Shown: positions 1 through 54,440 of the stretch, piece by piece | Layout of the letters: each line of letters begins with the position of its first letter | Numbering within the stretch: the stretch's first letter is position 1 | Source: Bacteroidota bacterium | Lineage (GTDB): Bacteria; Bacteroidota; Ignavibacteria; Kryptoniales; JAKASW01 | Direction: 5' to 3' | Assembly: GCA_021789975.1 (NCBI GenBank) | Contig: JAJYIT010000028.1 | Location: 1-54,440, forward strand | Length of the DNA: 54,440 bases | Program-made: the position numbers and the translations under genes | The notes under the pieces: model-generated | Seen by the model: the letters and a program-made list of their open reading frames with translations, nothing else | Told to the model about the DNA's origin: nothing | Database searches by the model: none

Positions 1-159
1 GACATCCGAGCAAATCGTCGGCCCAAGAAGAGTGTGGTATACCATCGAATAGAATGTCTTCATATTTGCAGTAGATCCGCCTGACACCTGGACACGGTTT
101 AGCCAGGAATTCCAGATTCTACCCGCCTTTCGCACGGATTCGAATCCTTCAGAGAATCT
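1..159 (-). pseudogene. Fragment of a GH92 alpha-mannosidase, 5' part lost, runs off the left edge
   Basis: Reading the minus strand from about 159 to 1 gives a continuous frame containing IWNSWLNRVQVSGG and KTFYSMVYHTLLGPTICSDV. This aligns residue by residue with the middle of the intact GH92 enzyme at 7244-10090 (NWNTWLSRIEITGG, ATFYSMLYHALLFPSTCSDV). A TGA at 160-162 closes the frame upstream, so the roughly 250 residues that normally precede this part in GH92 are missing. A GTG at 133-135 is the only nearby start, and a protein beginning there would lack the N-terminal beta-sandwich. GH92 enzymes are calcium-dependent exo-alpha-mannosidases. The rest lies outside the window, so the state of the 3' half is unknown. 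An assembly error is the alternative to a decayed paralogue. Confidence 0.75.
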
Positions 160-284
160 TCAATCCTGTAATTGTGGGTCGAGCTGGATTCGGTCACGCT
201 GCCATTTCCCCCGCACCACGACGGCGAAGAGAAGACAGCAACGGTTGCAATTATGGAAAGGAGCTTCAAAGCACGTTGTTCCAT
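99..284 (-). CDS. 61-residue ORF with a signal-peptide-like start; possible 5' remnant of the GH92 gene
   Basis: This ORF starts 15 bases after the symporter stop. Its first 25 residues (MEQRALKLLSIIATVAVFSS then PSWCGG) look like a Sec signal peptide. After about residue 40 it overlaps the GH92 fragment in another frame and ends at a TAA at 99-101. The simplest reading is that it is the original signal peptide of the GH92 gene, now joined to the middle of that gene by an internal deletion with a frame change. It is unlikely to make a functional protein. The alternative is a small unrelated secreted peptide. Confidence 0.3.
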   Translation of the reverse strand: MEQRALKLLSIIATVAVFSSPSWCGGNGSVTESSSTHNYRIEDSLKDSNPCERRVESGIPG

Positions 285-299
285 CTCATCCTCCCTTCC

Positions 300-1808
300 T
301 CATTTTGCCTCTTCCGGAGATTCACCGAAATCCAGTCCGCCGACACCTGATATTGCTTTATCCGCGGATCCACCCTCGATGGCTTCACGCTCTCGCGTCA
401 ATTCCTCCGCGACCTCCGCAAAAGCCCTTGCCGGAGGTGGGGTCACCAGGCTTACGAGTATAAGAGCAATAATTCCCGGCACTGCGAGAATGACCGCATT
501 GTTGAATGTGGACTTCGGGAAGAAGAACATCACGGCCAGAGAAACGACGGGTGTAATTACTTGTGCGGAAAGAGCGCCCTGCCATGTCGACCGTCTCCAA
601 AACCTGCCGAGCACTATTATGATTGCCAGGCCGCTCATCGTCACGGGAAGGAACTTGATCACGAAGCCGACTATCGTTCCTGCGTGGAGCGCTATGAAAG
701 TGCAGAGAGTAAAAGCAACCACAAGCGACAGCCTCGCAGTCATGAGGGGCCGCCTTGGATATCGTCCAGTCGCCAGAGGAAAAATATGACGGACGAAAAA
801 TGAGCTGACAGCCATCGCGTTACCGTTAGCACAGGAAAAGATCCCGGAAGTAACCGATACCACGACAAGTGCCGCAAGCCAGACCGGCAGAATGTTCATC
901 ACCAACCAAAGCAGCGCCTCGTCGGGTACTGCCAAGTTTGCTTTAAGATGATACGCGTACATGCCGGTGATCCCGATAACCACAGAAAATATGATTACCG
1001 TTGTCCCGGCAGTGACCATTGAAGTACGCGCGCCTCCTTCACTTCTTGATCCGTACATGCTCAGTCTTCTTCCCGGATCTGCAAGCACGCTCAACGAAAG
1101 TGCAGCGATCAGGCCGGCAATCTTCCATCCACCGTATGAGCTTACTCCTAAGAACGAGAAGTAAGTGGTGGGAACCGTATGACGTAAACCGGGCAGTCCC
1201 CCGGAAGCGTGGAGAGCCACGTAGGTCATGACACCAAAACCGGTCAGCAATATCGTCGCTTGAAGAAAGTCAGTATAGACAACGCTCTTGAAACCTCCGG
1301 GTATTGCGATGCTCGCCGTGAGAATTCCTGCGACCACTACGCTCATTCCCAGGCTCAAACCTGTAACGGCAGCAATCACGCTCGCTCCCCCCATAATCTG
1401 AACCGTCAGCCAGCACAATTGTGAGAGGAACAGAGTGATGTTTGAGAATTCGACCACTATCCTCTTATTATCGTAATAGGAGGCAATCTCTTCGCTGAGT
1501 GTCATGAACTTATGTCGCCGCATGACAGCAAACATCAATCCTGCGAGCGCCGTCCCTAGACCAAGTCCAATCGGATACGCACTCCCTGCCCAGCCGTGTT
1601 GATACGCGAGTCCCGACGCGCCGATAATCACTCCCGTTCCAATGCTGCCGGCAGTAATGTTTCCAGCAAGTACCCATGCCGGCAGATTCCGGCCCCCCAC
1701 CAAATAGTCTGCAGGTCTCTTCACACGTCTCATCCAAAAAATCGAAATCGCCAGCATCACGATGCCGTAGATTCCCAATCCCAGAAGAATCGCTGCATGG
1801 GTCGTCAT
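300..1808 (-). CDS. Sodium:solute symporter family (SSS) transporter
   Basis: A 502-residue polytopic membrane protein with about 13 hydrophobic segments, the usual size for the SSS family (SLC5-like). The N-terminal segment is followed by RPADYLVGGRNLPAWVLAG, the typical SSS start after TM1, and the glycine-rich NITAGSIGTGVIIGASGLAY matches the TM2 region. The C-terminus ends in a charged cytoplasmic tail. Family members import sugars, sialic acid, amino acids or carboxylates with Na+. The specificity cannot be read from the sequence. Its place at the downstream end of a glycosidase locus makes a sugar or uronate likely. It follows the GH79 gene after a 303-base gap holding an inverted-repeat element, so it may have its own promoter. 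Confidence 0.9.
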   Translation of the reverse strand: MTTHAAILLGLGIYGIVMLAISIFWMRRVKRPADYLVGGRNLPAWVLAGNITAGSIGTGVIIGASGLAYQHGWAGSAYPIGLGLGTALAGLMFAVMRRHKFMTLSEEIASYYDNKRIVVEFSNITLFLSQLCWLTVQIMGGASVIAAVTGLSLGMSVVVAGILTASIAIPGGFKSVVYTDFLQATILLTGFGVMTYVALHASGGLPGLRHTVPTTYFSFLGVSSYGGWKIAGLIAALSLSVLADPGRRLSMYGSRSEGGARTSMVTAGTTVIIFSVVIGITGMYAYHLKANLAVPDEALLWLVMNILPVWLAALVVVSVTSGIFSCANGNAMAVSSFFVRHIFPLATGRYPRRPLMTARLSLVVAFTLCTFIALHAGTIVGFVIKFLPVTMSGLAIIIVLGRFWRRSTWQGALSAQVITPVVSLAVMFFFPKSTFNNAVILAVPGIIALILVSLVTPPPARAFAEVAEELTREREAIEGGSADKAISGVGGLDFGESPEEAK

Positions 1809-2111
1809 AGGGAAACGCCAGTCATGATGATTTCAACCTCTCATTCTCGCTCTATAACTGAATCACACACAGAAAGTGCAGACAAAATTGAAGACACTAA
1901 TCACAACACCGTAGAGAAGCTTGAAAATAAACATCCTCACGGCAAGCCGCGAGGTACTCTTGGAAATCCAAAAGAGCCATCATGTCATTCCCGATCGCTC
2001 CTGTCGGGAATCCACTTTCCTGAACCAGATTCCCGCTGAGAGCCTGCCTACCGGACAGGCGGGCACGCGGGAATGACGCCGCGAGCGACGGGGAATGTAA
2101 CCCCAAGTAAT
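1809..2111. other. Intergenic region between the symporter and GH79 genes
   Basis: About 300 bases with no credible gene. The part next to GH79 holds the imperfect inverted-repeat element described separately (1984-2077). The rest (1809-1980) is AT-richer and is the expected place for the symporter promoter, but I see no clear -35/-10 pair. No strong Shine-Dalgarno precedes the symporter ATG. Confidence 0.5.
1984..2077. repeat. REP/MITE-like inverted-repeat element, about 94 bp
   Basis: The element is bounded by a perfect 10-base inverted repeat, GTCATTCCCG at 1984-1993 and CGGGAATGAC at 2068-2077. It contains an inner GC-rich hairpin (GCCTG at 2042-2046 with CAGGC at 2056-2060). There is no ORF inside. 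Elements of this build, with gtcattcccg termini and an inner cctgcc/ggcagg stem, are common dispersed palindromic repeats in environmental bacterial genomes. It lies between convergently ordered cistrons on the same strand and could also act as a transcription-attenuating hairpin for the GH79 gene upstream. Confidence 0.6.
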
Positions 2112-3767
2112 TCAATTCAAGAATTCATAGAATGATAAACCCTGGGGAAATGCTTTGCTGGACTTAGCCATATCAGGATTACGATTTTGAATATGTCTAG
2201 AATTTTTTCGGGAGGAATGATTCGGAAGGGAAAAGAGTTTAGACTTTGGTCGCGTCCCTGTTGCGTTGGAAGGGGTTTCAGGCGACTTCACATTTACCTT
2301 AAGTCGTATTCGCACTATTGCGGCAGTCGTTGGTGGAACCATGACAGCACGATCGCCCTTATCACCTGACCAAAGATGAATCCAGTTTGCATGCCATACA
2401 CCGTCGCTATTGATGGCCGCCCCTCCGAGGGTTATCCCCGTTGTAGCAAAAGGATCACTGCCGGGAGCAGCCAAAACCATCTCGTCGACACTCTCCCAGC
2501 GTCCACCGTCTCTGAAGGTGACTCTTGCGCTCTGGGCGCCATCACCATGCTCTTTGTTTATGATCGTGATAAAAAGCTCCTTCCCATCAAGAGCTGCGTA
2601 GGCCGTCAAATCCAGGTTATGAGGGTTTGTTATTGTAAGCTGTTCCAACTCGCCGTGACTCCCTATGGAGAAAGCCTTTATCCCATATGCCATTGGATTG
2701 ACGCGATAATTTCCTCCGCTGTCTCGGTATATCGTGTCGTTCAGCAACCATTGCTTGTTGTGGAAATTAACTCCGCTCGCATCATGCTCCGCCCACCAGT
2801 AAAGATAGTCCAGTGAATAGAGTGCCGTCGCGAAACAATTGCTCCCGCCCTGAACCCCGCCGGTAAAACTGTTGGATTCAGTTAATCGATAATTGAAACC
2901 GTCTTTCAAAATTGGGGCGCAGCTCTCTGAGTACAATTCTTGATAGTAGTTAGCGTCCCACGTCGGAGACAACATTTTGTCAACCATTTCCTGTGCTGTG
3001 TTGTCAACCGCTGCCTGTCCGGTATAGTTGTGTAGATAAACCTTGTCGATAAGGTCAGAACCCTTCGTGCTATCCGCGAAAGCTATAGTCCAAGGCTTCC
3101 CGTCAAAATATGTGTTCTTTGATCCCGGGATAGGATAATTGCTCCCTGTGTCCGGGCCGCCGAACTTTGCATCCGGAACCGAATCATGGATCACGGCGAC
3201 AAACTTCTTCCACTCTGCAAAATAAGATGGGAATGCCGTCCCCGGAACGCCCGGAGATGTTTCATAAATGTGGGGATCGCGATCGTGGTAGTGCGGCCAG
3301 TCGGGCTCATTCCCAACTGCAAATGCATCTACATAATGTCTGTAATGAGTCCAGATATATTTGGCGATGCTCGCATCCTCGACTGCATTCCCGTTGAGAA
3401 GGCGAAGGGAATAAATCACACGCAGCTTCGCAGCCTTGACGAAGCCGAAGAGCGCATCGATATCCTGACGGCTTGGATTGACGCGAGGATTGTCGACTGT
3501 CCCACCACCGATACGGATATTCCGTAAGCCAAGGACACCGAACAGATCAATCAACTGTGTGTTCGTTGAATCGAAAAGATATCCTGGTACCCCCGCATGA
3601 TCTTTCAGAAGGCTTGCGGTCTCGAAGCTCAGGCCCAGAAAGTCTTTCGGTATTTGCCTCCCCCGAATTTCCCGATTGACGGTAATTGTAACCGGCCCCT
3701 GCCCGAACACCGGTCCTCCAATTGCGGCAAGGACACAAAGGGTTAACCAGATTCTCGTACAACTCAG
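2112..3767 (-). CDS. GH79-family glycoside hydrolase (beta-glucuronidase-like), no sorting domain
   Basis: Secreted retaining glycosidase of clan GH-A resembling GH79 (beta-glucuronidase/heparanase group). Seen: GLSFETASLL near the mature N-terminus, IRIGGGTVDN, the acid/base motif AVGNEPDWP, and the nucleophile motif RLTESNSFTGG. A C-terminal beta-sandwich follows. It is a clear paralogue of the enzyme at 12402-14474 but ends in a basic low-complexity tail instead of a T9SS domain. The frame is open up to a GTG at 3998 overlapping the MFS stop. The first 75 codons, however, cover a hairpin (3829-3860) and look non-coding. The signal peptide (TRIWLTLCVLAAIGGPVFGQ) aligns with the paralogue's GTG start at a CTG (3767) that has AAAAGGA eight bases upstream. 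The start is therefore uncertain. Cleavage of glucuronides or related uronic acid glycosides is inferred from the family. Confidence 0.82.
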   Translation of the reverse strand: MSCTRIWLTLCVLAAIGGPVFGQGPVTITVNREIRGRQIPKDFLGLSFETASLLKDHAGVPGYLFDSTNTQLIDLFGVLGLRNIRIGGGTVDNPRVNPSRQDIDALFGFVKAAKLRVIYSLRLLNGNAVEDASIAKYIWTHYRHYVDAFAVGNEPDWPHYHDRDPHIYETSPGVPGTAFPSYFAEWKKFVAVIHDSVPDAKFGGPDTGSNYPIPGSKNTYFDGKPWTIAFADSTKGSDLIDKVYLHNYTGQAAVDNTAQEMVDKMLSPTWDANYYQELYSESCAPILKDGFNYRLTESNSFTGGVQGGSNCFATALYSLDYLYWWAEHDASGVNFHNKQWLLNDTIYRDSGGNYRVNPMAYGIKAFSIGSHGELEQLTITNPHNLDLTAYAALDGKELFITIINKEHGDGAQSARVTFRDGGRWESVDEMVLAAPGSDPFATTGITLGGAAINSDGVWHANWIHLWSGDKGDRAVMVPPTTAAIVRIRLKVNVKSPETPSNATGTRPKSKLFSLPNHSSRKNSRHIQNRNPDMAKSSKAFPQGLSFYEFLN

Positions 3768-3828
3768 AAAGCAAATCCTTTTAACATGGGCAACGTACAG
3801 ACAACTTGGCCAATTGCCCCCACACCGT

Positions 3829-3860
3829 CCTGCCCTCCTGGAAGGAGCTGGCAAGGCAGG
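3829..3860 (-). terminator. Intercistronic GC-rich hairpin between MFS porter and GH79
   Basis: CCTGCC at 3829-3834 pairs with GGCAGG at 3855-3860, and inside it CTCCT (3835-3839) pairs with AGGAG (3843-3847) around a 3-base loop. There is no T-run, so it is not a classical intrinsic terminator. It may attenuate or process the transcript between the two cistrons. Its position argues against translation starting upstream of it for the GH79 gene. Confidence 0.4.
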
Positions 3861-3994
3861 TGTCCCCCTTCTTATGTTAAGAGGAAGTGTAGCGGGATTG
3901 CTTAGCAAGAAATGACCACCGGAGTGCAGAAATTCTTTAGCCCATCCCGCCGGATTTGCCGGCAGTAGTCCACTCGGCGAAGCCAACTTCACTA

Positions 3995-5332
3995 TCACTT
4001 GTGAACTAGTATTCTCTCCAGTTCTTCAAGGCTCTTCCCCTTTGTCTCAGGCAGCCTGAAAATGACGTAGATCAGAAGCAGAATGCACATCACTCCGAAG
4101 ATCCCGAAGGCGGCTCCGCCCCCGAGCCTGTCGAGTACCACAGGGAAAGTCAGTGAGACGAGAAATGTAAATGTCCAGAGCGTTACGATTGCCACGGACA
4201 TCGCTTTGCTTCTAAGCCTGTTGGGAAATATCTCGGCTATTACCACCCAGGCGACGGGACCGATCGAGACCGCAAACGACGCGATGAAGACCAGGATGAA
4301 AACGAGTATAAGATAGCCTTCGAAGTGTTTCAGGAAAAAAGCACCGGACATGACCAGGAGAGATACGATCATACCGATTGCCCCAACGATCAGAAGCGGC
4401 TTTCTTCCCCACCTGTCAATAAGCCGGAGGGATACGAGAGTGAAAATCAAATTGACTGCGCCCACAGCGACGGTCTGAATAAATGCAGAGTTCGTCCCGT
4501 TCCCGATCTTCTGAAAAATTATGGGAGCGTAATACATAATTGAATTAATCCCGGTCATTTGTTGGAAGAAGGCCAGGAGCATTCCAATGACGAGAATAGG
4601 CCTCAGTTCCTTTGAAAAAACGTCACGATAAGTCCCTGCATCTTCGCTCGCGATGCTTTTCTCTATTTCGGCCAGCTCATGATTTGCACTCTCGTCGCCG
4701 CTTATTTTGCTAAGGACTTTGAATGCATCATCGATCTTGCGTTTTTGCACCAGCCACCTTGGACTCTCGGGGACGAAAAACAACGCGACAAAAAACAACA
4801 ATGCAGGAAGACCCATAACCGAGAGCATCCATCTCCAGTTATCTCCCCCGGTCCCCACAAGAAGATAGTTCGTAAAGAAGGCAATTAGAATTCCGATGAC
4901 AATTGCGAGCTGGTTGAGCGAAACGAGCGCACCGCGTCTCTCACCAGGTGAAATCTCCGAGATATACATCGGAGAGAGCATCGATGCCGTGCCGACGGCG
5001 ATCCCGCCGAAAAATCTGAAGGTAATGAAAACCCATAACCTGGCGGCAAGTGCCGATCCGGCCGCTGAGACCACGAAGACGAGCGCCGCTGCACGGAGAG
5101 TATTTCTCCTTCCGAACAGATCACCGGGCTTCCCGGAGAGCGTCACGCCGACAATACAGCCGACAAGAAGGCTGCTCACCGTCCATCCGAGACCAACATC
5201 GCTTAGATGAAAATACGGTTGGATGAACGGCGTAGTGCCTGAAATGACGGCGGTATCGAACCCAAAGAGTAGTCCGCCAAGTGCAGCCACTACAGACGCC
5301 ACAAGTAAATAGAGACTATTTTTTTCTTTCAT
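3995..5332 (-). CDS. MFS sugar porter (XylE/GLUT-like)
   Basis: A 445-residue, 12-TM major facilitator of the sugar porter family. Signature motifs in order: GGLLFGFDTAVISG in TM1, GDLFGRR in loop 2-3, PESPRWL after TM6, QQMTGINSIMYY in TM7, DRWGRKPLL in loop 8-9 and PETKGKSLEELE at the end of TM12. These proteins import hexoses or pentoses by proton symport or facilitated diffusion. The start has a good ribosome site (AGGTGA five bases before ATG). It lies between the mannose-6-phosphate isomerase and GH79 genes and probably takes up monosaccharides released by the locus enzymes. Substrate inferred, family certain. Confidence 0.93.
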   Translation of the reverse strand: MKEKNSLYLLVASVVAALGGLLFGFDTAVISGTTPFIQPYFHLSDVGLGWTVSSLLVGCIVGVTLSGKPGDLFGRRNTLRAAALVFVVSAAGSALAARLWVFITFRFFGGIAVGTASMLSPMYISEISPGERRGALVSLNQLAIVIGILIAFFTNYLLVGTGGDNWRWMLSVMGLPALLFFVALFFVPESPRWLVQKRKIDDAFKVLSKISGDESANHELAEIEKSIASEDAGTYRDVFSKELRPILVIGMLLAFFQQMTGINSIMYYAPIIFQKIGNGTNSAFIQTVAVGAVNLIFTLVSLRLIDRWGRKPLLIVGAIGMIVSLLVMSGAFFLKHFEGYLILVFILVFIASFAVSIGPVAWVVIAEIFPNRLRSKAMSVAIVTLWTFTFLVSLTFPVVLDRLGGGAAFGIFGVMCILLLIYVIFRLPETKGKSLEELERILVHK

Positions 5333-5368
5333 GAGATCACCTGATCCTATTCCTGGCTAAGGCTCTCG

Positions 5369-7120
5369 TCACGTCCGGACAAAAGCCTTTATCGTAGCGC
5401 ACTCTTTTCCCTCACTCCTGCCGAAGGGACTTACCGAAAATGTTCCGACGGCCGCCGGAACTATGAATGTTTCTGCGTAATGCACGATAACTGGGTCAAA
5501 CCCTTTTGAAGGACTTTCCACTATAACTTCATCACCTTCAACAAGATTTATGACGTTAACGCTCCCGTTTGTGTTATGTACAACTCTTTTGTTGAACCAA
5601 TGCCTTCTAGTCTCTATGAATTCCCGTTCGTGGAGTCCTGTGCGCTCTTCAACCCAACCATCCCCGGCGGCAACTCTTTTAATTCTGTTCACCAGGTTCG
5701 CCCGGGTCCACTGTGTGATCCTGTCCCACTGAATCACATTCTTCCCGTGTGCCACGTTTATGGGTCTTGGTTTACCGTCAAGACCAAGCCTTCCCCAGTC
5801 CCACAATTTGAACGTAAAAATGTAAGGCGTTGCACTTATTTCCAGCACCATGCAGTCTTTGCCGGAGCAATGGACTGTACCTGCCGGAATTAAGAAATGG
5901 TCATGCTTCTTAACCGGCCAGGTCTCGACATACTTTTCGGCCTCAAATCGCTTCTCGCCGCCCTCTGCGGTCTCGAGATCGTGCACCATCTTTTCAGGAT
6001 CGGTTCCCTCTTTGAGCCCGAGGTAAACGACAGCACCGTCCTTTGCGTCCATCATGTAGTAACTCTCGTCCTGAGTATAATGTACTCCGAACTTCTCCTG
6101 GATGTACTCCGTAAGAGGATGCACCTGAAGACTCAAGTTTCCTCCGCCCATGGTATCAAGAAAATCGAACCGAATCGGAAATTCGTCTCCGAATCGTCCA
6201 TGGACAGCTTCACCGAGAAGACTCCGCGGTTCGATGAAGACGAGATTGATTGACGGCAACTCGATGATCTCGTTTTCAAATTTCAGCAACAAGCTGTTTT
6301 CTTCCGGAACGCAGTTGAAGCACCAGCCGTAATTATTCTCACGCGGTTCGAGATTGCAGAATTTTTCCATCCACTCACCGCCCCAGGGTGCAGGATCGAA
6401 ATATGGAACGACACTGAAAGGTCTTTTCAGGCATTGCCTGAGCCCGTCACGGACGGCCCCTCCCAGCACAAGTTTCGGCTTGTCTCGATCGTTTGTGTCC
6501 AGGACAAAATCCCAACTGTTCATCAGTTTCTTCTTCAATTTGTCACAGACGCGCCAATCCACGAAATAGCCCTGCTTGTAAAGGAGCATCCAATCTTCAA
6601 CATCCTTGTTATTTACGCCGAGGTTATTCACTTCATGCCGACGCATCCGAAGCTGGATTTCCCACCGTGCCATGTCCGCGTAAACCAGCAAATCGTATCT
6701 CCGCGGAATAACCGCCGCGCCTGTACCGACTATCAAAACTGTCCCTGTGGCAATATCGTCGATCTGTTTTCGCGCTTCCGCCAACCTTCCCGGCTCGAAA
6801 TAGTCGTCAATCTCAAGCCGCGACATGTATCCAAAGAGCCGATCATCCGTCACCTCGGGATGGACCATCTCCTTTATCGCGTCACGACATTTGTAAAGTG
6901 ATGCCGACCTTATCGCCAGCGAGGGGCCAAAGCCTCTTTCCAGTTGGTCTGTGATTTCATCCTCGAATGCACCCGGATAAATCTCAACGACGACGACTTT
7001 TTTTATCCCAACAACCTCATTGCAAGCCCGAGTAAGTCTCGCGGCAATTTCCTTCCAGCCGGTGGTTACCCTCTCGGTCCCTTTTACAACTATGTGAGGA
7101 TACCTGTCAAAAGCGGTCAT
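5369..7120 (-). CDS. Two-domain class I mannose-6-phosphate isomerase (degenerate kinase-like domain plus cupin domain)
   Basis: 583 residues, much longer than ordinary ManA (300-400). Residues from about 270 on form the type I phosphomannose isomerase fold. Zinc-ligand motifs are visible: LSLQVHP (Gln and His), YYMMDA preceded by an acidic DES, and IPAGTVHCSG (His). This enzyme interconverts mannose-6-P and fructose-6-P. Residues 1-230 resemble a P-loop nucleoside-kinase fold (VVVVEIYPGAFEDEITDQL, a late ARWEIQLRMRR segment), but the Walker A GxxxxGK[ST] is lost, so this part is presumably non-catalytic. The ATG at 7120 is preferred over the TTG one codon upstream. Its job fits with the GH92 alpha-mannosidase directly upstream: mannose released outside, imported, phosphorylated, isomerised. 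No mannokinase is seen in the window. Confidence 0.85.
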   Translation of the reverse strand: MTAFDRYPHIVVKGTERVTTGWKEIAARLTRACNEVVGIKKVVVVEIYPGAFEDEITDQLERGFGPSLAIRSASLYKCRDAIKEMVHPEVTDDRLFGYMSRLEIDDYFEPGRLAEARKQIDDIATGTVLIVGTGAAVIPRRYDLLVYADMARWEIQLRMRRHEVNNLGVNNKDVEDWMLLYKQGYFVDWRVCDKLKKKLMNSWDFVLDTNDRDKPKLVLGGAVRDGLRQCLKRPFSVVPYFDPAPWGGEWMEKFCNLEPRENNYGWCFNCVPEENSLLLKFENEIIELPSINLVFIEPRSLLGEAVHGRFGDEFPIRFDFLDTMGGGNLSLQVHPLTEYIQEKFGVHYTQDESYYMMDAKDGAVVYLGLKEGTDPEKMVHDLETAEGGEKRFEAEKYVETWPVKKHDHFLIPAGTVHCSGKDCMVLEISATPYIFTFKLWDWGRLGLDGKPRPINVAHGKNVIQWDRITQWTRANLVNRIKRVAAGDGWVEERTGLHEREFIETRRHWFNKRVVHNTNGSVNVINLVEGDEVIVESPSKGFDPVIVHYAETFIVPAAVGTFSVSPFGRSEGKECATIKAFVRT

Positions 7121-7243
7121 CAACTACTCTCATGATCAAAGATAAACAATGTCAGTGTTCATTTTAGCCATTCAACTGAGCAAGGCACAATCTCATTGGA
7201 ACACCTACGGAAGTAGAGTTCTGCTAACCTTACGCACTTGGAC

Positions 7244-10090
7244 TTACTTCAAAAGTACCATTTCTTTCCTTGCGATAAAATTTCCTGAGTGCATGACGCA
7301 AAAGTAGGTCCCACTCGCAAGTCGATCTGCATCGAAACTTACCTCATAATCACCAGAACTCTCAAACGAGTTAACCAGCGTCCGAACCTCCTGGCCTAGA
7401 ATATCGAACACTATTAGAGTAACAAAGCCTGACTTGGGAATACTGTATCTTATCGTCGTTGTCGGATTGAATGGATTCGGATAATTCTGGTCAAGAGAAT
7501 ACGAATGCGGCAACTCACTGGGGACATTCATTATGCCGAGAGTATGTGAGGGAGTCACAAACGGCCGTGGTTGGGAATACGCGCCAGCACCACTATCATT
7601 CACGGCCTCCACACGCCAATAATATTTCGTGCCCAGGTATAATTCGCTGCCTACTAGATTCCGCAACGCGAATGTTGTGTCGGTTATGCCGGCAGAGTCA
7701 ACGACGGTACCTGGGAAGGCGTCGGACAGAGAGACCTGCAATTTATACGATTTGGCCCCGGTGACGGATTGCCAGACGAGTGCCGTATCAATTGCACTCA
7801 ATGTATCGCCGGAGACAGGCTCCAGTAAATTGGGAACTACCGGGGTTCCCATCGGGTAGGACGGCGGCGCGTTTGAAGGTTCGCTCGACCAACTTGAATC
7901 TGGAGAGGAGGCGAGCGTATAAACTAGCGTGCCACCATGGGAAATGTCTGAGAACCTGATCCATGGCTTGTTCCATGACGCTCCGTTCACAGTGAGGCTT
8001 TGAACATACTGAGCGTCCGCACCGTTGCCTACTATGGTCAGGTCGCCGCCAGCAAGGTGAAAGACAACTTTCGGGAACAGTGGACTGCCCAGCACAAGAA
8101 CATCAGACCCCGGTAGCTCGGGGTACATTCCCAATGCACCCCACATGTACCATGATGACATTTCGCCAAGGTCGTCGTTGCCGGGGTACGCGTTGTCGTT
8201 CGAAGAGAACAATGTCGTCATTACCTGGCGCACGACAGCCTGAGTCCTGTACGGCCGGCCGAGAAAATCGTATATCCACGGAGTTTCGAGCGACGGCTCG
8301 TTCCCCATCCAGGCGTAAGGCTGATTCTGTCCTGCATTCAACTGCGTGAAGAAATTATCAAGCCGGCTTACCGCTGGGCTCTGTCCGCCCATCATGTATG
8401 CGAGAGTTCTGAGGTTGAAAGGTACCATCCACACATATTGAGCTGCGTTTCCCTCAACGTAGGCCTGGTCGTTATCATAGGATGTGGCAGTGTTGGAGAA
8501 TCCGGGAGCCCAGGAACCATCACCTCTGCGCATCTGGATGTATCCGGTTGCAGGATTGTACAGGTTCCTCCAGTATTGAGCATGATCCATCAGGAGAGCA
8601 CTGTCTGTTGTGTCGCCGAGCGCAGCGGCGAGCCGGGACACTGCAAAATCGTCGGTGTTGTATTCGAGTGTCATGGAGACGTTGCCATAGCCGCCCGATT
8701 GGTTCTCAGGTACGTAGTGCAGATCAAGGTACTGACTGAGTGCATTGCGCTCGTAGGTCCCTGAACCTGTGGCATACACGAACGGGTTCGTGGCCGCCCG
8801 CACGATGCCGGCTAGTGCAGCTTTCACGTCAAAACTGTCAGCGCCAAAAGCATAGAAACCGGCGATAATCGGAGCGGCAGGATCCCCCATCATGATTCCG
8901 GAATCCATATTGGGGACGCCCCAGCGAGGGAAAGTTCCCCCTTGTTGGTAGTCTCTCAATAATGATTGCGCCATTTCACTTGCGTGGTGAGGTGCGACCA
9001 TGGCCAGAAATTGACACTCACTTCGGTAAATGTCCCAGCCTGAGAAATCGGCATATTGAACCCGGCCGTTCGTCGTTGTGTGAACGTTGCCGTCATAACC
9101 CAAATACTGACCGTTGACATCCGAACAAGTGCTCGGAAAGAGAAGTGCGTGGTAAAGCATTGAATAGAAAGTAGCCAGCTGATCCGCCGTGCCTCCTGTT
9201 ATCTCTATCCTGCTCAGCCAAGTGTTCCAGTTTGTTGAATCAGCGGCCACCGTTTCATCAAATCCACCGGAGTAGAAGAGCGAGTCAGGGAGTTCTGTTT
9301 CGAGATTCAACTTTGCGTTGGCAACGCTTACATACGAAATTGAGACCCTTGCGAGAACGGTTCTGGTCACGCTTGTATCAAAGGTAACGAATGCACCGCA
9401 CGATGCGCCGTACCCTGTTGTGTCCCCTGTTGTCACGACGCTTCCGCTCCATGCAGCGTACGAGACGAAAGGCTGACTGAACACCGCATAGAAATAGGTC
9501 GTGTTCAATGACCCGCCGCAGAAAACCTTGCTTGTCGCGTATCCGCTTATAACATGATCTGCTGTATCAATTTTGATCGACGAGAGAACCGTTCCATTGA
9601 CTGCGCTTGCCGCATTTATCATAATCGAGGCAGCATGACCAGAGGTATAAGTGAATCGTCCAAACCCGGCCCGTGTCGTAGTTGTGAGTTCTGCCATGAT
9701 CCCGTCAGACAATGTGACCTTGTAGTATCCGGGTCTCGCAAGTTCGTTAGAGTGTGAGAAATAAGTGGCAAACGTCGTCCGGTTGGGAGCTGAACTTGGG
9801 ATGGGACCGAGAAAAGGCATGATCGCAAAGTTCTCACCGTACTGACATCCGGCGCCACTAACGTGATCGACGCTGAAGTCGGAGATTTCTTCGTCAGTAT
9901 CGGAGTACCCGCCTTTGTGAAGACCCGTGTCCGGGCTCCATTGTATCATTCCGAAAGGCGCATCTGCACCCGGGAAACAATTATTGAAATCGCCGGTACC
10001 GCACATCGGATTTGCATATTGTACAACTTGGCTCAGCGCAGGGTAATTCACCAACATAATTGTTAACAGACCACACAAGAGCTTCGTCAT
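7244..10090 (-). CDS. GH92 alpha-mannosidase with fibronectin-like domain and T9SS sorting domain
   Basis: A 948-residue secreted exo-alpha-mannosidase. A signal peptide (MTKLLCGLLTIMLVNYPALS) precedes the GH92 N-terminal beta-sandwich, which begins YANPMCGTGDFNNCFPGADA. The catalytic (alpha/alpha)6 barrel carries WMGNEPS (general acid Glu) and NDDLGEMSSWYMWGALGMYP (GH92 catalytic acid pair region). At about 750-845 there is a fibronectin type III-like module (LLEPVSGDTLS...AKSYKLQVSLSD). The last 80 residues are a T9SS C-terminal domain with NYPNPFNPTTTIRYSIPKSG and ILGQEVRTLV. It is Ca2+-dependent in characterised homologues and releases mannose from N-glycans or mannans. Only six bases separate it from the upstream DUF6259 gene, so they are co-transcribed. 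Confidence 0.95.
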   Translation of the reverse strand: MTKLLCGLLTIMLVNYPALSQVVQYANPMCGTGDFNNCFPGADAPFGMIQWSPDTGLHKGGYSDTDEEISDFSVDHVSGAGCQYGENFAIMPFLGPIPSSAPNRTTFATYFSHSNELARPGYYKVTLSDGIMAELTTTTRAGFGRFTYTSGHAASIMINAASAVNGTVLSSIKIDTADHVISGYATSKVFCGGSLNTTYFYAVFSQPFVSYAAWSGSVVTTGDTTGYGASCGAFVTFDTSVTRTVLARVSISYVSVANAKLNLETELPDSLFYSGGFDETVAADSTNWNTWLSRIEITGGTADQLATFYSMLYHALLFPSTCSDVNGQYLGYDGNVHTTTNGRVQYADFSGWDIYRSECQFLAMVAPHHASEMAQSLLRDYQQGGTFPRWGVPNMDSGIMMGDPAAPIIAGFYAFGADSFDVKAALAGIVRAATNPFVYATGSGTYERNALSQYLDLHYVPENQSGGYGNVSMTLEYNTDDFAVSRLAAALGDTTDSALLMDHAQYWRNLYNPATGYIQMRRGDGSWAPGFSNTATSYDNDQAYVEGNAAQYVWMVPFNLRTLAYMMGGQSPAVSRLDNFFTQLNAGQNQPYAWMGNEPSLETPWIYDFLGRPYRTQAVVRQVMTTLFSSNDNAYPGNDDLGEMSSWYMWGALGMYPELPGSDVLVLGSPLFPKVVFHLAGGDLTIVGNGADAQYVQSLTVNGASWNKPWIRFSDISHGGTLVYTLASSPDSSWSSEPSNAPPSYPMGTPVVPNLLEPVSGDTLSAIDTALVWQSVTGAKSYKLQVSLSDAFPGTVVDSAGITDTTFALRNLVGSELYLGTKYYWRVEAVNDSGAGAYSQPRPFVTPSHTLGIMNVPSELPHSYSLDQNYPNPFNPTTTIRYSIPKSGFVTLIVFDILGQEVRTLVNSFESSGDYEVSFDADRLASGTYFCVMHSGNFIARKEMVLLK

Positions 10091-10096
10091 GATTTC

Positions 10097-12307
10097 TCAC
10101 ATCTCCATTAATACCGCCGCCGACCTTGGCGGGATGTGCAATACACCGATCGACGGGACTGCTGCTGGATGCTCAGGAGTTGCTATTACCAAATTGTCAT
10201 GATCCGGCATTTCCACTTTCGCCGTAATTTCCCTCCGCTGATCCATGTTCACTACCACAACCGTTTCTTTCCCCGCCTCGGTAACGAAAACCGAATAACG
10301 AAAAGGGCCGTCTGCTCTGACTATTGCTCCAATAGTATCATTGAATTTCGCATCCCACAAGTAGGACTTGTACTTCTTTCGCAGAGCATCCACTTTCTTG
10401 CCATAGGCGAGCGTCAGCGGAAAATCGGATAATTTACCTTTGAAATTGTAAGGTTCATACTCAATGATATAGCGATCGAGAAGGCAAAGGTTGATCATCT
10501 CGCGGTCGTCGAATCCGTTCGCGGCCACCATCATCGGAAGATAAGGATCGATATAACGTTCGACTGGAGTTGACGAAGCATTAATCCGGAAATACGAAAA
10601 AGGATAGTATTGAGTGAGCCAATCCTGAGGCCCTTCCCCGGCAAAAAGAAAATTCCGATCTACCGAGTCGGCCGCTGCATGAAGCTGCTTTCCAAGTGGA
10701 ATCGCACCGGCATAAACATAACCGGGTGGCCTGTAGCCGTGACCATCGGCAAATGAATAAGCGTGGTTGGGCGGCTGAACACAGACTTCATCATAGAGAA
10801 ATCCGTCGGCACCGAGCGCCAACGCTTTTCTGAATTGTCCCGTCGCAATTTCACGGTATTCAGGATCGAGGAGATCCATTACGGCAAACCTATGCGTGTT
10901 TATGCCCGCGAGCTGAACGGGTGTGATATAACTGTCGCCGCCACCCTGATAAAGTATACCGTAGGGATCGACAGTCTCGTATTTGTACAGCTCGTCCTTG
11001 TACCACTTTGTTGTCAGATCGGCCCAGGGAAACTTGTCGAAGAGTATGATGTGCACGCCCATGGCCTGAACCTTTTCAATTGCATCATGAAGCTGCTGCC
11101 ACATCCCGAGGCCGGGGTCGGTATCCATTGACGGGTTTCCTCCATCCTGACCGCCCTTGTTCCAGCCGACTAACTGGATTGCATCAATTCCGTTCTCAGC
11201 GCATGCTCTGCCGTATTTCACCAGGTCCACGTAAGGAACACGGTAATTCTGTACAGGGGTGTTCACCTGAAGCTGTTGCCAGGAATTAACTTTCTTCGCC
11301 CACTCGGGTACGTGCGCGGGCTTGTACCATGTTGCTCGCCACTTCTTGTAAATGTCGACTCCGGCGTGCCAATCGCCACTGTAGGGTTCGATTACAACAG
11401 GGACAAGATTCACGGTCGTATGCGGATGAGCGAAAACGAAGTGGCATGTTCTGAATTCCAGATGAACAGGCTTTCCATCAACTGAACCGGTCTGAGGGAC
11501 AACATTGGTAACCGCCGATAAAACGCCCGGATGCTGCTCAAAGGTATACTCAAGGAGATAAGGCGGATCGGGATTCTCCATTTCCACATACAATCCTTCT
11601 TCAGGACATTGTATAAGACAGAACTCGCTGTAACTGGAAGCAAAGTTCTTTGTCGGGTAGAAGACTCCCCAATAACCCTGCCCTTTTGCAAACTTCGGAT
11701 AAATCTCATCCGACTGGAGATTATCGTACCTCATAGTACGGACGCTCATCGGAGTTTCATTCGTAGGAGGAGTGAAGTCGCCGAAATATGGATACGAGAC
11801 CGTCTGAACCATGAGATTGGAATTATTAACGATCGTCCCACCGAAAGTGAGCGTGCCATCATGCAATCTGACCGTCGCCGTGAATTCGATTGGCAGAACG
11901 CCTCTCCGACTTTGTCGGGATCCCGACTCGATTGTGCCGAGTGGGACGTGCTGGCTCTTGAAGTTGTTCCACTTTATCACAATTTCAGAATCCGAAACTT
12001 TTTCCACCTTTGCCGCATGCTGTCTCTGTCCAAGAACGAAGTTGTCCTGTCTATCCGGCAGCGGAGCAAGCATCCTAAACGAAATTCCAAACTCGGGATG
12101 TGGCTCAATCACCCAGCCGGTTTTCTTGCTTACCAGCCGGGTTAGTGCTCCAGACTCGGAGTCGAATGAGACCAGCAGCTCATGGTCTTGAAGGATCACT
12201 TCTCGTGCAAAGCCGATTTGAACGACAGAACAGAATGCAAGAAGGATACTTAGGATATATTCGTATTTCAAGGGTTGGTCTGCAACTTCTTCTACTCCCA
12301 AAAACAT
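10097..12307 (-). CDS. DUF6259-type putative glycoside hydrolase, secreted
   Basis: 736 residues. A hydrophobic stretch at about 15-33 (YILSILLAFCSVVQIGFA) is a signal peptide, possibly from a TTG start at 12271 rather than the ATG at 12307, which sits two bases from a hairpin and lacks a ribosome site. The mature protein begins with a galactose-mutarotase-like sandwich (LVSFDSESGALTRLVSKKTG). A TIM-barrel-like part follows with AIQLVGWNKGGQDGG, HIILFDKFPWAD, VMDLLDPEYRE and GADGFLYDEV, where Asp/Glu are candidate catalytic residues. A small all-beta domain closes the protein. This arrangement is typical of DUF6259 proteins found in polysaccharide loci and is distantly like GH-A/GH-D enzymes. 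No activity is assigned to the family that I can cite. There is no T9SS tail, so the periplasm or outer membrane is likely. Assignment by recall of the family, moderate certainty. Confidence 0.75.
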   Translation of the reverse strand: MFLGVEEVADQPLKYEYILSILLAFCSVVQIGFAREVILQDHELLVSFDSESGALTRLVSKKTGWVIEPHPEFGISFRMLAPLPDRQDNFVLGQRQHAAKVEKVSDSEIVIKWNNFKSQHVPLGTIESGSRQSRRGVLPIEFTATVRLHDGTLTFGGTIVNNSNLMVQTVSYPYFGDFTPPTNETPMSVRTMRYDNLQSDEIYPKFAKGQGYWGVFYPTKNFASSYSEFCLIQCPEEGLYVEMENPDPPYLLEYTFEQHPGVLSAVTNVVPQTGSVDGKPVHLEFRTCHFVFAHPHTTVNLVPVVIEPYSGDWHAGVDIYKKWRATWYKPAHVPEWAKKVNSWQQLQVNTPVQNYRVPYVDLVKYGRACAENGIDAIQLVGWNKGGQDGGNPSMDTDPGLGMWQQLHDAIEKVQAMGVHIILFDKFPWADLTTKWYKDELYKYETVDPYGILYQGGGDSYITPVQLAGINTHRFAVMDLLDPEYREIATGQFRKALALGADGFLYDEVCVQPPNHAYSFADGHGYRPPGYVYAGAIPLGKQLHAAADSVDRNFLFAGEGPQDWLTQYYPFSYFRINASSTPVERYIDPYLPMMVAANGFDDREMINLCLLDRYIIEYEPYNFKGKLSDFPLTLAYGKKVDALRKKYKSYLWDAKFNDTIGAIVRADGPFRYSVFVTEAGKETVVVVNMDQRREITAKVEMPDHDNLVIATPEHPAAVPSIGVLHIPPRSAAVLMEM

Positions 12308-12308
12308 A

Positions 12309-12363
12309 GGGACGCCCGCCTCTGCAAGAATTCATATTTATTAGCAGCAGAGGCAAACGTCCC
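12309..12363 (-). terminator. Long two-part hairpin between GH79 and DUF6259 genes
   Basis: GGGACG (12309-12314) pairs with CGTCCC (12358-12363), and GCCTCTGC (12318-12325) pairs with GCAGAGGC (12347-12354). The loop is AT-rich. It lies 39 bases after the GH79 stop. Without a T-run it is more likely a processing or attenuation hairpin than a complete intrinsic terminator. Confidence 0.5.
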
Positions 12364-12401
12364 GAGATAAACTTCCCGGGCCAACGGGCAGTTTGCCAGC
12401 G

Positions 12402-14474
12402 TCACTTCAAAAGAAGCATCTTGTGCACAGCATTGAAATCATTTGTCCTTAAGACATAGAAGTACATGCCGCTTGCAAGCCGATCTCCATTGAAGGTCAC
12501 TTCGTAGTAACCTGGCCGCTGTTGCGCATCTACGAGTGTCTCGACAAGCTGCCCGAGGACATTGTATATCCTCAGAGTCACCATCTGTGACTTCGGAAGA
12601 TCATATTTGATGACCGTGCTCGGGTTGAACGGGTTCGGGAAATTCTGGAGAAGCGAAAATTCTTCAGGTATTACCCCGACCTCGTTTATCGACAAGACAC
12701 CTGTGCCTGTTGTGAATGAATCGACGGCAGAGTAGGCGCTCGTGTAAAGGCTGTCCTGACCACGGACACGCCAGTAATACTCTGTGGTATCGCTCAGCGG
12801 ACCGGACAGCTGAGTTGTCGTATCCGTCAGTGTTGTGTCAAATACTGTCGATCGAAATTCAGCGCCCGTTGAAATCTGCAAGCGGTATGAAGTCGCCCCC
12901 GATGAAGGATCCCAGTTGAACGTGGTCATTCGCGGGACTCCTGTTACTCCTCGTGGCGCGATTGATGCAGGAACACCGAGTGCGATAAAGGGACCGCCGA
13001 TCCTCACGACAGCGGCGGTCGCGTACGGCACCTTCAATACATAATCGCCGGATTCGACCGTGTCAATGGGAGACCATCTTCCAACAAATGGTCGAGTGTT
13101 ACTTATGGTTGACCCGCCGAGCGTCATGCCGCCCGTATCCAGCACATTGTCTCCAGGCGCCCTGAGGAACATGACGGATGCGGTGTCTGGGGACCCGTTT
13201 GCCAAAATGGTCACCTCTGCGTCCCTCGGTTGGGGAGCGTAAGGTCGCCCACTCACGTGTTCTTTGTTAATGATTGTTACAAACATTTGCCCGGCGCTAT
13301 CAGTTGTTGCGTAGGCTGTCAGATTTAGTAACGTGGGATTCGCTACCGTGACCGAATCCAATGCTCCATGACCGCTGATGTTGAAGGCGGCAATGCCATA
13401 ACCCATAGGATGGATCAGATAATTCCCGTTTGAATCCATGTAAATAGTGTCATTCAATACCCATTGCTTGTTGTGAAAGTTCACACCAGAAGCATCATGT
13501 GCGGCCCACCAGAACATATAATCGAGAGCAAACAGTGACGTGGCATAAGAATCGCTTCCGCCCGCCACTCCTCCGCTGAAGCTATTGGATTCTGTGAGCC
13601 GGTAAGGCAGTCCGGCCTGCAATACTGGGAGACAGTCAGACTGGTACAATTCCTGATAGTACGTGGTATCCCAGACAGGTGAGAGCATAGCATCGGCCAT
13701 TTCTTGCGGAGTACTGCCCGATGCTCCCTGTCCCACATAATTGTGAAGATAGATCGCGACAACGTTGCCCAGACTTTTCGTATCGTTCATGAAATCCACA
13801 TCCCAGGGCTTTCCGTTGTAATCGGTGTTGCGTGCACCAGGGATTGGATAATTGCTTCCCTGGTCAGGCCCGCCGAACTTTGCGCCGGGTACAGCAGCAA
13901 CCACAGCCGAGTCGAAAAGTTCCCACTGGTACAGGTATGAGGGATAGCCGGTTATGAGACCGGTCGAGTCACGATAGGAAGGCCAATCAGGTTCATTGCC
14001 TATCGCAAGCGTTTGTAGGTATTGGTGGTAATTGCCCCATACGTATTTCGCGATGCTGTCATCTGTGACTGTGTCTCCGTACAACAGTCGGAGTGAATAA
14101 ATCACATCACAGTGGGTAGCTTCGACAAAACGGAAGAAAGCATCAATATCGCCATTTGTAGGTATGATATTGTTTCCGTCGACCGAACCGCCACCAACGC
14201 GAATGTTCCTGATACCGAGGTTATTGAACAAGGTGATCATCTGAGCGTGCAACGGGTCAGGAGAGTGAGTTGAGTCATCCATCCAGTTCCCATACACCCC
14301 TGCATTTCCATTTCGCAGACTCCCGGTTTCAATGCTTAATCCGGAAAAGTCAGGCGGGATGGTTACTTCCGGAGATTTGGTGTAGACGGTTACGGTCACG
14401 GGAGACTGTGCCTGCAGACTCCCTTCAACCAACAATATGACACAAACCGCACTTAACCATCTCGAAAACGACAC
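12402..14474 (-). CDS. GH79-family glycoside hydrolase (beta-glucuronidase-like) with Fn3-like module and T9SS sorting domain
   Basis: About 690 residues from a GTG start. The signal peptide is SRWLSAVCVILLVEGSLQAQ. The GH79 core matches the paralogue at 2112-3767 almost motif for motif: IPPDFSGLSIETGSL, IRVGGGSVDG, acid/base LAIGNEPDWPS, nucleophile RLTESNSFSGG, and DASGVNFHNKQWVLNDTIY. After a C-terminal sandwich there is a fibronectin-like module (TTFNWDPSSGATSYRLQIST) and a T9SS tail (FSLLQNFPNPFNPSTVIKYD, VLGQLVETLV, ending KMLLLK). It is probably anchored on or secreted from the cell surface, where it removes terminal uronic acid residues; activity is inferred from the family. The frame is open up to an ATG at 14567, but that stretch holds a hairpin. 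GTG at 14474, with a GGAAAA stretch upstream, starts directly at the signal peptide. Confidence 0.9.
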   Translation of the reverse strand: MSFSRWLSAVCVILLVEGSLQAQSPVTVTVYTKSPEVTIPPDFSGLSIETGSLRNGNAGVYGNWMDDSTHSPDPLHAQMITLFNNLGIRNIRVGGGSVDGNNIIPTNGDIDAFFRFVEATHCDVIYSLRLLYGDTVTDDSIAKYVWGNYHQYLQTLAIGNEPDWPSYRDSTGLITGYPSYLYQWELFDSAVVAAVPGAKFGGPDQGSNYPIPGARNTDYNGKPWDVDFMNDTKSLGNVVAIYLHNYVGQGASGSTPQEMADAMLSPVWDTTYYQELYQSDCLPVLQAGLPYRLTESNSFSGGVAGGSDSYATSLFALDYMFWWAAHDASGVNFHNKQWVLNDTIYMDSNGNYLIHPMGYGIAAFNISGHGALDSVTVANPTLLNLTAYATTDSAGQMFVTIINKEHVSGRPYAPQPRDAEVTILANGSPDTASVMFLRAPGDNVLDTGGMTLGGSTISNTRPFVGRWSPIDTVESGDYVLKVPYATAAVVRIGGPFIALGVPASIAPRGVTGVPRMTTFNWDPSSGATSYRLQISTGAEFRSTVFDTTLTDTTTQLSGPLSDTTEYYWRVRGQDSLYTSAYSAVDSFTTGTGVLSINEVGVIPEEFSLLQNFPNPFNPSTVIKYDLPKSQMVTLRIYNVLGQLVETLVDAQQRPGYYEVTFNGDRLASGMYFYVLRTNDFNAVHKMLLLK

Positions 14475-14523
14475 AAGGTTTTTTCCGGAGCTACTCAAAT
14501 CTTGACCCTTCCGACAAAAAAGA

Positions 14524-14571
14524 AACCTTGCGAAAAGACAGCACTGAAAGCACAATTCTCCCCGCAAGGTT
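14524..14571 (-). terminator. Hairpin between beta-helix protein and GH79 genes
   Basis: AACCTTGCG (14524-14532) is complementary to CGCAAGGTT (14563-14571), a perfect 9-base stem with a 30-base loop, starting 12 bases after the stop of the beta-helix protein. On the minus strand the stem is followed by TCTTTTTTGTC, a T-rich stretch, so it could work as an intrinsic terminator or attenuator. It overlaps the upstream part of the GH79 open frame and supports the later GTG start. Confidence 0.5.
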
Positions 14572-14583
14572 CTTGTAATGGAG

Positions 14584-16347
14584 TTACTTGATGAGCATTA
14601 ACTTCTTCGTGATAGATAGATTACTAGACTGGAGGCGATAGAAATACATACCGCTTGCAAACTTGCTTCCATTGAAGGTGGCAAGATAATTTCCGGGCTG
14701 ACGGACGCCAGAAAACAAAGTCGCCACTTTCTCACCGAGAATGTTGAAAATTGCCAAAGTGACAATTCCTGTTTTGGGAACCGAATAGGCTATATCGGTC
14801 GTCGGGTTAAAGGGGTTAGGATAATTCTGGCTCAGAGTGAAATTTGTCGGCACTTGCGGGCCGGTGGCTTGAATGGCATTCACCGTGTCGCCAGCTTCCC
14901 ACAATTTCAACTGCGACGGGTACCAGTTCAGATCACCCACAGCAAAATTGCCTTTCCCTGCCGTTTGCAGCGCCACATTTGAGTATGCAAGATTCTCCGG
15001 GACCGGATATCCGCTGGTCCAGCCTGTCCAGGTACTCGGCACCCAAGTAAAGATATAACTCGGGTCGGGGTTGCTCCTCAGTTGCCAGAACCGGAAGGCT
15101 CCTGTGTTGCCAAACCTGCTCGTGGGTGTGTTCCAGCCGATGAGCTTCACGAATTCAATCGTACTGTCAATTGCAGGATTGACGAGAGAGGCAGCAAATC
15201 CAGGGTCTGTGCTATCATTGTTCTGACTTACCAGATTCGGCCAGGCGGAGTGATCACTGAACATATAGAATGTTTGAGAATTCATCCATTCTGGTTCCGA
15301 AATATACCAGCCTTTCGCCGTGTCGTTTACTGCGGTCCAGAAACTCAGCAATTGTTGCGGCCAGAAGTAAGCATTGTTCTCTACAGTGATCCTTCTTTGT
15401 GATTCCGAAACGCCGTAAGTAGAGCCAACTGATCCGAGTGAATCCAGCATTATAAGGCTATACGGCTCCTTCGCGTTGTTCGTTTGACCTGTCGCCACGT
15501 AACTGGAATCCGCACCGTGTGCATTCATACCATACCAGATGTTGTTCGTGATCGTCGCATTTGTCAAGTGTGTAGAAAGCATGGGGGCATCAATGCTAAT
15601 GAAGAATGTATTGTGATCAATCAGCAAATAATTGTAAATCCCGGGGCCCCCCATGACTTGTCGTCCATTGCAAAACCAGGTCGTGTTCTGAATGATAACC
15701 GAGTCCATCGGAACACCAAAGTTGGCCCACATCCAACCGCCTGAGCGCCAGAACTGATTCGAGGCATCCCTCAATTCTGTGTTTGTGATCTTAAGGTTCT
15801 CCCAGGAGCAATTCGCAAAATTGGCTACGTTACCACTGATGTTGTCAATTACGCAGTGGTCTATCGTCACTGAGTTCGTATCTCCGTTTATCTGGAGTAA
15901 GTTGGTCGTAGCCTGAACCGAGTCGACCCGTTCCCCAAGGATATAGAGGTTCTTCAAAGTGATGTTGACACCAGATTTGTTTGAAACGATGAGATCTCCG
16001 GGCGAGCTGTTATTGGGACGAATATCCGGTTGAATCAGCGGAGGCATGCCGGTCACCGGGTTCCGCTTCCCGATAATCGTTATGTTATACTTTTCGAGGG
16101 TCGTTATCGGGTCGTCATAATAATAAACGGTATCGAGCGAACCTGTCTGCTGCAAAAGATAAACACGATTCGGATTGACCCGTTGACCCGTGGCAGTTGT
16201 GTCGCCCATTATTTGGCGTTCGATTGTCTCACCTCCGGGATTCGCATAGACTACTACCGTGTCCGGTACCTGGGCGAATGATCGACCGGGTAATGCGAAA
16301 ACCACCGCAGCCGCGATCGAGCAAATCGCGATAACCATTGCCTTCAT
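14584..16347 (-). CDS. Secreted right-handed beta-helix protein with T9SS sorting domain
   Basis: 587 residues from the ATG at 16347, which has an excellent AAGGAGA site; codons further up (to 16395) are not needed. The signal peptide is MKAMVIAICSIAAAVVFALP...SFAQ. The body shows repeated short strands with N/I ladders such as VNITLKNLYILGE, SVTIDHCVIDNIS, NLKITNTELRD, SVIIQNTTWFCN and NATITNNIWYG. This is the pattern of pectate-lyase-like parallel beta-helices (polysaccharide lyases, epimerases, chondroitinase-B types). I see no family-specific catalytic motif, so the activity is open. The last 80 residues are a T9SS tail (FTLSQNYPNPFNPTTDIAYS, ILGEKVATLF). It sits directly downstream of the TonB receptor and probably binds or cleaves the glycan imported there. 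Confidence 0.85.
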   Translation of the reverse strand: MKAMVIAICSIAAAVVFALPGRSFAQVPDTVVVYANPGGETIERQIMGDTTATGQRVNPNRVYLLQQTGSLDTVYYYDDPITTLEKYNITIIGKRNPVTGMPPLIQPDIRPNNSSPGDLIVSNKSGVNITLKNLYILGERVDSVQATTNLLQINGDTNSVTIDHCVIDNISGNVANFANCSWENLKITNTELRDASNQFWRSGGWMWANFGVPMDSVIIQNTTWFCNGRQVMGGPGIYNYLLIDHNTFFISIDAPMLSTHLTNATITNNIWYGMNAHGADSSYVATGQTNNAKEPYSLIMLDSLGSVGSTYGVSESQRRITVENNAYFWPQQLLSFWTAVNDTAKGWYISEPEWMNSQTFYMFSDHSAWPNLVSQNNDSTDPGFAASLVNPAIDSTIEFVKLIGWNTPTSRFGNTGAFRFWQLRSNPDPSYIFTWVPSTWTGWTSGYPVPENLAYSNVALQTAGKGNFAVGDLNWYPSQLKLWEAGDTVNAIQATGPQVPTNFTLSQNYPNPFNPTTDIAYSVPKTGIVTLAIFNILGEKVATLFSGVRQPGNYLATFNGSKFASGMYFYRLQSSNLSITKKLMLIK

Positions 16348-16415
16348 CTTAATTCTCCTTTTGTTTGAGTTTAGTTTGTTTACTTCAACCCCCAATTACC
16401 TTCTGTAAAGAACTT

Positions 16416-16438
16416 CCCGACCCGGAAATTCTGTCGGG
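16416..16438 (-). terminator. Short hairpin after the TonB-receptor gene
   Basis: CCCGAC (16416-16421) pairs with GTCGGG (16433-16438), a 6-base GC stem with an 11-base loop, starting five bases after the receptor stop codon and upstream of the beta-helix gene. There is no T-run. It probably lowers expression of distal genes or protects the receptor mRNA end. Confidence 0.45.
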
Positions 16439-16442
16439 TAAA

Positions 16443-19409
16443 TTACTGCGCAAAATTCCACCTTAGCCCAACATCAGCAGATAATCCGTAAGATTCATCA
16501 CTATTCGGGAAACCAGTCCCCTGGATAACTGTTATGTCGGGCTCGCCATTGAGATTATTTATGTCGAGATAGGCTTGAAGCCCATACCATGGAAGGTTCT
16601 GCATTGCTGAAAAATCCAACCGCGAGTATGTCGCTCTGCGCTGACGGAGGGAAGGCCAGAAGTTGTTCTGGCTGAAGACATTTTCCTGGTATATCCACGA
16701 AACTCTCGCAGAGAAACCTTTGTAGTCATATCCCACCGAGAGGTTCACGATGTTGCTTGGCTGATCTATCAGACGGTCCGTGTAGAAGGTATCGACGTAC
16801 ACAATAGTTGTGTGAGGATATCCCCCCTTTTTCTCGGTCAGCTGGAACGGATACTTAGCGCCCGAGAAGATGTGGGTGTAATTAACATTCAATACCAGTC
16901 CACTCAAGCCGAACGGCAAATACCAGAAATGAGTTTGCCAATTCGCCTCAATACCCCAGAGATTGACACGGTACGGATCGTTGATCACCAGGTTGCCAAG
17001 CGCATAACCTTTCATGTAATCGGGAAAGCCGTATTGGGAAGGGTTTGTGATATAGACCGCATCGCCATACGGAAATATCAAATCATCAATTTGTTTCAGA
17101 AACGGATCGATCGTTAACAATCCCAGGCTGTTGTTGTAAAACGACATGGCAATATCATAGTTCTGCGACCTGCCGGGCTTCAAGGCTTGATTATTCCAGT
17201 TGACAGATCTGACAAAAATGTCAATCGCCGGTGTGATTCTGTTGAAATCAGGGTATGTGAGAGTGTTTGTATATGCAAGCCTGATGTCAAACCAATCGAA
17301 CGGCTTGTACCGCAAGCTCACATCCGGCAGCCAGTAGCCGTGATACTGCGTTGAGGTTGAATCTGTGTATGGAAAACTAAATGGGAAAGTATTGTTGTCA
17401 TAGGCGGTCGGGACGTACGCTGCCGTGTACCGGGTCCGAAGGCCTTGATAACGAACGCCGGGTATGAGGGTAATCCGCGGACCGAAGTTTATGGTTGCCA
17501 TCACGTATGCAGCCTCCTCGTCTTCATATCCCAAATAGTTGCTTGCTATGTTTCCATATTCATCAGGAACGTACGCTCCGGATACTGCAGCGAAACTCTG
17601 CTGATTCTGCAGCGCCACAGTTGTGTTTACAATCTTCGAAAGGACACTGAGGTTCGTAGGGTAACCAGATAGCAGATAGTCGCCTCCGAGAAATTTACCG
17701 AAGCTACTCGATTGATCGAAGAACAGGGGCATAAGGAAAAGGTCGTCGCCATTCGGGTTCAGATTGTAAGGAGGCTGAGCCAACCAGGGATCAGCCGCTA
17801 TGATTTGCGAGCGAGCCGCATTTCCGCCAGGGATATTATACGTACCGCTGCCGCTCGAGTAAGTGTAAGACCTGAACGTATGTCGATAGGCTCCGCCAAA
17901 CTTGAGCGTCGCGGTTAGGAAGTCCGAAAAATTAAAGCTTCGTTGAAAGTCGATTGAACCCGATAGGTTCCTTTGCCGCGTAAAGCTAGTATTGGTACTG
18001 ATGGTAGTGAGAAATGTTTCGTTCAAATCCGTTTTTGCAGATGCCTGTTGAGCAATTGCCTCAGGACTCTGCGATAGGGGAAGACTTCCAATACCGGATG
18101 CGAGTTGGCTGAAGTTGACGCTCCAGTAACCGGGGTTCACGTTCTCTGAATAAGCATGTGATACCCTCGCATCCATGGTAAACGACAGAACATGTTGTTT
18201 ATAGTCCAGGATATTCATTATGACATTTGCAATCGGCGCAAAGTAGGCTCCAGAATAGTTTGTAGAATTGCCGCTCAAACCGTAGCTCTGGTTGAAAGTC
18301 TTCGTTATCTGCCTGCCCTGACTCAGGAAATTCATCAGATCCACTTTTCCGGAAGACCACCTGTAATCAAGTACCAGCGTTCCATCATAAAGATTCTTCT
18401 CGGTCGGCTTATAAGTTAGATTCAGACTGTTCATAATCACTGTCGGATGGGGATTATAGTAGTCGTAACTATTAAGCAACCCGTAACTCCCGCCAAATAT
18501 ATCAGCCGTAAGATTCTGTCTTTGAGTGAGAGCCTGTGCGAATACTCCGAACCGATTGTCAAAAAATCTCTTCTCTACCGATCCGGAGAATTCATAGTCG
18601 CCCAGGGTGTTCTGGAGGTTGTTGTACCCTCCCTGGGTTTCGAGTTGTATTATAGGAGCGCCGCTGGGAGTCGAACGGGCCTCTCTGATCTTAAAATTTA
18701 CAGTCCCTCCGAGTACTGCCGCGTCCATGTCCGGCGTGACCGTTTTAAAAAGCTCTATGCCGCTCAACATATAAGACGATATCATGCTCATATCGACCGA
18801 CCGATTTGAGCTTGAGTTCGAAGGCATCTCCACTCCATCGATCTCAATCTGGTTATACTTCGGCTCAAGCCCGCGGATGGCGACCTGCGATCCCTCGCCG
18901 TAGGACCTTACAAGAAAGACGCCCGGAAGTCTGCCGACCGACTCAGCAGCGTTTGCATCGGGCAACTCGTGTATGCGTGCGGCTGATACCACATTGACCA
19001 CGTTGTCTGAAGAGAGTTCCTGGTTGATAGCGGCGTTCTGACCGCTGGCTTGTGCGGTAACAGTCACTCCTTTACTCCGCACTCCGACTGCGATCAGTTT
19101 AACGTCAAGGGTGACGCTCTCTCCCTCGCCGACTCCGACCGGTACTTGCTTGAGATCGTAGCCGACGTAACTTACCTTCAATGTATCCTGCCCGGCAGGG
19201 GCATTCGGAATGGAGAAACGCCCATGAAGATCCGTCGAAGCCCCCACGCTTGTTCCCTTCACGAGGACGTTAGCGCCCGGAAGGGTTTGTCCTGTCTCAG
19301 AGTCTGTCACTTTTCCTGAAATGGTCCCCACCGCCTGACACCGTGCTGTCTGCACGCTGAAGAGGACACTCGTGAGAGCGAGCAACCAAAGATGTTTCAT
19401 TGGCCACAT
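16443..19409 (-). CDS. TonB-dependent outer-membrane receptor with carboxypeptidase-like N-terminal domain
   Basis: About 988 residues. After a signal peptide (LWLLALTSVLFSVQTARCQ) comes a CarboxypepD_reg-like domain (GTISGKVTDSETGQTLPGAN...STDLHGRFSIPNAPAG). The plug domain contains LPDANAAESVGRLPGVFLVR and VAIRGLEPKYNQIEIDGVEM, a pattern seen in the TIGR01782 (Xanthomonas/Caulobacter-type) receptors rather than SusC. A 22-strand barrel follows, ending GLSADVGLRWNFAQ. It takes up a large ligand, probably an oligosaccharide, across the outer membrane using TonB energy. ATG 19409 and ATG 19400 both lie just after a purine stretch; upstream codons to 19586 are not protein-like. No SusD lipoprotein lies next to it. 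It heads the transcript that continues into the beta-helix, GH79, DUF6259 and GH92 genes. Confidence 0.93.
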   Translation of the reverse strand: MWPMKHLWLLALTSVLFSVQTARCQAVGTISGKVTDSETGQTLPGANVLVKGTSVGASTDLHGRFSIPNAPAGQDTLKVSYVGYDLKQVPVGVGEGESVTLDVKLIAVGVRSKGVTVTAQASGQNAAINQELSSDNVVNVVSAARIHELPDANAAESVGRLPGVFLVRSYGEGSQVAIRGLEPKYNQIEIDGVEMPSNSSSNRSVDMSMISSYMLSGIELFKTVTPDMDAAVLGGTVNFKIREARSTPSGAPIIQLETQGGYNNLQNTLGDYEFSGSVEKRFFDNRFGVFAQALTQRQNLTADIFGGSYGLLNSYDYYNPHPTVIMNSLNLTYKPTEKNLYDGTLVLDYRWSSGKVDLMNFLSQGRQITKTFNQSYGLSGNSTNYSGAYFAPIANVIMNILDYKQHVLSFTMDARVSHAYSENVNPGYWSVNFSQLASGIGSLPLSQSPEAIAQQASAKTDLNETFLTTISTNTSFTRQRNLSGSIDFQRSFNFSDFLTATLKFGGAYRHTFRSYTYSSGSGTYNIPGGNAARSQIIAADPWLAQPPYNLNPNGDDLFLMPLFFDQSSSFGKFLGGDYLLSGYPTNLSVLSKIVNTTVALQNQQSFAAVSGAYVPDEYGNIASNYLGYEDEEAAYVMATINFGPRITLIPGVRYQGLRTRYTAAYVPTAYDNNTFPFSFPYTDSTSTQYHGYWLPDVSLRYKPFDWFDIRLAYTNTLTYPDFNRITPAIDIFVRSVNWNNQALKPGRSQNYDIAMSFYNNSLGLLTIDPFLKQIDDLIFPYGDAVYITNPSQYGFPDYMKGYALGNLVINDPYRVNLWGIEANWQTHFWYLPFGLSGLVLNVNYTHIFSGAKYPFQLTEKKGGYPHTTIVYVDTFYTDRLIDQPSNIVNLSVGYDYKGFSARVSWIYQENVFSQNNFWPSLRQRRATYSRLDFSAMQNLPWYGLQAYLDINNLNGEPDITVIQGTGFPNSDESYGLSADVGLRWNFAQ

Positions 19410-19864
19410 CTCTTTCTTTTTTTTGATTATTGTTGTTATACGAATGCATCTATTTGACAGAATTCGGTCGGAATATGAAACAGGAAATTTGAAATGGGCA
19501 ACTGCCACGCCCTGACTCAATAGCCAGATCTGTTCGTCGTTGAAGCTGACTTTGTGAACAGCAGAGAACAAAGGGTGAGGCCTCACCCCTTGTCGAGTTC
19601 AGACAGGTAACCATAATAGGAGGTAAATGGCGTCGGTGTTCGACATCGGCTTTGCACCTATCAAAGAACATCGATGTCGGGATGAGGTCCGTCACCCAAC
19701 ATCGACTTGCGACAAGCACGAACAGTACTGCTGCAACCGTATGTGATAGCAATTGCAGAGGTTAGTTCGTTTCATCTTTTTGTCCAACGTTAGTCAGTTT
19801 CTATAACACTCCTTTTATCTTCTAGCCGCGACCTATAGATCACAACCGGTTTCCTCACTCGCGG

Positions 19865-19891
19865 CACAGCTTCGCCTTCTGAGTCACATTG
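19865..19891. repeat. 27-base motif, copy A of a repeated regulatory element
   Basis: The 27 bases starting CACAGCTTCGCC and ending AGTCACATTG match the stretch at 32531-32557 at 25 positions. The match is flanked by weaker similarity (ACCGG...TT...CAC before it). Both copies lie in long untranslated regions upstream of operons on the minus strand, downstream of a TGTAT..ATACA palindrome. The function is unknown. Confidence 0.6.
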
Positions 19892-19990
19892 CACAGGGCG
19901 GCTCCTCCTACTTACCGGACCTTCATCGTGATGCCAGCAATCTCATGCACCATGAAACGTCCTTTTCCGCAACGGTTAGAGCCAATACAA

Positions 19991-20001
19991 TGTATTATAC
20001 A
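19991..20001. promoter_or_regulatory. TGTATTATACA palindrome, candidate GntR-type operator or promoter
   Basis: An 11-base palindrome with one central base, flanked by CAATACA on one side and CAATGTAA on the other. The same flanks in the same order surround the palindrome ATTGTATACAAT at 32731-32742. The form fits the TTGTATACAA-like operators bound by FCD-type GntR regulators. The minus-strand TATAAT inside it could also be a -10 element. Confidence 0.45.
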
Positions 20002-20130
20002 ATTCCGCACTCAATGTAACACCCTTCCAACGAATGTGTCAAGCCCGCTTCTGCCATTCGGTGAGCGCTATACACTAGTAGCAATTCTTTCATATCCCAT
20101 CATGCCGTCCAGAATTCAGCCGGTTGACTT

Positions 20131-21141
20131 TCAAGAGTTCCGACGAAGCTTCATGCATGATTCACCCATTATCAATTCAGGTTTCAAAAAGATTTTCGCA
20201 GTTTCATCCCGATTCGGATTCTCAATCCGGTCGATAAGCAGTCGCGTCGCTCGATGTCCGAGCTCGACTATCGGCTGCCGGACATGAGTAATCTTAGGAT
20301 TGAAAATGTCGTTACCCGGGATTTCATCGTAGCAGACCAATGATATGTCGTCGGGGATTTTCAATCCATGGGAGTTTATAGCTTTGATAGCACCAATGGC
20401 TGTAAGACTGTTAAACGCAAAAAAAGCCGTTGGAAAAGACCCACCGGTCAGCAGCTCGTCAACAGCATCGTAGGCTCTCTTCTCTTTGAATTCACAATTC
20501 TTCACAAATTGTGGCACTATCCGAATCTCACTCCCTTTCATCGCGTCACAAAATCCCCGATATCTCTCAGCGCTCGGGAACATGAAGTCTGGCCCCGTAA
20601 GTACGCCTATTCTTTCATGTCCCATTCCAATCAAATATTCTGTAATTCTGCGCGCTCCATCATAATGATCGGTCGAGACGACATCTGTGCCGACATCGTG
20701 GTACATCCGGTCGACAAGCACGGTGACAGTTTTGTTCTTGACAAGATATTTTACAGCTTCAACGCTGCGCGGCACAATCAAGACTCCATCCACCCGATGA
20801 GCTTGCAGAAGCCTCACGAACTTCATCTCCTTCGTCGGATCTTCATCCGCATTGCAAAGGAAAGTCGTGTACCCTGACTGACCGGCATATTCTTCAAGAG
20901 CGCGGAACCAACTGTTGAAGAATGTATTCTTTATATCTGGCATGACGATACCGATTGTGTTGGTTTTCTTGGTGACAAGCGAACGAGCCACATGGCTCGG
21001 CTGGTAGCCAAGATCTTCCATCGCCCTTCGAACGTCCACGATTGTCTTATCACTCACTACCCCCGGGCTATTCATTACCCTGGACACTGTTCTCACTGAG
21101 ACCTGAGCCACTTTTGCTACGTCATGAATCGTCGCACTCAA
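20131..21141 (-). CDS. LacI-family transcriptional regulator
   Basis: 336 residues from a TTG at 21141, preceded by AAAGGA at the right distance. The frame stays open to a TTG at 21246, but the extra 35 codons precede the usual LacI start. The N-terminal helix-turn-helix reads ATIHDVAKVAQVSVRTVSRV, with hinge helix YQPSHVARSLVTKK. A periplasmic-binding-protein-like effector domain follows (NTIGIVMPDIKNTFFN, VDGVLIVPRS, IGVLTGPDFMFPSAERYRGF, LVCYDEIPGNDIFNPKITHV). These regulators bind palindromic operators as dimers and release them on binding a sugar or sugar phosphate. A 27-base near-perfect inverted repeat lies 85 bases upstream and probably mediates autoregulation. It most likely controls the TonB/glycosidase operon immediately downstream. 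Confidence 0.93.
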   Translation of the reverse strand: MSATIHDVAKVAQVSVRTVSRVMNSPGVVSDKTIVDVRRAMEDLGYQPSHVARSLVTKKTNTIGIVMPDIKNTFFNSWFRALEEYAGQSGYTTFLCNADEDPTKEMKFVRLLQAHRVDGVLIVPRSVEAVKYLVKNKTVTVLVDRMYHDVGTDVVSTDHYDGARRITEYLIGMGHERIGVLTGPDFMFPSAERYRGFCDAMKGSEIRIVPQFVKNCEFKEKRAYDAVDELLTGGSFPTAFFAFNSLTAIGAIKAINSHGLKIPDDISLVCYDEIPGNDIFNPKITHVRQPIVELGHRATRLLIDRIENPNRDETAKIFLKPELIMGESCMKLRRNS

Positions 21142-21225
21142 GGGTTTCCTTTGTCTATCATCCTTTTGGGGATCTTGTGCGGTCGGGATCTTCGCGCTTG
21201 AAACAATGCTCTTACTTATAGTTAA

Positions 21226-21252
21226 TACCAATTGATCATGGGTCAATTGATA
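21226..21252. promoter_or_regulatory. Near-perfect 27-base inverted repeat, candidate LacI operator
   Basis: Half-sites TACCAATTGA (21226-21235) and TCAATTGATA (21243-21252) are inverted copies agreeing at 9 of 10 positions, separated by 7 bases. The site sits between the stop of the broken glycosidase (21253) and the preferred lacI start (21141). A site this long and symmetrical next to a LacI gene suggests autoregulation. No second full copy was seen in the window. Confidence 0.5.
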
Positions 21253-22554
21253 CTATTTTATCATCAAAATCTTTTGGACGCCCGCAAACGAACCTGCCTT
21301 CATCACAACCAGATACACACCGCTGGCGTACTTTGAGCCGCTGAATTGAACCTGGTAACGACCGGGAGGTTGAACCCCGTTCACCAGAGTTGCCACTTCG
21401 TTCCCCAAGATGTCGAAGACTTTGATCGTGATATGGGATGTCTTGGGTAAATCATATCGAACCACTGTCGCCGGTATCATATCGTCCACGCATTTGATAC
21501 CCACGCAGTTCACGGGTGAGCGTGGTGGCCGTGACATACGGAAGTTTCGGAATCAGATTGGAGTTGACGATGTTAAAACTTGGATTGCCGCCGGTCCAAT
21601 CATACCAGATAGAGAGAGGAATACCGTCATACAGGTTGAACAGTTGTATTCTCGCGAGGTAGTCCGCCTGTGTTTGAATTGATAACGAGCTGTTGCTATA
21701 TCCCCATTCGCTGCAGACAATCGGGATGCTCTTTCCCGCGGGCTCATATAGTGTGATCAGACTATCGAGCCAGTGGTAGCCACGATCATTTGGTGTCGAT
21801 GTTGGCGTGTAGTACGGAGCTGTCTCCGGGTAAAGGTCACCCCTGTAGGGATGAACGCTGACGCCGTCGAGATAATTGATCACACCGGAAGTCATGACCG
21901 AATCCAACAGATCTGACGGGAATCTGTCCGCTGCCGGTCCGATTATTGTTGCCTTGGGTCTGCCTGGCGTATTGCCTTACAAGCTGCAAGCGCCATAGTT
22001 GCATACTGTGCAGCACTCGGTGAAGGCTTCCAGAACGAACCATTGTTGGGTTCATTCCAGATCTCCCAGATGATATGATTCCCTTCGAAGTGCTTCACAG
22101 TTGCTGCGGCCCATCTGCAATATGCATCTATGTCCGTCGAGTCGGCGGGGCCCGTGTCGACACTTGCTCCCGGGCTCAAGTACAATGGATTGTTGTAATC
22201 TAATATCAGGATTGCACGCAGTCCGCGCTGATTGAGATTGGATATGAGTTGATCATAAGCCAACCAATCATAAGTTCCTCTGGCAGTCTCAATGGACGAC
22301 CAGATGCAATCCATCAGGATAAACTTGAAGCCGGCTGCCGCTATCATATCGAGATCTTGAGTATGGCCGGTCGTAAAGTGGATGTTGATTCCGACACCGC
22401 CGGGAATCACGGGCTGCGGAATTTCGGAAGAACCTGTTTGCGCAATGGATAAATTGCTGATGAGTGCAATGAGAGCAATTATCAAAATCGATCTCAGAAA
22501 AGCTCCCGCAATTGAATCCGTCAGGAAGATGACAGGTGAAGTTTTAATTGACAT
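21253..22554 (-). pseudogene. Broken clan GH-A glycosidase (cellulase/GH39-like) with T9SS tail
   Basis: Three consecutive reading-frame pieces belong to one ancestral gene. Piece 1 (21943-22554) has a signal peptide, then GVGINIHFTTGHTQDLDMIA and the acid/base motif IIWEIWNEPNNGSFWKP. Around 21945-21950 the frame shifts by one base (after RQADP; the next frame continues ATIIGPAADRFPSDLLDSVM). Piece 2 (21452 to about 21945) carries VSVHPYRGD and the nucleophile motif PIVCSEWGYS. Piece 3 (21253 to about 21480) is a T9SS tail lacking its NPFNP start (TVVRYDLPKTSHITIKVFDI, ILGNEVATLV, ending QKILMIK). The join between pieces 2 and 3 changes frame again and has lost the linker, so a deletion occurred there. 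Both catalytic Glu residues survive, but no intact protein can be made. A sequencing error could explain the first shift, not the second. Confidence 0.85.
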
Positions 22555-22698
22555 ATGTGAAGGGGGATGTCTTATGGAGGCAAGAGATTACTGTATGGGT
22601 CCGGCAGGGATGTCACTATTTGCCCTGCAAAGTAACATCTTCAGATCGCGTCATGGGTCAGACCGGACATCCAGGGAACTGGGCCCCGGGGTGGTCTG

Positions 22699-23769
22699 TT
22701 AAGAAAACGCCGCCGTAAAAAAGTCCATCCCCACCCCCATGCTCCCATCCATGTATTTCATCGCGTCCTCGGCTGAATAGCCTTCGTGAACTACCATAGA
22801 AAGTGCCATTGCCACGGCGCGTGGATCCCCGTCCTTCACAAAAGTCACGTTACGCCCGACCATAGCGCCGCGGACGTTCGGCGCCGCCTTCATTGCTTTT
22901 GCAAACGCGCTTATGGTATCTTTCGGGGAATCTTTCGCTGGACCGCCGAGCAGAAGTATCGGTAGAGTTGTCGCACGCGCTACCCTTTCAAAGTCCTCGT
23001 TGTATGAAATCTTGAGCCATGTCTTAAGAGACGTTTCTCCAAGCGCTGCCGCCGCTCCTACGTCTTTGACCAGGGTCTCGATGTCTGTCTTAAAGGAATG
23101 GTTCTTTTCCATGCTCTCTACCGTCACGGGCTCAATGAACGCATACAACCCGAGGCGGCTTAATTCCGTTACTGCATCCGCACATTCGCGGATGGTTAAG
23201 AGCGAACCATGATCCGATTGATCCAGGCGGTACATCATTTTCCCACCGTCGAGATTCATCTTTTTCAAGCTCTCCGCGGTGAAAGACGTGAAATTGTCTT
23301 CCAACTCGTAAACCGACCCCGCATGTCCGCCTCTGTTCATGCAACCTGTGATTACCTTACCGTCCGTGAAGCTTCTTCCGGTCTTCTGCTTATACAGATA
23401 GTCAACGATGAGAATATCCTCCACCATATCTGTGGTACCCATCACCCCATCGAATCGATCGTCTGTTAATACCCGAAGCACGCGTCCAAGATATTCGTAA
23501 CGATCCCCCATACCGATCGGATCGTTTCGCAGCAGCGTCACACGTCTCCCCGGATGGTCTGCGGCCAGAATTACGAGTTTACCGTCATTGGTAAGTCTGG
23601 TCCGGCGTTTTCTGCTTTGTGCGTGATCGATCACTGCCTCCGGTCGGTCTACACGGACATCGGTGATCTGGTAAAAGAGTTTCTTTGGAAAGAAATCTTC
23701 AAGATTGAATTTGTAGGATAACATATCCTTCCTGGAACTTTTCGTTTTGGTATCTGAGTACGTACTCAT
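22699..23769 (-). CDS. DhnA/LsrF-like class I aldolase (Cgl0159-type beta/alpha barrel)
   Basis: A 356-residue TIM-barrel protein. Motifs of class I (Schiff base) aldolases of the DhnA/FbaB/LsrF group are visible: LVILAADHPGRR (the early Asp), TWLKISYNEDFERV (candidate Schiff-base Lys), LPILLLGGPAKDSPKDTI (phosphate loop) and GAMVGRNVTFVKDGDPRAVA followed by MVVHEGYSAEDAM, as at the end of LsrF/DhnA proteins. Such enzymes cleave ketose phosphates to dihydroxyacetone phosphate and an aldehyde, or do related thiolytic cleavage. It lies 46 bases after the PFK-family kinase gene, so kinase and aldolase are probably successive steps. Substrate unknown: fructose-1,6-bisphosphate is the default, an unusual deoxy or substituted ketose phosphate is possible. 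An ATG at 23724 is an alternative start. Confidence 0.8.
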   Translation of the reverse strand: MSTYSDTKTKSSRKDMLSYKFNLEDFFPKKLFYQITDVRVDRPEAVIDHAQSRKRRTRLTNDGKLVILAADHPGRRVTLLRNDPIGMGDRYEYLGRVLRVLTDDRFDGVMGTTDMVEDILIVDYLYKQKTGRSFTDGKVITGCMNRGGHAGSVYELEDNFTSFTAESLKKMNLDGGKMMYRLDQSDHGSLLTIRECADAVTELSRLGLYAFIEPVTVESMEKNHSFKTDIETLVKDVGAAAALGETSLKTWLKISYNEDFERVARATTLPILLLGGPAKDSPKDTISAFAKAMKAAPNVRGAMVGRNVTFVKDGDPRAVAMALSMVVHEGYSAEDAMKYMDGSMGVGMDFFTAAFS

Positions 23770-23815
23770 TCGGTCCTAGCATCGAATCACCTACGGTCAA
23801 TATTCCATTTGTCGG

Positions 23816-25057
23816 TCAAAGTGCACCTGGAGCAATTCGGGTTGTTCTGCGAACGGATTCGCGCAATCTTCGTTTTGCGAGCGAAGGGAACAATCTGACA
23901 GGCCCACCGATTATCGGCAAACAGTAGTCGATGAAAGCTTCACTTGCAAAGTTGCCGCTGGCGTTCATAAATTCCGCCGGCAAGACTTTCTCGGTAACCG
24001 CGACGGCCTTTAGCGGAACAGTACCGACCGTGCAGCGATAATTCTTTGCGCGTTCCCGCAAGAGCGTCATCATCACGCCGCTCTCACCCGACAGTGCCGA
24101 ACGGATGCCTGACTTCCCCACAAGATATGCTTCTTTTTGATCGACTGCTGACGCATACTCTATCCCTGTCCTTGTCGCAAGACCCGGCTTTTCACTCCTT
24201 GCTCTTATCTTCAGCTTCTCGGAAATCTGCTCAGCAAGATATGCGGCAGCGCCGCCTGGCAATCCCCTGCCGAAACCGTCTTTCGATGCTTTGCCCCTGG
24301 TTCCGCCGAGATAATTGCCGGTCTCGTCCTTCAGCCCTTCGCTTACGACAACGACGACACGACCCAGCCTGTCGAACACATCCGAAACGTCCGACAAAAC
24401 ACGGTTTACGCTCATCGGTCTCTCAGGTACATAAATCAGATTCGGTGAGCTATCTTTGTCCAGTTGAGCTATCGAAGCAGCGGCAGCCAGCCAACCGGTA
24501 TTCCTTCCGAGGGTCTCAATAACGGAAACCGGGGGCGGCAACGTCTCCACATCAAGACCAATCTCTCTGGTAACCGACGCGACGTATCTCGCTGCGCTCC
24601 CGTACCCCGGGCTATGGTCGGTATAGGCCAGGTCATTGTCGATCGTCTTAGGGATGCCGATAGCAGCCAGCTCGTATCCGACCCGGCGTGCCGCCTGTTC
24701 CACTTTTTGCACGGTGTGCATCGAGCCATTACCACCTATGTAAAAGAAGTACCTGACCTTGTACTTCCTGAGCACGTCGACTATGCGGCCATAGTCCTCT
24801 TCAGACATCTTCCTGCGGCACGAACCCAAGGCTGCCCCTGGCCTTTGACAAATCTTTCTGAGCGTTGCAGGAGTTTCCTTTCCAAGATCGACAAGATCCT
24901 CTTCAATGATGCCGCTCACGCCGCGGAGTGCGCCGATCACCTTCCCGATTTTTCCCCTCCCGGCGCTCCTGACTTCTTCAACTATTCCAACCAGACTGCA
25001 GTTAATCACGGCAGTGGGACCGCCGCCCTGGGCGACAAGCAAGTTAGAAGACAACAT
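23816..25057 (-). CDS. PFK-family phosphofructokinase (ATP- or PPi-dependent)
   Basis: 413 residues from an ATG with AAGGAG upstream; a TTG seven codons earlier is also open. PFK-A family landmarks: LLVAQGGGPTAVINCSL (glycine-rich start), FYIGGNGSMHTVQ (donor site), IPKTIDNDL (catalytic Asp and the donor-specificity loop), HSPGYGSAARY and IETLGRNTGWLAA (sugar phosphate binding). PKTIDND carries the Lys typical of pyrophosphate-dependent enzymes, whereas GGNGS has Gly where PPi enzymes usually have Asp, so the phosphoryl donor is uncertain. The reaction is C1 phosphorylation of fructose-6-phosphate or a C6-substituted fructose analogue. It lies between the isomerase and the class I aldolase in one transcript, which makes it the middle step of a dedicated route. 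Confidence 0.88.
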   Translation of the reverse strand: MLSSNLLVAQGGGPTAVINCSLVGIVEEVRSAGRGKIGKVIGALRGVSGIIEEDLVDLGKETPATLRKICQRPGAALGSCRRKMSEEDYGRIVDVLRKYKVRYFFYIGGNGSMHTVQKVEQAARRVGYELAAIGIPKTIDNDLAYTDHSPGYGSAARYVASVTREIGLDVETLPPPVSVIETLGRNTGWLAAAASIAQLDKDSSPNLIYVPERPMSVNRVLSDVSDVFDRLGRVVVVVSEGLKDETGNYLGGTRGKASKDGFGRGLPGGAAAYLAEQISEKLKIRARSEKPGLATRTGIEYASAVDQKEAYLVGKSGIRSALSGESGVMMTLLRERAKNYRCTVGTVPLKAVAVTEKVLPAEFMNASGNFASEAFIDYCLPIIGGPVRLFPSLAKRRLRESVRRTTRIAPGAL

Positions 25058-25211
25058 CACGCCCCTCTCCTTTGACAAGTCTCTCTGACCAACGGCACAA
25101 GACTCTAAAACCTAAGTCCGAAACTGTGAACAAATCCATATGACCCAAGTCCAAAATGATAAATCGCTTCCATGAAATTTTGTATTTCAAATTTCGAGCA
25201 TTGTCTGGAAT

Positions 25212-26666
25212 TTAGAAATTCGGGTTTAGAATTTCCGAGCGAATCGGCCGTGGTCTTTGAAGATAATCTTGGTAACTTACCGGATTCATAATACCGATTC
25301 CAAGCCATGCGCAAAGTTCATTCACCTCCGTTGCGACGTCCTTATCGACATAGGCAAGATGGTGTGGGACAGCGTTGACGAGTAGTGTGTTCATGTAGTC
25401 CTCGCTCGAAGTATGCTGCCCGTTTATGCTCAGCTCGTTCATCCACGAGCTGCAGCCTTTATAGACGGGCGATTCCCTCTCGTAGAACCTGCCGCCTGCC
25501 AGGAATGCGCTTGCATCGTTCTCCATGAATCTAAGTGTTGTTACCTCTGTAGGTTTCATCCGCCCTTCGCGCACGGTCCCCATCTTGTCACGATTAAAAT
25601 GATTTGCCAGCCTGAACCCTGATTTGTCGAACCAGCTCTTCGGAATGTTCCCGCAGTGCCAGATGTAAATCGAGTCTGCTTTTTGATCCCATCCGGACAG
25701 ATCCATTAGTACCGTTTCGCGTCCACTCAGGTACCTTAGCGCCATCATGGATATTGCGCCGAGGACGTCAGTTTCCGTGGCTGCCACCATTTCAAATCCG
25801 CTTCCATTCTTTCGCTGATTAAGCCTTCCTATTGTAGAACATACCATCAATCCGACTTTCCCCGGCACTTCCGGCCAACATCGAAAGCTCACAGCAGACG
25901 CGCGATGTTTCGTGACAATCTTCTCAAATGCCACTTCCGCTCCCGCAGATTTTCTGACATCGGCTTCAATCGCGTCAACTCCATTGCTCTCTTTGATTAT
26001 TCCTGATACTCTATCGTCAAGATCGCCTTTCGCCATTGCCGCTTCGTATTCATTGTAGAATTCGTCGAGCTCAAGCTTCTCGACACTCACACCGAAAATC
26101 TTTTGAAGCTTCCCGGTATCATACTTCAGGTCGTGGTATCCGAATTCGGTATTGCCAATCTGCAGAATCCTCGAGCCCTGCAAATTCTTGATGGCAGTTA
26201 ATGCCTTGATCGTCGTGTCGAACCGTCTTCCGAACTGGGGCGACTCTGCGTCTCCGAACAACCACTTCACGGGCCGGTCGTATCCTGGTGCATATCTTCC
26301 GGCAATGCTGACATACAGGTTCGTGGCACAGAAGGAGTTCAGAGGAAGGGGACCACTCGACGTTGTCTCTTCAACCGCCCAAACGGCAAGTCTTGCGGAT
26401 GACGAGAAGAAAGGAAGGATCATGTCGCCGTCAGCGAACGAAGAATTCTGTATCACGACAAAGTCAACTTTCTTCTCCTCAAGCTCCTTTGCCACAGCTT
26501 GAGCATCGCTCAGCGTTTCCATGCCTTTATATACTGGTACAAAGTCAAACTTCAGCTCATTGCTCTTTTTTTCCAGGACTTCAATACTATGATTCAGCAC
26601 TGATTTCATGTCGCCGTGAAAAATCGGACGAAACGTTCCCGCCAATGCCACTTTCAGTTTTTCCAT
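25212..26666 (-). CDS. L-fucose/L-arabinose isomerase family protein
   Basis: 484 residues. The C-terminal half carries the family's metal and catalytic pattern: FEMVAATETDVLGAISMMAL (Glu/Asp), RYLSGRETVLMDLSGWD (Asp), YIWHCGNIPKSWF, and a final VNAVPHHLAYV (His). The N-terminal domain is a Rossmann-like aldose-binding part (LKVALAGTFRPIFHGD, VDFVVIQNSSFADGD). Members convert aldoses to ketoses with Mn2+. Beyond fucose and arabinose, relatives are known to act on other sugars, including sulfoquinovose, so substrate cannot be named. It lies 17 bases downstream of the GH2 gene and 150 bases upstream of the PFK-family gene. It is likely the first intracellular step on the sugar released by that glycosidase. 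An AAAGG ribosome site precedes the ATG. Confidence 0.87.
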   Translation of the reverse strand: MEKLKVALAGTFRPIFHGDMKSVLNHSIEVLEKKSNELKFDFVPVYKGMETLSDAQAVAKELEEKKVDFVVIQNSSFADGDMILPFFSSSARLAVWAVEETTSSGPLPLNSFCATNLYVSIAGRYAPGYDRPVKWLFGDAESPQFGRRFDTTIKALTAIKNLQGSRILQIGNTEFGYHDLKYDTGKLQKIFGVSVEKLELDEFYNEYEAAMAKGDLDDRVSGIIKESNGVDAIEADVRKSAGAEVAFEKIVTKHRASAVSFRCWPEVPGKVGLMVCSTIGRLNQRKNGSGFEMVAATETDVLGAISMMALRYLSGRETVLMDLSGWDQKADSIYIWHCGNIPKSWFDKSGFRLANHFNRDKMGTVREGRMKPTEVTTLRFMENDASAFLAGGRFYERESPVYKGCSSWMNELSINGQHTSSEDYMNTLLVNAVPHHLAYVDKDVATEVNELCAWLGIGIMNPVSYQDYLQRPRPIRSEILNPNF

Positions 26667-26683
26667 GATTTGCTAACCTTTAG

Positions 26684-29116
26684 TTAAATACTTACTTCTT
26701 TCCTTTGCGGCTTCGTCACGTGAACTCGAAGAGAACGGCTGCCCAGCGTCCGGTGATTCCCGGTCACCGCTATTACTCCCGTATGATCGGGCACCGATTT
26801 GACCCAGACCGCAGCGAGTCCACCGCTTTCTTCTAAATCGAATGGGTTGTCACCGACAAGGATTCCCGGACCGGTCAACTCAAACTTCACCTGTCCACGG
26901 CCATGTAGCCTCGGCTCACCGTACCTGTCAACCACTCCAAACACAATTCGGGTTGCGTCGGATCCATCGGCTATGATCTCCGATTCGTCTGCACGCATTT
27001 CAAACATGTCCTGAGATGGGTCTGAAGAATATGCCTTCATCAGTACTTTCTTATCACCGACATATCCATCAATTCTCAGCTCCGGGTAACCGGCGCCACT
27101 CAACTCGAGGTCGACGAAGAACGGCGGATATTTGAGGTTAGGAAAATTCCCCGAGTCCGGTTTCGGAGAAGCATGATTTTGGCCGTCGACATACACTTCG
27201 AGTCTCTCACAGTTTGAAAAAATCGCCACATGCTTGGCGGGACCATTAGGTGTCTTCGGATCGAAGCTCCAATAAAAGTTCGGTATGATAACGGGCGACA
27301 CGCCGGGATCCACCTGTGAGCGATAAAATGAGGCGCCCAACTTGGGAATGCGAAATATGTCCGCTACACCCGGATATTTTACATTTCTGTAAGAGTTCAC
27401 CAGGCTTCCATATTCGAATGCGCACCAGGCAATCACCCCGCAGATGCGCGGATCTTCTGCCGCCCGACTATGTGCCTGGGCATGCCAGATCGCCTGCTCT
27501 TCCTGAATATCCACGGGGCCGGCTCGCCGGTACTTCGCGCTGAAACCTGTTTTCGGGTCGGCATAATTGAACTGACCCACAGCTTCTGTGATCAAATAAG
27601 GAAAACCTTCGACGGGCTTTTCAATCCCGACACCGCCTTGACGGCCGGCGTGATAGTCATCGAACGCAAAGACATCTTCGTGCCAGTCTGTCTTCCAGGT
27701 TTTTCGCGAGCCGCCTGTCATGGTACCCGAACTCGGCCGGGAATCGTCGAGAGATTTTGCCAGTGCTCTCGTCTTTCTGTAAAGACCGACATCGTTGGCA
27801 GACTCATTAACTCTGGTCCCCCATATGATGACTGACGGATGATTTCTGTCGCGGATAATCATACTTCGCACGTCGCGGATGAGTTTATCTTTCCATGACT
27901 CATCGCCCAGATAACCCCAGCCTGGGACTTCCTCCCATGCCATCAGTCCAAGTTCATCACAGGTATCATAGAAGGCTTCGGTCTGCGGGTAATGTGAACA
28001 GCGTACCATGTTGCAATGGAATTCATGTCGGAGAATTTCCGCATCACGACGCATCGCCCTCGAAGGCATTGCGAATCCAACATAGGGGAACAGCTCATGC
28101 CTGTTGAGGCCGAAAATCTGCAGGCGTCTGCCGTTCAGGAAAAATCCGCCCAGCTCAAATTTTGCATCACGGAGACCCGTGCGGACGACGTAGTTGTGTA
28201 CCCTTACTCCTCCCAAAAGAAGAGTAACAACCACATCATAAAGGTGCGGGGCTTCGACATCCCATAGTCTGACGTTCCCAAGTTTTGAAAGAACCAGCTT
28301 GTGCTCCGACAATCCGGCCTTCTCAACGCTGATCTTCTCCTGATGTCTCGCGATAACCGTCCCGTTTTCGAGCAACTCCGCCCGCACAACTGCCTCTTTC
28401 GTCGGAAGATGAGCAGCGTCGATGGAACAGGTGATATCTATATGACGATTTGAATCGAGTACGTCGACCGGCTTTGCAAAGACGTCGCTGATAAAGACAT
28501 CCGGGACAACCTTGATCTGAGCTGATCGAACGATCCCGCCCGGTTCGAGGTAATCGATTCTCTTGGGCCCTTTAGGTGATCCTTCCGGCGGAACATTGCT
28601 CCATCGCGAATCGACCTTTACGGCAAGAACATTCCCCGTAGCTTTCACCATACCGGTTACTTCATATTCATATGGAAGATATCCGCCGAGATGTTCCGGT
28701 AAAAGACGGCCGTTCAATTCAGGTGTGATCCCGACCATTACGCCATCGAAGCGTAGAAACACGCGGCCGTCGAGCGCCTCAGTCGGCAGGTCGAAATGCT
28801 TTCGATAAATCCAGACATCCTCCCAATCGGACGGATTCCAGTTCTGCCAGGAGAGTTTTTTCACAGTGCTTGGAAGAGTCACCGGAATGAAGTTTCGATC
28901 GTCGAACTGCTGTGCCATCATATCGTGGCTGAACTTACCACCGAAGAGCCAGCCTTTGTCGAATGAGAATATCCGTGCTGCTGGCCCGCTGGGTAGAAGA
29001 GCCGTAATATTAGCAAAGCGGCGCCGGCCAACAAGCGAGGCTATGCCCGCTCCGGCAGAAGCGGCAGCGCAGAGATTTATGAATTGTCTTCGGCTGTACT
29101 CGGAATTTCTTTTCAA
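26684..29116 (-). CDS. GH2-family beta-glycosidase with Tat-type signal
   Basis: 810 residues beginning at a TTG. The N-terminus SRRQFINLCAAASAGAGIAS is a twin-arginine signal. GH2 architecture follows: sugar-binding jelly roll (about 45-210), immunoglobulin-like domain (about 215-330), then the TIM barrel with GLNRHELFPYVG, MVRCSHYPQTEAFYDTCDEL and GLMAWEEVPGWG. The acid/base sits in VIIWGTRVNESAN and the nucleophile in FPYLITEAVGQF. At the C-terminus are a DUF4982/Big-1-like beta domain and one more sandwich. Characterised GH2 enzymes include beta-galactosidases, beta-glucuronidases and beta-mannosidases; the exact sugar is not evident. Unlike the region 3 enzymes it has no T9SS tail and probably acts in the periplasm. 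Only 11 bases separate it from the ALDH gene upstream. Confidence 0.9.
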   Translation of the reverse strand: MKRNSEYSRRQFINLCAAASAGAGIASLVGRRRFANITALLPSGPAARIFSFDKGWLFGGKFSHDMMAQQFDDRNFIPVTLPSTVKKLSWQNWNPSDWEDVWIYRKHFDLPTEALDGRVFLRFDGVMVGITPELNGRLLPEHLGGYLPYEYEVTGMVKATGNVLAVKVDSRWSNVPPEGSPKGPKRIDYLEPGGIVRSAQIKVVPDVFISDVFAKPVDVLDSNRHIDITCSIDAAHLPTKEAVVRAELLENGTVIARHQEKISVEKAGLSEHKLVLSKLGNVRLWDVEAPHLYDVVVTLLLGGVRVHNYVVRTGLRDAKFELGGFFLNGRRLQIFGLNRHELFPYVGFAMPSRAMRRDAEILRHEFHCNMVRCSHYPQTEAFYDTCDELGLMAWEEVPGWGYLGDESWKDKLIRDVRSMIIRDRNHPSVIIWGTRVNESANDVGLYRKTRALAKSLDDSRPSSGTMTGGSRKTWKTDWHEDVFAFDDYHAGRQGGVGIEKPVEGFPYLITEAVGQFNYADPKTGFSAKYRRAGPVDIQEEQAIWHAQAHSRAAEDPRICGVIAWCAFEYGSLVNSYRNVKYPGVADIFRIPKLGASFYRSQVDPGVSPVIIPNFYWSFDPKTPNGPAKHVAIFSNCERLEVYVDGQNHASPKPDSGNFPNLKYPPFFVDLELSGAGYPELRIDGYVGDKKVLMKAYSSDPSQDMFEMRADESEIIADGSDATRIVFGVVDRYGEPRLHGRGQVKFELTGPGILVGDNPFDLEESGGLAAVWVKSVPDHTGVIAVTGNHRTLGSRSLRVHVTKPQRKEVSI

Positions 29117-29127
29117 GATAAACTAAA

Positions 29128-30597
29128 CTAAAGTTTGAATATTACCAGTTTAAGCTCTGTCATTTCTTCAATTGCGTACTTCAAACCTTCGCGCCCCATG
29201 CCGCTTTCCTTCACACCACCATAAGGCATATGATCAACCCGGTAGCTTGGGACATCGTTTATCAGCACGGCACCGGCATGAATTTCCCGGGCCGCTCTCA
29301 TCGCCTTGCTGAGATCATTGGTGTATACCCCCGCATTTATCCCGAATCGAGACAAATTCACAAGCCTTATCGCCTCATCGAATGTATCGTAACTGGTCAC
29401 ACCCACGAGCGGACCGAATACCTCCTCGCTAAACACTCTCATATCGGGTTTAACGTTGATCAAGACTGTCGCGGTGATGGCTTTTCCGTTTGTGCCTCCT
29501 CCGGTCGCTACCCGAGCGCCGCCTTTCCTGGCTTCATCAATCCAGCTCAGTATGCGAGTAACATCTTTCTGAGTGATGAGCGCTGAAATGTCTGTGGACT
29601 CATCAAAGGGGTCGCCGACTTTCAGTTTGGAGACCGCGCCAGTCAGCTTTTCAACAAAAACTTTCTCGATGTCACGGTGCACGAGAACTCTCTGAGTCGA
29701 TATACAAACCTGTCCTGAGTGAGCGTAACCGCCCTGAACACATCTTTTCACCGCTTCGTCCAACCTTAAATCATCGTCCACGATCACAGCGGAGTTGGAT
29801 CCTAGCTCGAACGTGAACCGTTTGAATCCGGCGACGTCGCGTATATGCTTTCCGACTTCCGGACTCCCGGTGAAGGAAACCATCACGACTCTCGGATCCT
29901 TGACAAGTTGTTCACCGACGACTGAACTCCCTGTTACAACGTTAAATACGCCCTTCGGAACTTCCGCCTTCTCGATCAACTCAGCGAGTCTAAGAGCGAT
30001 GATTGGTGTTGAGGAAGCAGGCTTAAGAACGACAGTATTTCCGGCCGCTATTGCGGGCGCCACTTTGTGTGCAACCAGATTAAGCGGAGCGTTGAAAGGT
30101 GAGATTGCCGCTATGACACCGATCGGTTCGCGGACTGTGTATGCCAGTCTTCCAGATCCCGCCGCGACCGCGTCGAGCGGGACGGTCTCTCCGTGTATCC
30201 TTTTCGCCTCCTCGGCCGCGAAAGTAAACGTGTCCGCTGCACGCGCGACTTCACCTCGTGATTCTCTTATAACCTTGCTGTTCTCGGATGTTATGGTTCT
30301 CGCAAGCTCTTCAGAATGTTCAATCAACAGTTCGGAAATCTTCTTCAGAAGTGTGTACCTTTGAAACGATGTCGTCTTCGAGAAGCTCTCAAAAGCTCTG
30401 GCGCCAGCATCTATGGCTGCGTCGACATCATTTTGTTCGGCGACTGGAACCCGGCCAACAAGCGAACCGTCGTACGGACTTCTGACATCAAAGGATTTTG
30501 CACCTGATACCCATTTCCCGTCTATGTACATTTCATATGACTTTTCATCCCCGTCTTTGCCGGCTTTCCTTTTCAAAGCGACATTTTCATCTGCCAT
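29128..30597 (-). CDS. Aldehyde dehydrogenase family protein (lactaldehyde / non-phosphorylating GAPDH-like)
   Basis: 489 residues, full length for the NAD(P)-dependent ALDH superfamily. Motifs: ISPFNAPLNLVAHKVAPAIA, the Lys of VVLKPASSTP, SFTGSPEVGKHI (Rossmann), FELGSNSAVIVDDD (general base Glu), YAHSGQVCISTQRV (catalytic Cys), and EVFGPLVGVTSYD. It resembles the branch holding lactaldehyde and glyceraldehyde-type dehydrogenases. The start has an exceptionally strong AGGAGGAG site and overlaps the 2-hydroxyacid dehydrogenase stop by 11 bases, so the two are translationally coupled. In this operon it would oxidise the aldehyde released by the class I aldolase to an acid. The precise substrate is inferred only. 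Confidence 0.92.
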   Translation of the reverse strand: MADENVALKRKAGKDGDEKSYEMYIDGKWVSGAKSFDVRSPYDGSLVGRVPVAEQNDVDAAIDAGARAFESFSKTTSFQRYTLLKKISELLIEHSEELARTITSENSKVIRESRGEVARAADTFTFAAEEAKRIHGETVPLDAVAAGSGRLAYTVREPIGVIAAISPFNAPLNLVAHKVAPAIAAGNTVVLKPASSTPIIALRLAELIEKAEVPKGVFNVVTGSSVVGEQLVKDPRVVMVSFTGSPEVGKHIRDVAGFKRFTFELGSNSAVIVDDDLRLDEAVKRCVQGGYAHSGQVCISTQRVLVHRDIEKVFVEKLTGAVSKLKVGDPFDESTDISALITQKDVTRILSWIDEARKGGARVATGGGTNGKAITATVLINVKPDMRVFSEEVFGPLVGVTSYDTFDEAIRLVNLSRFGINAGVYTNDLSKAMRAAREIHAGAVLINDVPSYRVDHMPYGGVKESGMGREGLKYAIEEMTELKLVIFKL

Positions 30598-31570
30598 CTG
30601 TTTCTCCTCCTAATCTTGGAAGTGCAAAGTTCACGTAGTTCAGGGCAGGGAGCCCCTGTAGAACCCTCCTTACATCGCCTGCCACTGTGTCAATCACTTT
30701 TTCCTGAGCTTCCACTGTCAGTCCGGCAATATGCGGAGTTAGAACAACGTTCATCATATGGTTCAGCTCGGATTCGGGCGGTGGTTCCTTTTCCCGGACA
30801 TCGAGTCCGGCTCCGGCTATCCTCCCCTCCTTCAATGCACGTATCAAATCCTCTTCTACTATAAGCTCTCCACGACCCGTGTTGATGATGACCGCGGCAT
30901 TCTTCATCAGGCTAAGCTTGGAGTAATCCATTAACCCGCGAGTTTCTTTTGTTAAAGGAAGATGACAGGACACCACATCTGAACAAGCAAGGACTTCATC
31001 GATGTTTTTCAGTTCAGCGCCAGACTCGGTTACGAAGTATTCGTAAGGTGAAAGAAACTTATCGTATGCTACTATCTTCATACCGAACGCCTTCGCACGA
31101 ACAGCCAGTCTTCCACCCACCCTTCCCAGACCCAGAATTCCAAGAGTCTTCCCATACAGTTCTCTGCCGATGAATGTTGATCTGTTCCAATCCCCTCTCA
31201 CTGTTGAAGTGTGGCTCGCCGGTATTTTGCGGAGCACTCCGAGTATCAAACCGAATGCGTGCTCCGCCGTCGAGATCGAGTTTTCATTCGGAGCATAACA
31301 TACCACGATTCCCAGCTTGCTCGCGGCTTCCACATCGATATTATCGTACCCGACTCCGGCACGGCCGATCACCCGCAGCGAGCCGGCTCTTTCCAGTACC
31401 TCACTATCTACCCTCGTTTGATTCCTTACGATCAGTGCCTTTGTCCCAATTATGCTTCTCCTAAGGGATTCACGATCCTTCCATAAATTCTCATCCTTGA
31501 AAACCTCATAAAGTGCACTGAGGTCTTTGATCGCATTTCCGTCTATGTCCTCGGCAATCACTATGTCCAT
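30587..31570 (-). CDS. D-isomer-specific 2-hydroxyacid dehydrogenase (phosphoglycerate dehydrogenase-like)
   Basis: 327 residues. Conserved parts: IGRAGVGYDNIDVEAASKLG, the NAD-binding TLGILGLGRVGGRLAVRAKA, INTGRGELIVEEDL (catalytic Arg), GLDVREKEPPPES (Glu) and VVLTPHIAGLT (His). These enzymes interconvert 2-hydroxy and 2-keto acids with NAD(H). It is shorter than SerA proteins with an ACT domain, so serine synthesis is not required. Located between the GntR regulator (11-base gap) and the ALDH (overlap), it fits the second oxidation of a three-carbon 2-hydroxy acid such as lactate, glycerate or a substituted analogue. Relatives include (S)-sulfolactate dehydrogenase SlcC; that identity is not proven here. 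Confidence 0.9.
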   Translation of the reverse strand: MDIVIAEDIDGNAIKDLSALYEVFKDENLWKDRESLRRSIIGTKALIVRNQTRVDSEVLERAGSLRVIGRAGVGYDNIDVEAASKLGIVVCYAPNENSISTAEHAFGLILGVLRKIPASHTSTVRGDWNRSTFIGRELYGKTLGILGLGRVGGRLAVRAKAFGMKIVAYDKFLSPYEYFVTESGAELKNIDEVLACSDVVSCHLPLTKETRGLMDYSKLSLMKNAAVIINTGRGELIVEEDLIRALKEGRIAGAGLDVREKEPPPESELNHMMNVVLTPHIAGLTVEAQEKVIDTVAGDVRRVLQGLPALNYVNFALPRLGGETDGR

Positions 31571-31581
31571 TTACATTTGTC

Positions 31582-32301
31582 CTATAAAGAGAAAGAACTC
31601 CTGACGAAAGATTCAAACTTCGCATCAAGGTCAGATTGAGGCAAAAGCAATTCTTTGGTCTTGACAAGATGGATGTGCATTGCCTGTTCCGCCCTATCCG
31701 GATCGTGATCGCTCAACGCAGCTATGATTTCTTTATGTTCCGCGATTGTTGTATTCATCCTTCCCGGCTTATGTCCCGATATGAATCTGATTCTGTGGAT
31801 TTGCCCCAGCAGATTATTCAATAGCCTTCTGGCTCTTGCATTACCGGCCGCCACCATAATGAGATCATGAAGCCTGGTATCTGCTTCAAATGAGATAATG
31901 CTGTCCTGCTTCTCGATTGCGACGTCGAGTTGTCTTCCTATCTCTCTAAGCTGTTCCATCTGTTCCTCAGTTATCTTCGAAGCAGCAGATCTTGCCGCAG
32001 CACTCTCGAGACATATCCTGAGATCGAGTACCTCTTCTATGTCTCTCGGTGTGAGTTCAGAGACATAGACTCCAACATTCGGGACAATCTTTACTAAGTC
32101 TTCTTGTTCCAAGCGTCTCAGCATCTCCCTGATCGGGGTCCTGCTGATACCGTATTTCTGTGCCAGTTCATCTTCCCTTACTGTCTGTCCAGGCTTTAGA
32201 TGCTGGGAAATGATGTCGGCCCTTAGGGATTGAAATATCTTGTCCTTAATTCTGAGACGTTCCGACCCCGTCGCAGCCTGTTTCTTTTCTTTCGATTTCA
32301 T
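31582..32301 (-). CDS. GntR-family regulator, FCD (FadR/VanR-like) type
   Basis: 239 residues. The N-terminal winged helix contains QTVREDELAQKYGISRTPIR and EMLRRLEQEDLV. The C-terminal FCD domain is all-helical with the metal/effector-binding pattern (DLRICLESAAARSA, EADTRLHDLIMVAAGNAR, TTIAEHKEIIAAL, where Asp and His ligands occur). FCD regulators usually sense carboxylic acids or sugar acids and repress the operon they head. It is the first gene of the catabolic operon running down to the aldolase. A TTGTATACAA-type palindrome lies about 430 bases upstream, and a related one lies upstream of the TonB-receptor operon. An AAAGGG site precedes the ATG. Confidence 0.92.
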   Translation of the reverse strand: MKSKEKKQAATGSERLRIKDKIFQSLRADIISQHLKPGQTVREDELAQKYGISRTPIREMLRRLEQEDLVKIVPNVGVYVSELTPRDIEEVLDLRICLESAAARSAASKITEEQMEQLREIGRQLDVAIEKQDSIISFEADTRLHDLIMVAAGNARARRLLNNLLGQIHRIRFISGHKPGRMNTTIAEHKEIIAALSDHDPDRAEQAMHIHLVKTKELLLPQSDLDAKFESFVRSSFSL

Positions 32302-32530
32302 CTTGAGATTTCCCTTTCAAAACGAGTCACGACTCTTATTTGTTTTCCTCGACTAAGCCCATTTAAATTGGTGTCGGCATTGAGTAGCCAATCTACTTCA
32401 AACCCGATTGCACTTCAGAATACACGCCGACATGTATAAGGTAATTTATGCAATCTTATCTAAATGTTCCTGGACCCCTTGATAGCTGATATCCATTTCA
32501 TTTGACGGTTGACCGGGTTATTTCACCGCT

Positions 32531-32557
32531 CACAGCTTCGCCATCTCAGTCACATTG
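32531..32557. repeat. 27-base motif, copy B of a repeated regulatory element
   Basis: Matches 19865-19891 at 25 of 27 positions (CACAGCTTCGCC start, AGTCACATTG end). It lies 230 bases upstream of the gntR start. The two copies are 12.7 kb apart, each in a long untranslated region with a related palindrome further upstream. Confidence 0.6.
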
Positions 32558-32730
32558 TTTCCTCGCGACCGCAAAGAATGCAGACAAAAGCATGCGCAAC
32601 TACCAAGGTATTCCTAAGACCTTTAAACCCTTTTCCTCATTCCAAAATGAAATCCGTTTCAGTCAAATCTCTTTCCATGGCAGTATCGCCTTTTCAGAAT
32701 TCCAGGCGCAATTGCAATACATGGTGTTAT

Positions 32731-32742
32731 ATTGTATACAAT
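32731..32742. promoter_or_regulatory. ATTGTATACAAT palindrome, candidate GntR/FCD operator
   Basis: A perfect 12-base palindrome of the form recognised by many FadR/VanR-type GntR proteins. The flanks CAATACA (left) and CAATGTAA (right) recur around the TGTATTATACA site at 19991-20001. The distance to the gntR start is about 430 bases. Confidence 0.5.
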
Positions 32743-32831
32743 TACAGATACAATGTAAGATGTTTGTTACTTATTTGTCAAGGTTTCTTTGAATTAGACG
32801 GTGGGATTTTCATTAAGCAAAAGAGAGAGTG

Positions 32832-32852
32832 TTGGACTGCGTCTCAGTCCAA
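32832..32852 (-). terminator. Hairpin, candidate terminator of the acylase-sirtuin-pyk-bla operon
   Basis: TTGGACTG (32832-32839) pairs with CAGTCCAA (32845-32852), an 8-base perfect stem with a 5-base loop. On the minus strand a CT-rich stretch with TTTT follows after about 12 bases. It lies downstream of a second hairpin at 32916-32932 and may act with it as a double terminator. Confidence 0.4.
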
Positions 32853-32915
32853 GAATCTATGACGAGGGGTACAATGAACGGCGGCTTCGACAATTAGTGA
32901 TAGCGTTTTCTTAAA

Positions 32916-32932
32916 GAGTCTGTCGCAGACTC
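32916..32932 (-). terminator. Hairpin, candidate terminator
   Basis: GAGTCTG (32916-32922), a 3-base loop, and CAGACTC (32926-32932) form a perfect 7-base stem. On the minus strand it is followed by TTTAAGAAAA, a weak T-run. It is the first strong hairpin downstream of the beta-lactamase-like gene (stop at 33096). Confidence 0.45.
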
Positions 32933-33095
32933 ATACCCGGTTTCTGAGACGGAGATGAACATGTTTCACCAACTACAGAGCCTCAACTGTGTAACTGGCT
33001 TCGTTCACCGCCAAACCCGAAATCGGCCGCATCGGACATTATCGACGGCTCAACTTTATTGCTTTTCGAACAGGATAGATAGGCACCTTACCGAT

Positions 33096-34055
33096 TCAAC
33101 GGGCGTATTTTCTTGCCATGAGCTCGAAGACCTTCCGCGACAACTTTTCGAGCATCGGGTCCGACTCCGGTTCGCTGACTGGTGTGAAGCAGGAAATAAT
33201 ATACTTTATCTTACCGTTATCGACTATGCCGACGTCGTTCGTCCAGGTGCTCCACCAGCCGGTCTTGTGATAGAACATGGTGTTATGAGGAAGCCCGCCT
33301 GCAATCTTGGTCGTATCGAGCTGCATTCCGAGCAAGTCCTTCAGTCGCATACTGACCCAAGGATTGACCAGTTGGTTTGAGTAGATACGATACATAAAAT
33401 CTGCCGCGTGCAGAGCACATGTGTTTGTCCCTCTTATGTTCTTGTACCCCGGATCCTCATATTCTCTCGACAAATATTTTCGCGTCACTTCACTCCCGTA
33501 CCACCCGTACCCGTCGATTGTCGCATTGATGCTGTCCCTGGTCGCTACGTCGATGAGACAATTTGCAGCGGAGTTGTCGCTTCGCGTGATCATCAGGTCG
33601 AGGAGATAGCCGATGGTGACGGTGTCTCCAACCTGGAGCACGGGGCGGGGATCCCAGGGAATTTGCCTGGTCATATCTACAGCGTTGGGAAACTTGACTA
33701 TGTACGGAGTGGTGAGATAATAGTCTCCGTTGCTGATCTCTTTCAGAACTTCCATGGCCACATAAATCTTGTATACGCTGGCCGGATAAATAAACTCTCC
33801 ATAGTTGACACCACCAAGTAGAGGCTTCTTGGTCATCAAATCGATAACTGTCAGAGAGATTTTTTCCATTCCATCTGATCCAACATTGAACGAACTGTCA
33901 AGTCCCACTGACTTCACAATTTCCTTCAGCGAGTCTGACAGCGAAGGATCAACGGTGAAGTAAGGGGGAACCTTGACGGCTTGAGAGTATCCGGCGGTTG
34001 ACATGAATCCCACAATCATGATGACAAATAAATTGAGACCATCTCGTGCTTTCAT
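33096..34055 (-). CDS. Class A beta-lactamase-like serine hydrolase
   Basis: 319 residues with a signal peptide (LNLFVIMIVGFMSTAGYSQA). Penicillin-binding/beta-lactamase fold motifs are in the right order and spacing: SxxK as PASVYK (about residue 93), SxN as RSDNSAANC and KTG as HKTGWWSTWTND. A possible omega-loop Glu lies in SREYEDPGYKN, but the canonical ExxLN is not clear. A true class A lactamase, a DD-peptidase-like enzyme or another serine hydrolase are therefore all possible. It acts in the periplasm. It is the last gene of a tight operon after pyruvate kinase (21-base gap). Resistance should not be assumed. Confidence 0.85.
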   Translation of the reverse strand: MKARDGLNLFVIMIVGFMSTAGYSQAVKVPPYFTVDPSLSDSLKEIVKSVGLDSSFNVGSDGMEKISLTVIDLMTKKPLLGGVNYGEFIYPASVYKIYVAMEVLKEISNGDYYLTTPYIVKFPNAVDMTRQIPWDPRPVLQVGDTVTIGYLLDLMITRSDNSAANCLIDVATRDSINATIDGYGWYGSEVTRKYLSREYEDPGYKNIRGTNTCALHAADFMYRIYSNQLVNPWVSMRLKDLLGMQLDTTKIAGGLPHNTMFYHKTGWWSTWTNDVGIVDNGKIKYIISCFTPVSEPESDPMLEKLSRKVFELMARKYAR

Positions 34056-34076
34056 AGCTTGTCTATTCCTTTTGAT

Positions 34077-35501
34077 TCAAATTACTTTTTCGATTCTCAA
34101 TGTGTTGGTTGTGCCTCTTGCCAGAAGTGGGGTGCCCGCCGTCAGCACATAAGTTTCGCCGGGCGATGCGAGAGACTCTCCTTTTAGAATTGAGCTAACC
34201 TGCGTAAGCATTGCATCGGTATCCGAAAGCTGTTCCACTTCGACGGGTATTACTCCCCATATCATAAGCAGCTTCCTGGCCACGCCGGCTTCCTCAGTCA
34301 AGGCATAGATGGGGACGTCCGGCCTGTACTTGGACAGCGCGCGAGCTGTTGTTCCCGTGTTAGTTATGGTTATGATGAAAGAAGCGTCAACATACTTCGC
34401 TAAAGAACAAGCGACCTCGGCAATTGAATCAGTAAAGTCGTCACGAACTGCTTTGTAGTTGAGATTTCTTTGCGTTAACGATAGCTGCGACTCGGCAGTA
34501 TTTACTATAGAAACCATCGTCCTGACCGCCTCCACAGGAAAATTCCCTGCCGATGTCTCTCCGCTAAGCATTACGGCGTCGGTCCCGTCGAACACGGCAT
34601 TGGCTACATCAGTTGCTTCAGCACGAGTCGGACGGGGCTCTCTTATCATCGAGTCAAGCATCTGCGTCGCAGTTATCACCGGCTTACCGTACTCATTACA
34701 TTTTCTGATAATGATCTTCTGGAGAACGGGGACCTGTTCTATCGGGACTTCTACTCCAAGGTCTCCGCGAGCGACCATAATTCCATCACTTGCTTCGATG
34801 ATCGAATCTATCTCCTCAACTGCCTCCGGCTTTTCTATTTTTGCTATGATCCCCTGGCTCCCACCCATTTGACCCAGAAGTTGCCTGAGTCCCGTCACAT
34901 CAGAGGCATGTCTTACGAATGAGAGAGCGACGTAATCGACGGAGTGTTTTACACCAAACTCAAGATCCGTACGGTCCTTTTCTGTCAGGGACGGTATGCT
35001 GACATTGACTCCGGGAAGATTTATTCCTTTATGAGAGGAGAGTGGTCCTCCGTTGACAACAATACATTCGACATTCTTGCCGGCTGCCGATTTCACATTC
35101 AATTCCAGGAGCCCGTCATCCATCAGGATTCTGCTGCCGGGTACGACATCTTTCACAATTCCTTCATACGTTACGGGTACAAGACGGTCGCTACCAATGA
35201 TGCTATCGGTCGTGAGTGTAACAGACTGATTATTTCTGAGCACAACATTGTTCATCATTTCGCCGACCCTGATTTTCGGCCCTTGGAGGTCCTGAATAAT
35301 GCCGAATCTCTTTCCAACTTCGGACTCCAGCCCCCGTATGATTTCTATCTCGCTCAGGTGTTCAGCGTGAGTTCCATGAGAAAAGTTGAGCCGAAACACG
35401 TCGGCACCCGCATCAACAAGAAGCCTGATTTTATCCGCCGAATCAGATGCAGGACCCAGTGTACAGACTATCTTTGTCTTCCGGTGGTGAGTATTATGCA
35501 A
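34077..35501 (-). CDS. pyk: Pyruvate kinase
   Basis: 474 residues, full length for a bacterial enzyme without the extra C-terminal PEP-utiliser domain. Seen: KIVCTLGPASDSADKIRLLV, FRLNFSHGTHAEH, ILMDDGLLEL, IIAKIEKPEAVEEID (catalytic Lys and Mg2+-binding Glu), GIMVARGDLGVEVPIE, VITATQMLDSMIREPRPTRA and the allosteric-type C-terminal domain (TNTGTTARALSKYRP). It converts phosphoenolpyruvate and ADP to pyruvate and ATP. Its start overlaps the sirtuin stop by eight bases, so synthesis of the two is coupled. Confidence 0.97.
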   Translation of the reverse strand: MHNTHHRKTKIVCTLGPASDSADKIRLLVDAGADVFRLNFSHGTHAEHLSEIEIIRGLESEVGKRFGIIQDLQGPKIRVGEMMNNVVLRNNQSVTLTTDSIIGSDRLVPVTYEGIVKDVVPGSRILMDDGLLELNVKSAAGKNVECIVVNGGPLSSHKGINLPGVNVSIPSLTEKDRTDLEFGVKHSVDYVALSFVRHASDVTGLRQLLGQMGGSQGIIAKIEKPEAVEEIDSIIEASDGIMVARGDLGVEVPIEQVPVLQKIIIRKCNEYGKPVITATQMLDSMIREPRPTRAEATDVANAVFDGTDAVMLSGETSAGNFPVEAVRTMVSIVNTAESQLSLTQRNLNYKAVRDDFTDSIAEVACSLAKYVDASFIITITNTGTTARALSKYRPDVPIYALTEEAGVARKLLMIWGVIPVEVEQLSDTDAMLTQVSSILKGESLASPGETYVLTAGTPLLARGTTNTLRIEKVI

Positions 35502-36240
35502 TTCCTTGCAGCTCCATTAGTTGTTTTACAATATCAGACAGAATTTCGGATGCAGGTCCCTGGAGCGTCGCATCGGCAATCGAGGAAAGAGGTGTTGCTT
35601 CGATATTCACTTCAATTATCTTCCCGCCGTTTTGTTTTACAGTAACGGGAAGCTCAGCGGCAGGATAGACCACCGCAGAAGTACCTACAACAAAGATCAC
35701 TTCGGCTTTCCTTGCAGCAAACTCGGCGCGTTTCCATTCGTCCGCAGGCAGCATCTCACCGAACCAGACGATGTCCGGTCTAACGAGACCGCCACAAGCG
35801 GGGCATTTGAATGATTCGTTCTCTTCAAAAGCGTCGCCGTCATACCTCTTTCCACATTCGATGCAATAGTTTCTCTCGATATTTCCATGCAGCTCGACAA
35901 CATTCTTCGATCCGGCGCGTCTGTGTAGGTTATCAATGTTCTGCGTAACCAGCGTGAAATCCGGGAACAATGTCTCCATCTGAACCAACGCGAGATGGCC
36001 GCCGTTCGGTACGGCGTGATTTGCGATTTCACGACGATGGTTGTACCACTCCGTAACAAGGTCGGGATTCCTAAGAAAAGCATCGAAACTCGCGAGTTCC
36101 TGGGGATTCAGTCGCGACCACAACCCGTCAGCTCCTCTGAAAGTCGGTACGCCGCTTTCCGCCGATATACCGGCACCCGTCAACGCCATCGCGTGCTTCG
36201 CAGATGCAAGCTCCCGAAGAAGATCGATCCTTAGGTTCAA
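35494..36240 (-). CDS. cobB: Sir2-family NAD-dependent protein deacylase (CobB-like)
   Basis: 248 residues from a TTG at 36240 whose bases overlap the acylase stop (TTGA). The frame is open to 36369, but that would overlap the acylase by over 130 bases. Motifs: MALTGAGISAESGVPTFRG, TQNIDNLHRRAG, VELHGNIER (catalytic His), zinc ligands CIECG and CPACG, FVVGTSAVVYPAA and IEVNIE. EWYNHRREI contains the Tyr-x-x-Arg pair that in class III sirtuins favours succinyl or other acidic acyl groups. It removes acyl groups from lysines using NAD+. Lying between penicillin acylase and pyruvate kinase, it may regulate central metabolism, but that is inference. Confidence 0.94.
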   Translation of the reverse strand: MNLRIDLLRELASAKHAMALTGAGISAESGVPTFRGADGLWSRLNPQELASFDAFLRNPDLVTEWYNHRREIANHAVPNGGHLALVQMETLFPDFTLVTQNIDNLHRRAGSKNVVELHGNIERNYCIECGKRYDGDAFEENESFKCPACGGLVRPDIVWFGEMLPADEWKRAEFAARKAEVIFVVGTSAVVYPAAELPVTVKQNGGKIIEVNIEATPLSSIADATLQGPASEILSDIVKQLMELQGIA

Positions 36241-38660
36241 TTGAGAGGTAGAAGTTTGAGGTTGTGCGGCATTGGTTGTAAGTTCGCGGATTGTGGAAAA
36301 TATAGCGCGATTCCATCCAAATAATCTTTGAGAAAGTCGGAGTAGTGAGGACTCAGCAACTGGCCGCATTCGCCCCCTGGCAAGCTGAAATAGATTCCTG
36401 ATCTCTTCATATCAACAATCATTCTCATCGAAGGACCTATCAGCATGCCATACGGATCATCGAAGGAATATTCGCCGTTGTTTACGGTCGTGTTGTTTCC
36501 GCCCCGCGGAAAAGGTCCAAGATTGTACAACCTGGCAATCAGCGGGTTTGAACTCAAAAGGTACTTCAACTCAAGTTTGTGTATCCTTCCCCATTGCCAC
36601 CCAATAGAGTTCGTGCCATATCGGGATTCAAGCGTCTTCAGTGAGACGCGAAGGCTCCTTGCGAGCATCACATCCATCAGGCTGTCGCCATTGTCGACAT
36701 TGTAAAGCTCTCCCAACAATTTCGGATCTCTTAGAAAACTCTCAACTATCCTTGTCGGCACGTTGCTGATCAAGACATATTTCTTGAAAAGCGTTTGTCC
36801 CATCACGGGCTCAAAAACTTCTTTCATCAATTCCACAAAAGCCACATTAAGAATGGCCGCAGCCGTGCTGTTTTCTGTAATGCTCCCATCGAAGTTCTTC
36901 AGATATACAAGCTGCTCCGGCGCAAACCCGGCTGTATCGCACGCATCGATGATTTCCCGGTCCAGGGAGTCAAAGAACACAGAACGATAATCGAGCTGCA
37001 GGTCCCTGCACAAGTTGACAGACATCGTATCGTGTTCCGAAAGAAATGATTTGATCCTATCAATCCTCGATGAAGGTTCGTAAAGGTTTGTTATGTAGTA
37101 TGGATAATTCGGAGGCGCCGTTGGGTTGTTCGCAGTGGCGATGAAACCGGCGGAAGGGTTGTAGCTCTCCGGCATCATCGCGAAAGGTATGAATGAGGTC
37201 CAGACGTACTTATTAGAATTGCCTGGTTGAGGAAGATAGGGTTCTGGGTATTTCCTTAGCGGAATGTTTCCTGCTGCCTTATACCCAATGTTCCCCTTTA
37301 CGTCCGCGTAGACAAAATTCTGTGCAGGACTGCCGAAGTACTTCAGCGCCTCAAGGAATTCCTCGTAGTTCCGGGCGGTATTCAAGAGGTAAATAGACCT
37401 GGTTTCGTCACTCGGCCAGTATGCTGCCCAGCGCAGAGACAGCGTCTCGTTTGGACCCGTCGGTTCATTTCGAAGCTGACTCATCTCATAAGAGTCTGCG
37501 ATGACATCGCTCACTACCGGACCAAGTACAGACATCTTTGTTTGAAAGACATAGTCGGGCCTTCCCTTCACACGGATCGTGTCATATTCTGTGCGGTAAG
37601 CGAGAAGTTTGTTGTCATACCAGTACATGCTTGCATCAGCGGAATCATTGTGCATGATGTAGAAATCCGAATCGTCTGCCATGACATTTGTCATTCCCCA
37701 CGCGATGTCGGCATTTCTACCGATCACCACTCCAGGTGTACCGGGCAATGTCACTCCAATGACGTGCAATGAAGGCGATGTAATGGAAACGAAGTACCAC
37801 TTGGCCGGAAGAGAAAAAGCAAGGTGGGGATCATTGCAAAGAATTGCTGAACCGGTATTCGTCCTCCGCGGTGAGATTGTCCAATTGTTACTTCCGATCC
37901 CGCTTGGCGAGGATGAACCTGTAATGAAAGAAAGTGCAGTAGAATTCAAATCCAGAAAACGCTTTTCGGCTTCCCATGCCGTTCCGGCGCCAATCCCGGA
38001 AACATCCCCCCGCGCGTGGATAGAGGACAGCGGAATCAAAAGTGAAGCTCTCTGAGCACCCAGCTTATTGTAAAGCTCGCCGAACACCGGCTTTGTCCAC
38101 CAAGCCAGGTTCAACTCCCAGGACATCAGTCGAGCCACCAAGAGACAATCGACAGGTCTCCATGGCTTCGGAGTTATCTTGAGCATTTCAAATTCAACCG
38201 GCAATGCTTTTGCAGATTCCAGATAAGTGTTCACTCCGTTACTGTACCATCTTAGTATGTCTTTGGTCAATTCAGATGATTGGTCATAAAGCGAATCTGC
38301 CATCTGTGAGAACCGAAGGGTTCGGAAGAGTTCATCTACCGGAAGGGTCTTCGGTCCGAAGACCTCGCTGAGGCGTCCTTCTCCCAGCCGCCTGTACATC
38401 TCCATTTGGAAGAGCCTATCTTGCGCATGCACAAAACCGAGGGCAAAGTAGGCATCTGAATCAGAAGCCGCAACTATATACGGCACGCCCAGGCTGTCGC
38501 GAAATATTTCCGTCTCCGAAGACACCCCTGAAATTCTTATTGCTCCATCCTCCTGCGGCAATGAAACAGTCCCGACTCTCCACAAAAAGAGGACAATACC
38601 GACAAGGATAAGGAGCAGAGTTAGAGACCCGGCAGCAATTACGAACTTAAATCGCTTCAC
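36237..38660 (-). CDS. Penicillin acylase family protein (peptidase S45, Ntn hydrolase)
   Basis: 807 residues with one N-terminal hydrophobic segment (FVIAAGSLTLLLILVGIVLFLW). The S45 pattern is clear: DSLGVPYIVAASDSDAYFALGFVHAQDRLFQME near the start of the alpha chain, the autoproteolysis site GIGSNNWTISPRR with Ser as new N-terminal nucleophile, CNDPHLAFSLPAKWYFVSI, and GNNTTVNNGEYSFDDPYG in the beta chain. It is processed into two chains and hydrolyses amide bonds, for example of N-acyl homoserine lactones or beta-lactam side chains. Natural substrate unknown. First gene of the operon with sirtuin, pyk and the beta-lactamase-like gene. A combination of acylase and beta-lactamase-like proteins is notable but may be coincidental. 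Confidence 0.93.
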   Translation of the reverse strand: MKRFKFVIAAGSLTLLLILVGIVLFLWRVGTVSLPQEDGAIRISGVSSETEIFRDSLGVPYIVAASDSDAYFALGFVHAQDRLFQMEMYRRLGEGRLSEVFGPKTLPVDELFRTLRFSQMADSLYDQSSELTKDILRWYSNGVNTYLESAKALPVEFEMLKITPKPWRPVDCLLVARLMSWELNLAWWTKPVFGELYNKLGAQRASLLIPLSSIHARGDVSGIGAGTAWEAEKRFLDLNSTALSFITGSSSPSGIGSNNWTISPRRTNTGSAILCNDPHLAFSLPAKWYFVSITSPSLHVIGVTLPGTPGVVIGRNADIAWGMTNVMADDSDFYIMHNDSADASMYWYDNKLLAYRTEYDTIRVKGRPDYVFQTKMSVLGPVVSDVIADSYEMSQLRNEPTGPNETLSLRWAAYWPSDETRSIYLLNTARNYEEFLEALKYFGSPAQNFVYADVKGNIGYKAAGNIPLRKYPEPYLPQPGNSNKYVWTSFIPFAMMPESYNPSAGFIATANNPTAPPNYPYYITNLYEPSSRIDRIKSFLSEHDTMSVNLCRDLQLDYRSVFFDSLDREIIDACDTAGFAPEQLVYLKNFDGSITENSTAAAILNVAFVELMKEVFEPVMGQTLFKKYVLISNVPTRIVESFLRDPKLLGELYNVDNGDSLMDVMLARSLRVSLKTLESRYGTNSIGWQWGRIHKLELKYLLSSNPLIARLYNLGPFPRGGNNTTVNNGEYSFDDPYGMLIGPSMRMIVDMKRSGIYFSLPGGECGQLLSPHYSDFLKDYLDGIALYFPQSANLQPMPHNLKLLPLN

Positions 38661-38844
38661 CCGGATAATTTAGCGAAGATAGGAAGAATGTAAAAAAATA
38701 TTACGCCTGCCAAAAGTGCACCCCTTCGCATGGATCCAATCTCCACGCTTCTATTCCGACGCTGGGTGGAACGAGTCGCCTCTGGAATGCAATCATAACT
38801 TGACAGGTCATGAACCGCCGTGTGACCGCGGCGTTTTCGGCCTC

Positions 38845-39600
38845 CTACGGAGTCAAATTGAACGTAAAACCGACAGCGGCCGAGGGCACAAGGTAACTGG
38901 TGCGTGGAAGAAATGAAGAATCAAAGAAATCAAAGTATCCCAACCCACCGTTGAGGTACAAACCGATGAACCTGTTCAACCTGACAGAGTTGCCTATCCC
39001 CATATAAGCGGAGGCACCACTTCCAAAACGGGAGTCGGCGAAATAGTAACCCAGCAGCGATCCATTTGTCGGGGCCGCCCAGCCTAGAAGTAATCCGGCA
39101 GACGTTTCACCGTACAACGTGTAATTCAGCGACCCAAGTCTTGATCTGACAAAAGGAAACCGCGTACCGAGTTCAACCGGCGCCAGGATACCGCTCATAG
39201 TATTCGTATAAATGTTTCCGCCTGTACCAAACATATACGGCATGAGGTTTATTATGGATATTCGGAGAAAGAAGCGACTTGAGACTGGGAAGCTTCCAAC
39301 CGCCCCGATCCCCATCGCCGTTGCATCCATCAAAACTGGTGAATATTCCGGAAGTGACATTTGTTGCTCGCCGAAAGAAGCGAGGCGATTTGGCAACTGC
39401 ATTCCGGCTGGGTTGGCAAACCGGTTCCCGATGCTCGACGTCTCTATATTTTCTCCTTGAAATGTCCCGGCAGATCCGGCTGCACCCGGCCCAAACATAT
39501 CACCGTTCGAGTTTCCAACCACCTGGCTTTGTGCACCTGCAACAAATACGATGGTCAGCAGATAAGAGAGAGGTAGAATGTTTCTGAACTTGCGTAACAT
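38845..39600 (-). CDS. Putative outer-membrane beta-barrel protein, unknown function
   Basis: 251 residues from the ATG at 39600, which has GGAGG eight bases upstream (an ATG seven codons earlier lacks this). A signal peptide (FRNILPLSYLLTIVFVAGAQS) is followed by a Gly/Ser-rich protein with alternating hydrophobic strands and a C-terminus TSYLVPSAAVGFTFNLTP, as in small outer-membrane barrels. It has no recognised motif. The 26-base gap to the FadL-like gene upstream shows they share a transcript. Strand pattern and C-terminal aromatic support the membrane location; the function is unknown. Confidence 0.75.
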   Translation of the reverse strand: MLRKFRNILPLSYLLTIVFVAGAQSQVVGNSNGDMFGPGAAGSAGTFQGENIETSSIGNRFANPAGMQLPNRLASFGEQQMSLPEYSPVLMDATAMGIGAVGSFPVSSRFFLRISIINLMPYMFGTGGNIYTNTMSGILAPVELGTRFPFVRSRLGSLNYTLYGETSAGLLLGWAAPTNGSLLGYYFADSRFGSGASAYMGIGNSVRLNRFIGLYLNGGLGYFDFFDSSFLPRTSYLVPSAAVGFTFNLTP

Positions 39601-39626
39601 GACACACCTCCGTGAGGTCATATACC

Positions 39627-41126
39627 TCAGAAATTATATTTGAATGTAAACATGAAGTTTCCGTTGGTTACATTCTCACCGCTAGTGCTTGCTCCGGCAT
39701 AGGTAACACCATTGATCACGGTGGACGGATAGACCAATGTAGTCGTGTTCCACCAGCCATACTGGTACGCAACGGAAAGGTCAATTGAATTCTGTATGGA
39801 CGCGCCAAGCCCGCCGCTTACAAACTTCTGAGCTTGATTGCCTCCATCACCTACATAAGGAGAAGGAAGGAATTCCCCACCCAATCTGAGATAAGGAACG
39901 AACAAGGATGAAGACGGGTCAACCATTGCGACTTCCAACCCGACGCGGACACCCAAGGTCGGCCTGAAATCTTGTTTGATTTGTGAATTCAAATTGTCAA
40001 TTGCATTTCCCGGAAGGTTGGAATTACTGAAGCTCAACTGGGTCCAGTCTGCATACTCGATATCTGCGGCGGCAAGGAACTGAGTCGTTCCCCCGGACAC
40101 TCCGAGGGCAAATTTGAAAGGCGTTGTAATATCATATTGAAGTGCAGATCCAGGTGTTTCACTCTGACCATAGCCGTTAGTTGTAGCCCAGGTAAAGGTG
40201 CCCGCGGGCCCCAGGGGACCGCTTGCAAAACCTGAAGTACCTGAGGAAGAATAATTGTCGGTCACGGTTACAAATGTAGGGAACTGTACTGCAATCCCGA
40301 ACCTCGCAACGGTGTTTCCACTTGGGTCCTGCAATTTGTAGAGCATGCCTAATTTGGCATTCCAACCGCTTATGTCCTGTCTATCGTTATTTGTCAGTGC
40401 GAATCCGGTGAAGAATGAATTTTGGTAGTTGTCGCCCGGAACGCCGGCCTCCTGAAAATTCTGAGTGTATTTGTAGCTACCGCTTATCAGGTTCAACGTC
40501 AACCCGACGGAGAAATTTACGGCCACATCTGTTGCCGCGGAAACAAACCAATTATTTATCCCTCCGCTGGTATATGTCTTTCCGCTCTGCCTGACATTTC
40601 CGCTGACGTACGGGTTGCGATTGAAATGTTCGAGGAAATCCATATATGCGATGTCGGCCGATGTATCTGGTCCATAGTACAACGACGGTATAATGGAACT
40701 TGAGGGGTTTAGACCACCTACGGATAGGGCGGAATTATAGTCCGGACCGTGACTGTAGCCGAGCGCGATGACAAAGCTTCCTCTAGTGGTCGGGAATGGG
40801 TAAACAAGACCGAGATCCGAAATGTCCGTCTGTGAACTCGAAAGGGAATTACTATTTCCGAGGTAGGTGGAATTGTCGCCATACCCAAGGAAGTTCAGTC
40901 CCATCGTAATTTGCGACATCCTTGATTGTGCAAGGCCTGCGGGGTTGAAATAGGTTGCATCAAAGCCCTGAGCTAGCCCGGTCATCGCGTTGCCCATTGC
41001 CATAGATCGTGCATCGATTCCGTAGCTGCTTTGCCCGATACGGAGTGCGTCTTCAGGATACTGTGCATAAGAGTTTGAAACCAAAAGAGCCAACACCAAG
41101 AAAATTGCAGCCAGTTTACTTTTCAT
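39627..41126 (-). CDS. FadL/OmpP1-type outer-membrane transport protein
   Basis: 499 residues. After a signal peptide (AAIFLVLALLVSNSYAQ) the mature N-terminus has the FadL-type plug region: ARSMAMGNAMTGLAQGFDATYFNPAGLAQ. Beta-barrel strands follow to the end KYNF, with the terminal Phe of outer-membrane proteins. FadL proteins move hydrophobic compounds such as fatty acids or aromatics across the outer membrane. In the FCB group related PorV/PorP-like barrels also serve type IX secretion. The NPAG motif favours the FadL group. A good AGGAAG site precedes the ATG. It lies between the Y/G-rich lipoprotein gene and the small barrel gene. Confidence 0.85.
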   Translation of the reverse strand: MKSKLAAIFLVLALLVSNSYAQYPEDALRIGQSSYGIDARSMAMGNAMTGLAQGFDATYFNPAGLAQSRMSQITMGLNFLGYGDNSTYLGNSNSLSSSQTDISDLGLVYPFPTTRGSFVIALGYSHGPDYNSALSVGGLNPSSSIIPSLYYGPDTSADIAYMDFLEHFNRNPYVSGNVRQSGKTYTSGGINNWFVSAATDVAVNFSVGLTLNLISGSYKYTQNFQEAGVPGDNYQNSFFTGFALTNNDRQDISGWNAKLGMLYKLQDPSGNTVARFGIAVQFPTFVTVTDNYSSSGTSGFASGPLGPAGTFTWATTNGYGQSETPGSALQYDITTPFKFALGVSGGTTQFLAAADIEYADWTQLSFSNSNLPGNAIDNLNSQIKQDFRPTLGVRVGLEVAMVDPSSSLFVPYLRLGGEFLPSPYVGDGGNQAQKFVSGGLGASIQNSIDLSVAYQYGWWNTTTLVYPSTVINGVTYAGASTSGENVTNGNFMFTFKYNF

Positions 41127-41237
41127 TATTTCTTCCTATCGCAGTTTATTGAAATTATTCAGCTCTCACTCAGCACAATCCATTCTGTCACCTGATGTCC
41201 CGGATTTGATCAGGGATTGTTTTGATCGCTGATCTCT

Positions 41238-42563
41238 TTAGCGGCGCGAACGGGCTCCACCGCCGCCGCCGGACCTCGCAGGCGCGGCACTTCTCACCTC
41301 CGGTGCAGGTCTGGAGACAGATTCGAACCGTGGTGCTTCGGCTCTTTGAAAAGACGGCGCAGAATAACTTCTTGCTTGTTGCTGGAAACTCGGGAATCTC
41401 GGACCCTCAATCATCTTTACACCTCGCGGCACATAGGAATTCGCAGCCCGCACTCGATTGAATCCGATGCCGGGTATCCTCTCGACTCTTGGCTGAGGTC
41501 TGTTAAACAACGTTGCCTCGCGTCTGATACGCGGTGCAGGCGCCGGAGCGGCTGGCATCTGCGGAGGCGGTTGATAGCTTGGCTGAGGTGGCGGCTGGTA
41601 ACTCGGTTGTTGCGGCGGCTGATAGCTCGGCGGAGGATTATATTGAGGCGCTCGCTGTCGCGGCTGAGGATTATTTTGCGGAGGTGGTGGCGCCTGCTGC
41701 GGCGGAGGCGACTGTGGTCGCGGTGCTTCCCCACGCGAGCGCGGTGATTGAGGCTGCTGGGGCTGCGAGCTCGGAGCAGCGCTGTTTGAAGGCGGGACAT
41801 AATCCCCACGGCTCCGCGCACCTCCATTCGAAGGTGGTACACTATTCACCGTGCCGTTCGCCGGAGAGGGTGGATTGCCCGATCCTCGTGACCGTGTGGC
41901 AGGCGACGGATTCCCACTTTCTGTTCTTGCACTGGTACCCGTTCCATAATTCACAGCACTTGGCTGCACAACAGGGCCCGCAGCGCCACCGCCGTATTGA
42001 TTACCAACCCTGGTATCGCCGGTTCCACGCACCCGCGGAGGGTTAGACGCTGCGCCAACAACCGGATAAGTGTACGGGTAAAACGGCAGGTAGCCTCCGT
42101 ATCCCATATAGTAAGGGCTACTGTATGGAGAGTAATACGACAGATACGGGTTGTTATAGCTGTACGGCCAGCCGTACCCAAAACCACCATAGAATGAGGA
42201 GTACGGGTAATTCCACGAGCTAAGCCCGACACCGAGCCCGAAATTCCAATCGCTTCCCCACCACGATGGGCTGGGTGTAAACATGTTGTCGTAGTACGGG
42301 TAGCTGTAGCCGTAGCCGTTCCCGTAACTTCCACCGTAGTAGTTGTAGTTATTTACGATTGGAGTATTGGTTGTATCGTAATAAGAAGAGTAAGTCGAAT
42401 CGTTATTATAATAGCCTTGATTGTATGCTCCGCTGGATCCGTAACCGCCATAAGACCCATAGCCTCCGGAGCCGCTGCCTGTCGCCGCAAATTCAGTATA
42501 ACATCCGGCTAAACCGAACGTTGCCAGCGCGACGATCACCAAACCTGCTAATCTCGTCTTCAT
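41238..42563 (-). CDS. Low-complexity lipoprotein: Y/G/S-rich then P/Q-rich, arginine-rich end
   Basis: 441 residues. VIVALATFGLAGC is a lipoprotein signal with lipobox LAGC. Residues 25-165 are rich in Tyr, Gly, Ser and Asn (GSYGGYGSSGAYNQGYYNN and many similar). Residues 165-300 are Ser/Pro/Gly-rich with scattered Arg-Ser-Arg-Gly. Residues 285-335 hold tandem copies of SYQPPPQP. The last 100 residues are Arg-rich and end GGGGGARSRR. No enzyme domain is visible. Composition suggests a surface-exposed, disordered, perhaps adhesive or assembling protein. A GAGGTGA site precedes the ATG. The gene follows a small secreted protein gene after eight bases. Related sequences are expected to vary strongly in length. 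Confidence 0.8.
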   Translation of the reverse strand: MKTRLAGLVIVALATFGLAGCYTEFAATGSGSGGYGSYGGYGSSGAYNQGYYNNDSTYSSYYDTTNTPIVNNYNYYGGSYGNGYGYSYPYYDNMFTPSPSWWGSDWNFGLGVGLSSWNYPYSSFYGGFGYGWPYSYNNPYLSYYSPYSSPYYMGYGGYLPFYPYTYPVVGAASNPPRVRGTGDTRVGNQYGGGAAGPVVQPSAVNYGTGTSARTESGNPSPATRSRGSGNPPSPANGTVNSVPPSNGGARSRGDYVPPSNSAAPSSQPQQPQSPRSRGEAPRPQSPPPQQAPPPPQNNPQPRQRAPQYNPPPSYQPPQQPSYQPPPQPSYQPPPQMPAAPAPAPRIRREATLFNRPQPRVERIPGIGFNRVRAANSYVPRGVKMIEGPRFPSFQQQARSYSAPSFQRAEAPRFESVSRPAPEVRSAAPARSGGGGGARSRR

Positions 42564-42571
42564 GATTCACC

Positions 42572-42850
42572 TCATTTTTTTTGACGCGGTTCAGTCTGCA
42601 AACGCTTAACGCCTTTTGATTGGGGCATGGTAGTGTCACTCCTCACTCGATATCCCCCCGGAACGATTAGAGGCATAGGGACAACAATTGGCGTTTGCCC
42701 CTCCGAACCGCTTGCCTCGGAAAACCCATTGAGCAAAACTGCGGGCGGCTCATGAAACATTTTATATTTCAACGCCAGACCCTTGGTGCTTAGCGTGTCG
42801 CCACTTGGTCCGCTCGTCAATGATAGAGCCGCCAAAAGAACCGCAATCAT
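42572..42850 (-). CDS. Small secreted protein, unknown function
   Basis: 92 residues with a short signal peptide (MIAVLLAALSLTSG). It is otherwise polar, with a Pro/Val-rich middle (TPIVVPMPLIVPGGYRV) and a basic end. I do not recognise it. It is credible because GAGGA lies seven bases before the ATG and its stop is eight bases from the start of the downstream lipoprotein gene, so the two look co-transcribed. Confidence 0.6.
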   Translation of the reverse strand: MIAVLLAALSLTSGPSGDTLSTKGLALKYKMFHEPPAVLLNGFSEASGSEGQTPIVVPMPLIVPGGYRVRSDTTMPQSKGVKRLQTEPRQKK

Positions 42851-42959
42851 CTAATTTCCTCGTCTCAATTTCAATAACAATCCACTTCTAAACAAGGTTC
42901 TTAAGTAGCGTTAAAATAAATTAATTCCATATTCATAGACGTGAAAGGGATCAATTCAG

Positions 42960-43739
42960 TTACATTGTCTGAACATATTCAATACGAACTGTACGGAGAC
43001 TCCCGCTTTTCTTCAAATCCATGATGTTTTTGTAATCGAATTCCAGTGTGAACCCGCTTCCGAGACTCCATTTGACGCCCGCATTCACAAAGCCGGGACC
43101 CGGGCTCGCCAGCCTGTTGGGATAGCCGTTAGGGTAGTTGTCATTTACTCCGAAGTTATATTCCGCCACAACCGAAATGTCTGGCCCTATGGTCTTGTCG
43201 GCACCCACGTAGAAATTGATGTTCTTGTTTCCGTCCCCATTCTCCAGAGAATAATTCACTCCGCCATGAATACCGAGATAACCGAGAACGTTGAAATACT
43301 TTGAGGCTGCGACGAAGAACCCGGGTGACTTGTAAAGGTACCTGCTGTATTCGCCAAGATATTCGCTTTTCCCTTGTGAGTCGAACCCGAATGTCACCGC
43401 AGGGAAACCCTGGGTCTCATCGATTGCACGCACGCGAATATCGATGCCCGGCAGCTTGTTCCACTTTACTGCCCCATTGCCAATTACATTGGTCCCGCCA
43501 TAGCTCAGCCCGAAACTTAACCTGTTAAAAGCGCCCGCCTCCAACGATACCAACACCCCGCTGTTCTCGTAAAAGTGTACCGACATACCGACCATACCGT
43601 TATGAAGAATCCCTGCCGTCGGCATGTCAACTAAATACATGGGCTCCACCCTGGCATCGCTTCCGGCAGTTCCCATCAGTCCTCCTGCATACGCCGACGA
43701 ACACAGGAGAAATGAAATCAAAAGGACTCTTGAACTCAT
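42960..43739 (-). CDS. Outer-membrane beta-barrel protein, YjbH-like
   Basis: 259 residues. A signal peptide (VLLISFLLCSSAYAG) precedes DMPTAGILHNGMVGMSVHFY, then repeated amphipathic strands such as RLSFGLSYGGTNVIG, AVTFGFDSQGKSEYLGEYSRYLY, FFVAASKYFN and FTLEFDYKNIM. The segment around IRVRAIDET...PAVTFGFDS resembles YjbH-type barrels linked to exopolysaccharide export, but similarity is judged by eye. An AAAGGAG site precedes the ATG. It lies between the asparaginase and the small secreted protein gene. Function unknown. Confidence 0.75.
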   Translation of the reverse strand: MSSRVLLISFLLCSSAYAGGLMGTAGSDARVEPMYLVDMPTAGILHNGMVGMSVHFYENSGVLVSLEAGAFNRLSFGLSYGGTNVIGNGAVKWNKLPGIDIRVRAIDETQGFPAVTFGFDSQGKSEYLGEYSRYLYKSPGFFVAASKYFNVLGYLGIHGGVNYSLENGDGNKNINFYVGADKTIGPDISVVAEYNFGVNDNYPNGYPNRLASPGPGFVNAGVKWSLGSGFTLEFDYKNIMDLKKSGSLRTVRIEYVQTM

Positions 43740-43781
43740 TCGACACTCCTTTCAAATGAATTTTGTTGAACTGTCATACAC

Positions 43782-44798
43782 TTACCCAATGTAGAGGTAC
43801 TTCGAGTCCACCAACTTATTTGTTCCATTCTTCCCGATCGCATACTGGAAACCTTTTCTGATCGCCGCTCCACCCACCTCTCCTTTGGCACTTAGACCGA
43901 TATAGGCGAGTTGGAACGACTTGTCTTTCTTGAGTATTTTTGAGTGAACCTCTATGGCTCGTCTTATCGCAATCTCGCATGCATCCTGTGGGCTGGCGCC
44001 GGCCTTCATGCTTTGGACAACTAAATGACTTCCAACTATTCTCATATTCGCCTCACCGACACCGGTCGAGGCCGCTGCACCGACCTTTCCATCGACATAA
44101 AGGCCTGCGCCGATGATCGGCGAGTCGCCGACGCGTCCATGAATTTTCCATGCGAGTCCGGATGTACTTACTGCGCCGCTCAGGTGACCTTTTGTATCCA
44201 GCGCCAGCAGACCGATCGTGTCGTGATTATCTCCCAAATCGTCCATGCTGTGTGGACCCAGCCAATTGTTGTTCGGTCCCAAGCTCTCTCTCCATCGCAG
44301 CCAAGCCTCCCTCGATTTATCAGTAAGGAGGTCGATCGGCTTGAAGCCCTGGGCCAAAGCAAACTTGTATGCACCTTCACCGGCAAGCATAACATGCTCG
44401 GAACGCTCCATTACGGTCCTGGCAACGCTAACGGCATTTTTTATTTTCGGCAGAGCCCCGACTGCCCCGCAGTTCCCCCGCCAATCCATGATCGACGCAT
44501 CCAGCGTAACATCCATCTGCTCGTCAGGCAACCCACCGAATCCTACACTCATAATCTCGGGATCGTCTTCAATGGTCCTGACTCCCTGTTCGACTGCGTC
44601 CAATGAATTAGCTCCACTCGACATGGCCTTCCACGCAACTTCGTTCGCTTTCATTCCAAAATTCCAGGTGGAAATAACTACAGGAGTGTCCATTTTGCCT
44701 CCGGTGATTTGGTCGAGCTTTAGAAATCCCAGTTTAGAGGCGGTGTACGCACCGACTCCGATGACGCCGCTATCCCTAATGAACTCCCGACGTCTCAC
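43782..44798 (-). CDS. N4-(beta-N-acetylglucosaminyl)-L-asparaginase / isoaspartyl peptidase family (Ntn hydrolase), Tat signal
   Basis: 338 residues. [20 protein letters not shown] is a Tat signal. The Ntn asparaginase-2 pattern follows: ISTWNFGMKANEVAW, ANSLDAVEQGVRTIEDDP, autoproteolysis at NHDTIGLLALD (Thr becomes the N-terminal nucleophile) and WKIHGRVGDSPIIGAGLYVD (substrate-binding Arg and Asp). MDVTLDASIMDW is typical of glycosylasparaginase. It cleaves the GlcNAc-Asn bond of N-glycopeptides or isoaspartyl bonds outside the cytoplasm. Its start overlaps cysS by four bases (ATGA). An export-dependent glycosylasparaginase would complement the GH92 mannosidase in N-glycan breakdown, although the genes lie 34 kb apart. 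Confidence 0.92.
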   Translation of the reverse strand: MRRREFIRDSGVIGVGAYTASKLGFLKLDQITGGKMDTPVVISTWNFGMKANEVAWKAMSSGANSLDAVEQGVRTIEDDPEIMSVGFGGLPDEQMDVTLDASIMDWRGNCGAVGALPKIKNAVSVARTVMERSEHVMLAGEGAYKFALAQGFKPIDLLTDKSREAWLRWRESLGPNNNWLGPHSMDDLGDNHDTIGLLALDTKGHLSGAVSTSGLAWKIHGRVGDSPIIGAGLYVDGKVGAAASTGVGEANMRIVGSHLVVQSMKAGASPQDACEIAIRRAIEVHSKILKKDKSFQLAYIGLSAKGEVGGAAIRKGFQYAIGKNGTNKLVDSKYLYIG

Positions 44799-46264
44799 CT
44801 TGTTATCCTGAAGGAGGTACCGTCCTTTTTGTCTTCTATGCTGATTCCCATGCTCAGGAGTTCGGTTCGGATCATATCGGCAAACGCAAAGTCCCTGTTT
44901 GTTCTCGCGTCAGATCGCAGCTTGATGAAGAGATTTATGAGATCATCCTGGATCGTATCATCCGTGGCTGCCCGTACATCGCCCGGGATGATTCCGAGCA
45001 CATCCCCCGCGAGAGCTCTTATAAACGAGTACAAAAGCTTCAGAACGTCGGCGGGTAGCAGCGTTTCGGAAGCGAGGACGGAATTTACATCTTTTAACAT
45101 TTCGAAAAGAGACGCGATCGCAAGCGGTGTATTGAAATCGTCGCTCATCGCGGCAAGCCACTCGCCGTAGTAACGCTTCAGGTCGACAGGCTCTTCAGGA
45201 AGATTATCAAAATCCGGCTGCAAATCATTTTCGCCGCCGTGCTTTTTCAATTCCCTAACAACATTTGTCAACCGTTCGAGCCCTTTTCCGGCACCGGATA
45301 CCGCTTCATCGGAGAAGTCAAGTGGACTTCTGTAATGACTCTGCAAAATGAAAAAACGGAGGACTACAGGGTCAAACTTCTTGAATGCATCCTTGAGCTT
45401 TACGAAGTTGCCGGCAGACTTGCTCATCTTCATACCGTTTGAAGTCACCATGTTATTGTGCATCCAGTAGCGGACAAACGGTTTGCCGGTAGCCGCCTCA
45501 CTCTGTGCGATTTCACATTCATGATGAGGAAACTGGTTATCGATTCCGCCACCATGGATATCAAAAGTGCTGCCCAAATACTTCATACTCATCGCGGAAC
45601 ACTCGACATGCCAGCCAGGGAAACCTTCCCCCCATGGTGATGGCCAACGCATTATATGTCCCGCTTCAGCTTTCTTCCACAGCGCAAAATCCGCAGGGTT
45701 CTTCTTGTCTGTTCGAACTTCTTCGCGAGTACCCGACATCAGGTCCTCCACTTTTCGCCCGGATAATTTTCCATATTCCTTGAACTTATTGACGTTGAAG
45801 TAAACGTTCCCCTTGCTCTCGTATGCAAAACCTTTCGAGATAAGAGCCTTTATTAATTCGATCTGCTCGATGATATGGCCTGTGGCCCTAGGGGAAATAT
45901 TCGGTCTCTCAACCCCGAGTCGATCCATATCCTCGAAATAGCTCCGCATGAACACCTCGACAATTTCCATGGGGTTCACGCGGTCTTTCCTGGCCTCTTT
46001 TTCAATCTTATCGTCACCCTCGTCTGCATTGTCTGTCAGATGCCCGACGTCGGTTATATTCTGCACGTAAAGTACCTTATATCCGATGAATCGCAGGAAT
46101 CGGACAATCACGTCAAAGGAGACATAGCTCTTACCATGGCCAATATGAGAATGGTTGTAAACTGTAGGGCCGCAAACGTAGATTCCCACTTTGTCTTTTT
46201 CAACCGGAACGAACTTCTCTTTCTGTCGAGAGAGAGTATTATAAATTTGAATGTCTGTTTTCAT
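44795..46264 (-). CDS. cysS: Cysteinyl-tRNA synthetase
   Basis: 489 residues, full length. Class I synthetase motifs: [20 protein letters not shown] with the HIGH signature and first zinc Cys, [14 protein letters not shown] and [16 protein letters not shown] (zinc ligands), and [11 protein letters not shown] (KMSKS). It attaches cysteine to tRNA-Cys. It overlaps recN at its start and the asparaginase at its stop by four bases each, so recN-cysS-asparaginase is one coupled set. Confidence 0.98.
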
Positions 46265-47976
46265 TTTGTCCCAATCAATTCTTTTGCCCCCGATATGCTC
46301 GCCTTCGTCAAGCTTTCGCCGCTGAGCAGCTTAGCAACCTCCAGGATGCGCTCTTCTTCGGAGAGTCGGACCACGCGAGTAACGGCACGCTTTCCCTTGA
46401 CGATCTTTTCGACATGAAAATGGATATCCGCACTACCGGCAATCTGGGGGAGGTGAGTTATCGCGATGATCTGGTGAAAGCCCGAGAGGCTTTTCAAACT
46501 CTTTCCGACTTTTGCCGCGATGCGTCCGCTGATGCCCACATCGATTTCGTCGAAAACTAAAAGCGGCAGCCTGTCGCTTTTCGCAAGTATCGTCTTCAGC
46601 GCCAACATTGTCCTCGATATTTCACCACCCGATGCGACCTTAGCAAGCGGACGCAGTTCTTCACCCGGATTCGTCGAGATGTAGAACTCCACGCTGTCAA
46701 ATCCCTTTTCAGAAGTTTCATAATAATCTTCCCCAAGTTTCACTGACGGTTTCATGCCGGCATCCTCGCTATTGTCCACTTTATTCGAGATCACCGCTTC
46801 AAATTTTGCATTATCAATTCCGATTTCGTTCAGGACTCCGACAATGCTCTTGGAAATTCGTTCGGCAACTTCACGTCTCTTGGTAGAGAGCCGCTCGGCA
46901 ATCTCCGAAAGTTTCAATCTGAATCCCTCAATTGCAGCTTCAAGCTTTTCGATCTCTCCCTCAAAATTCTGCGCGAGAGAATACTCTCTGCCGATTTTTT
47001 CCCTGTATTCGATGGCAGCTGCAAATGATCCGCCGTACTTCTTCTTTATGATTGTCAGCGCTCCAAGACGTTCTCTTATCTCCTCGAGCCTGCCAGGATT
47101 GAAATCGATTTTGCTGCTGTAGTTCTGAACAAACCGGGTGATTTCGTCCACGATAGCTCTTGCGCTCTCGCACTCCTCCCTTTGTGGTTCGAACACTTTG
47201 TCAATGCCTGCAAGATCTTCAAGCTTGTTACGCACGACAACAAGCTGGTCATGGATGGAATTTTCGCTTTCATAAAGAAGCTCATAAAGTTTCGCAGTGG
47301 ACTCATAGAGTCTTTCGGCGTTCTCCAGTATTTTCAGCTCCGATTCGAGTTTGTCGATCTCATCCGGTTGGGGGCCGATTGCATCGATCTCTTTTATTTG
47401 GAAGGCATACAGGTCTCTTTTCTCACTTAGCGCATCTCGCCTCGAGACAATTTCTTTGAGTTCAGAGATCATATTGACGAGTTCATGATATGCTGCCCGG
47501 AAGTTCTTTACAAGCATTTCGAGTCCGCCGAAATCGTCGAGGAGGTCAATATGCGTTTCGGGGCGCAAGAGGGACTGGTGCTCATGCTGACCATGGAGAT
47601 CAACCAGCAGATCGCCGAGTTCCTTCAGATGTGCAACGGGAAAAGGTGTGTCATTGACGAACGCCCGGCTCTGGCCTTTTCGGCTCACTTCCCTTCTGAC
47701 GATAATCTCGTCGTCTCCTTCTATCTCCGACGCTTCCAGCAGCCGCTGAACCTTCTTGTTGCCGGACAGCGTCAGTGTTCCCTCCACAATCGCCTTTTCG
47801 GCGCCGGACCTGACGTCGTCGGCATTTGCCCGTTCACCGAGGATAAGACTCAGAGCATCTATTATTATGGATTTTCCTGCACCTGTCTCGCCGGTGATTA
47901 TGTTGAGACCCGTGCCGAACTCAAGCTCGATCTCATCGATGAGAGCGAAATTTCTTATGGAGAGATTCTTGAGCAT
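46261..47976 (-). CDS. recN: DNA repair protein RecN
   Basis: 571 residues from the ATG at 47976, nine bases after the metH stop. The frame is open up to 48141, but that part is antisense-like and overlaps metH. N-terminal ATPase half: MLKNLSIRNFALIDEIELEF and Walker A ITGETGAGKSIIIDAL. A long coiled coil runs from about residue 150 to 390. The C-terminal half has the ABC signature LAKVASGGEISRTMLALK and Walker B LLVFDEIDVGISGRIA. It is an SMC-like protein that helps repair double-strand breaks. An ATGA overlap links it to cysS. Confidence 0.97.
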   Translation of the reverse strand: MLKNLSIRNFALIDEIELEFGTGLNIITGETGAGKSIIIDALSLILGERANADDVRSGAEKAIVEGTLTLSGNKKVQRLLEASEIEGDDEIIVRREVSRKGQSRAFVNDTPFPVAHLKELGDLLVDLHGQHEHQSLLRPETHIDLLDDFGGLEMLVKNFRAAYHELVNMISELKEIVSRRDALSEKRDLYAFQIKEIDAIGPQPDEIDKLESELKILENAERLYESTAKLYELLYESENSIHDQLVVVRNKLEDLAGIDKVFEPQREECESARAIVDEITRFVQNYSSKIDFNPGRLEEIRERLGALTIIKKKYGGSFAAAIEYREKIGREYSLAQNFEGEIEKLEAAIEGFRLKLSEIAERLSTKRREVAERISKSIVGVLNEIGIDNAKFEAVISNKVDNSEDAGMKPSVKLGEDYYETSEKGFDSVEFYISTNPGEELRPLAKVASGGEISRTMLALKTILAKSDRLPLLVFDEIDVGISGRIAAKVGKSLKSLSGFHQIIAITHLPQIAGSADIHFHVEKIVKGKRAVTRVVRLSEEERILEVAKLLSGESLTKASISGAKELIGTK

Positions 47977-47984
47977 TCTACGGA

Positions 47985-49799
47985 CTATCTGATATTGAAA
48001 TATTTGGCATCGGGATGATGAACGATAATAGCCGTAGTACTTTGCTCCGGAACGAGCTGGAATTCTTCGGTCAAAGTCATGCTGATTCTCTCGGGCTTCA
48101 AAAGCTCGAAGATTTTCTGCTGATCCTCGAGGTTCGGACATGCCGGATAGCCAAATGAATACCTCGATCCCTGGTATCCCTGAGCAAAGAGTCTTTTGGT
48201 TTCAGCGGCATCCTTCTCATGGATTCCGAGCTCCGTTCGCACGATCTTGTGCCAATATTCTGCCAAAGCCTCTGCCGTTTCCACACTGAGCCCATGTAAG
48301 TAAAGGTAATCCTGGTAATCCCCGGCTTCAAATAATTCTTTTGTATACTGGGTCGCCCTTTGTCCGACCGTCACTGCCTGGACCGCAATAACATCGAACT
48401 CGCCGGAGTCTGTTGACCTGAAAAAATCGGAGATGCAAAGAAACCTCTCGTCAGTTTGCCGGGGAAATTGGAACCGTACCCACTCAGTCAGATCGGACGC
48501 CGGCAGTGGGAGCCCGGAGGCAGACGGTGCAGGCTCCGCTTCCTCTCTCCCATCTCCTGTCGCCTGTTTCCGTCGAATTGATTTCCATTTCCCATAAAGT
48601 TCCTCTTCATCCTTCGGCCGGTATAAGATCAAATCATTTCCGTCGGCCTGACATGGGAAATACCCATAGACAACCTTAGGCGCAAATATCTTCTCACGTT
48701 TGACTCTCAACTTTAATCTTCCGAGTAGAGGAAGTATTTCGGTTTCCAAAAGGTTGTTGTATTCGTCTTCCTTCCTCCCTTTCTTGGAGAATTGCCATTG
48801 TCCCCGGATCAATGCGACTTCGTTCAAATACTCCCAAATTTTTTCCAGCTTGAGATCCTCCATCACTACGCTTCCCCAAAAAGGGGGATTCGGAACCGGA
48901 ACATCTCGCCTGACCTTCGACCTTGAAATCACAGCCGTCAGATTTTGTTTGTTTGCTTCCGACTTTCGATTTCTTGTTTCTACCTCATTTAATTCGAGAG
49001 ACTTGTTCAAAGATGAAGAAGAAGTCACAACCCTCTTCAAGTCCTGGACGTCTGCCTTTCCTGATTTGATATCCTCCATGAACCGGAGTCCGTCGAAAGC
49101 ATCGTTGGCATAAGACAAATACCCGGTGTATGCCCTTCTGAGGTCCTGTTCTACATACTTTCTAGTCAGTGCCGCACCACCGAGCACGACCGGCGTCTTT
49201 ATCCCCCGCTGTTCCATTAATTCAAGATTTTCTTTCATGATGACGGTGGATTTCACAAGGAGGCCGCTCATGCCAATCGCATCGGCCTTGTTCATCCCCG
49301 ATGCCTCGATTATTTGCTCGACCGGAACTTTGATACCAAGGTTAATGACCTTGTAGCCATTGTTTGTAAGAATGATGTCGACGAGGTTCTTGCCGATATC
49401 ATGCACGTCCCCTTTAACTGTCGCCAGGACCATCACGCCTTTCTGCATTCCTTCGACACGTTCCATGAGGGGCTCAAGGTATTTCACGGCAGTCTTCATA
49501 GTCTCTGCAGACTGAAGCACAAACGGGAGCTGCATTTGTCCGCTGCCGAACAGCTCTCCGACGACCCTCATCCCGTCCAGGAGTATCTCGTTTATTATCT
49601 GGAGTGGAGAATACGTGTTGAGAGCCTTCTTCAGATCGTTGTCGATGCCGATTCTGTCACCGTCGACTATCCTTCTTTTCAGCTTGTCTTCAAGAGATAG
49701 CTGACTGACCGCTGACTCCTGAGCGGTCACGGCTTTTTTGTCGGCGTAAAAATTCATCAACTCGACTAAAGGGTCATATATACATTTGATGTCAGGCAT
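47985..49799 (-). CDS. metH: Methionine synthase, cobalamin-binding and activation subunit (split MetH, C-terminal half)
   Basis: 604 residues corresponding to the second half of cobalamin-dependent methionine synthase. First the four-helix cap (SPLQIINEILLDGMRVVGELFGSGQMQLPFVLQS), then the B12-binding motif VKGDVHDIGKNLV with lower-axial His, and IGMSGLLVKSTVIM. After a linker (about 255-290) comes the S-adenosylmethionine-binding activation domain, ending PACPNLEDQQKIFELLKP and SFGYP. It carries cobalamin and is reactivated with SAM. In most bacteria this is fused to the upstream part; here the two are separate genes joined by a TGATG overlap. A region rich in Ala/Pro at about 425-445 may be a lineage-specific insert. 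Confidence 0.92.
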   Translation of the reverse strand: MPDIKCIYDPLVELMNFYADKKAVTAQESAVSQLSLEDKLKRRIVDGDRIGIDNDLKKALNTYSPLQIINEILLDGMRVVGELFGSGQMQLPFVLQSAETMKTAVKYLEPLMERVEGMQKGVMVLATVKGDVHDIGKNLVDIILTNNGYKVINLGIKVPVEQIIEASGMNKADAIGMSGLLVKSTVIMKENLELMEQRGIKTPVVLGGAALTRKYVEQDLRRAYTGYLSYANDAFDGLRFMEDIKSGKADVQDLKRVVTSSSSLNKSLELNEVETRNRKSEANKQNLTAVISRSKVRRDVPVPNPPFWGSVVMEDLKLEKIWEYLNEVALIRGQWQFSKKGRKEDEYNNLLETEILPLLGRLKLRVKREKIFAPKVVYGYFPCQADGNDLILYRPKDEEELYGKWKSIRRKQATGDGREEAEPAPSASGLPLPASDLTEWVRFQFPRQTDERFLCISDFFRSTDSGEFDVIAVQAVTVGQRATQYTKELFEAGDYQDYLYLHGLSVETAEALAEYWHKIVRTELGIHEKDAAETKRLFAQGYQGSRYSFGYPACPNLEDQQKIFELLKPERISMTLTEEFQLVPEQSTTAIIVHHPDAKYFNIR

Positions 49800-51637
49800 C
49801 AGACGGTCTCGAATTTCCTTTCATCGAAAATCAGTTCTCTGGATATTTCTCTCCCCCGCTCATCAATCTTGTAGAGCGGCATAATCTTTTGCGCGTTCAC
49901 AATAGCAAGATCGAGACCGGCTTCAACTGCGTAGTGCAGGAAAACTGAGTTCAAGACGTGCCTAGCAGACTGGTTGAGTCCAAATGATGCATTTGAGACG
50001 CCCAGCAGAGTGTGAGAACGAGGAAAGGCCGCCTTGATCATCCTTATCGCCTCGATTGTCTCCAATCCCGCCTTTCTGAATTCCTCATCGCCGGAACCCA
50101 GAGTGAATGTCAGGGTATCATATATGAGGTCTTCTTCCCGCATCCCATACGTTCCAATAGCGATATCGTGAATCCGTTTCGCGACATCGAATTTCTTGTC
50201 GCGTGTTTTTGCCATCCCGGTTTCGTCTATAGTAAGTGCGATAACCGCCGCTCCGTATTTCTTACATAGAGGGAGGACCTTCTTCATCCGCTCTTCGCCG
50301 TCTTCCATATTAATAGAGTTGACTATCGCCCTGCCGGCATATCTCTTCAACGCTTCTTCGATTACCCTGTGCTCCGTGGAGTCGATCATAAGAGGGAGCG
50401 CAACCTGCGTGTTGAAGCGCTTCATTACTTCAATCATGTCGCGCACTTCGTCCCTGCCGACATACGCCACGCATAGATCCAGTATGTGTGCTCCTTCCTT
50501 CATCTGTTCTTTGCCGAGTTGAACCATCCCATCGTAATCTTCCGCAAGGAGGAGCTCTTTAAATTTCTTCGAGCCATTTGCATTGCAGCGCTCACCAACA
50601 ATCACGGGAGGGGGATCGAGATGCAGAGCTACATTCGAATATATGGAAGAGACCGACGGAGTATAATCGTAGCTCCTTCCGCCAGCCGCGATCGATCCGG
50701 GATCAACTGCCGACGCAATTCTAACAAGGCGCGAGATATGCTCTGGGGTCGTTCCGCAACAACCCCCGATTACGCTTACTCCAAATTCTGTGACGTACCG
50801 GTGCATCCAGAACTCAAGCTCATCGGGGGTGAGATGGTAACAAGCTTTTCCGCCGACGTTTTCCGGAAGTCCCGCGTTCGGCATCACGAATACCGGTTTC
50901 GGCGAGTTCTCGCACAGATACCTTATATTCTCTTCCATTTCCTTCGGACCGGTAGCGCAGTTCATGCCGAAGACCGTCACAATGTCGTAAGGCTCGATTG
51001 TAGTCAATGCCGCCGACATTTCCGTTCCCATCAGCATAGTGCCCATCGTTTCGATCGTTATCGAGACGATGACTGCGACTTCCCGTCTTCCTTCAGCAAA
51101 ACATTCCTGTATAGCAGCCAAAGCTGCCTTCGTCTGAAGAAGATCCTGACAAGTTTCGACTATCAGAAGATCGACGCCGCCGTCGATCAGACCGAATGCC
51201 TGCTCTTTGTAGGCTTCTTTCATAGGATCAAACTCTATGTGGCCAAGTGAAGGAAGCTTCGTCGTCGGACCCATAGATCCTGCCACGTAACGCAGATGGT
51301 CCGCAGTCGTGTATCCAGATGCAGTTCTACAAGCGATCTCCGCAGCCGCTCTATTTATCTCATAAGCACGATCACCAAGACCGTACTCCGAAAGGACAAT
51401 TGAGGTAGCACCGAAGGAATTCGTTTCTACGACGTCTACACCAGCTTCGAGAAAACTTCGGTGCACCTTCTCGGGCGCGGAAGGACACGAAATATTCAAG
51501 TACTCGTTGCATCCAACGAGGTCTTCGCCGCCGAAGTCTTCCGGGTTCGACGCCTGATTTTGTAGGCTCGTCCCGGTTGCGCCATCGAATACAAGTATTT
51601 TGTATCTCAGTATGCTAAGTAGCTCTTTACCTGTCAT
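49799..51637 (-). CDS. metH: Methionine synthase, homocysteine- and folate-binding subunit (split MetH, N-terminal half)
   Basis: 612 residues. Residues 1-320 form the homocysteine S-methyltransferase barrel: LVFDGATGTSLQNQ, VETNSFGAT, and the zinc Cys region VSVIGGCCGTTPEHI preceded by MNCATGPKEM. Residues 340-610 form the pterin-binding (methyltetrahydrofolate) barrel: VIVGERCNANGSKKFKELL, ILDLCVAYVGRDE, LPLMIDSTEHRVIEEAL, AIVNSINMEDGEERM and LGVSNASFGL. It ends after VNAQKIMPLYKID. Its stop overlaps the start of the cobalamin subunit by one base (TGATG), so the halves are made together and must assemble to pass the methyl group from folate via cobalamin to homocysteine. No clear ribosome site precedes the start. 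Confidence 0.95.
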   Translation of the reverse strand: MTGKELLSILRYKILVFDGATGTSLQNQASNPEDFGGEDLVGCNEYLNISCPSAPEKVHRSFLEAGVDVVETNSFGATSIVLSEYGLGDRAYEINRAAAEIACRTASGYTTADHLRYVAGSMGPTTKLPSLGHIEFDPMKEAYKEQAFGLIDGGVDLLIVETCQDLLQTKAALAAIQECFAEGRREVAVIVSITIETMGTMLMGTEMSAALTTIEPYDIVTVFGMNCATGPKEMEENIRYLCENSPKPVFVMPNAGLPENVGGKACYHLTPDELEFWMHRYVTEFGVSVIGGCCGTTPEHISRLVRIASAVDPGSIAAGGRSYDYTPSVSSIYSNVALHLDPPPVIVGERCNANGSKKFKELLLAEDYDGMVQLGKEQMKEGAHILDLCVAYVGRDEVRDMIEVMKRFNTQVALPLMIDSTEHRVIEEALKRYAGRAIVNSINMEDGEERMKKVLPLCKKYGAAVIALTIDETGMAKTRDKKFDVAKRIHDIAIGTYGMREEDLIYDTLTFTLGSGDEEFRKAGLETIEAIRMIKAAFPRSHTLLGVSNASFGLNQSARHVLNSVFLHYAVEAGLDLAIVNAQKIMPLYKIDERGREISRELIFDERKFETV

Positions 51638-51701
51638 TTGGAATTGTTTTTGAACAATTTAGTTGCGAAGGTGGGGAAATTCAAACGACGAAGACGGCCT
51701 T

Positions 51702-52208
51702 TCAATCTTCCGAAGATAGGATGTCCATTTTATCAAATTCACTGTTGAGAGTATCGATAATAGCATCTGTCAAATCGACGTTCCTGGGATTCATGTGGCG
51801 GGCTTTGAGCCAGGTAATCTTCTCAGGTTGACGCGCGCGGTTAAGAAACATTCCGGCAAACCTCGGAGGGATTTGCCGGTCTTCCGTTCCATTGATCATA
51901 ACCAAGGGCATAGGGCTGATCAGTGATGCATACAGCATCGGCTCGATCTGCATAAGCAAAAGCGCAGACAGGAAAGCGACAAACCCACTCGTTACGGGAT
52001 CCTGGTATCTCTGCAGATTATCGCGTATTAGACAGTAAAGGTCACCTCCTCCGAAAACCATTGCGGCAACAGCGGGTCTGTGGTCTCTGGCAACAATGCA
52101 CGGGACAAACGGAACGCCGAAGCTATAATCAAGCAAAATTATCTTCGAAGTGTCGACCTCGGCGCGGCGAGAGAGAGAATCGATAGCGAGAATAACAGAC
52201 GGAACCAT
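51702..52208 (-). pseudogene. N-terminally truncated alpha/beta hydrolase (dienelactone-hydrolase-like)
   Basis: 168 residues from an ATG; the frame stays open about 40 codons further up to a TGA near 52325, with plausible sequence (SPGLPCNPRESYSLFTFLSD). Residues show the second half of the fold: helix VILAIDSLSRRAEVDTSKI, nucleophile elbow LLDYSFGVPF (Ser), MVINGTEDRQIPP (Asp) and KARHMNPRN (His). The catalytic triad is therefore present, but the first strands and the oxyanion part (normally about 90-100 residues) are missing, and I find no continuation in other frames. It may be a decayed gene. Base pairs 52326-52455 hold nothing recognisable. Confidence 0.65.
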
Positions 52209-52455
52209 ACTTACCGCCTTCCATCTACTAAGAATGTCTGAAAGAAACGTAAAGAGCGAGTAAGACTCTCGAGGATTGCAGGGAAGTCCGGGGCTATGGT
52301 AACAACTTTTCGTATACCGACGACGTAGTCAACTGCATACTTCTTTTAGAAATTCTTGAAACCGGCATACAGCATAAGACGCCGTCGCTGCTCATGAGTG
52401 ACAATCCATCAAGGCCCCTCTTCTCGACGGAATGTAAATGAGCGTTTTGTTGATT

Positions 52456-53397
52456 TCAGATTACGGCGGATTCGTCAATCGAAAATCTTCTCTTCGCAGG
52501 ATCGATAGATGCCATTATTCCTATCGGCAGGGTGATTTTCGTTGGAACATGTCCGTATGCAAGATTCGAAATTCCCGATTTGCCATTGGAGAGTACATCT
52601 TCACGTATTATCTCGTCAATCTCGCGATGCGGCTTGTTTGGTTCCTCGGCAGCACAGTCGGTAAACTGGCCGAGGAGATAGCCTGACGCCTTCTTGAGAA
52701 TTCCTGCAAGACGAAGTTGAGTCAACATCCGATCTACCGAATACGGTTCTTCGCTCACTTCCTCAATAAGTAAAAGGCAGCGATCAAATCTAACTTGATA
52801 CTCAGTTCCCATTATCGAAGTTATCAGGGACAGGTTACCACCCAGAATTCTCCCTGTGACCTTTTTCTTTCCTTTGAATGATAGCCTGAAGTCTTTATGG
52901 CTCCTGAGGACTCCCGGTTTTGCGGCCCTGGTGACAAGATCGAAAAACATCTCTTCTGTATATGGGTCAAGATTATTGCCGAACTCTACTGCCATCATCG
53001 GGCCGCTGAAAGTCAAGAGGCCTGTCTTTTTCAAAATAGCAAGCTGAAGAGCCGTAATATCCGAATATCCGACAAGGATTTTGGGATTTCTTCGGATCGT
53101 CCCGTAGTCGAGCAAGTCGAGAATTCGCGGGGACCCATAACCACCTCTTGAGCATATGATCGCTTTCACATTCTTATCGGCGAACGCCTGGTTAAGATCG
53201 TCGGCCCTCTCCTTGTCGGTGCCCGCGAGATAGCCGTTTAAGTTAAACACGTTCTGGCTGACAGTCACCCGGTAGCCCAGCGATTCAAAATAGCGCGCGC
53301 CCGCAAGGACTTTCGAAGAATCGTTCGGGGCACTCGCCGGTGAGACGACCGATATGAGGTCACCTTTTCTCAGGCGAGGTGGTTTGACGACGTACAT
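52456..53397 (-). CDS. LD-carboxypeptidase / MccF-like peptidase (family S66)
   Basis: 313 residues. N-terminal domain: PPRLRKGDLISVVSPASAP, AGTDKERADDLNQAFADKNV, AIICSRGGYGSPRIL, then the nucleophile motif ILVGYSDITALQLAIL (Ser). The C-terminal domain supplies Glu (LLLIEEVSEEPYSVDRML) and His (LAYGHVPTKITLPIGI), completing the S66 Ser-Glu-His triad. Such enzymes remove the terminal D-Ala from murein tetrapeptides during recycling, in the cytoplasm. There is no signal peptide, as expected. It stands alone, with a 180-base gap to the divergently placed tRNA-Phe. Confidence 0.95.
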   Translation of the reverse strand: MYVVKPPRLRKGDLISVVSPASAPNDSSKVLAGARYFESLGYRVTVSQNVFNLNGYLAGTDKERADDLNQAFADKNVKAIICSRGGYGSPRILDLLDYGTIRRNPKILVGYSDITALQLAILKKTGLLTFSGPMMAVEFGNNLDPYTEEMFFDLVTRAAKPGVLRSHKDFRLSFKGKKKVTGRILGGNLSLITSIMGTEYQVRFDRCLLLIEEVSEEPYSVDRMLTQLRLAGILKKASGYLLGQFTDCAAEEPNKPHREIDEIIREDVLSNGKSGISNLAYGHVPTKITLPIGIMASIDPAKRRFSIDESAVI

Positions 53398-53583
53398 GGT
53401 GGTGGTATTTTAGTTTAAAGTAAGTGACGGACGCACAAAATAAAACGATAGACGCGGGATACCTTCTCGATATCGAGTTAGTCGAACATAGGGAGAAAAT
53501 TTGGAACTCAGGATCAAAAATCTGTTGAAGTATTAAGCCCGCCAAAGTTATATTGTATCTCACGGCGGAAATTCCATTCAAAT

Positions 53584-53656
<73 letters not shown>

Positions 53657-54161
53657 CTAAATCCGCAGGTTTTGAAAAATTTCGTTGAGATGCATTTTCG
53701 CATAATGGCACAGAATCCCATCCCTCCTTCGAACTGAATTTAGGATCTTCAACTAGAGGTCTTCGAGTCCGAAGATTCCGAGCCTGAATTTTTCAAGGGC
53801 ATGAATTTCTCAAACTTTCCGCCGGCTGGCTCCATAAAGTGCGTCAGCACATTTGCAAAAACGGGATCTTGTTACGATCACACAGGCAATTCATCAAAGA
53901 TGGGGGTCCGCTAAACCTAACGGAACGATCATATAACTCAAACTGCTGCAGACCTTAAAATACGGGGACATTGTGGAAACAGTATGTCACCAACCAGAAT
54001 ATCTCTAAACAGAAAAACCCGCCCCAGCATCCAATTGCCGAGGCGGGTCAACCTTGAGGAGAATCAAACTTGAGAGGACTCTATGTAGAGCGATATCTTG
54101 TCATCTGTAGCGTGTTTACTTTAGCCCTAGGAGGCCTCCGACCATGAAGGATTGTTGAAGT
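53657..54161. other. Intergenic region between tRNA-Phe and the malate/lactate dehydrogenase gene
   Basis: About 500 bases with no credible gene on either strand. It contains the intrinsic terminator at 54013-54048 for the gene to the right, and a 10-base palindrome GGAGGCCTCC (54130-54139). No terminator is obvious right after the tRNA. The stretch 53660-53990 shows nothing I can name. Confidence 0.5.
54013..54048 (-). terminator. Intrinsic terminator of the malate/lactate dehydrogenase gene
   Basis: On the minus strand ACCCGCC (54048-54042) pairs with GGCGGGT (54023-54017), directly followed by a T-run (TTTTTCTG). This is the clearest Rho-independent terminator in the window, about 115 bases after the stop codon at 54162. 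Confidence 0.8.
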
Positions 54162-54440
54162 TCAATTCAACACCGAACTTGACACACCACACTTCTTGGC
54201 AAGATTTTGTAGTTCTTCTACCGTGGAGTCATCGAGAATTACCCCCGACTTTGAGCGATCCTCTTTCACTCGCTGTTTCCTCTCACCCGGAATATTTATC
54301 TCAGACGTCCCCGGTCTCTTCTTCGACGATTTGATCTGATCCGCTAGTCTTCCTATCCGCTCGTAGAATAATTCCTTTGCCATGAAGGCTTCGATGTTCA
54401 CTGCCATGAGCATGTGACCCACATTCGCCGGATGATTCAT
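54162..54440 (-). CDS. Malate/L-lactate dehydrogenase family protein, C-terminal part (runs off the right edge)
   Basis: The last 92 residues of a longer protein. NVGHMLMAVNIEAFMAKELF, then RIGRLADQIKSSKKRPG and INIPGERKQRVKEDRSKSGV, ending in VEELQNLAKKCGV, is the typical C-terminus of the Ldh_2 family (malate/L-lactate, ureidoglycolate or 2,3-diketogulonate dehydrogenases). These NAD(P)-dependent enzymes reduce 2-keto acids. The Met at the window edge is internal to the protein. The N-terminal part and thus specificity lie outside. Confidence 0.85.
   Translation of the reverse strand: MNHPANVGHMLMAVNIEAFMAKELFYERIGRLADQIKSSKKRPGTSEINIPGERKQRVKEDRSKSGVILDDSTVEELQNLAKKCGVSSSVLN

Follow-up and report, generated by a model that had tools for sequence, protein, structure and literature searches.

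The operon at positions 22699 to 32301 of the window, by which we mean the whole 54,440-nucleotide stretch of Bacteroidota DNA analyzed here, probably encodes a sulfoglycolytic pathway of the EMP type in tandem with sulfolactate desulfonation, with the reactions and the sugar predicted from sequence. The basis for a sulfosugar route is gene content, synteny, co-occurrence, the clade to which SuyB belongs, and the missing 6-phosphate contacts of the kinase. The locus consists of seven open reading frames, all on the minus strand (as are the other window genes given below), spaced from an 11-base overlap to 133-base gaps, in agreement with the compact same-strand arrangement described in an earlier, sequence-only reading. 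Pfam and NCBIfam matches support that reading's GntR, hydroxyacid dehydrogenase, aldehyde dehydrogenase (ALDH), GH2, and PFK genes, but its list lacked a mutarotase, suyAB, and comC. The source genome (G000) carries two copies of the operon, one of which is the window copy. Our comparison covered 30 related genomes, nine with an operon-type isomerase and 21 without, 14 of the latter being hand-picked controls. The isomerase-PFK-aldolase trio, whose conservation the earlier reading had proposed to examine, recurs as a unit in ten operon copies across nine genomes and four genera, and given this recurrence we consider the cluster to be more than a chance arrangement. A mutarotase gene lies between the kinase and aldolase genes in eight of the nine copies where this interval is visible and is missing from the window copy. 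A literature search on the habitat of these MAGs returned nothing.

The isomerase (25212 to 26666) had been described as fucose/arabinose type, which holds in part. In a profile comparison, E298 and D322 align with E337 and D361 of Escherichia coli FucI, but Pfam returned no FucI match, only a borderline match to SseB (21.4 bits; cut-off, 21), and the sole NCBIfam match was to the sulfoquinovose isomerase SftI (NF048012; E = 5e-41), with a score of 141 bits where the cut-off is 700. The NCBIfam match and profile comparison point to an aldose-ketose isomerase distantly related to SftI/SqvD and FucI. It is 82 to 83% identical to the second copy in the genome. In Ca. Chlorohelix, an isomerase-PFK pair shares a stretch with genes for sulfite reductase, ALDH, and 2-hydroxyacid dehydrogenase. 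AlphaFold models of the isomerase and kinase, four sequences each, were poor (mean pLDDT of 41.5 and 44.5, respectively).

The kinase (23816 to 25078) matches PF00365, the PFK-A family that also contains SqiK, at 175 bits, a match at the level of the family. It scores above the cut-off of a PPi-PFK subfamily model (446 versus 273 bits), and the solved structures closest to it are annotated as PPi-PFKs. We take R162, R243, and H249 of E. coli PfkA to contact the 6-phosphate of fructose-6-phosphate. The equivalent positions are P, R, and L in all nine operon kinases examined (that of G243 read as two fragments), while the R162 position is K in the solved structures 3k2q and 3hno, as read from the alignment. 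Judged from these alignments, the operon kinase departs from glycolytic phosphofructokinase at the 6-phosphate contacts, and the family match and contact residues lead us to predict a C1-kinase of a 6-sulfo rather than a 6-phospho ketose. Two further PFKs are encoded outside the operons in the source genome, one of which (C73) has all three contacts as R, R, and H. Finding a PFK-family kinase together with an isomerase of this family, previously thought unusual, has a precedent in SqvD and SqiK of the sulfo-EMP2 pathway (PMC9594981).

The aldolase (22699 to 23769), previously called DhnA/LsrF-like, is nearer to Cgl0159, with a PF22649 match of 227 bits (gathering cut-off, 27), and its K253 falls in an alignment at the position of the KTSY-motif Lys of MJ0400. 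Of the 30 genomes, all nine with the isomerase have this aldolase and all 21 others lack it, bearing out the co-occurrence on which the earlier reading depended. Family membership, K253, and this co-occurrence are the grounds on which we predict that this class I enzyme releases DHAP and sulfolactaldehyde. G002 has two such aldolases, one of which (73%) adjoins suyA-suyB-comC, and the aldolases of G215 and G246 were found without the isomerase-PFK pair. Cgl0159-type aldolases of myo-inositol clusters, beside iolC in Pseudarthrobacter, share the Pfam family and the conserved Lys with the operon enzyme. However, three aldolases from other contexts (G154, G165, and the Pseudarthrobacter iolC locus) are just 33 to 38% identical to it, and the operon context is isomerase-PFK, not iolC; an inositol route was rejected on this ground.

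The ALDH (29128 to 30597; PF00171), a predicted sulfolactaldehyde dehydrogenase, scores best in NCBIfam against lactaldehyde dehydrogenase, at 518 bits, under the cut-off of 650. The D-2-hydroxyacid dehydrogenase (30587 to 31570; PF02826/PF00389) scores best against phosphoglycerate dehydrogenase (335 bits, under the cut-off of 454) and shares 42% identity with its counterpart in the suyAB-Ldh locus of Rhodococcus koreensis. We predict it to be a SlcC-like (S)-sulfolactate dehydrogenase, SlcC itself being a member of the D-2-hydroxyacid dehydrogenase family. The route proposed earlier ran through isomerase, kinase, and aldolase steps to aldehyde oxidation and ended with a hydroxyacid dehydrogenase. 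The sulfo-EMP logic, a sugar that is not 6-phosphorylated, and the conserved unit fit this proposal, but rather than closing the route, the hydroxyacid dehydrogenase more likely works with a partner enzyme to invert sulfolactate, and SuyAB and ComC would complete the route.

SuyB at least 80% identical to that of G005 was found in eight of the nine isomerase genomes versus none of the 21 without an operon-type isomerase (Fisher 1.5e-6, for related genomes with 14 of the 21 controls hand-picked), and SuyA is adjacent to SuyB in all eight. The suyB of the source genome is a 37-residue N-terminus cut by a contig end, its suyAB lying outside the window, and G491 has the core operon with a SuyB homologue of just 38%. 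In the SuyB tree, which omits the G000 fragment, the G491 homologue, and the sequences of G003 and G012 (94 to 95% identical to that of G005), these proteins group with four SuyBs of suy loci, including that of the hps-suyAB locus of C. pinatubonensis, with support of 100/99; Variovorax and Prevotella sit on long branches. For the suyB region of Sinorhizobium mexicanum, no annotation was found. The SuyAs of G000 and G005 are 42% identical to C. pinatubonensis SuyA. ComC (Ldh_2) was recovered from all seven isomerase-positive genomes searched, as partial sequences in G000 and G005 and as two pieces in G003; a partial ComC of G473 is 62.5% identical to that of G010, and the isomerase-negative G004 has a ComC match at 36%. 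The window itself encodes part of a ComC-like Ldh_2 dehydrogenase, its last 88 residues, in a frame that runs off the contig end (54177 to 54440). In G005, suyA-suyB-comC lies downstream of the operon on the same strand; in the other seven SuyB-positive genomes, suyAB-comC and the isomerase are on separate contigs. G243 has an ALDH-comC-suyA-suyB cluster, and its sugar operon is without an ALDH.

A GntR/FCD transcriptional regulator (31582 to 32301; Pfam) is also encoded in the operon, and GntRs 63 to 67% identical to it adjoin suyA-suyB-comC in G010 and G012. The palindrome TTGTATACAA (32732 to 32741), 431 bases upstream of gntR, is a candidate GntR operator. It is the sole match in the window at up to one mismatch (0.73 expected), and exact copies lie upstream of eight of the ten operon copies. 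The lead came from counting words in 20 upstream regions, which yielded TATACAA; in the follow-up, the C25 copy and G005 had no copy with up to two mismatches at the usual distance.

The GH2 enzyme (26684 to 29116; Pfam), which by eye has a twin-arginine-like start, is predicted to be an exported beta-glycosidase that frees the sugar. Two motifs that presumably hold the catalytic Glu residues are kept in all seven homologues aligned. We know of no sulfoquinovosidase in GH2. The signature of YihQ-type GH31 sulfoquinovosidases, which we take to be R301, W304, and Y508, was looked for in eight of the 40 GH31 proteins matched in eight of the nine genomes: none of these eight proteins has W304 or Y508, and two have R at 301. 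A Deinococcus peraridilitoris locus considered as a sulfoquinovose cluster (30% isomerase, PfkB, tagatose-bisphosphate aldolase, and GH31) has a GH31 without the YihQ contacts and was therefore not used as evidence. Elsewhere in the window, a TonB-dependent receptor (16443 to 19586) may serve in uptake, with homologues directly after the aldolase in the C25 copy, G003, G010, and G243. A sodium:solute symporter (SSF; 300 to 1808) is of the same superfamily as one between the aldolase and suyA in G005, and a DUF6259 protein (10097 to 12307) has same-family members near suyA on C60 of G000 and in G010. A domain match identifies a GH92 alpha-mannosidase with a type IX sorting domain (7244 to 10090). 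The GH2 and nearby alpha-mannosidases hint at archaeal N-glycans as a possible sugar source.

In the pathway that we propose, GH2 would free a 6-deoxy-6-sulfo-hexose, either sulfoquinovose or its C4 epimer sulfofucose, which the isomerase, with the mutarotase of the second operon copy, would convert to a sulfo-ketose. The PFK-A kinase would phosphorylate this at C1, and the Cgl0159-type aldolase would cleave the product to DHAP and S-sulfolactaldehyde, which the ALDH would oxidize to S-sulfolactate. The SlcC-like dehydrogenase and the ComC-like Ldh_2 would then invert S-sulfolactate to R-sulfolactate by way of sulfopyruvate, and SuyAB would split R-sulfolactate into pyruvate and sulfite.

The earlier reading left deoxysugar and sulfoquinovose logic side by side; the sulfo-EMP type is favored here, and deoxysugars without a sulfonate are less likely given the distribution of SuyB. 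If the substrate were D-quinovose or D-fucose, D-lactaldehyde from the aldolase would be oxidized by the ALDH to D-lactate, which the D-2-hydroxyacid dehydrogenase would turn into pyruvate, with suyAB-comC serving sulfolactate from elsewhere. The operon by itself would suffice for this, the best ALDH model is a lactaldehyde dehydrogenase, G491 lacks a bona fide SuyB, and the lost 6-phosphate contacts suit any 6-deoxy sugar. Nonetheless, we think it unlikely: it does not account for SuyB co-occurring with the isomerase, for a second aldolase next to suyA in G002, or for the ALDH-comC-suyAB cluster of G243, and the isomerase's only NCBIfam match is a sulfoquinovose isomerase.

Less probable again is the same sulfosugar chemistry in which most sulfolactate would leave the cell or be consumed as sulfopyruvate, and SuyAB-ComC would act on imported sulfolactate or dihydroxypropanesulfonate. 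Although the separate contigs and G491 would fit, the linkage in G005, the aldolase-suyA linkage in G002, and the occurrence of a similar GntR next to suyA-suyB-comC in G010 and G012 argue against it. The simple alternative raised earlier, ordinary glycolysis genes next to a separate sugar module, is very improbable and was set aside. The PPi-PFK score and relatives of the kinase and its retained R243 would fit, but the R162 and H249 equivalents are lost in all nine operon kinases examined where 3k2q and 3hno have K at the first, other PFKs (one canonical) are present, and aldolase tracks isomerase in one cluster over four genera.

The preferred sulfoglycolytic reading resembles several known systems. 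Sulfo-EMP2 of Firmicutes (SqvD, SqiK, and SqiA) has in common with the operon a FucI-like isomerase, a PFK-A kinase, and a DHAP-releasing aldolase, and in aerobes its aldehyde is oxidized, as predicted for the operon (PMC9594981). However, SqiA is a class II aldolase (PF01116), whereas the operon enzyme is class I (PF22649), and the operon isomerase is far under the SftI cut-off; the Bacteroidota operon also has a GalM-type mutarotase and, in the window copy, no GH31. The sulfo-EMP pathway of E. coli (YihS, YihV, and YihT) shares the intermediates and an aldose-1-epimerase-type mutarotase, but its isomerase, kinase, and aldolase families are all unlike the operon's, and it reduces sulfolactaldehyde to DHPS where the operon is predicted to oxidize it. 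Among the ten window proteins profiled, none matched PF01116, PF07221 (YihS), PF00294 (YihV), or PF01791 (YihT). Single-enzyme swaps are already known, with SqiA replacing YihT in Vibrio (PMC13372026), and in the portion of the literature covered, the Cgl0159-type family was not found among them. The tandem sulfofucolytic-sulfolactate sulfolyase pathway of Paracoccus wurundjeri (PMC12421959) likewise joins SlcC/ComC-SuyAB mineralization and a sulfosugar route within a single bacterium, but with an ED-type upper route in place of the EMP type predicted here. The enzyme combination of the operon, with its Cgl0159-type class I aldolase and distant isomerase, thus differs from the published sulfo-EMP and sulfo-EMP2 sets.

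The lineages to which a 2026 review assigns sulfoglycolysis are Proteobacteria, Actinobacteria, and Firmicutes, along with some Thermotogae, Chloroflexi, and Spirochaetes; the word stem "bacteroid" is absent from its main text. Speculatively, these Bacteroidota might live partly on archaeal sulfosugar glycoproteins, with alpha-mannosidases of GH92, GH125, and GH47 and the GH2 (as a beta-sulfoquinovosidase or beta-sulfofucosidase) stripping archaeal N-glycans and the operon with SlcC-ComC-SuyAB mineralizing the sulfosugar through a third nonorthologous EMP set. Should the proposed pathway hold, GH2 would offer a candidate beta-specific sulfosugar glycosidase. Part of the Cgl0159-type family, whose solved member 3fok is filed as uncharacterized, would gain a testable function, and a third aldolase family would be added for the same cleavage. 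The sulfofucose paper terms it unusual for one cell to take a sulfosugar to pyruvate and sulfite (PMC12421959), and the operon would be one of the few such cases. If the proposed pathway is correct, a Bacteroidota lineage would join sulfoglycolysis and the sulfur cycle.

The seven one-strand open reading frames described in the sequence-only reading are present on the minus strand of the window, from 32301 down to 22699, and Pfam and NCBIfam identify their products, in gene order, as a GntR-FCD regulator, a D-2-hydroxyacid dehydrogenase, an aldehyde dehydrogenase (ALDH), GH2, an isomerase, PFK, and a Cgl0159 aldolase. We propose that these would act on a sulfosugar, with the isomerase, a C1-kinase, and the aldolase giving DHAP and sulfolactaldehyde, ALDH forming S-sulfolactate, and predicted SlcC-like (in the operon) and ComC-like dehydrogenases inverting it for cleavage by SuyAB. 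Conservation of isomerase, PFK, and aldolase, which the same reading had set as a check, was borne out by ten operon copies in nine genomes of four genera (two in the window's own genome, G000, and one each in G002, G003, G005, G010, G012, G243, G473, and G491). The hydroxyacid dehydrogenase, isomerase, PFK, and aldolase form a single cluster in eight copies, with a contig end truncating the aldolase of G012 and of G491; the G243 operon is spread over two contigs, and that of G002 ends with its contig, past the isomerase. An aldose-1-epimerase gene lies between PFK and aldolase in eight of the nine copies with that interval covered and is missing from the window copy, while GH2 is present in 6/10 copies and ALDH in 7/10. 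Across the class, the isomerase profile matched 9/391 genomes at E 1e-40, and the system is thus rare and patchy. The second G000 copy (genome of 4.70 Mb in 85 contigs) lies on contig C25, with an isomerase 82 to 83% identical to the window's and its own GntR (77 to 80%). The element TTGTATACAA precedes the first gene by 86 to 558 bases in 8/10 copies (the window, G002, G003, G010, G012, G243, G473, and G491); it was not found for the G005 operon or the C25 copy, nor in any of the remaining loci among the 140 searched. Beside the window operon, a GH5-like gene split between two ORFs (21452-22554, minus strand; 203 and 151 aa) appears to have decayed; G002 encodes an 813-aa homologue that carries a type IX sorting domain (L086:15378-17819).

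The operon isomerase had no FucI match in Pfam and scored 141 bits against the NCBIfam model for the sulfoquinovose isomerase SftI, far under the cut-off of 700. By hhalign against FucI (probability 44%, E 0.0002), its E298 and D322 fall on FucI E337 and D361, which we take to be two of FucI's metal ligands. E298, D322, H435, and H436 were invariant across eleven aligned isomerases. The sulfoquinovose isomerase SqvD is described as retaining the FucI metal ligands (PMC9594981).

Aligned to E. coli PfkA, all nine operon kinases compared (eight whole and that of G243 as two fragments, with the G002 kinase left out) have P at R162 and L at H249 and keep R243. These three PfkA residues presumably hold the 6-phosphate. 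All three are retained in another G000 PFK, on contig C73, while a further one, on C79, retains R162 and has I and Y at R243 and H249. R72, T125, D127, D129, R171, E222, and R252 are kept in the seven operon kinases compared, and the operon kinase exceeds the cut-off of the NCBIfam PPi-PFK subfamily model (446 bits versus 273), which counts against a substrate other than fructose-6-phosphate. Judged from these contact residues, which support no more than this, the ligand is probably not a 6-phosphate. ATP is the likely phosphoryl donor, since the kinase pairs G104 with K124, as ATP-dependent trypanosome enzymes do. "Ca. Chlorohelix" has an isomerase (27%) directly next to a PFK (38%) in which H and T replace R162 and H249. 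This stretch of the "Ca. Chlorohelix allophototropha" plasmid (L095:425-14987) also carries sulfite reductase, siroheme, ALDH, 2-hydroxyacid dehydrogenase, and sugar ABC transporter genes and no annotated aldolase, and is a possible sulfosugar cluster with sulfite assimilation in a phototroph.

The closest solved relative of the operon aldolase is 3fok (Cgl0159; E 2e-46). MJ0400 is a weaker match (E 8e-5), in which K253 falls on the KTSY lysine; the equivalent of K253 is retained in the eleven family members complete at that position, one truncated row aside. A Cgl0159-family member in another genome adjoins iolC. Such aldolases have a DHAP-releasing role in inositol breakdown, and this neighborhood would fit a DHAP-releasing enzyme. 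A search with the window aldolase at E 1e-10 matched 9/30 genomes, and these are precisely the nine isomerase-positive ones; two aldolases each were found in G002 and G000.

SuyB was present in 7/7 isomerase-positive versus 0/7 isomerase-negative genomes of a first set of 14. In a second set of 16, it was found in G473 (81%), and only a 38% homologue in G491; among the 14 others, hand-picked rather than random and lacking an operon-type isomerase, only G285 had any SuyB match (30%). Overall, SuyB accompanies the operon-type isomerase in 8/9 genomes versus 0/21 without it (Fisher 1.5e-6, the genomes being related). A distant SftI-family homologue occurs in 9/21 of these controls (G008, G031, G036, G045, G054, G118, G153, G201, and G285), that of G153 being 22% identical to the window isomerase. 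ComC was found in all seven isomerase-positive genomes searched, and also as a 36% match in isomerase-negative G004.

Of the eight genomes with SuyB, seven (all but G005) have suyB and the isomerase gene on separate contigs. In G005, a sodium symporter gene, suyA, suyB, and the start of comC follow the aldolase gene on the same strand; in G002, one of the two aldolases (73% to the window's) adjoins suyA-suyB-comC. In G243, whose sugar operon is without ALDH, an ALDH gene lies upstream of comC-suyA-suyB, and in G010 and G012 a GntR gene downstream of suyA-suyB-comC encodes a protein 63 to 67% identical to the operon GntR. In G000, contig C60 ends in suyA and 37 residues of suyB (90 to 92% identity to G005), and ComC C-termini lie at the ends of the window (54177-54440) and of contig C18 and match each other at 97% identity across 209 bases; a duplicated module therefore probably broke the assembly there. 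GH92 fragments at contig ends (window 1-147, minus strand; C60 19124-19243) may be further repeats of this kind. In G473 (L139:4997-9985), comC-suyA-suyB is followed by genes that read, by eye, as GAPDH and phosphoglycerate kinase.

We found no SuyB model in NCBIfam, where the top match of G005 SuyB was galactarate dehydratase (155 bits versus a cut-off of 731). Among 40 listed of 316 records, 13 plasmid-borne proteins share 59 to 64% identity with this protein, and the remaining 27 reach 41% at most. Five of the 13 loci were inspected. That of C. pinatubonensis reads hpsN-hpsO-MFS-dehydrogenase-suyA-suyB, the gene order described for hpsRNOUPsuyAB (PMC11382572); the Paracoccus versutus locus includes a sulfate exporter-type gene, that of Rhodococcus koreensis has ALDH, hydroxyacid dehydrogenase, and Ldh genes, that of Rhodobacteraceae SC52 has Ldh and exporter-type genes, and the Sinorhizobium mexicanum suyB region carries no annotation. 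In a midpoint-rooted tree of 15 rows, the first four SuyBs and six from operon genomes form one group (support 100/99). SuyA of G000 and G005 is 42 to 49% identical to SuyA of the same four loci, and the window hydroxyacid dehydrogenase and its counterpart in the Rhodococcus locus share 42% identity. In Variovorax sp. SRS16 (L127:736-6288), a UxaA-type pair, 40% to SuyB, lies with GntR, hydroxyacid dehydrogenase, and Ldh genes and is maybe a lyase for another hydroxyacid.

The known sulfo-EMP2 pathway is placed in Firmicutes by a review whose main text does not contain the stem "bacteroid." Our literature search, in which thin coverage of subscription journals leaves absence unproven, returned no sulfoglycolytic Bacteroidota and no Cgl0159 aldolase in sulfoglycolysis.

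As for the source of the sugar, GH125 and GH47 alpha-mannosidases are encoded near suyA on C60, and in G002 (at one of its two loci), G243, and the close relatives G003, G010, and G012 a GH92 gene is at most 4 kb from suyB. In G005 the nearest GH92 is 12 kb from suyB, and none was seen on the 10-kb suy contig of G473. Nor is GH92 isomerase-specific, with 0 to 14 matches in isomerase-positive genomes (none in G491) versus 0 to 10 in seven isomerase-negative genus members. Vinogradov 2012 is said to be the reference for sulfofucose in the Thermoplasma acidophilum N-glycan. The presence of sulfofucose in that glycan is stated in PMC12421959, and the Sulfolobus acidocaldarius N-glycan is given as (Glc-beta1-4-sulfoquinovose-beta1-3)(Man)(Man)GlcNAc-GlcNAc (PMC8993221, PMC2948927); a Sulfolobus virus study reports the same sugar as inferred beside mannose (PMC12042106). 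Judged by family assignment, GH2 and the alpha-mannosidases would fit a beta-linked sulfosugar beside mannose, with plant or algal sulfolipid a possible alternative source.

Other proteins were seen near these genes. DUF6259 proteins, which may be a glycosidase family acting on the sulfosugar linkage, recurrently adjoin alpha-mannosidases and suy genes (window 10097-12307, L082:5856-8075, and L083:3595-5802). Large GH2 proteins with F5/8 and exo-beta-glucosaminidase-type Ig domains lie near the C25 operon copy (L010:1384-4953) and adjoin the aldolase-suyAB genes of G002 (L087:8991-12641). On the G005 operon contig (L080:3639-6513), a sulfatase and a radical-SAM/SPASM protein adjoin a GH2 that shares 59.5% identity with that of the operon, with a TonB receptor close by. 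On C18 (L124:6443-9007), the gene for a GH18 protein with Ig domains is under 1 kb away from the second ComC fragment; some GH18 enzymes act on the N-glycan core.

The sugar used may be either sulfoquinovose or sulfofucose. Both are described as yielding the same S-sulfolactaldehyde, because its stereocenter derives from C5, and S-sulfolactate as passing through sulfopyruvate and R-sulfolactate to pyruvate and sulfite (PMC12421959). The genes found include a candidate for every step of that route, S-sulfolactaldehyde onward included.

Follow-up and report, generated by a model that had tools for sequence, protein, structure and literature searches.

A 24-nt leader element of Bacteroidota as a candidate UpxY-loading site downstream of predicted GntR-controlled promoters

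Two operons for the uptake and breakdown of sugars on the minus strand of the window (the whole 54,440-nt stretch of Bacteroidota DNA that was analyzed) begin with similar leaders, one ahead of gntR and the other ahead of a gene for a TonB-dependent receptor. The features named in an earlier note were found where it had placed them or at most one base away. In the GntR locus, the palindrome ATTGTATACAAT (32731-32742) is flanked by CAATACA (32715-32721) and CAATGTAA (32751-32758). In the TonB locus, the operator-like TGTATTATACA (19991-20001), an imperfect form of the GntR palindrome, has CAATACA at 19983-19989 and CAATGTAA at 20012-20019. The 27-mers at 32531-32557 and 19865-19891 (both minus strand) are identical at 25 of 27 positions, with zero matches expected from 100 shuffles. 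Although this 27-base motif is present in both leaders, as first described, the conserved unit is 24 nt, a sharply bounded element, TGKGACTGAGRTGGCGAAGCTGTG, at 32531-32554 (TGTGACTGAGATGGCGAAGCTGTG) and 19865-19888 (TGTGACTCAGAAGGCGAAGCTGTG) on the minus strand.

The CAATGTAA flank is the complement of the -10 region (TTACATTG) of a promoter common to both loci, and read in the direction of transcription the two loci share one order: a TTGACA-N18-TACATT promoter (32752-32781 and 20013-20042, minus strand), a TTGTATA-type palindrome approximately at the transcription start expected from that promoter, the 24-nt element, and the first gene. The element lies about 215 nt into the GntR leader and about 140 nt into the TonB leader. 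The first genes are gntR (31582-32301, minus strand; GntR HTH and FCD domains), at the head of a predicted operon of ~12 kb, and the receptor gene (16443-19400, minus strand, with the start placed at 19400; CarboxypepD_reg, Plug, and barrel domains), heading a predicted operon of ~17 kb, both operon extents being deduced from gene order. Elsewhere in the window, a GH5-like gene at 21452-22554 (minus strand) is seemingly split into two ORFs, one of 203 amino acids with a partial Cellulase match and one of 151 amino acids with no Pfam match, possibly through a frameshift or as a pseudogene.

When the 4.7-Mb genome was searched with the promoter-operator pattern TTACATTG-N7-AATTGTATA, exact matches were obtained at the two window loci only, and the next-best matches, with three mismatches, were no commoner than in the reversed control. 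Close gntR homologues were present in several congeneric genomes, four of which (G002, G003, G006, and G007) retain an exact TTGTATACAA and keep the 24-mer in the gntR leader with one to two mismatches to the 22-nt search core. Alignment of these four orthologous leaders revealed the conserved islands CTTGACA, TAyATTG, TTGTATACAA, and GTGASTSAGWTGGCGAAGCTGT in otherwise diverged sequence; more distant gntR homologues, found in another context, had neither TTGTATACAA nor the 24-mer. As in known FCD-GntR operators, the palindrome is conserved at the promoter of the operon that encodes the regulator (TTGTATACAA is identical in loci L160 to L164), and ATTGTATACAAT is probably the operator of the FCD-GntR protein encoded downstream. 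It had been proposed that one regulator links uptake to catabolism, and a single regulator for both operons appears reasonable, given that the palindrome and the -35 and -10 sequences are kept in the four orthologs and that the layout recurs only at the TonB operon. The promoter-operator module was absent upstream of the TonB-receptor homologues examined in congeners (the closest ones), and so the link between uptake and catabolism via the GntR module looks specific to the window species. One TonB-receptor homologue (G005) had a 24-mer with three mismatches 190 nt upstream. The GntR leaders of three congeners (L162 to L164) share a second conserved stretch, TTGTATATTTATtGGGATACG, ~100 nt past the element, which is absent from the window leader and is possibly an auxiliary operator.

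The 24-mer itself is found well beyond this pair of operons. A logo built from 90 nonredundant sites, TG[T/G]GACTGAG[G/A]TGGCGAAGCTGTG, has information near zero on both flanks, and the leading TG (positions -2 and -1) was not included in the search queries, yet it is conserved in 85 and 88 of the 90 sites, respectively. Variants across sites include GAGRTGGCG, GACGTGGCG, and GAAAGGGCG. The window genome harbors 10 copies (4.7 Mb; control, 0), and 11 of the 13 genomes of the genus, the window's included, carry the element at 1 to 10 copies each. Across 84,980 prokaryotic genomes, the exact 22-nt pattern was identified at 41 loci, where by our own arithmetic about 0.2 matches would be expected by chance. 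All 41 are in Bacteroidota, among them Chitinophagaceae, Bacteroidales, Marinilabiliales, and a 'Candidatus Kryptoniota' genome of the window's own genus, besides others. For genus f28/g70, presumably Bacteroides, no element was found among the matches listed at up to two mismatches. Nearly all nonredundant scorable sites (54 of 57) precede the next gene and point in its direction, with a median of 124 nt between the two (P = 4e-13); two further sites lie inside large ORFs. These data support the earlier view of the second motif as a transcribed leader element, with the transcription start taken from the promoter, and like an ops element it occupies the leader in one orientation.

Two clusters of sites have features of their own. 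In G008, the elements of L027 and L036 share an additional upstream block of ~60 nt (GCGCGAATGGCGAAG...GCGCCACTGGGTCCGATG) containing GGCGAAG-like pieces. In Paraflavitalea sp. CAU 1676, three exact elements with related flanks (L053, L061, and L078) are found on a single contig (contig 3), and the genes that follow them are not polysaccharide-like. A reading of the element as a small peptide (GTG/ATG-GCG-AAG-CTG) was rejected, because several copies lack the ATG or GTG and the reading frame that follows is unconserved.

Several copies per genome, together with three close copies in ~1.1 kb of mostly non-coding DNA at L041:922-1997, two of them degenerate with three mismatches, might point to a scattered mobile or repeat sequence that has nothing to do with regulation. 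This is scarcely credible for an element that occurs 1 to 10 times per genome, is nearly always intergenic and co-oriented, has identical boundaries across families, and is retained in diverged orthologous leaders; hundreds of dispersed copies, which the earlier note had named as an outcome that would refute its own regulatory reading, were not seen in the genome scan, which gave 10.

The 10 sites of the window genome lie ahead of operons of mixed function. Two of them, in the window, lead into the GntR/2-hydroxyacid-dehydrogenase/aldehyde-dehydrogenase/GH2 operon and the TonB/GH92 operon. Contig C25 has a site at a second GntR operon, C17 has sites at a carboxypeptidase-regulatory-domain/FlgD_ig/PorV-like operon and a PhyH/SDR operon, C50 has sites at a LacI/aldolase-SDR operon and a RhaT/RhaA (rhamnose) operon, C83 has one at an RraA-like/GlcNAc-epimerase operon, and C79 and C22 have sites at polysaccharide-type genes. 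Copies are paired 8 to 13 kb apart on C17, C50, and C84. This distribution contradicts the notion that the motif is part of one GntR module serving only the uptake and catabolic operons. Both window loci and the GntR-operon orthologs do combine palindrome, promoter, and motif, but eight more copies lie at LacI, rhamnose, PhyH/SDR, RraA-like, polysaccharide, and other TonB-type operons, and the paralogous copy of the window GntR operon (G000:C25; L083) keeps the element and has lost the palindrome. A GntR-specific two-operon module is accordingly a highly improbable account of the 24-mer.

UpxY is an antiterminator and a relative of Escherichia coli RfaH, and it is to genes of this family that the element is linked. 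A NusG-paralog ORF starts co-oriented and within about 620 nt downstream of the element in 16 of the 41 scan loci, with Wza-like and other polysaccharide genes around it, and upxY stands at the head of a polysaccharide operon in many Chitinophagaceae loci. Within the window's genus, a UpxY gene is located just before the element in five genomes (G006, G008, G009, G011, and G012), and in G004 a single site with three mismatches lies about 480 nt past the UpxY gene. The window genome encodes exactly one NusG paralog besides the housekeeping NusG (contig C35; L113:1222-1794, minus strand). Its score of 126.5 bits against NCBIfam NF033644 (antiterm_UpxY) is above the cutoff of 100, and its scores against RfaH (57.7; cutoff, 144.5), LoaP (43.2; cutoff, 125), and NusG (23.8; cutoff, 135.7) are below theirs; the sequence of the paralog also weakly resembles those of solved NusG and RfaH structures. 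This upxY follows a Wzc-like gene, and no element was found near it.

In a 296-genome sample of the phylum, at least two NusG genes were present in 24 of 25 motif-bearing and 133 of 271 motif-free genomes (P = 1.3e-6); this association is corrected for phylogeny only in part. Second NusGs are uncommon in family f30, in which one was found in all three motif-bearing genomes versus 3 of 32 motif-free genomes. The match in the single motif-bearing exception resembles a chance one (GCGAACC in the core). G005 (90% completeness) has motifs and only one NusG match. As approximately half of the motif-free genomes have two NusG genes, UpxY can exist without this sequence. Two further observations concern UpxY loci. 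A NusG-domain fragment with two in-frame stops, at G012:C31:11629-11817 (L126), lies ~2 kb from the intact UpxY gene and appears to be a decaying duplicate. At nine loci (L042, L046, L055, L058, L064, L066, L071, L072, and L076), the gene for a conserved protein of ~176 amino acids (MLEALISSKTRIKILLKFFLN...SYLRGLEEEFGES...) ends 40 to 90 nt before the element. This protein has a winged-helix-like N terminus and no Pfam match (L042 copy tested), and it is possibly a companion regulator of UpxY polysaccharide loci.

The two halves of the element have different properties. The last 12 nt, GGCGAAGCTGTG (32531-32542, minus strand, at the GntR operon), fit the elemental pause consensus with TG at positions 11 and 12 and form a putative pause site with an ops-like core. 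The 12-nt ops sequence GGCGGTAGCGTG has the same pause-consensus register, likewise with TG at positions 11 and 12 (PMC5995543). Of the motif shuffles, 0.4% gave a complete match to the pause consensus that lay exactly at the 3' edge. Ungapped identity to ops is 7 of 12, a value that shuffles reach often (61% anywhere in the motif), and so this resemblance alone proves nothing. The RfaH ops core GGCGGTAG is absent, the element having GGCGAAGC instead, and for this reason we describe the element as one that would work like ops in a UpxY setting and not as an RfaH ops. ViennaRNA with DNA parameters predicted a non-template DNA hairpin for ops and none for GGCGAAGCTGTG, within which GC-GAA-GC could pair. 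No intrinsic terminator was found between the element and gntR, and one weak candidate was found beyond the TonB element.

The 5' half, TGKGACTGAG, would instead take part in RNA structure. Excess folding was detected only where the folded segment spans the immediate upstream region and the 5' half of the motif (z of -1.1 to -1.2; P of about 1e-8 to 1e-9). With the motif held fixed, the 5' half pairs better with its own upstream 43 nt than with shuffled versions (z of -0.75 +/- 0.14), and better with its own than with swapped upstream regions (permutation P = 0.0004); pairing controls of three kinds were null, and the 3' half showed no pairing with the upstream region beyond controls. At sites where G replaces C at position 3 or T at position 0 of the motif, compensating changes are seen in the upstream arm (P = 0.007 and P = 0.0004, respectively), as would be expected of a nascent-RNA hairpin with a variable loop. 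The pairing is stronger outside the genus (mean z of -1.0) than inside (about -0.4). In the window, a 5' hairpin arm pairing with TGTGACTGAG is predicted at 32555-32597 (minus strand) of the GntR site (z of -2.5), the covariation being seen at the level of the group, and no hairpin is predicted at the TonB site (z of 0.08). The 3' arm of the predicted hairpin ends about 12 to 13 nt behind the putative paused RNA end, a spacing deduced from the sequence.

There are two other explanations. In the first, the 24-mer is an ordinary double-stranded operator from which a transcription factor represses or activates from within the leader. A conserved 24-bp block with unconserved flanks, at 10 operons of mixed function, is compatible with such a site, but the element is nonpalindromic, strictly oriented, and 140 to 215 nt downstream of a conserved promoter; it is linked to NusG-paralog genes and not to an HTH gene, and its 5' half covaries with an upstream arm whose position floats, a feature that would be superfluous for a rigid protein site. 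We regard an operator as unlikely. In the second, the element acts purely at the RNA level, as an attenuator, a small-RNA target, or an RNA-protein site, and is not read by a NusG paralog. Although it is transcribed and has a covarying upstream partner, Rfam searches of the window and of the GntR leader gave no match at the element, the 3' half lacks such a partner, and the UpxY linkage would be left unexplained; a purely RNA-level role is therefore very unlikely.

The 24-mer is most likely a pause and antiterminator-loading site, because it recurs at unrelated operons, throughout the phylum, and in linkage with a NusG paralog. We propose, with a probability of roughly 0.8, that each window locus is under two-stage control by a GntR-controlled promoter and a UpxY-type ops-like element. 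In the first stage, whether transcription starts would be decided at a sigma70-type promoter whose start site carries a GntR/FCD operator, presumably in response to a sugar signal. In the second, the 24-nt element in the leader would work like E. coli ops: its 3' half would pause RNA polymerase and display the non-template strand, and its 5' half would probably serve as the 3' arm of a hairpin that the nascent RNA forms behind the paused end. The UpxY-family NusG paralog encoded on C35 would bind this paused complex and may then stay on RNA polymerase and allow readthrough of the long operon. We give even odds to a broader proposal, in which Bacteroidota UpxYs outside Bacteroides share a 24-nt loading code of ancestral origin, made up of an RNA pause hairpin and an ops-like core. 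The single orphan UpxY of this uncultured lineage would then have turned into a global regulator akin to RfaH, jointly controlling operons for sugar-acid and rhamnose catabolism, TonB uptake, and polysaccharides at a step that follows the action of their individual repressors.

UpxY and ops biology is already known for capsules; new here are the phylum-wide shared sequence and the trans-acting sugar-catabolic and TonB regulon, and the exact novelty of the sequence is uncertain. A literature search with the core sequence gave a single paper, on an unrelated subject. A concrete 24-nt sequence in many Bacteroidota families is directly testable and allows UpxY regulons to be predicted from genome data, and its distribution suggests that these regulons may reach past capsules into carbohydrate catabolism and TonB uptake.

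Like ops of the RfaH system in gammaproteobacteria (PMC5995543, PMC7819879), the element is short, oriented, located in the leader, and consistent with a consensus pause with TG at positions 11 and 12 of a 12-nt core, and a NusG paralog would likewise act in trans on several long operons. It differs in that GGCGAAGCTGTG matches GGCGGTAGCGTG at 7 of 12 positions and conservation here runs 12 nt further upstream. In addition, the paralog is of the UpxY family, and RNA pairing of the 5' half is supported by covariation.

Bacteroides UpxYs, the subject of Chatzidaki-Livanis et al. (2009, 2010) and Saba et al. (2024), are locus specific and encoded inside their own capsule operon. Saba et al. reportedly found that UpxY recognizes a paused polymerase by way of the non-template strand and the upstream duplex, with nascent RNA hairpins assisting, and for Bacteroides capsules the question of how operons are found was answered in part in 2024. 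For non-RfaH NusG paralogs in general, operon recognition has been described as an open question (PMC7593976, PMC12691694). Contact of UpxY with upstream duplex DNA, as cited in PMC12691694, would fit a 24-nt rather than a 12-nt element. The protein family (NCBIfam) and the leader-located action are shared with the capsule systems, whereas here there is one orphan UpxY for 10 sites, mostly at sugar-catabolic or TonB operons. Judged from its gene content, the 10-site set would be a regulon controlled in trans and consisting mainly of catabolic operons, which sets it apart from the role in cis at capsule loci described for Bacteroides UpxY (PMC7593976, PMC7819879).

LoaP of Bacillus (PMC12691694) is also a NusG paralog that acts at a leader element of long operons, but it uses an RNA hairpin with no discernible pause, and the window paralog scores far below the LoaP cutoff (43 versus 125 bits). 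Hairpin-stabilized (his-type) pauses resemble the predicted arrangement in having an RNA hairpin arm that ends 12 to 13 nt upstream of the paused RNA end; here the spacing is read from the DNA and the hairpin is coupled to a conserved ops-like core. Finally, autoregulated promoters of FCD-type GntR proteins likewise have a palindrome at the start site of an operon beginning with gntR, whereas the leader described here carries a second, elongation-level element.
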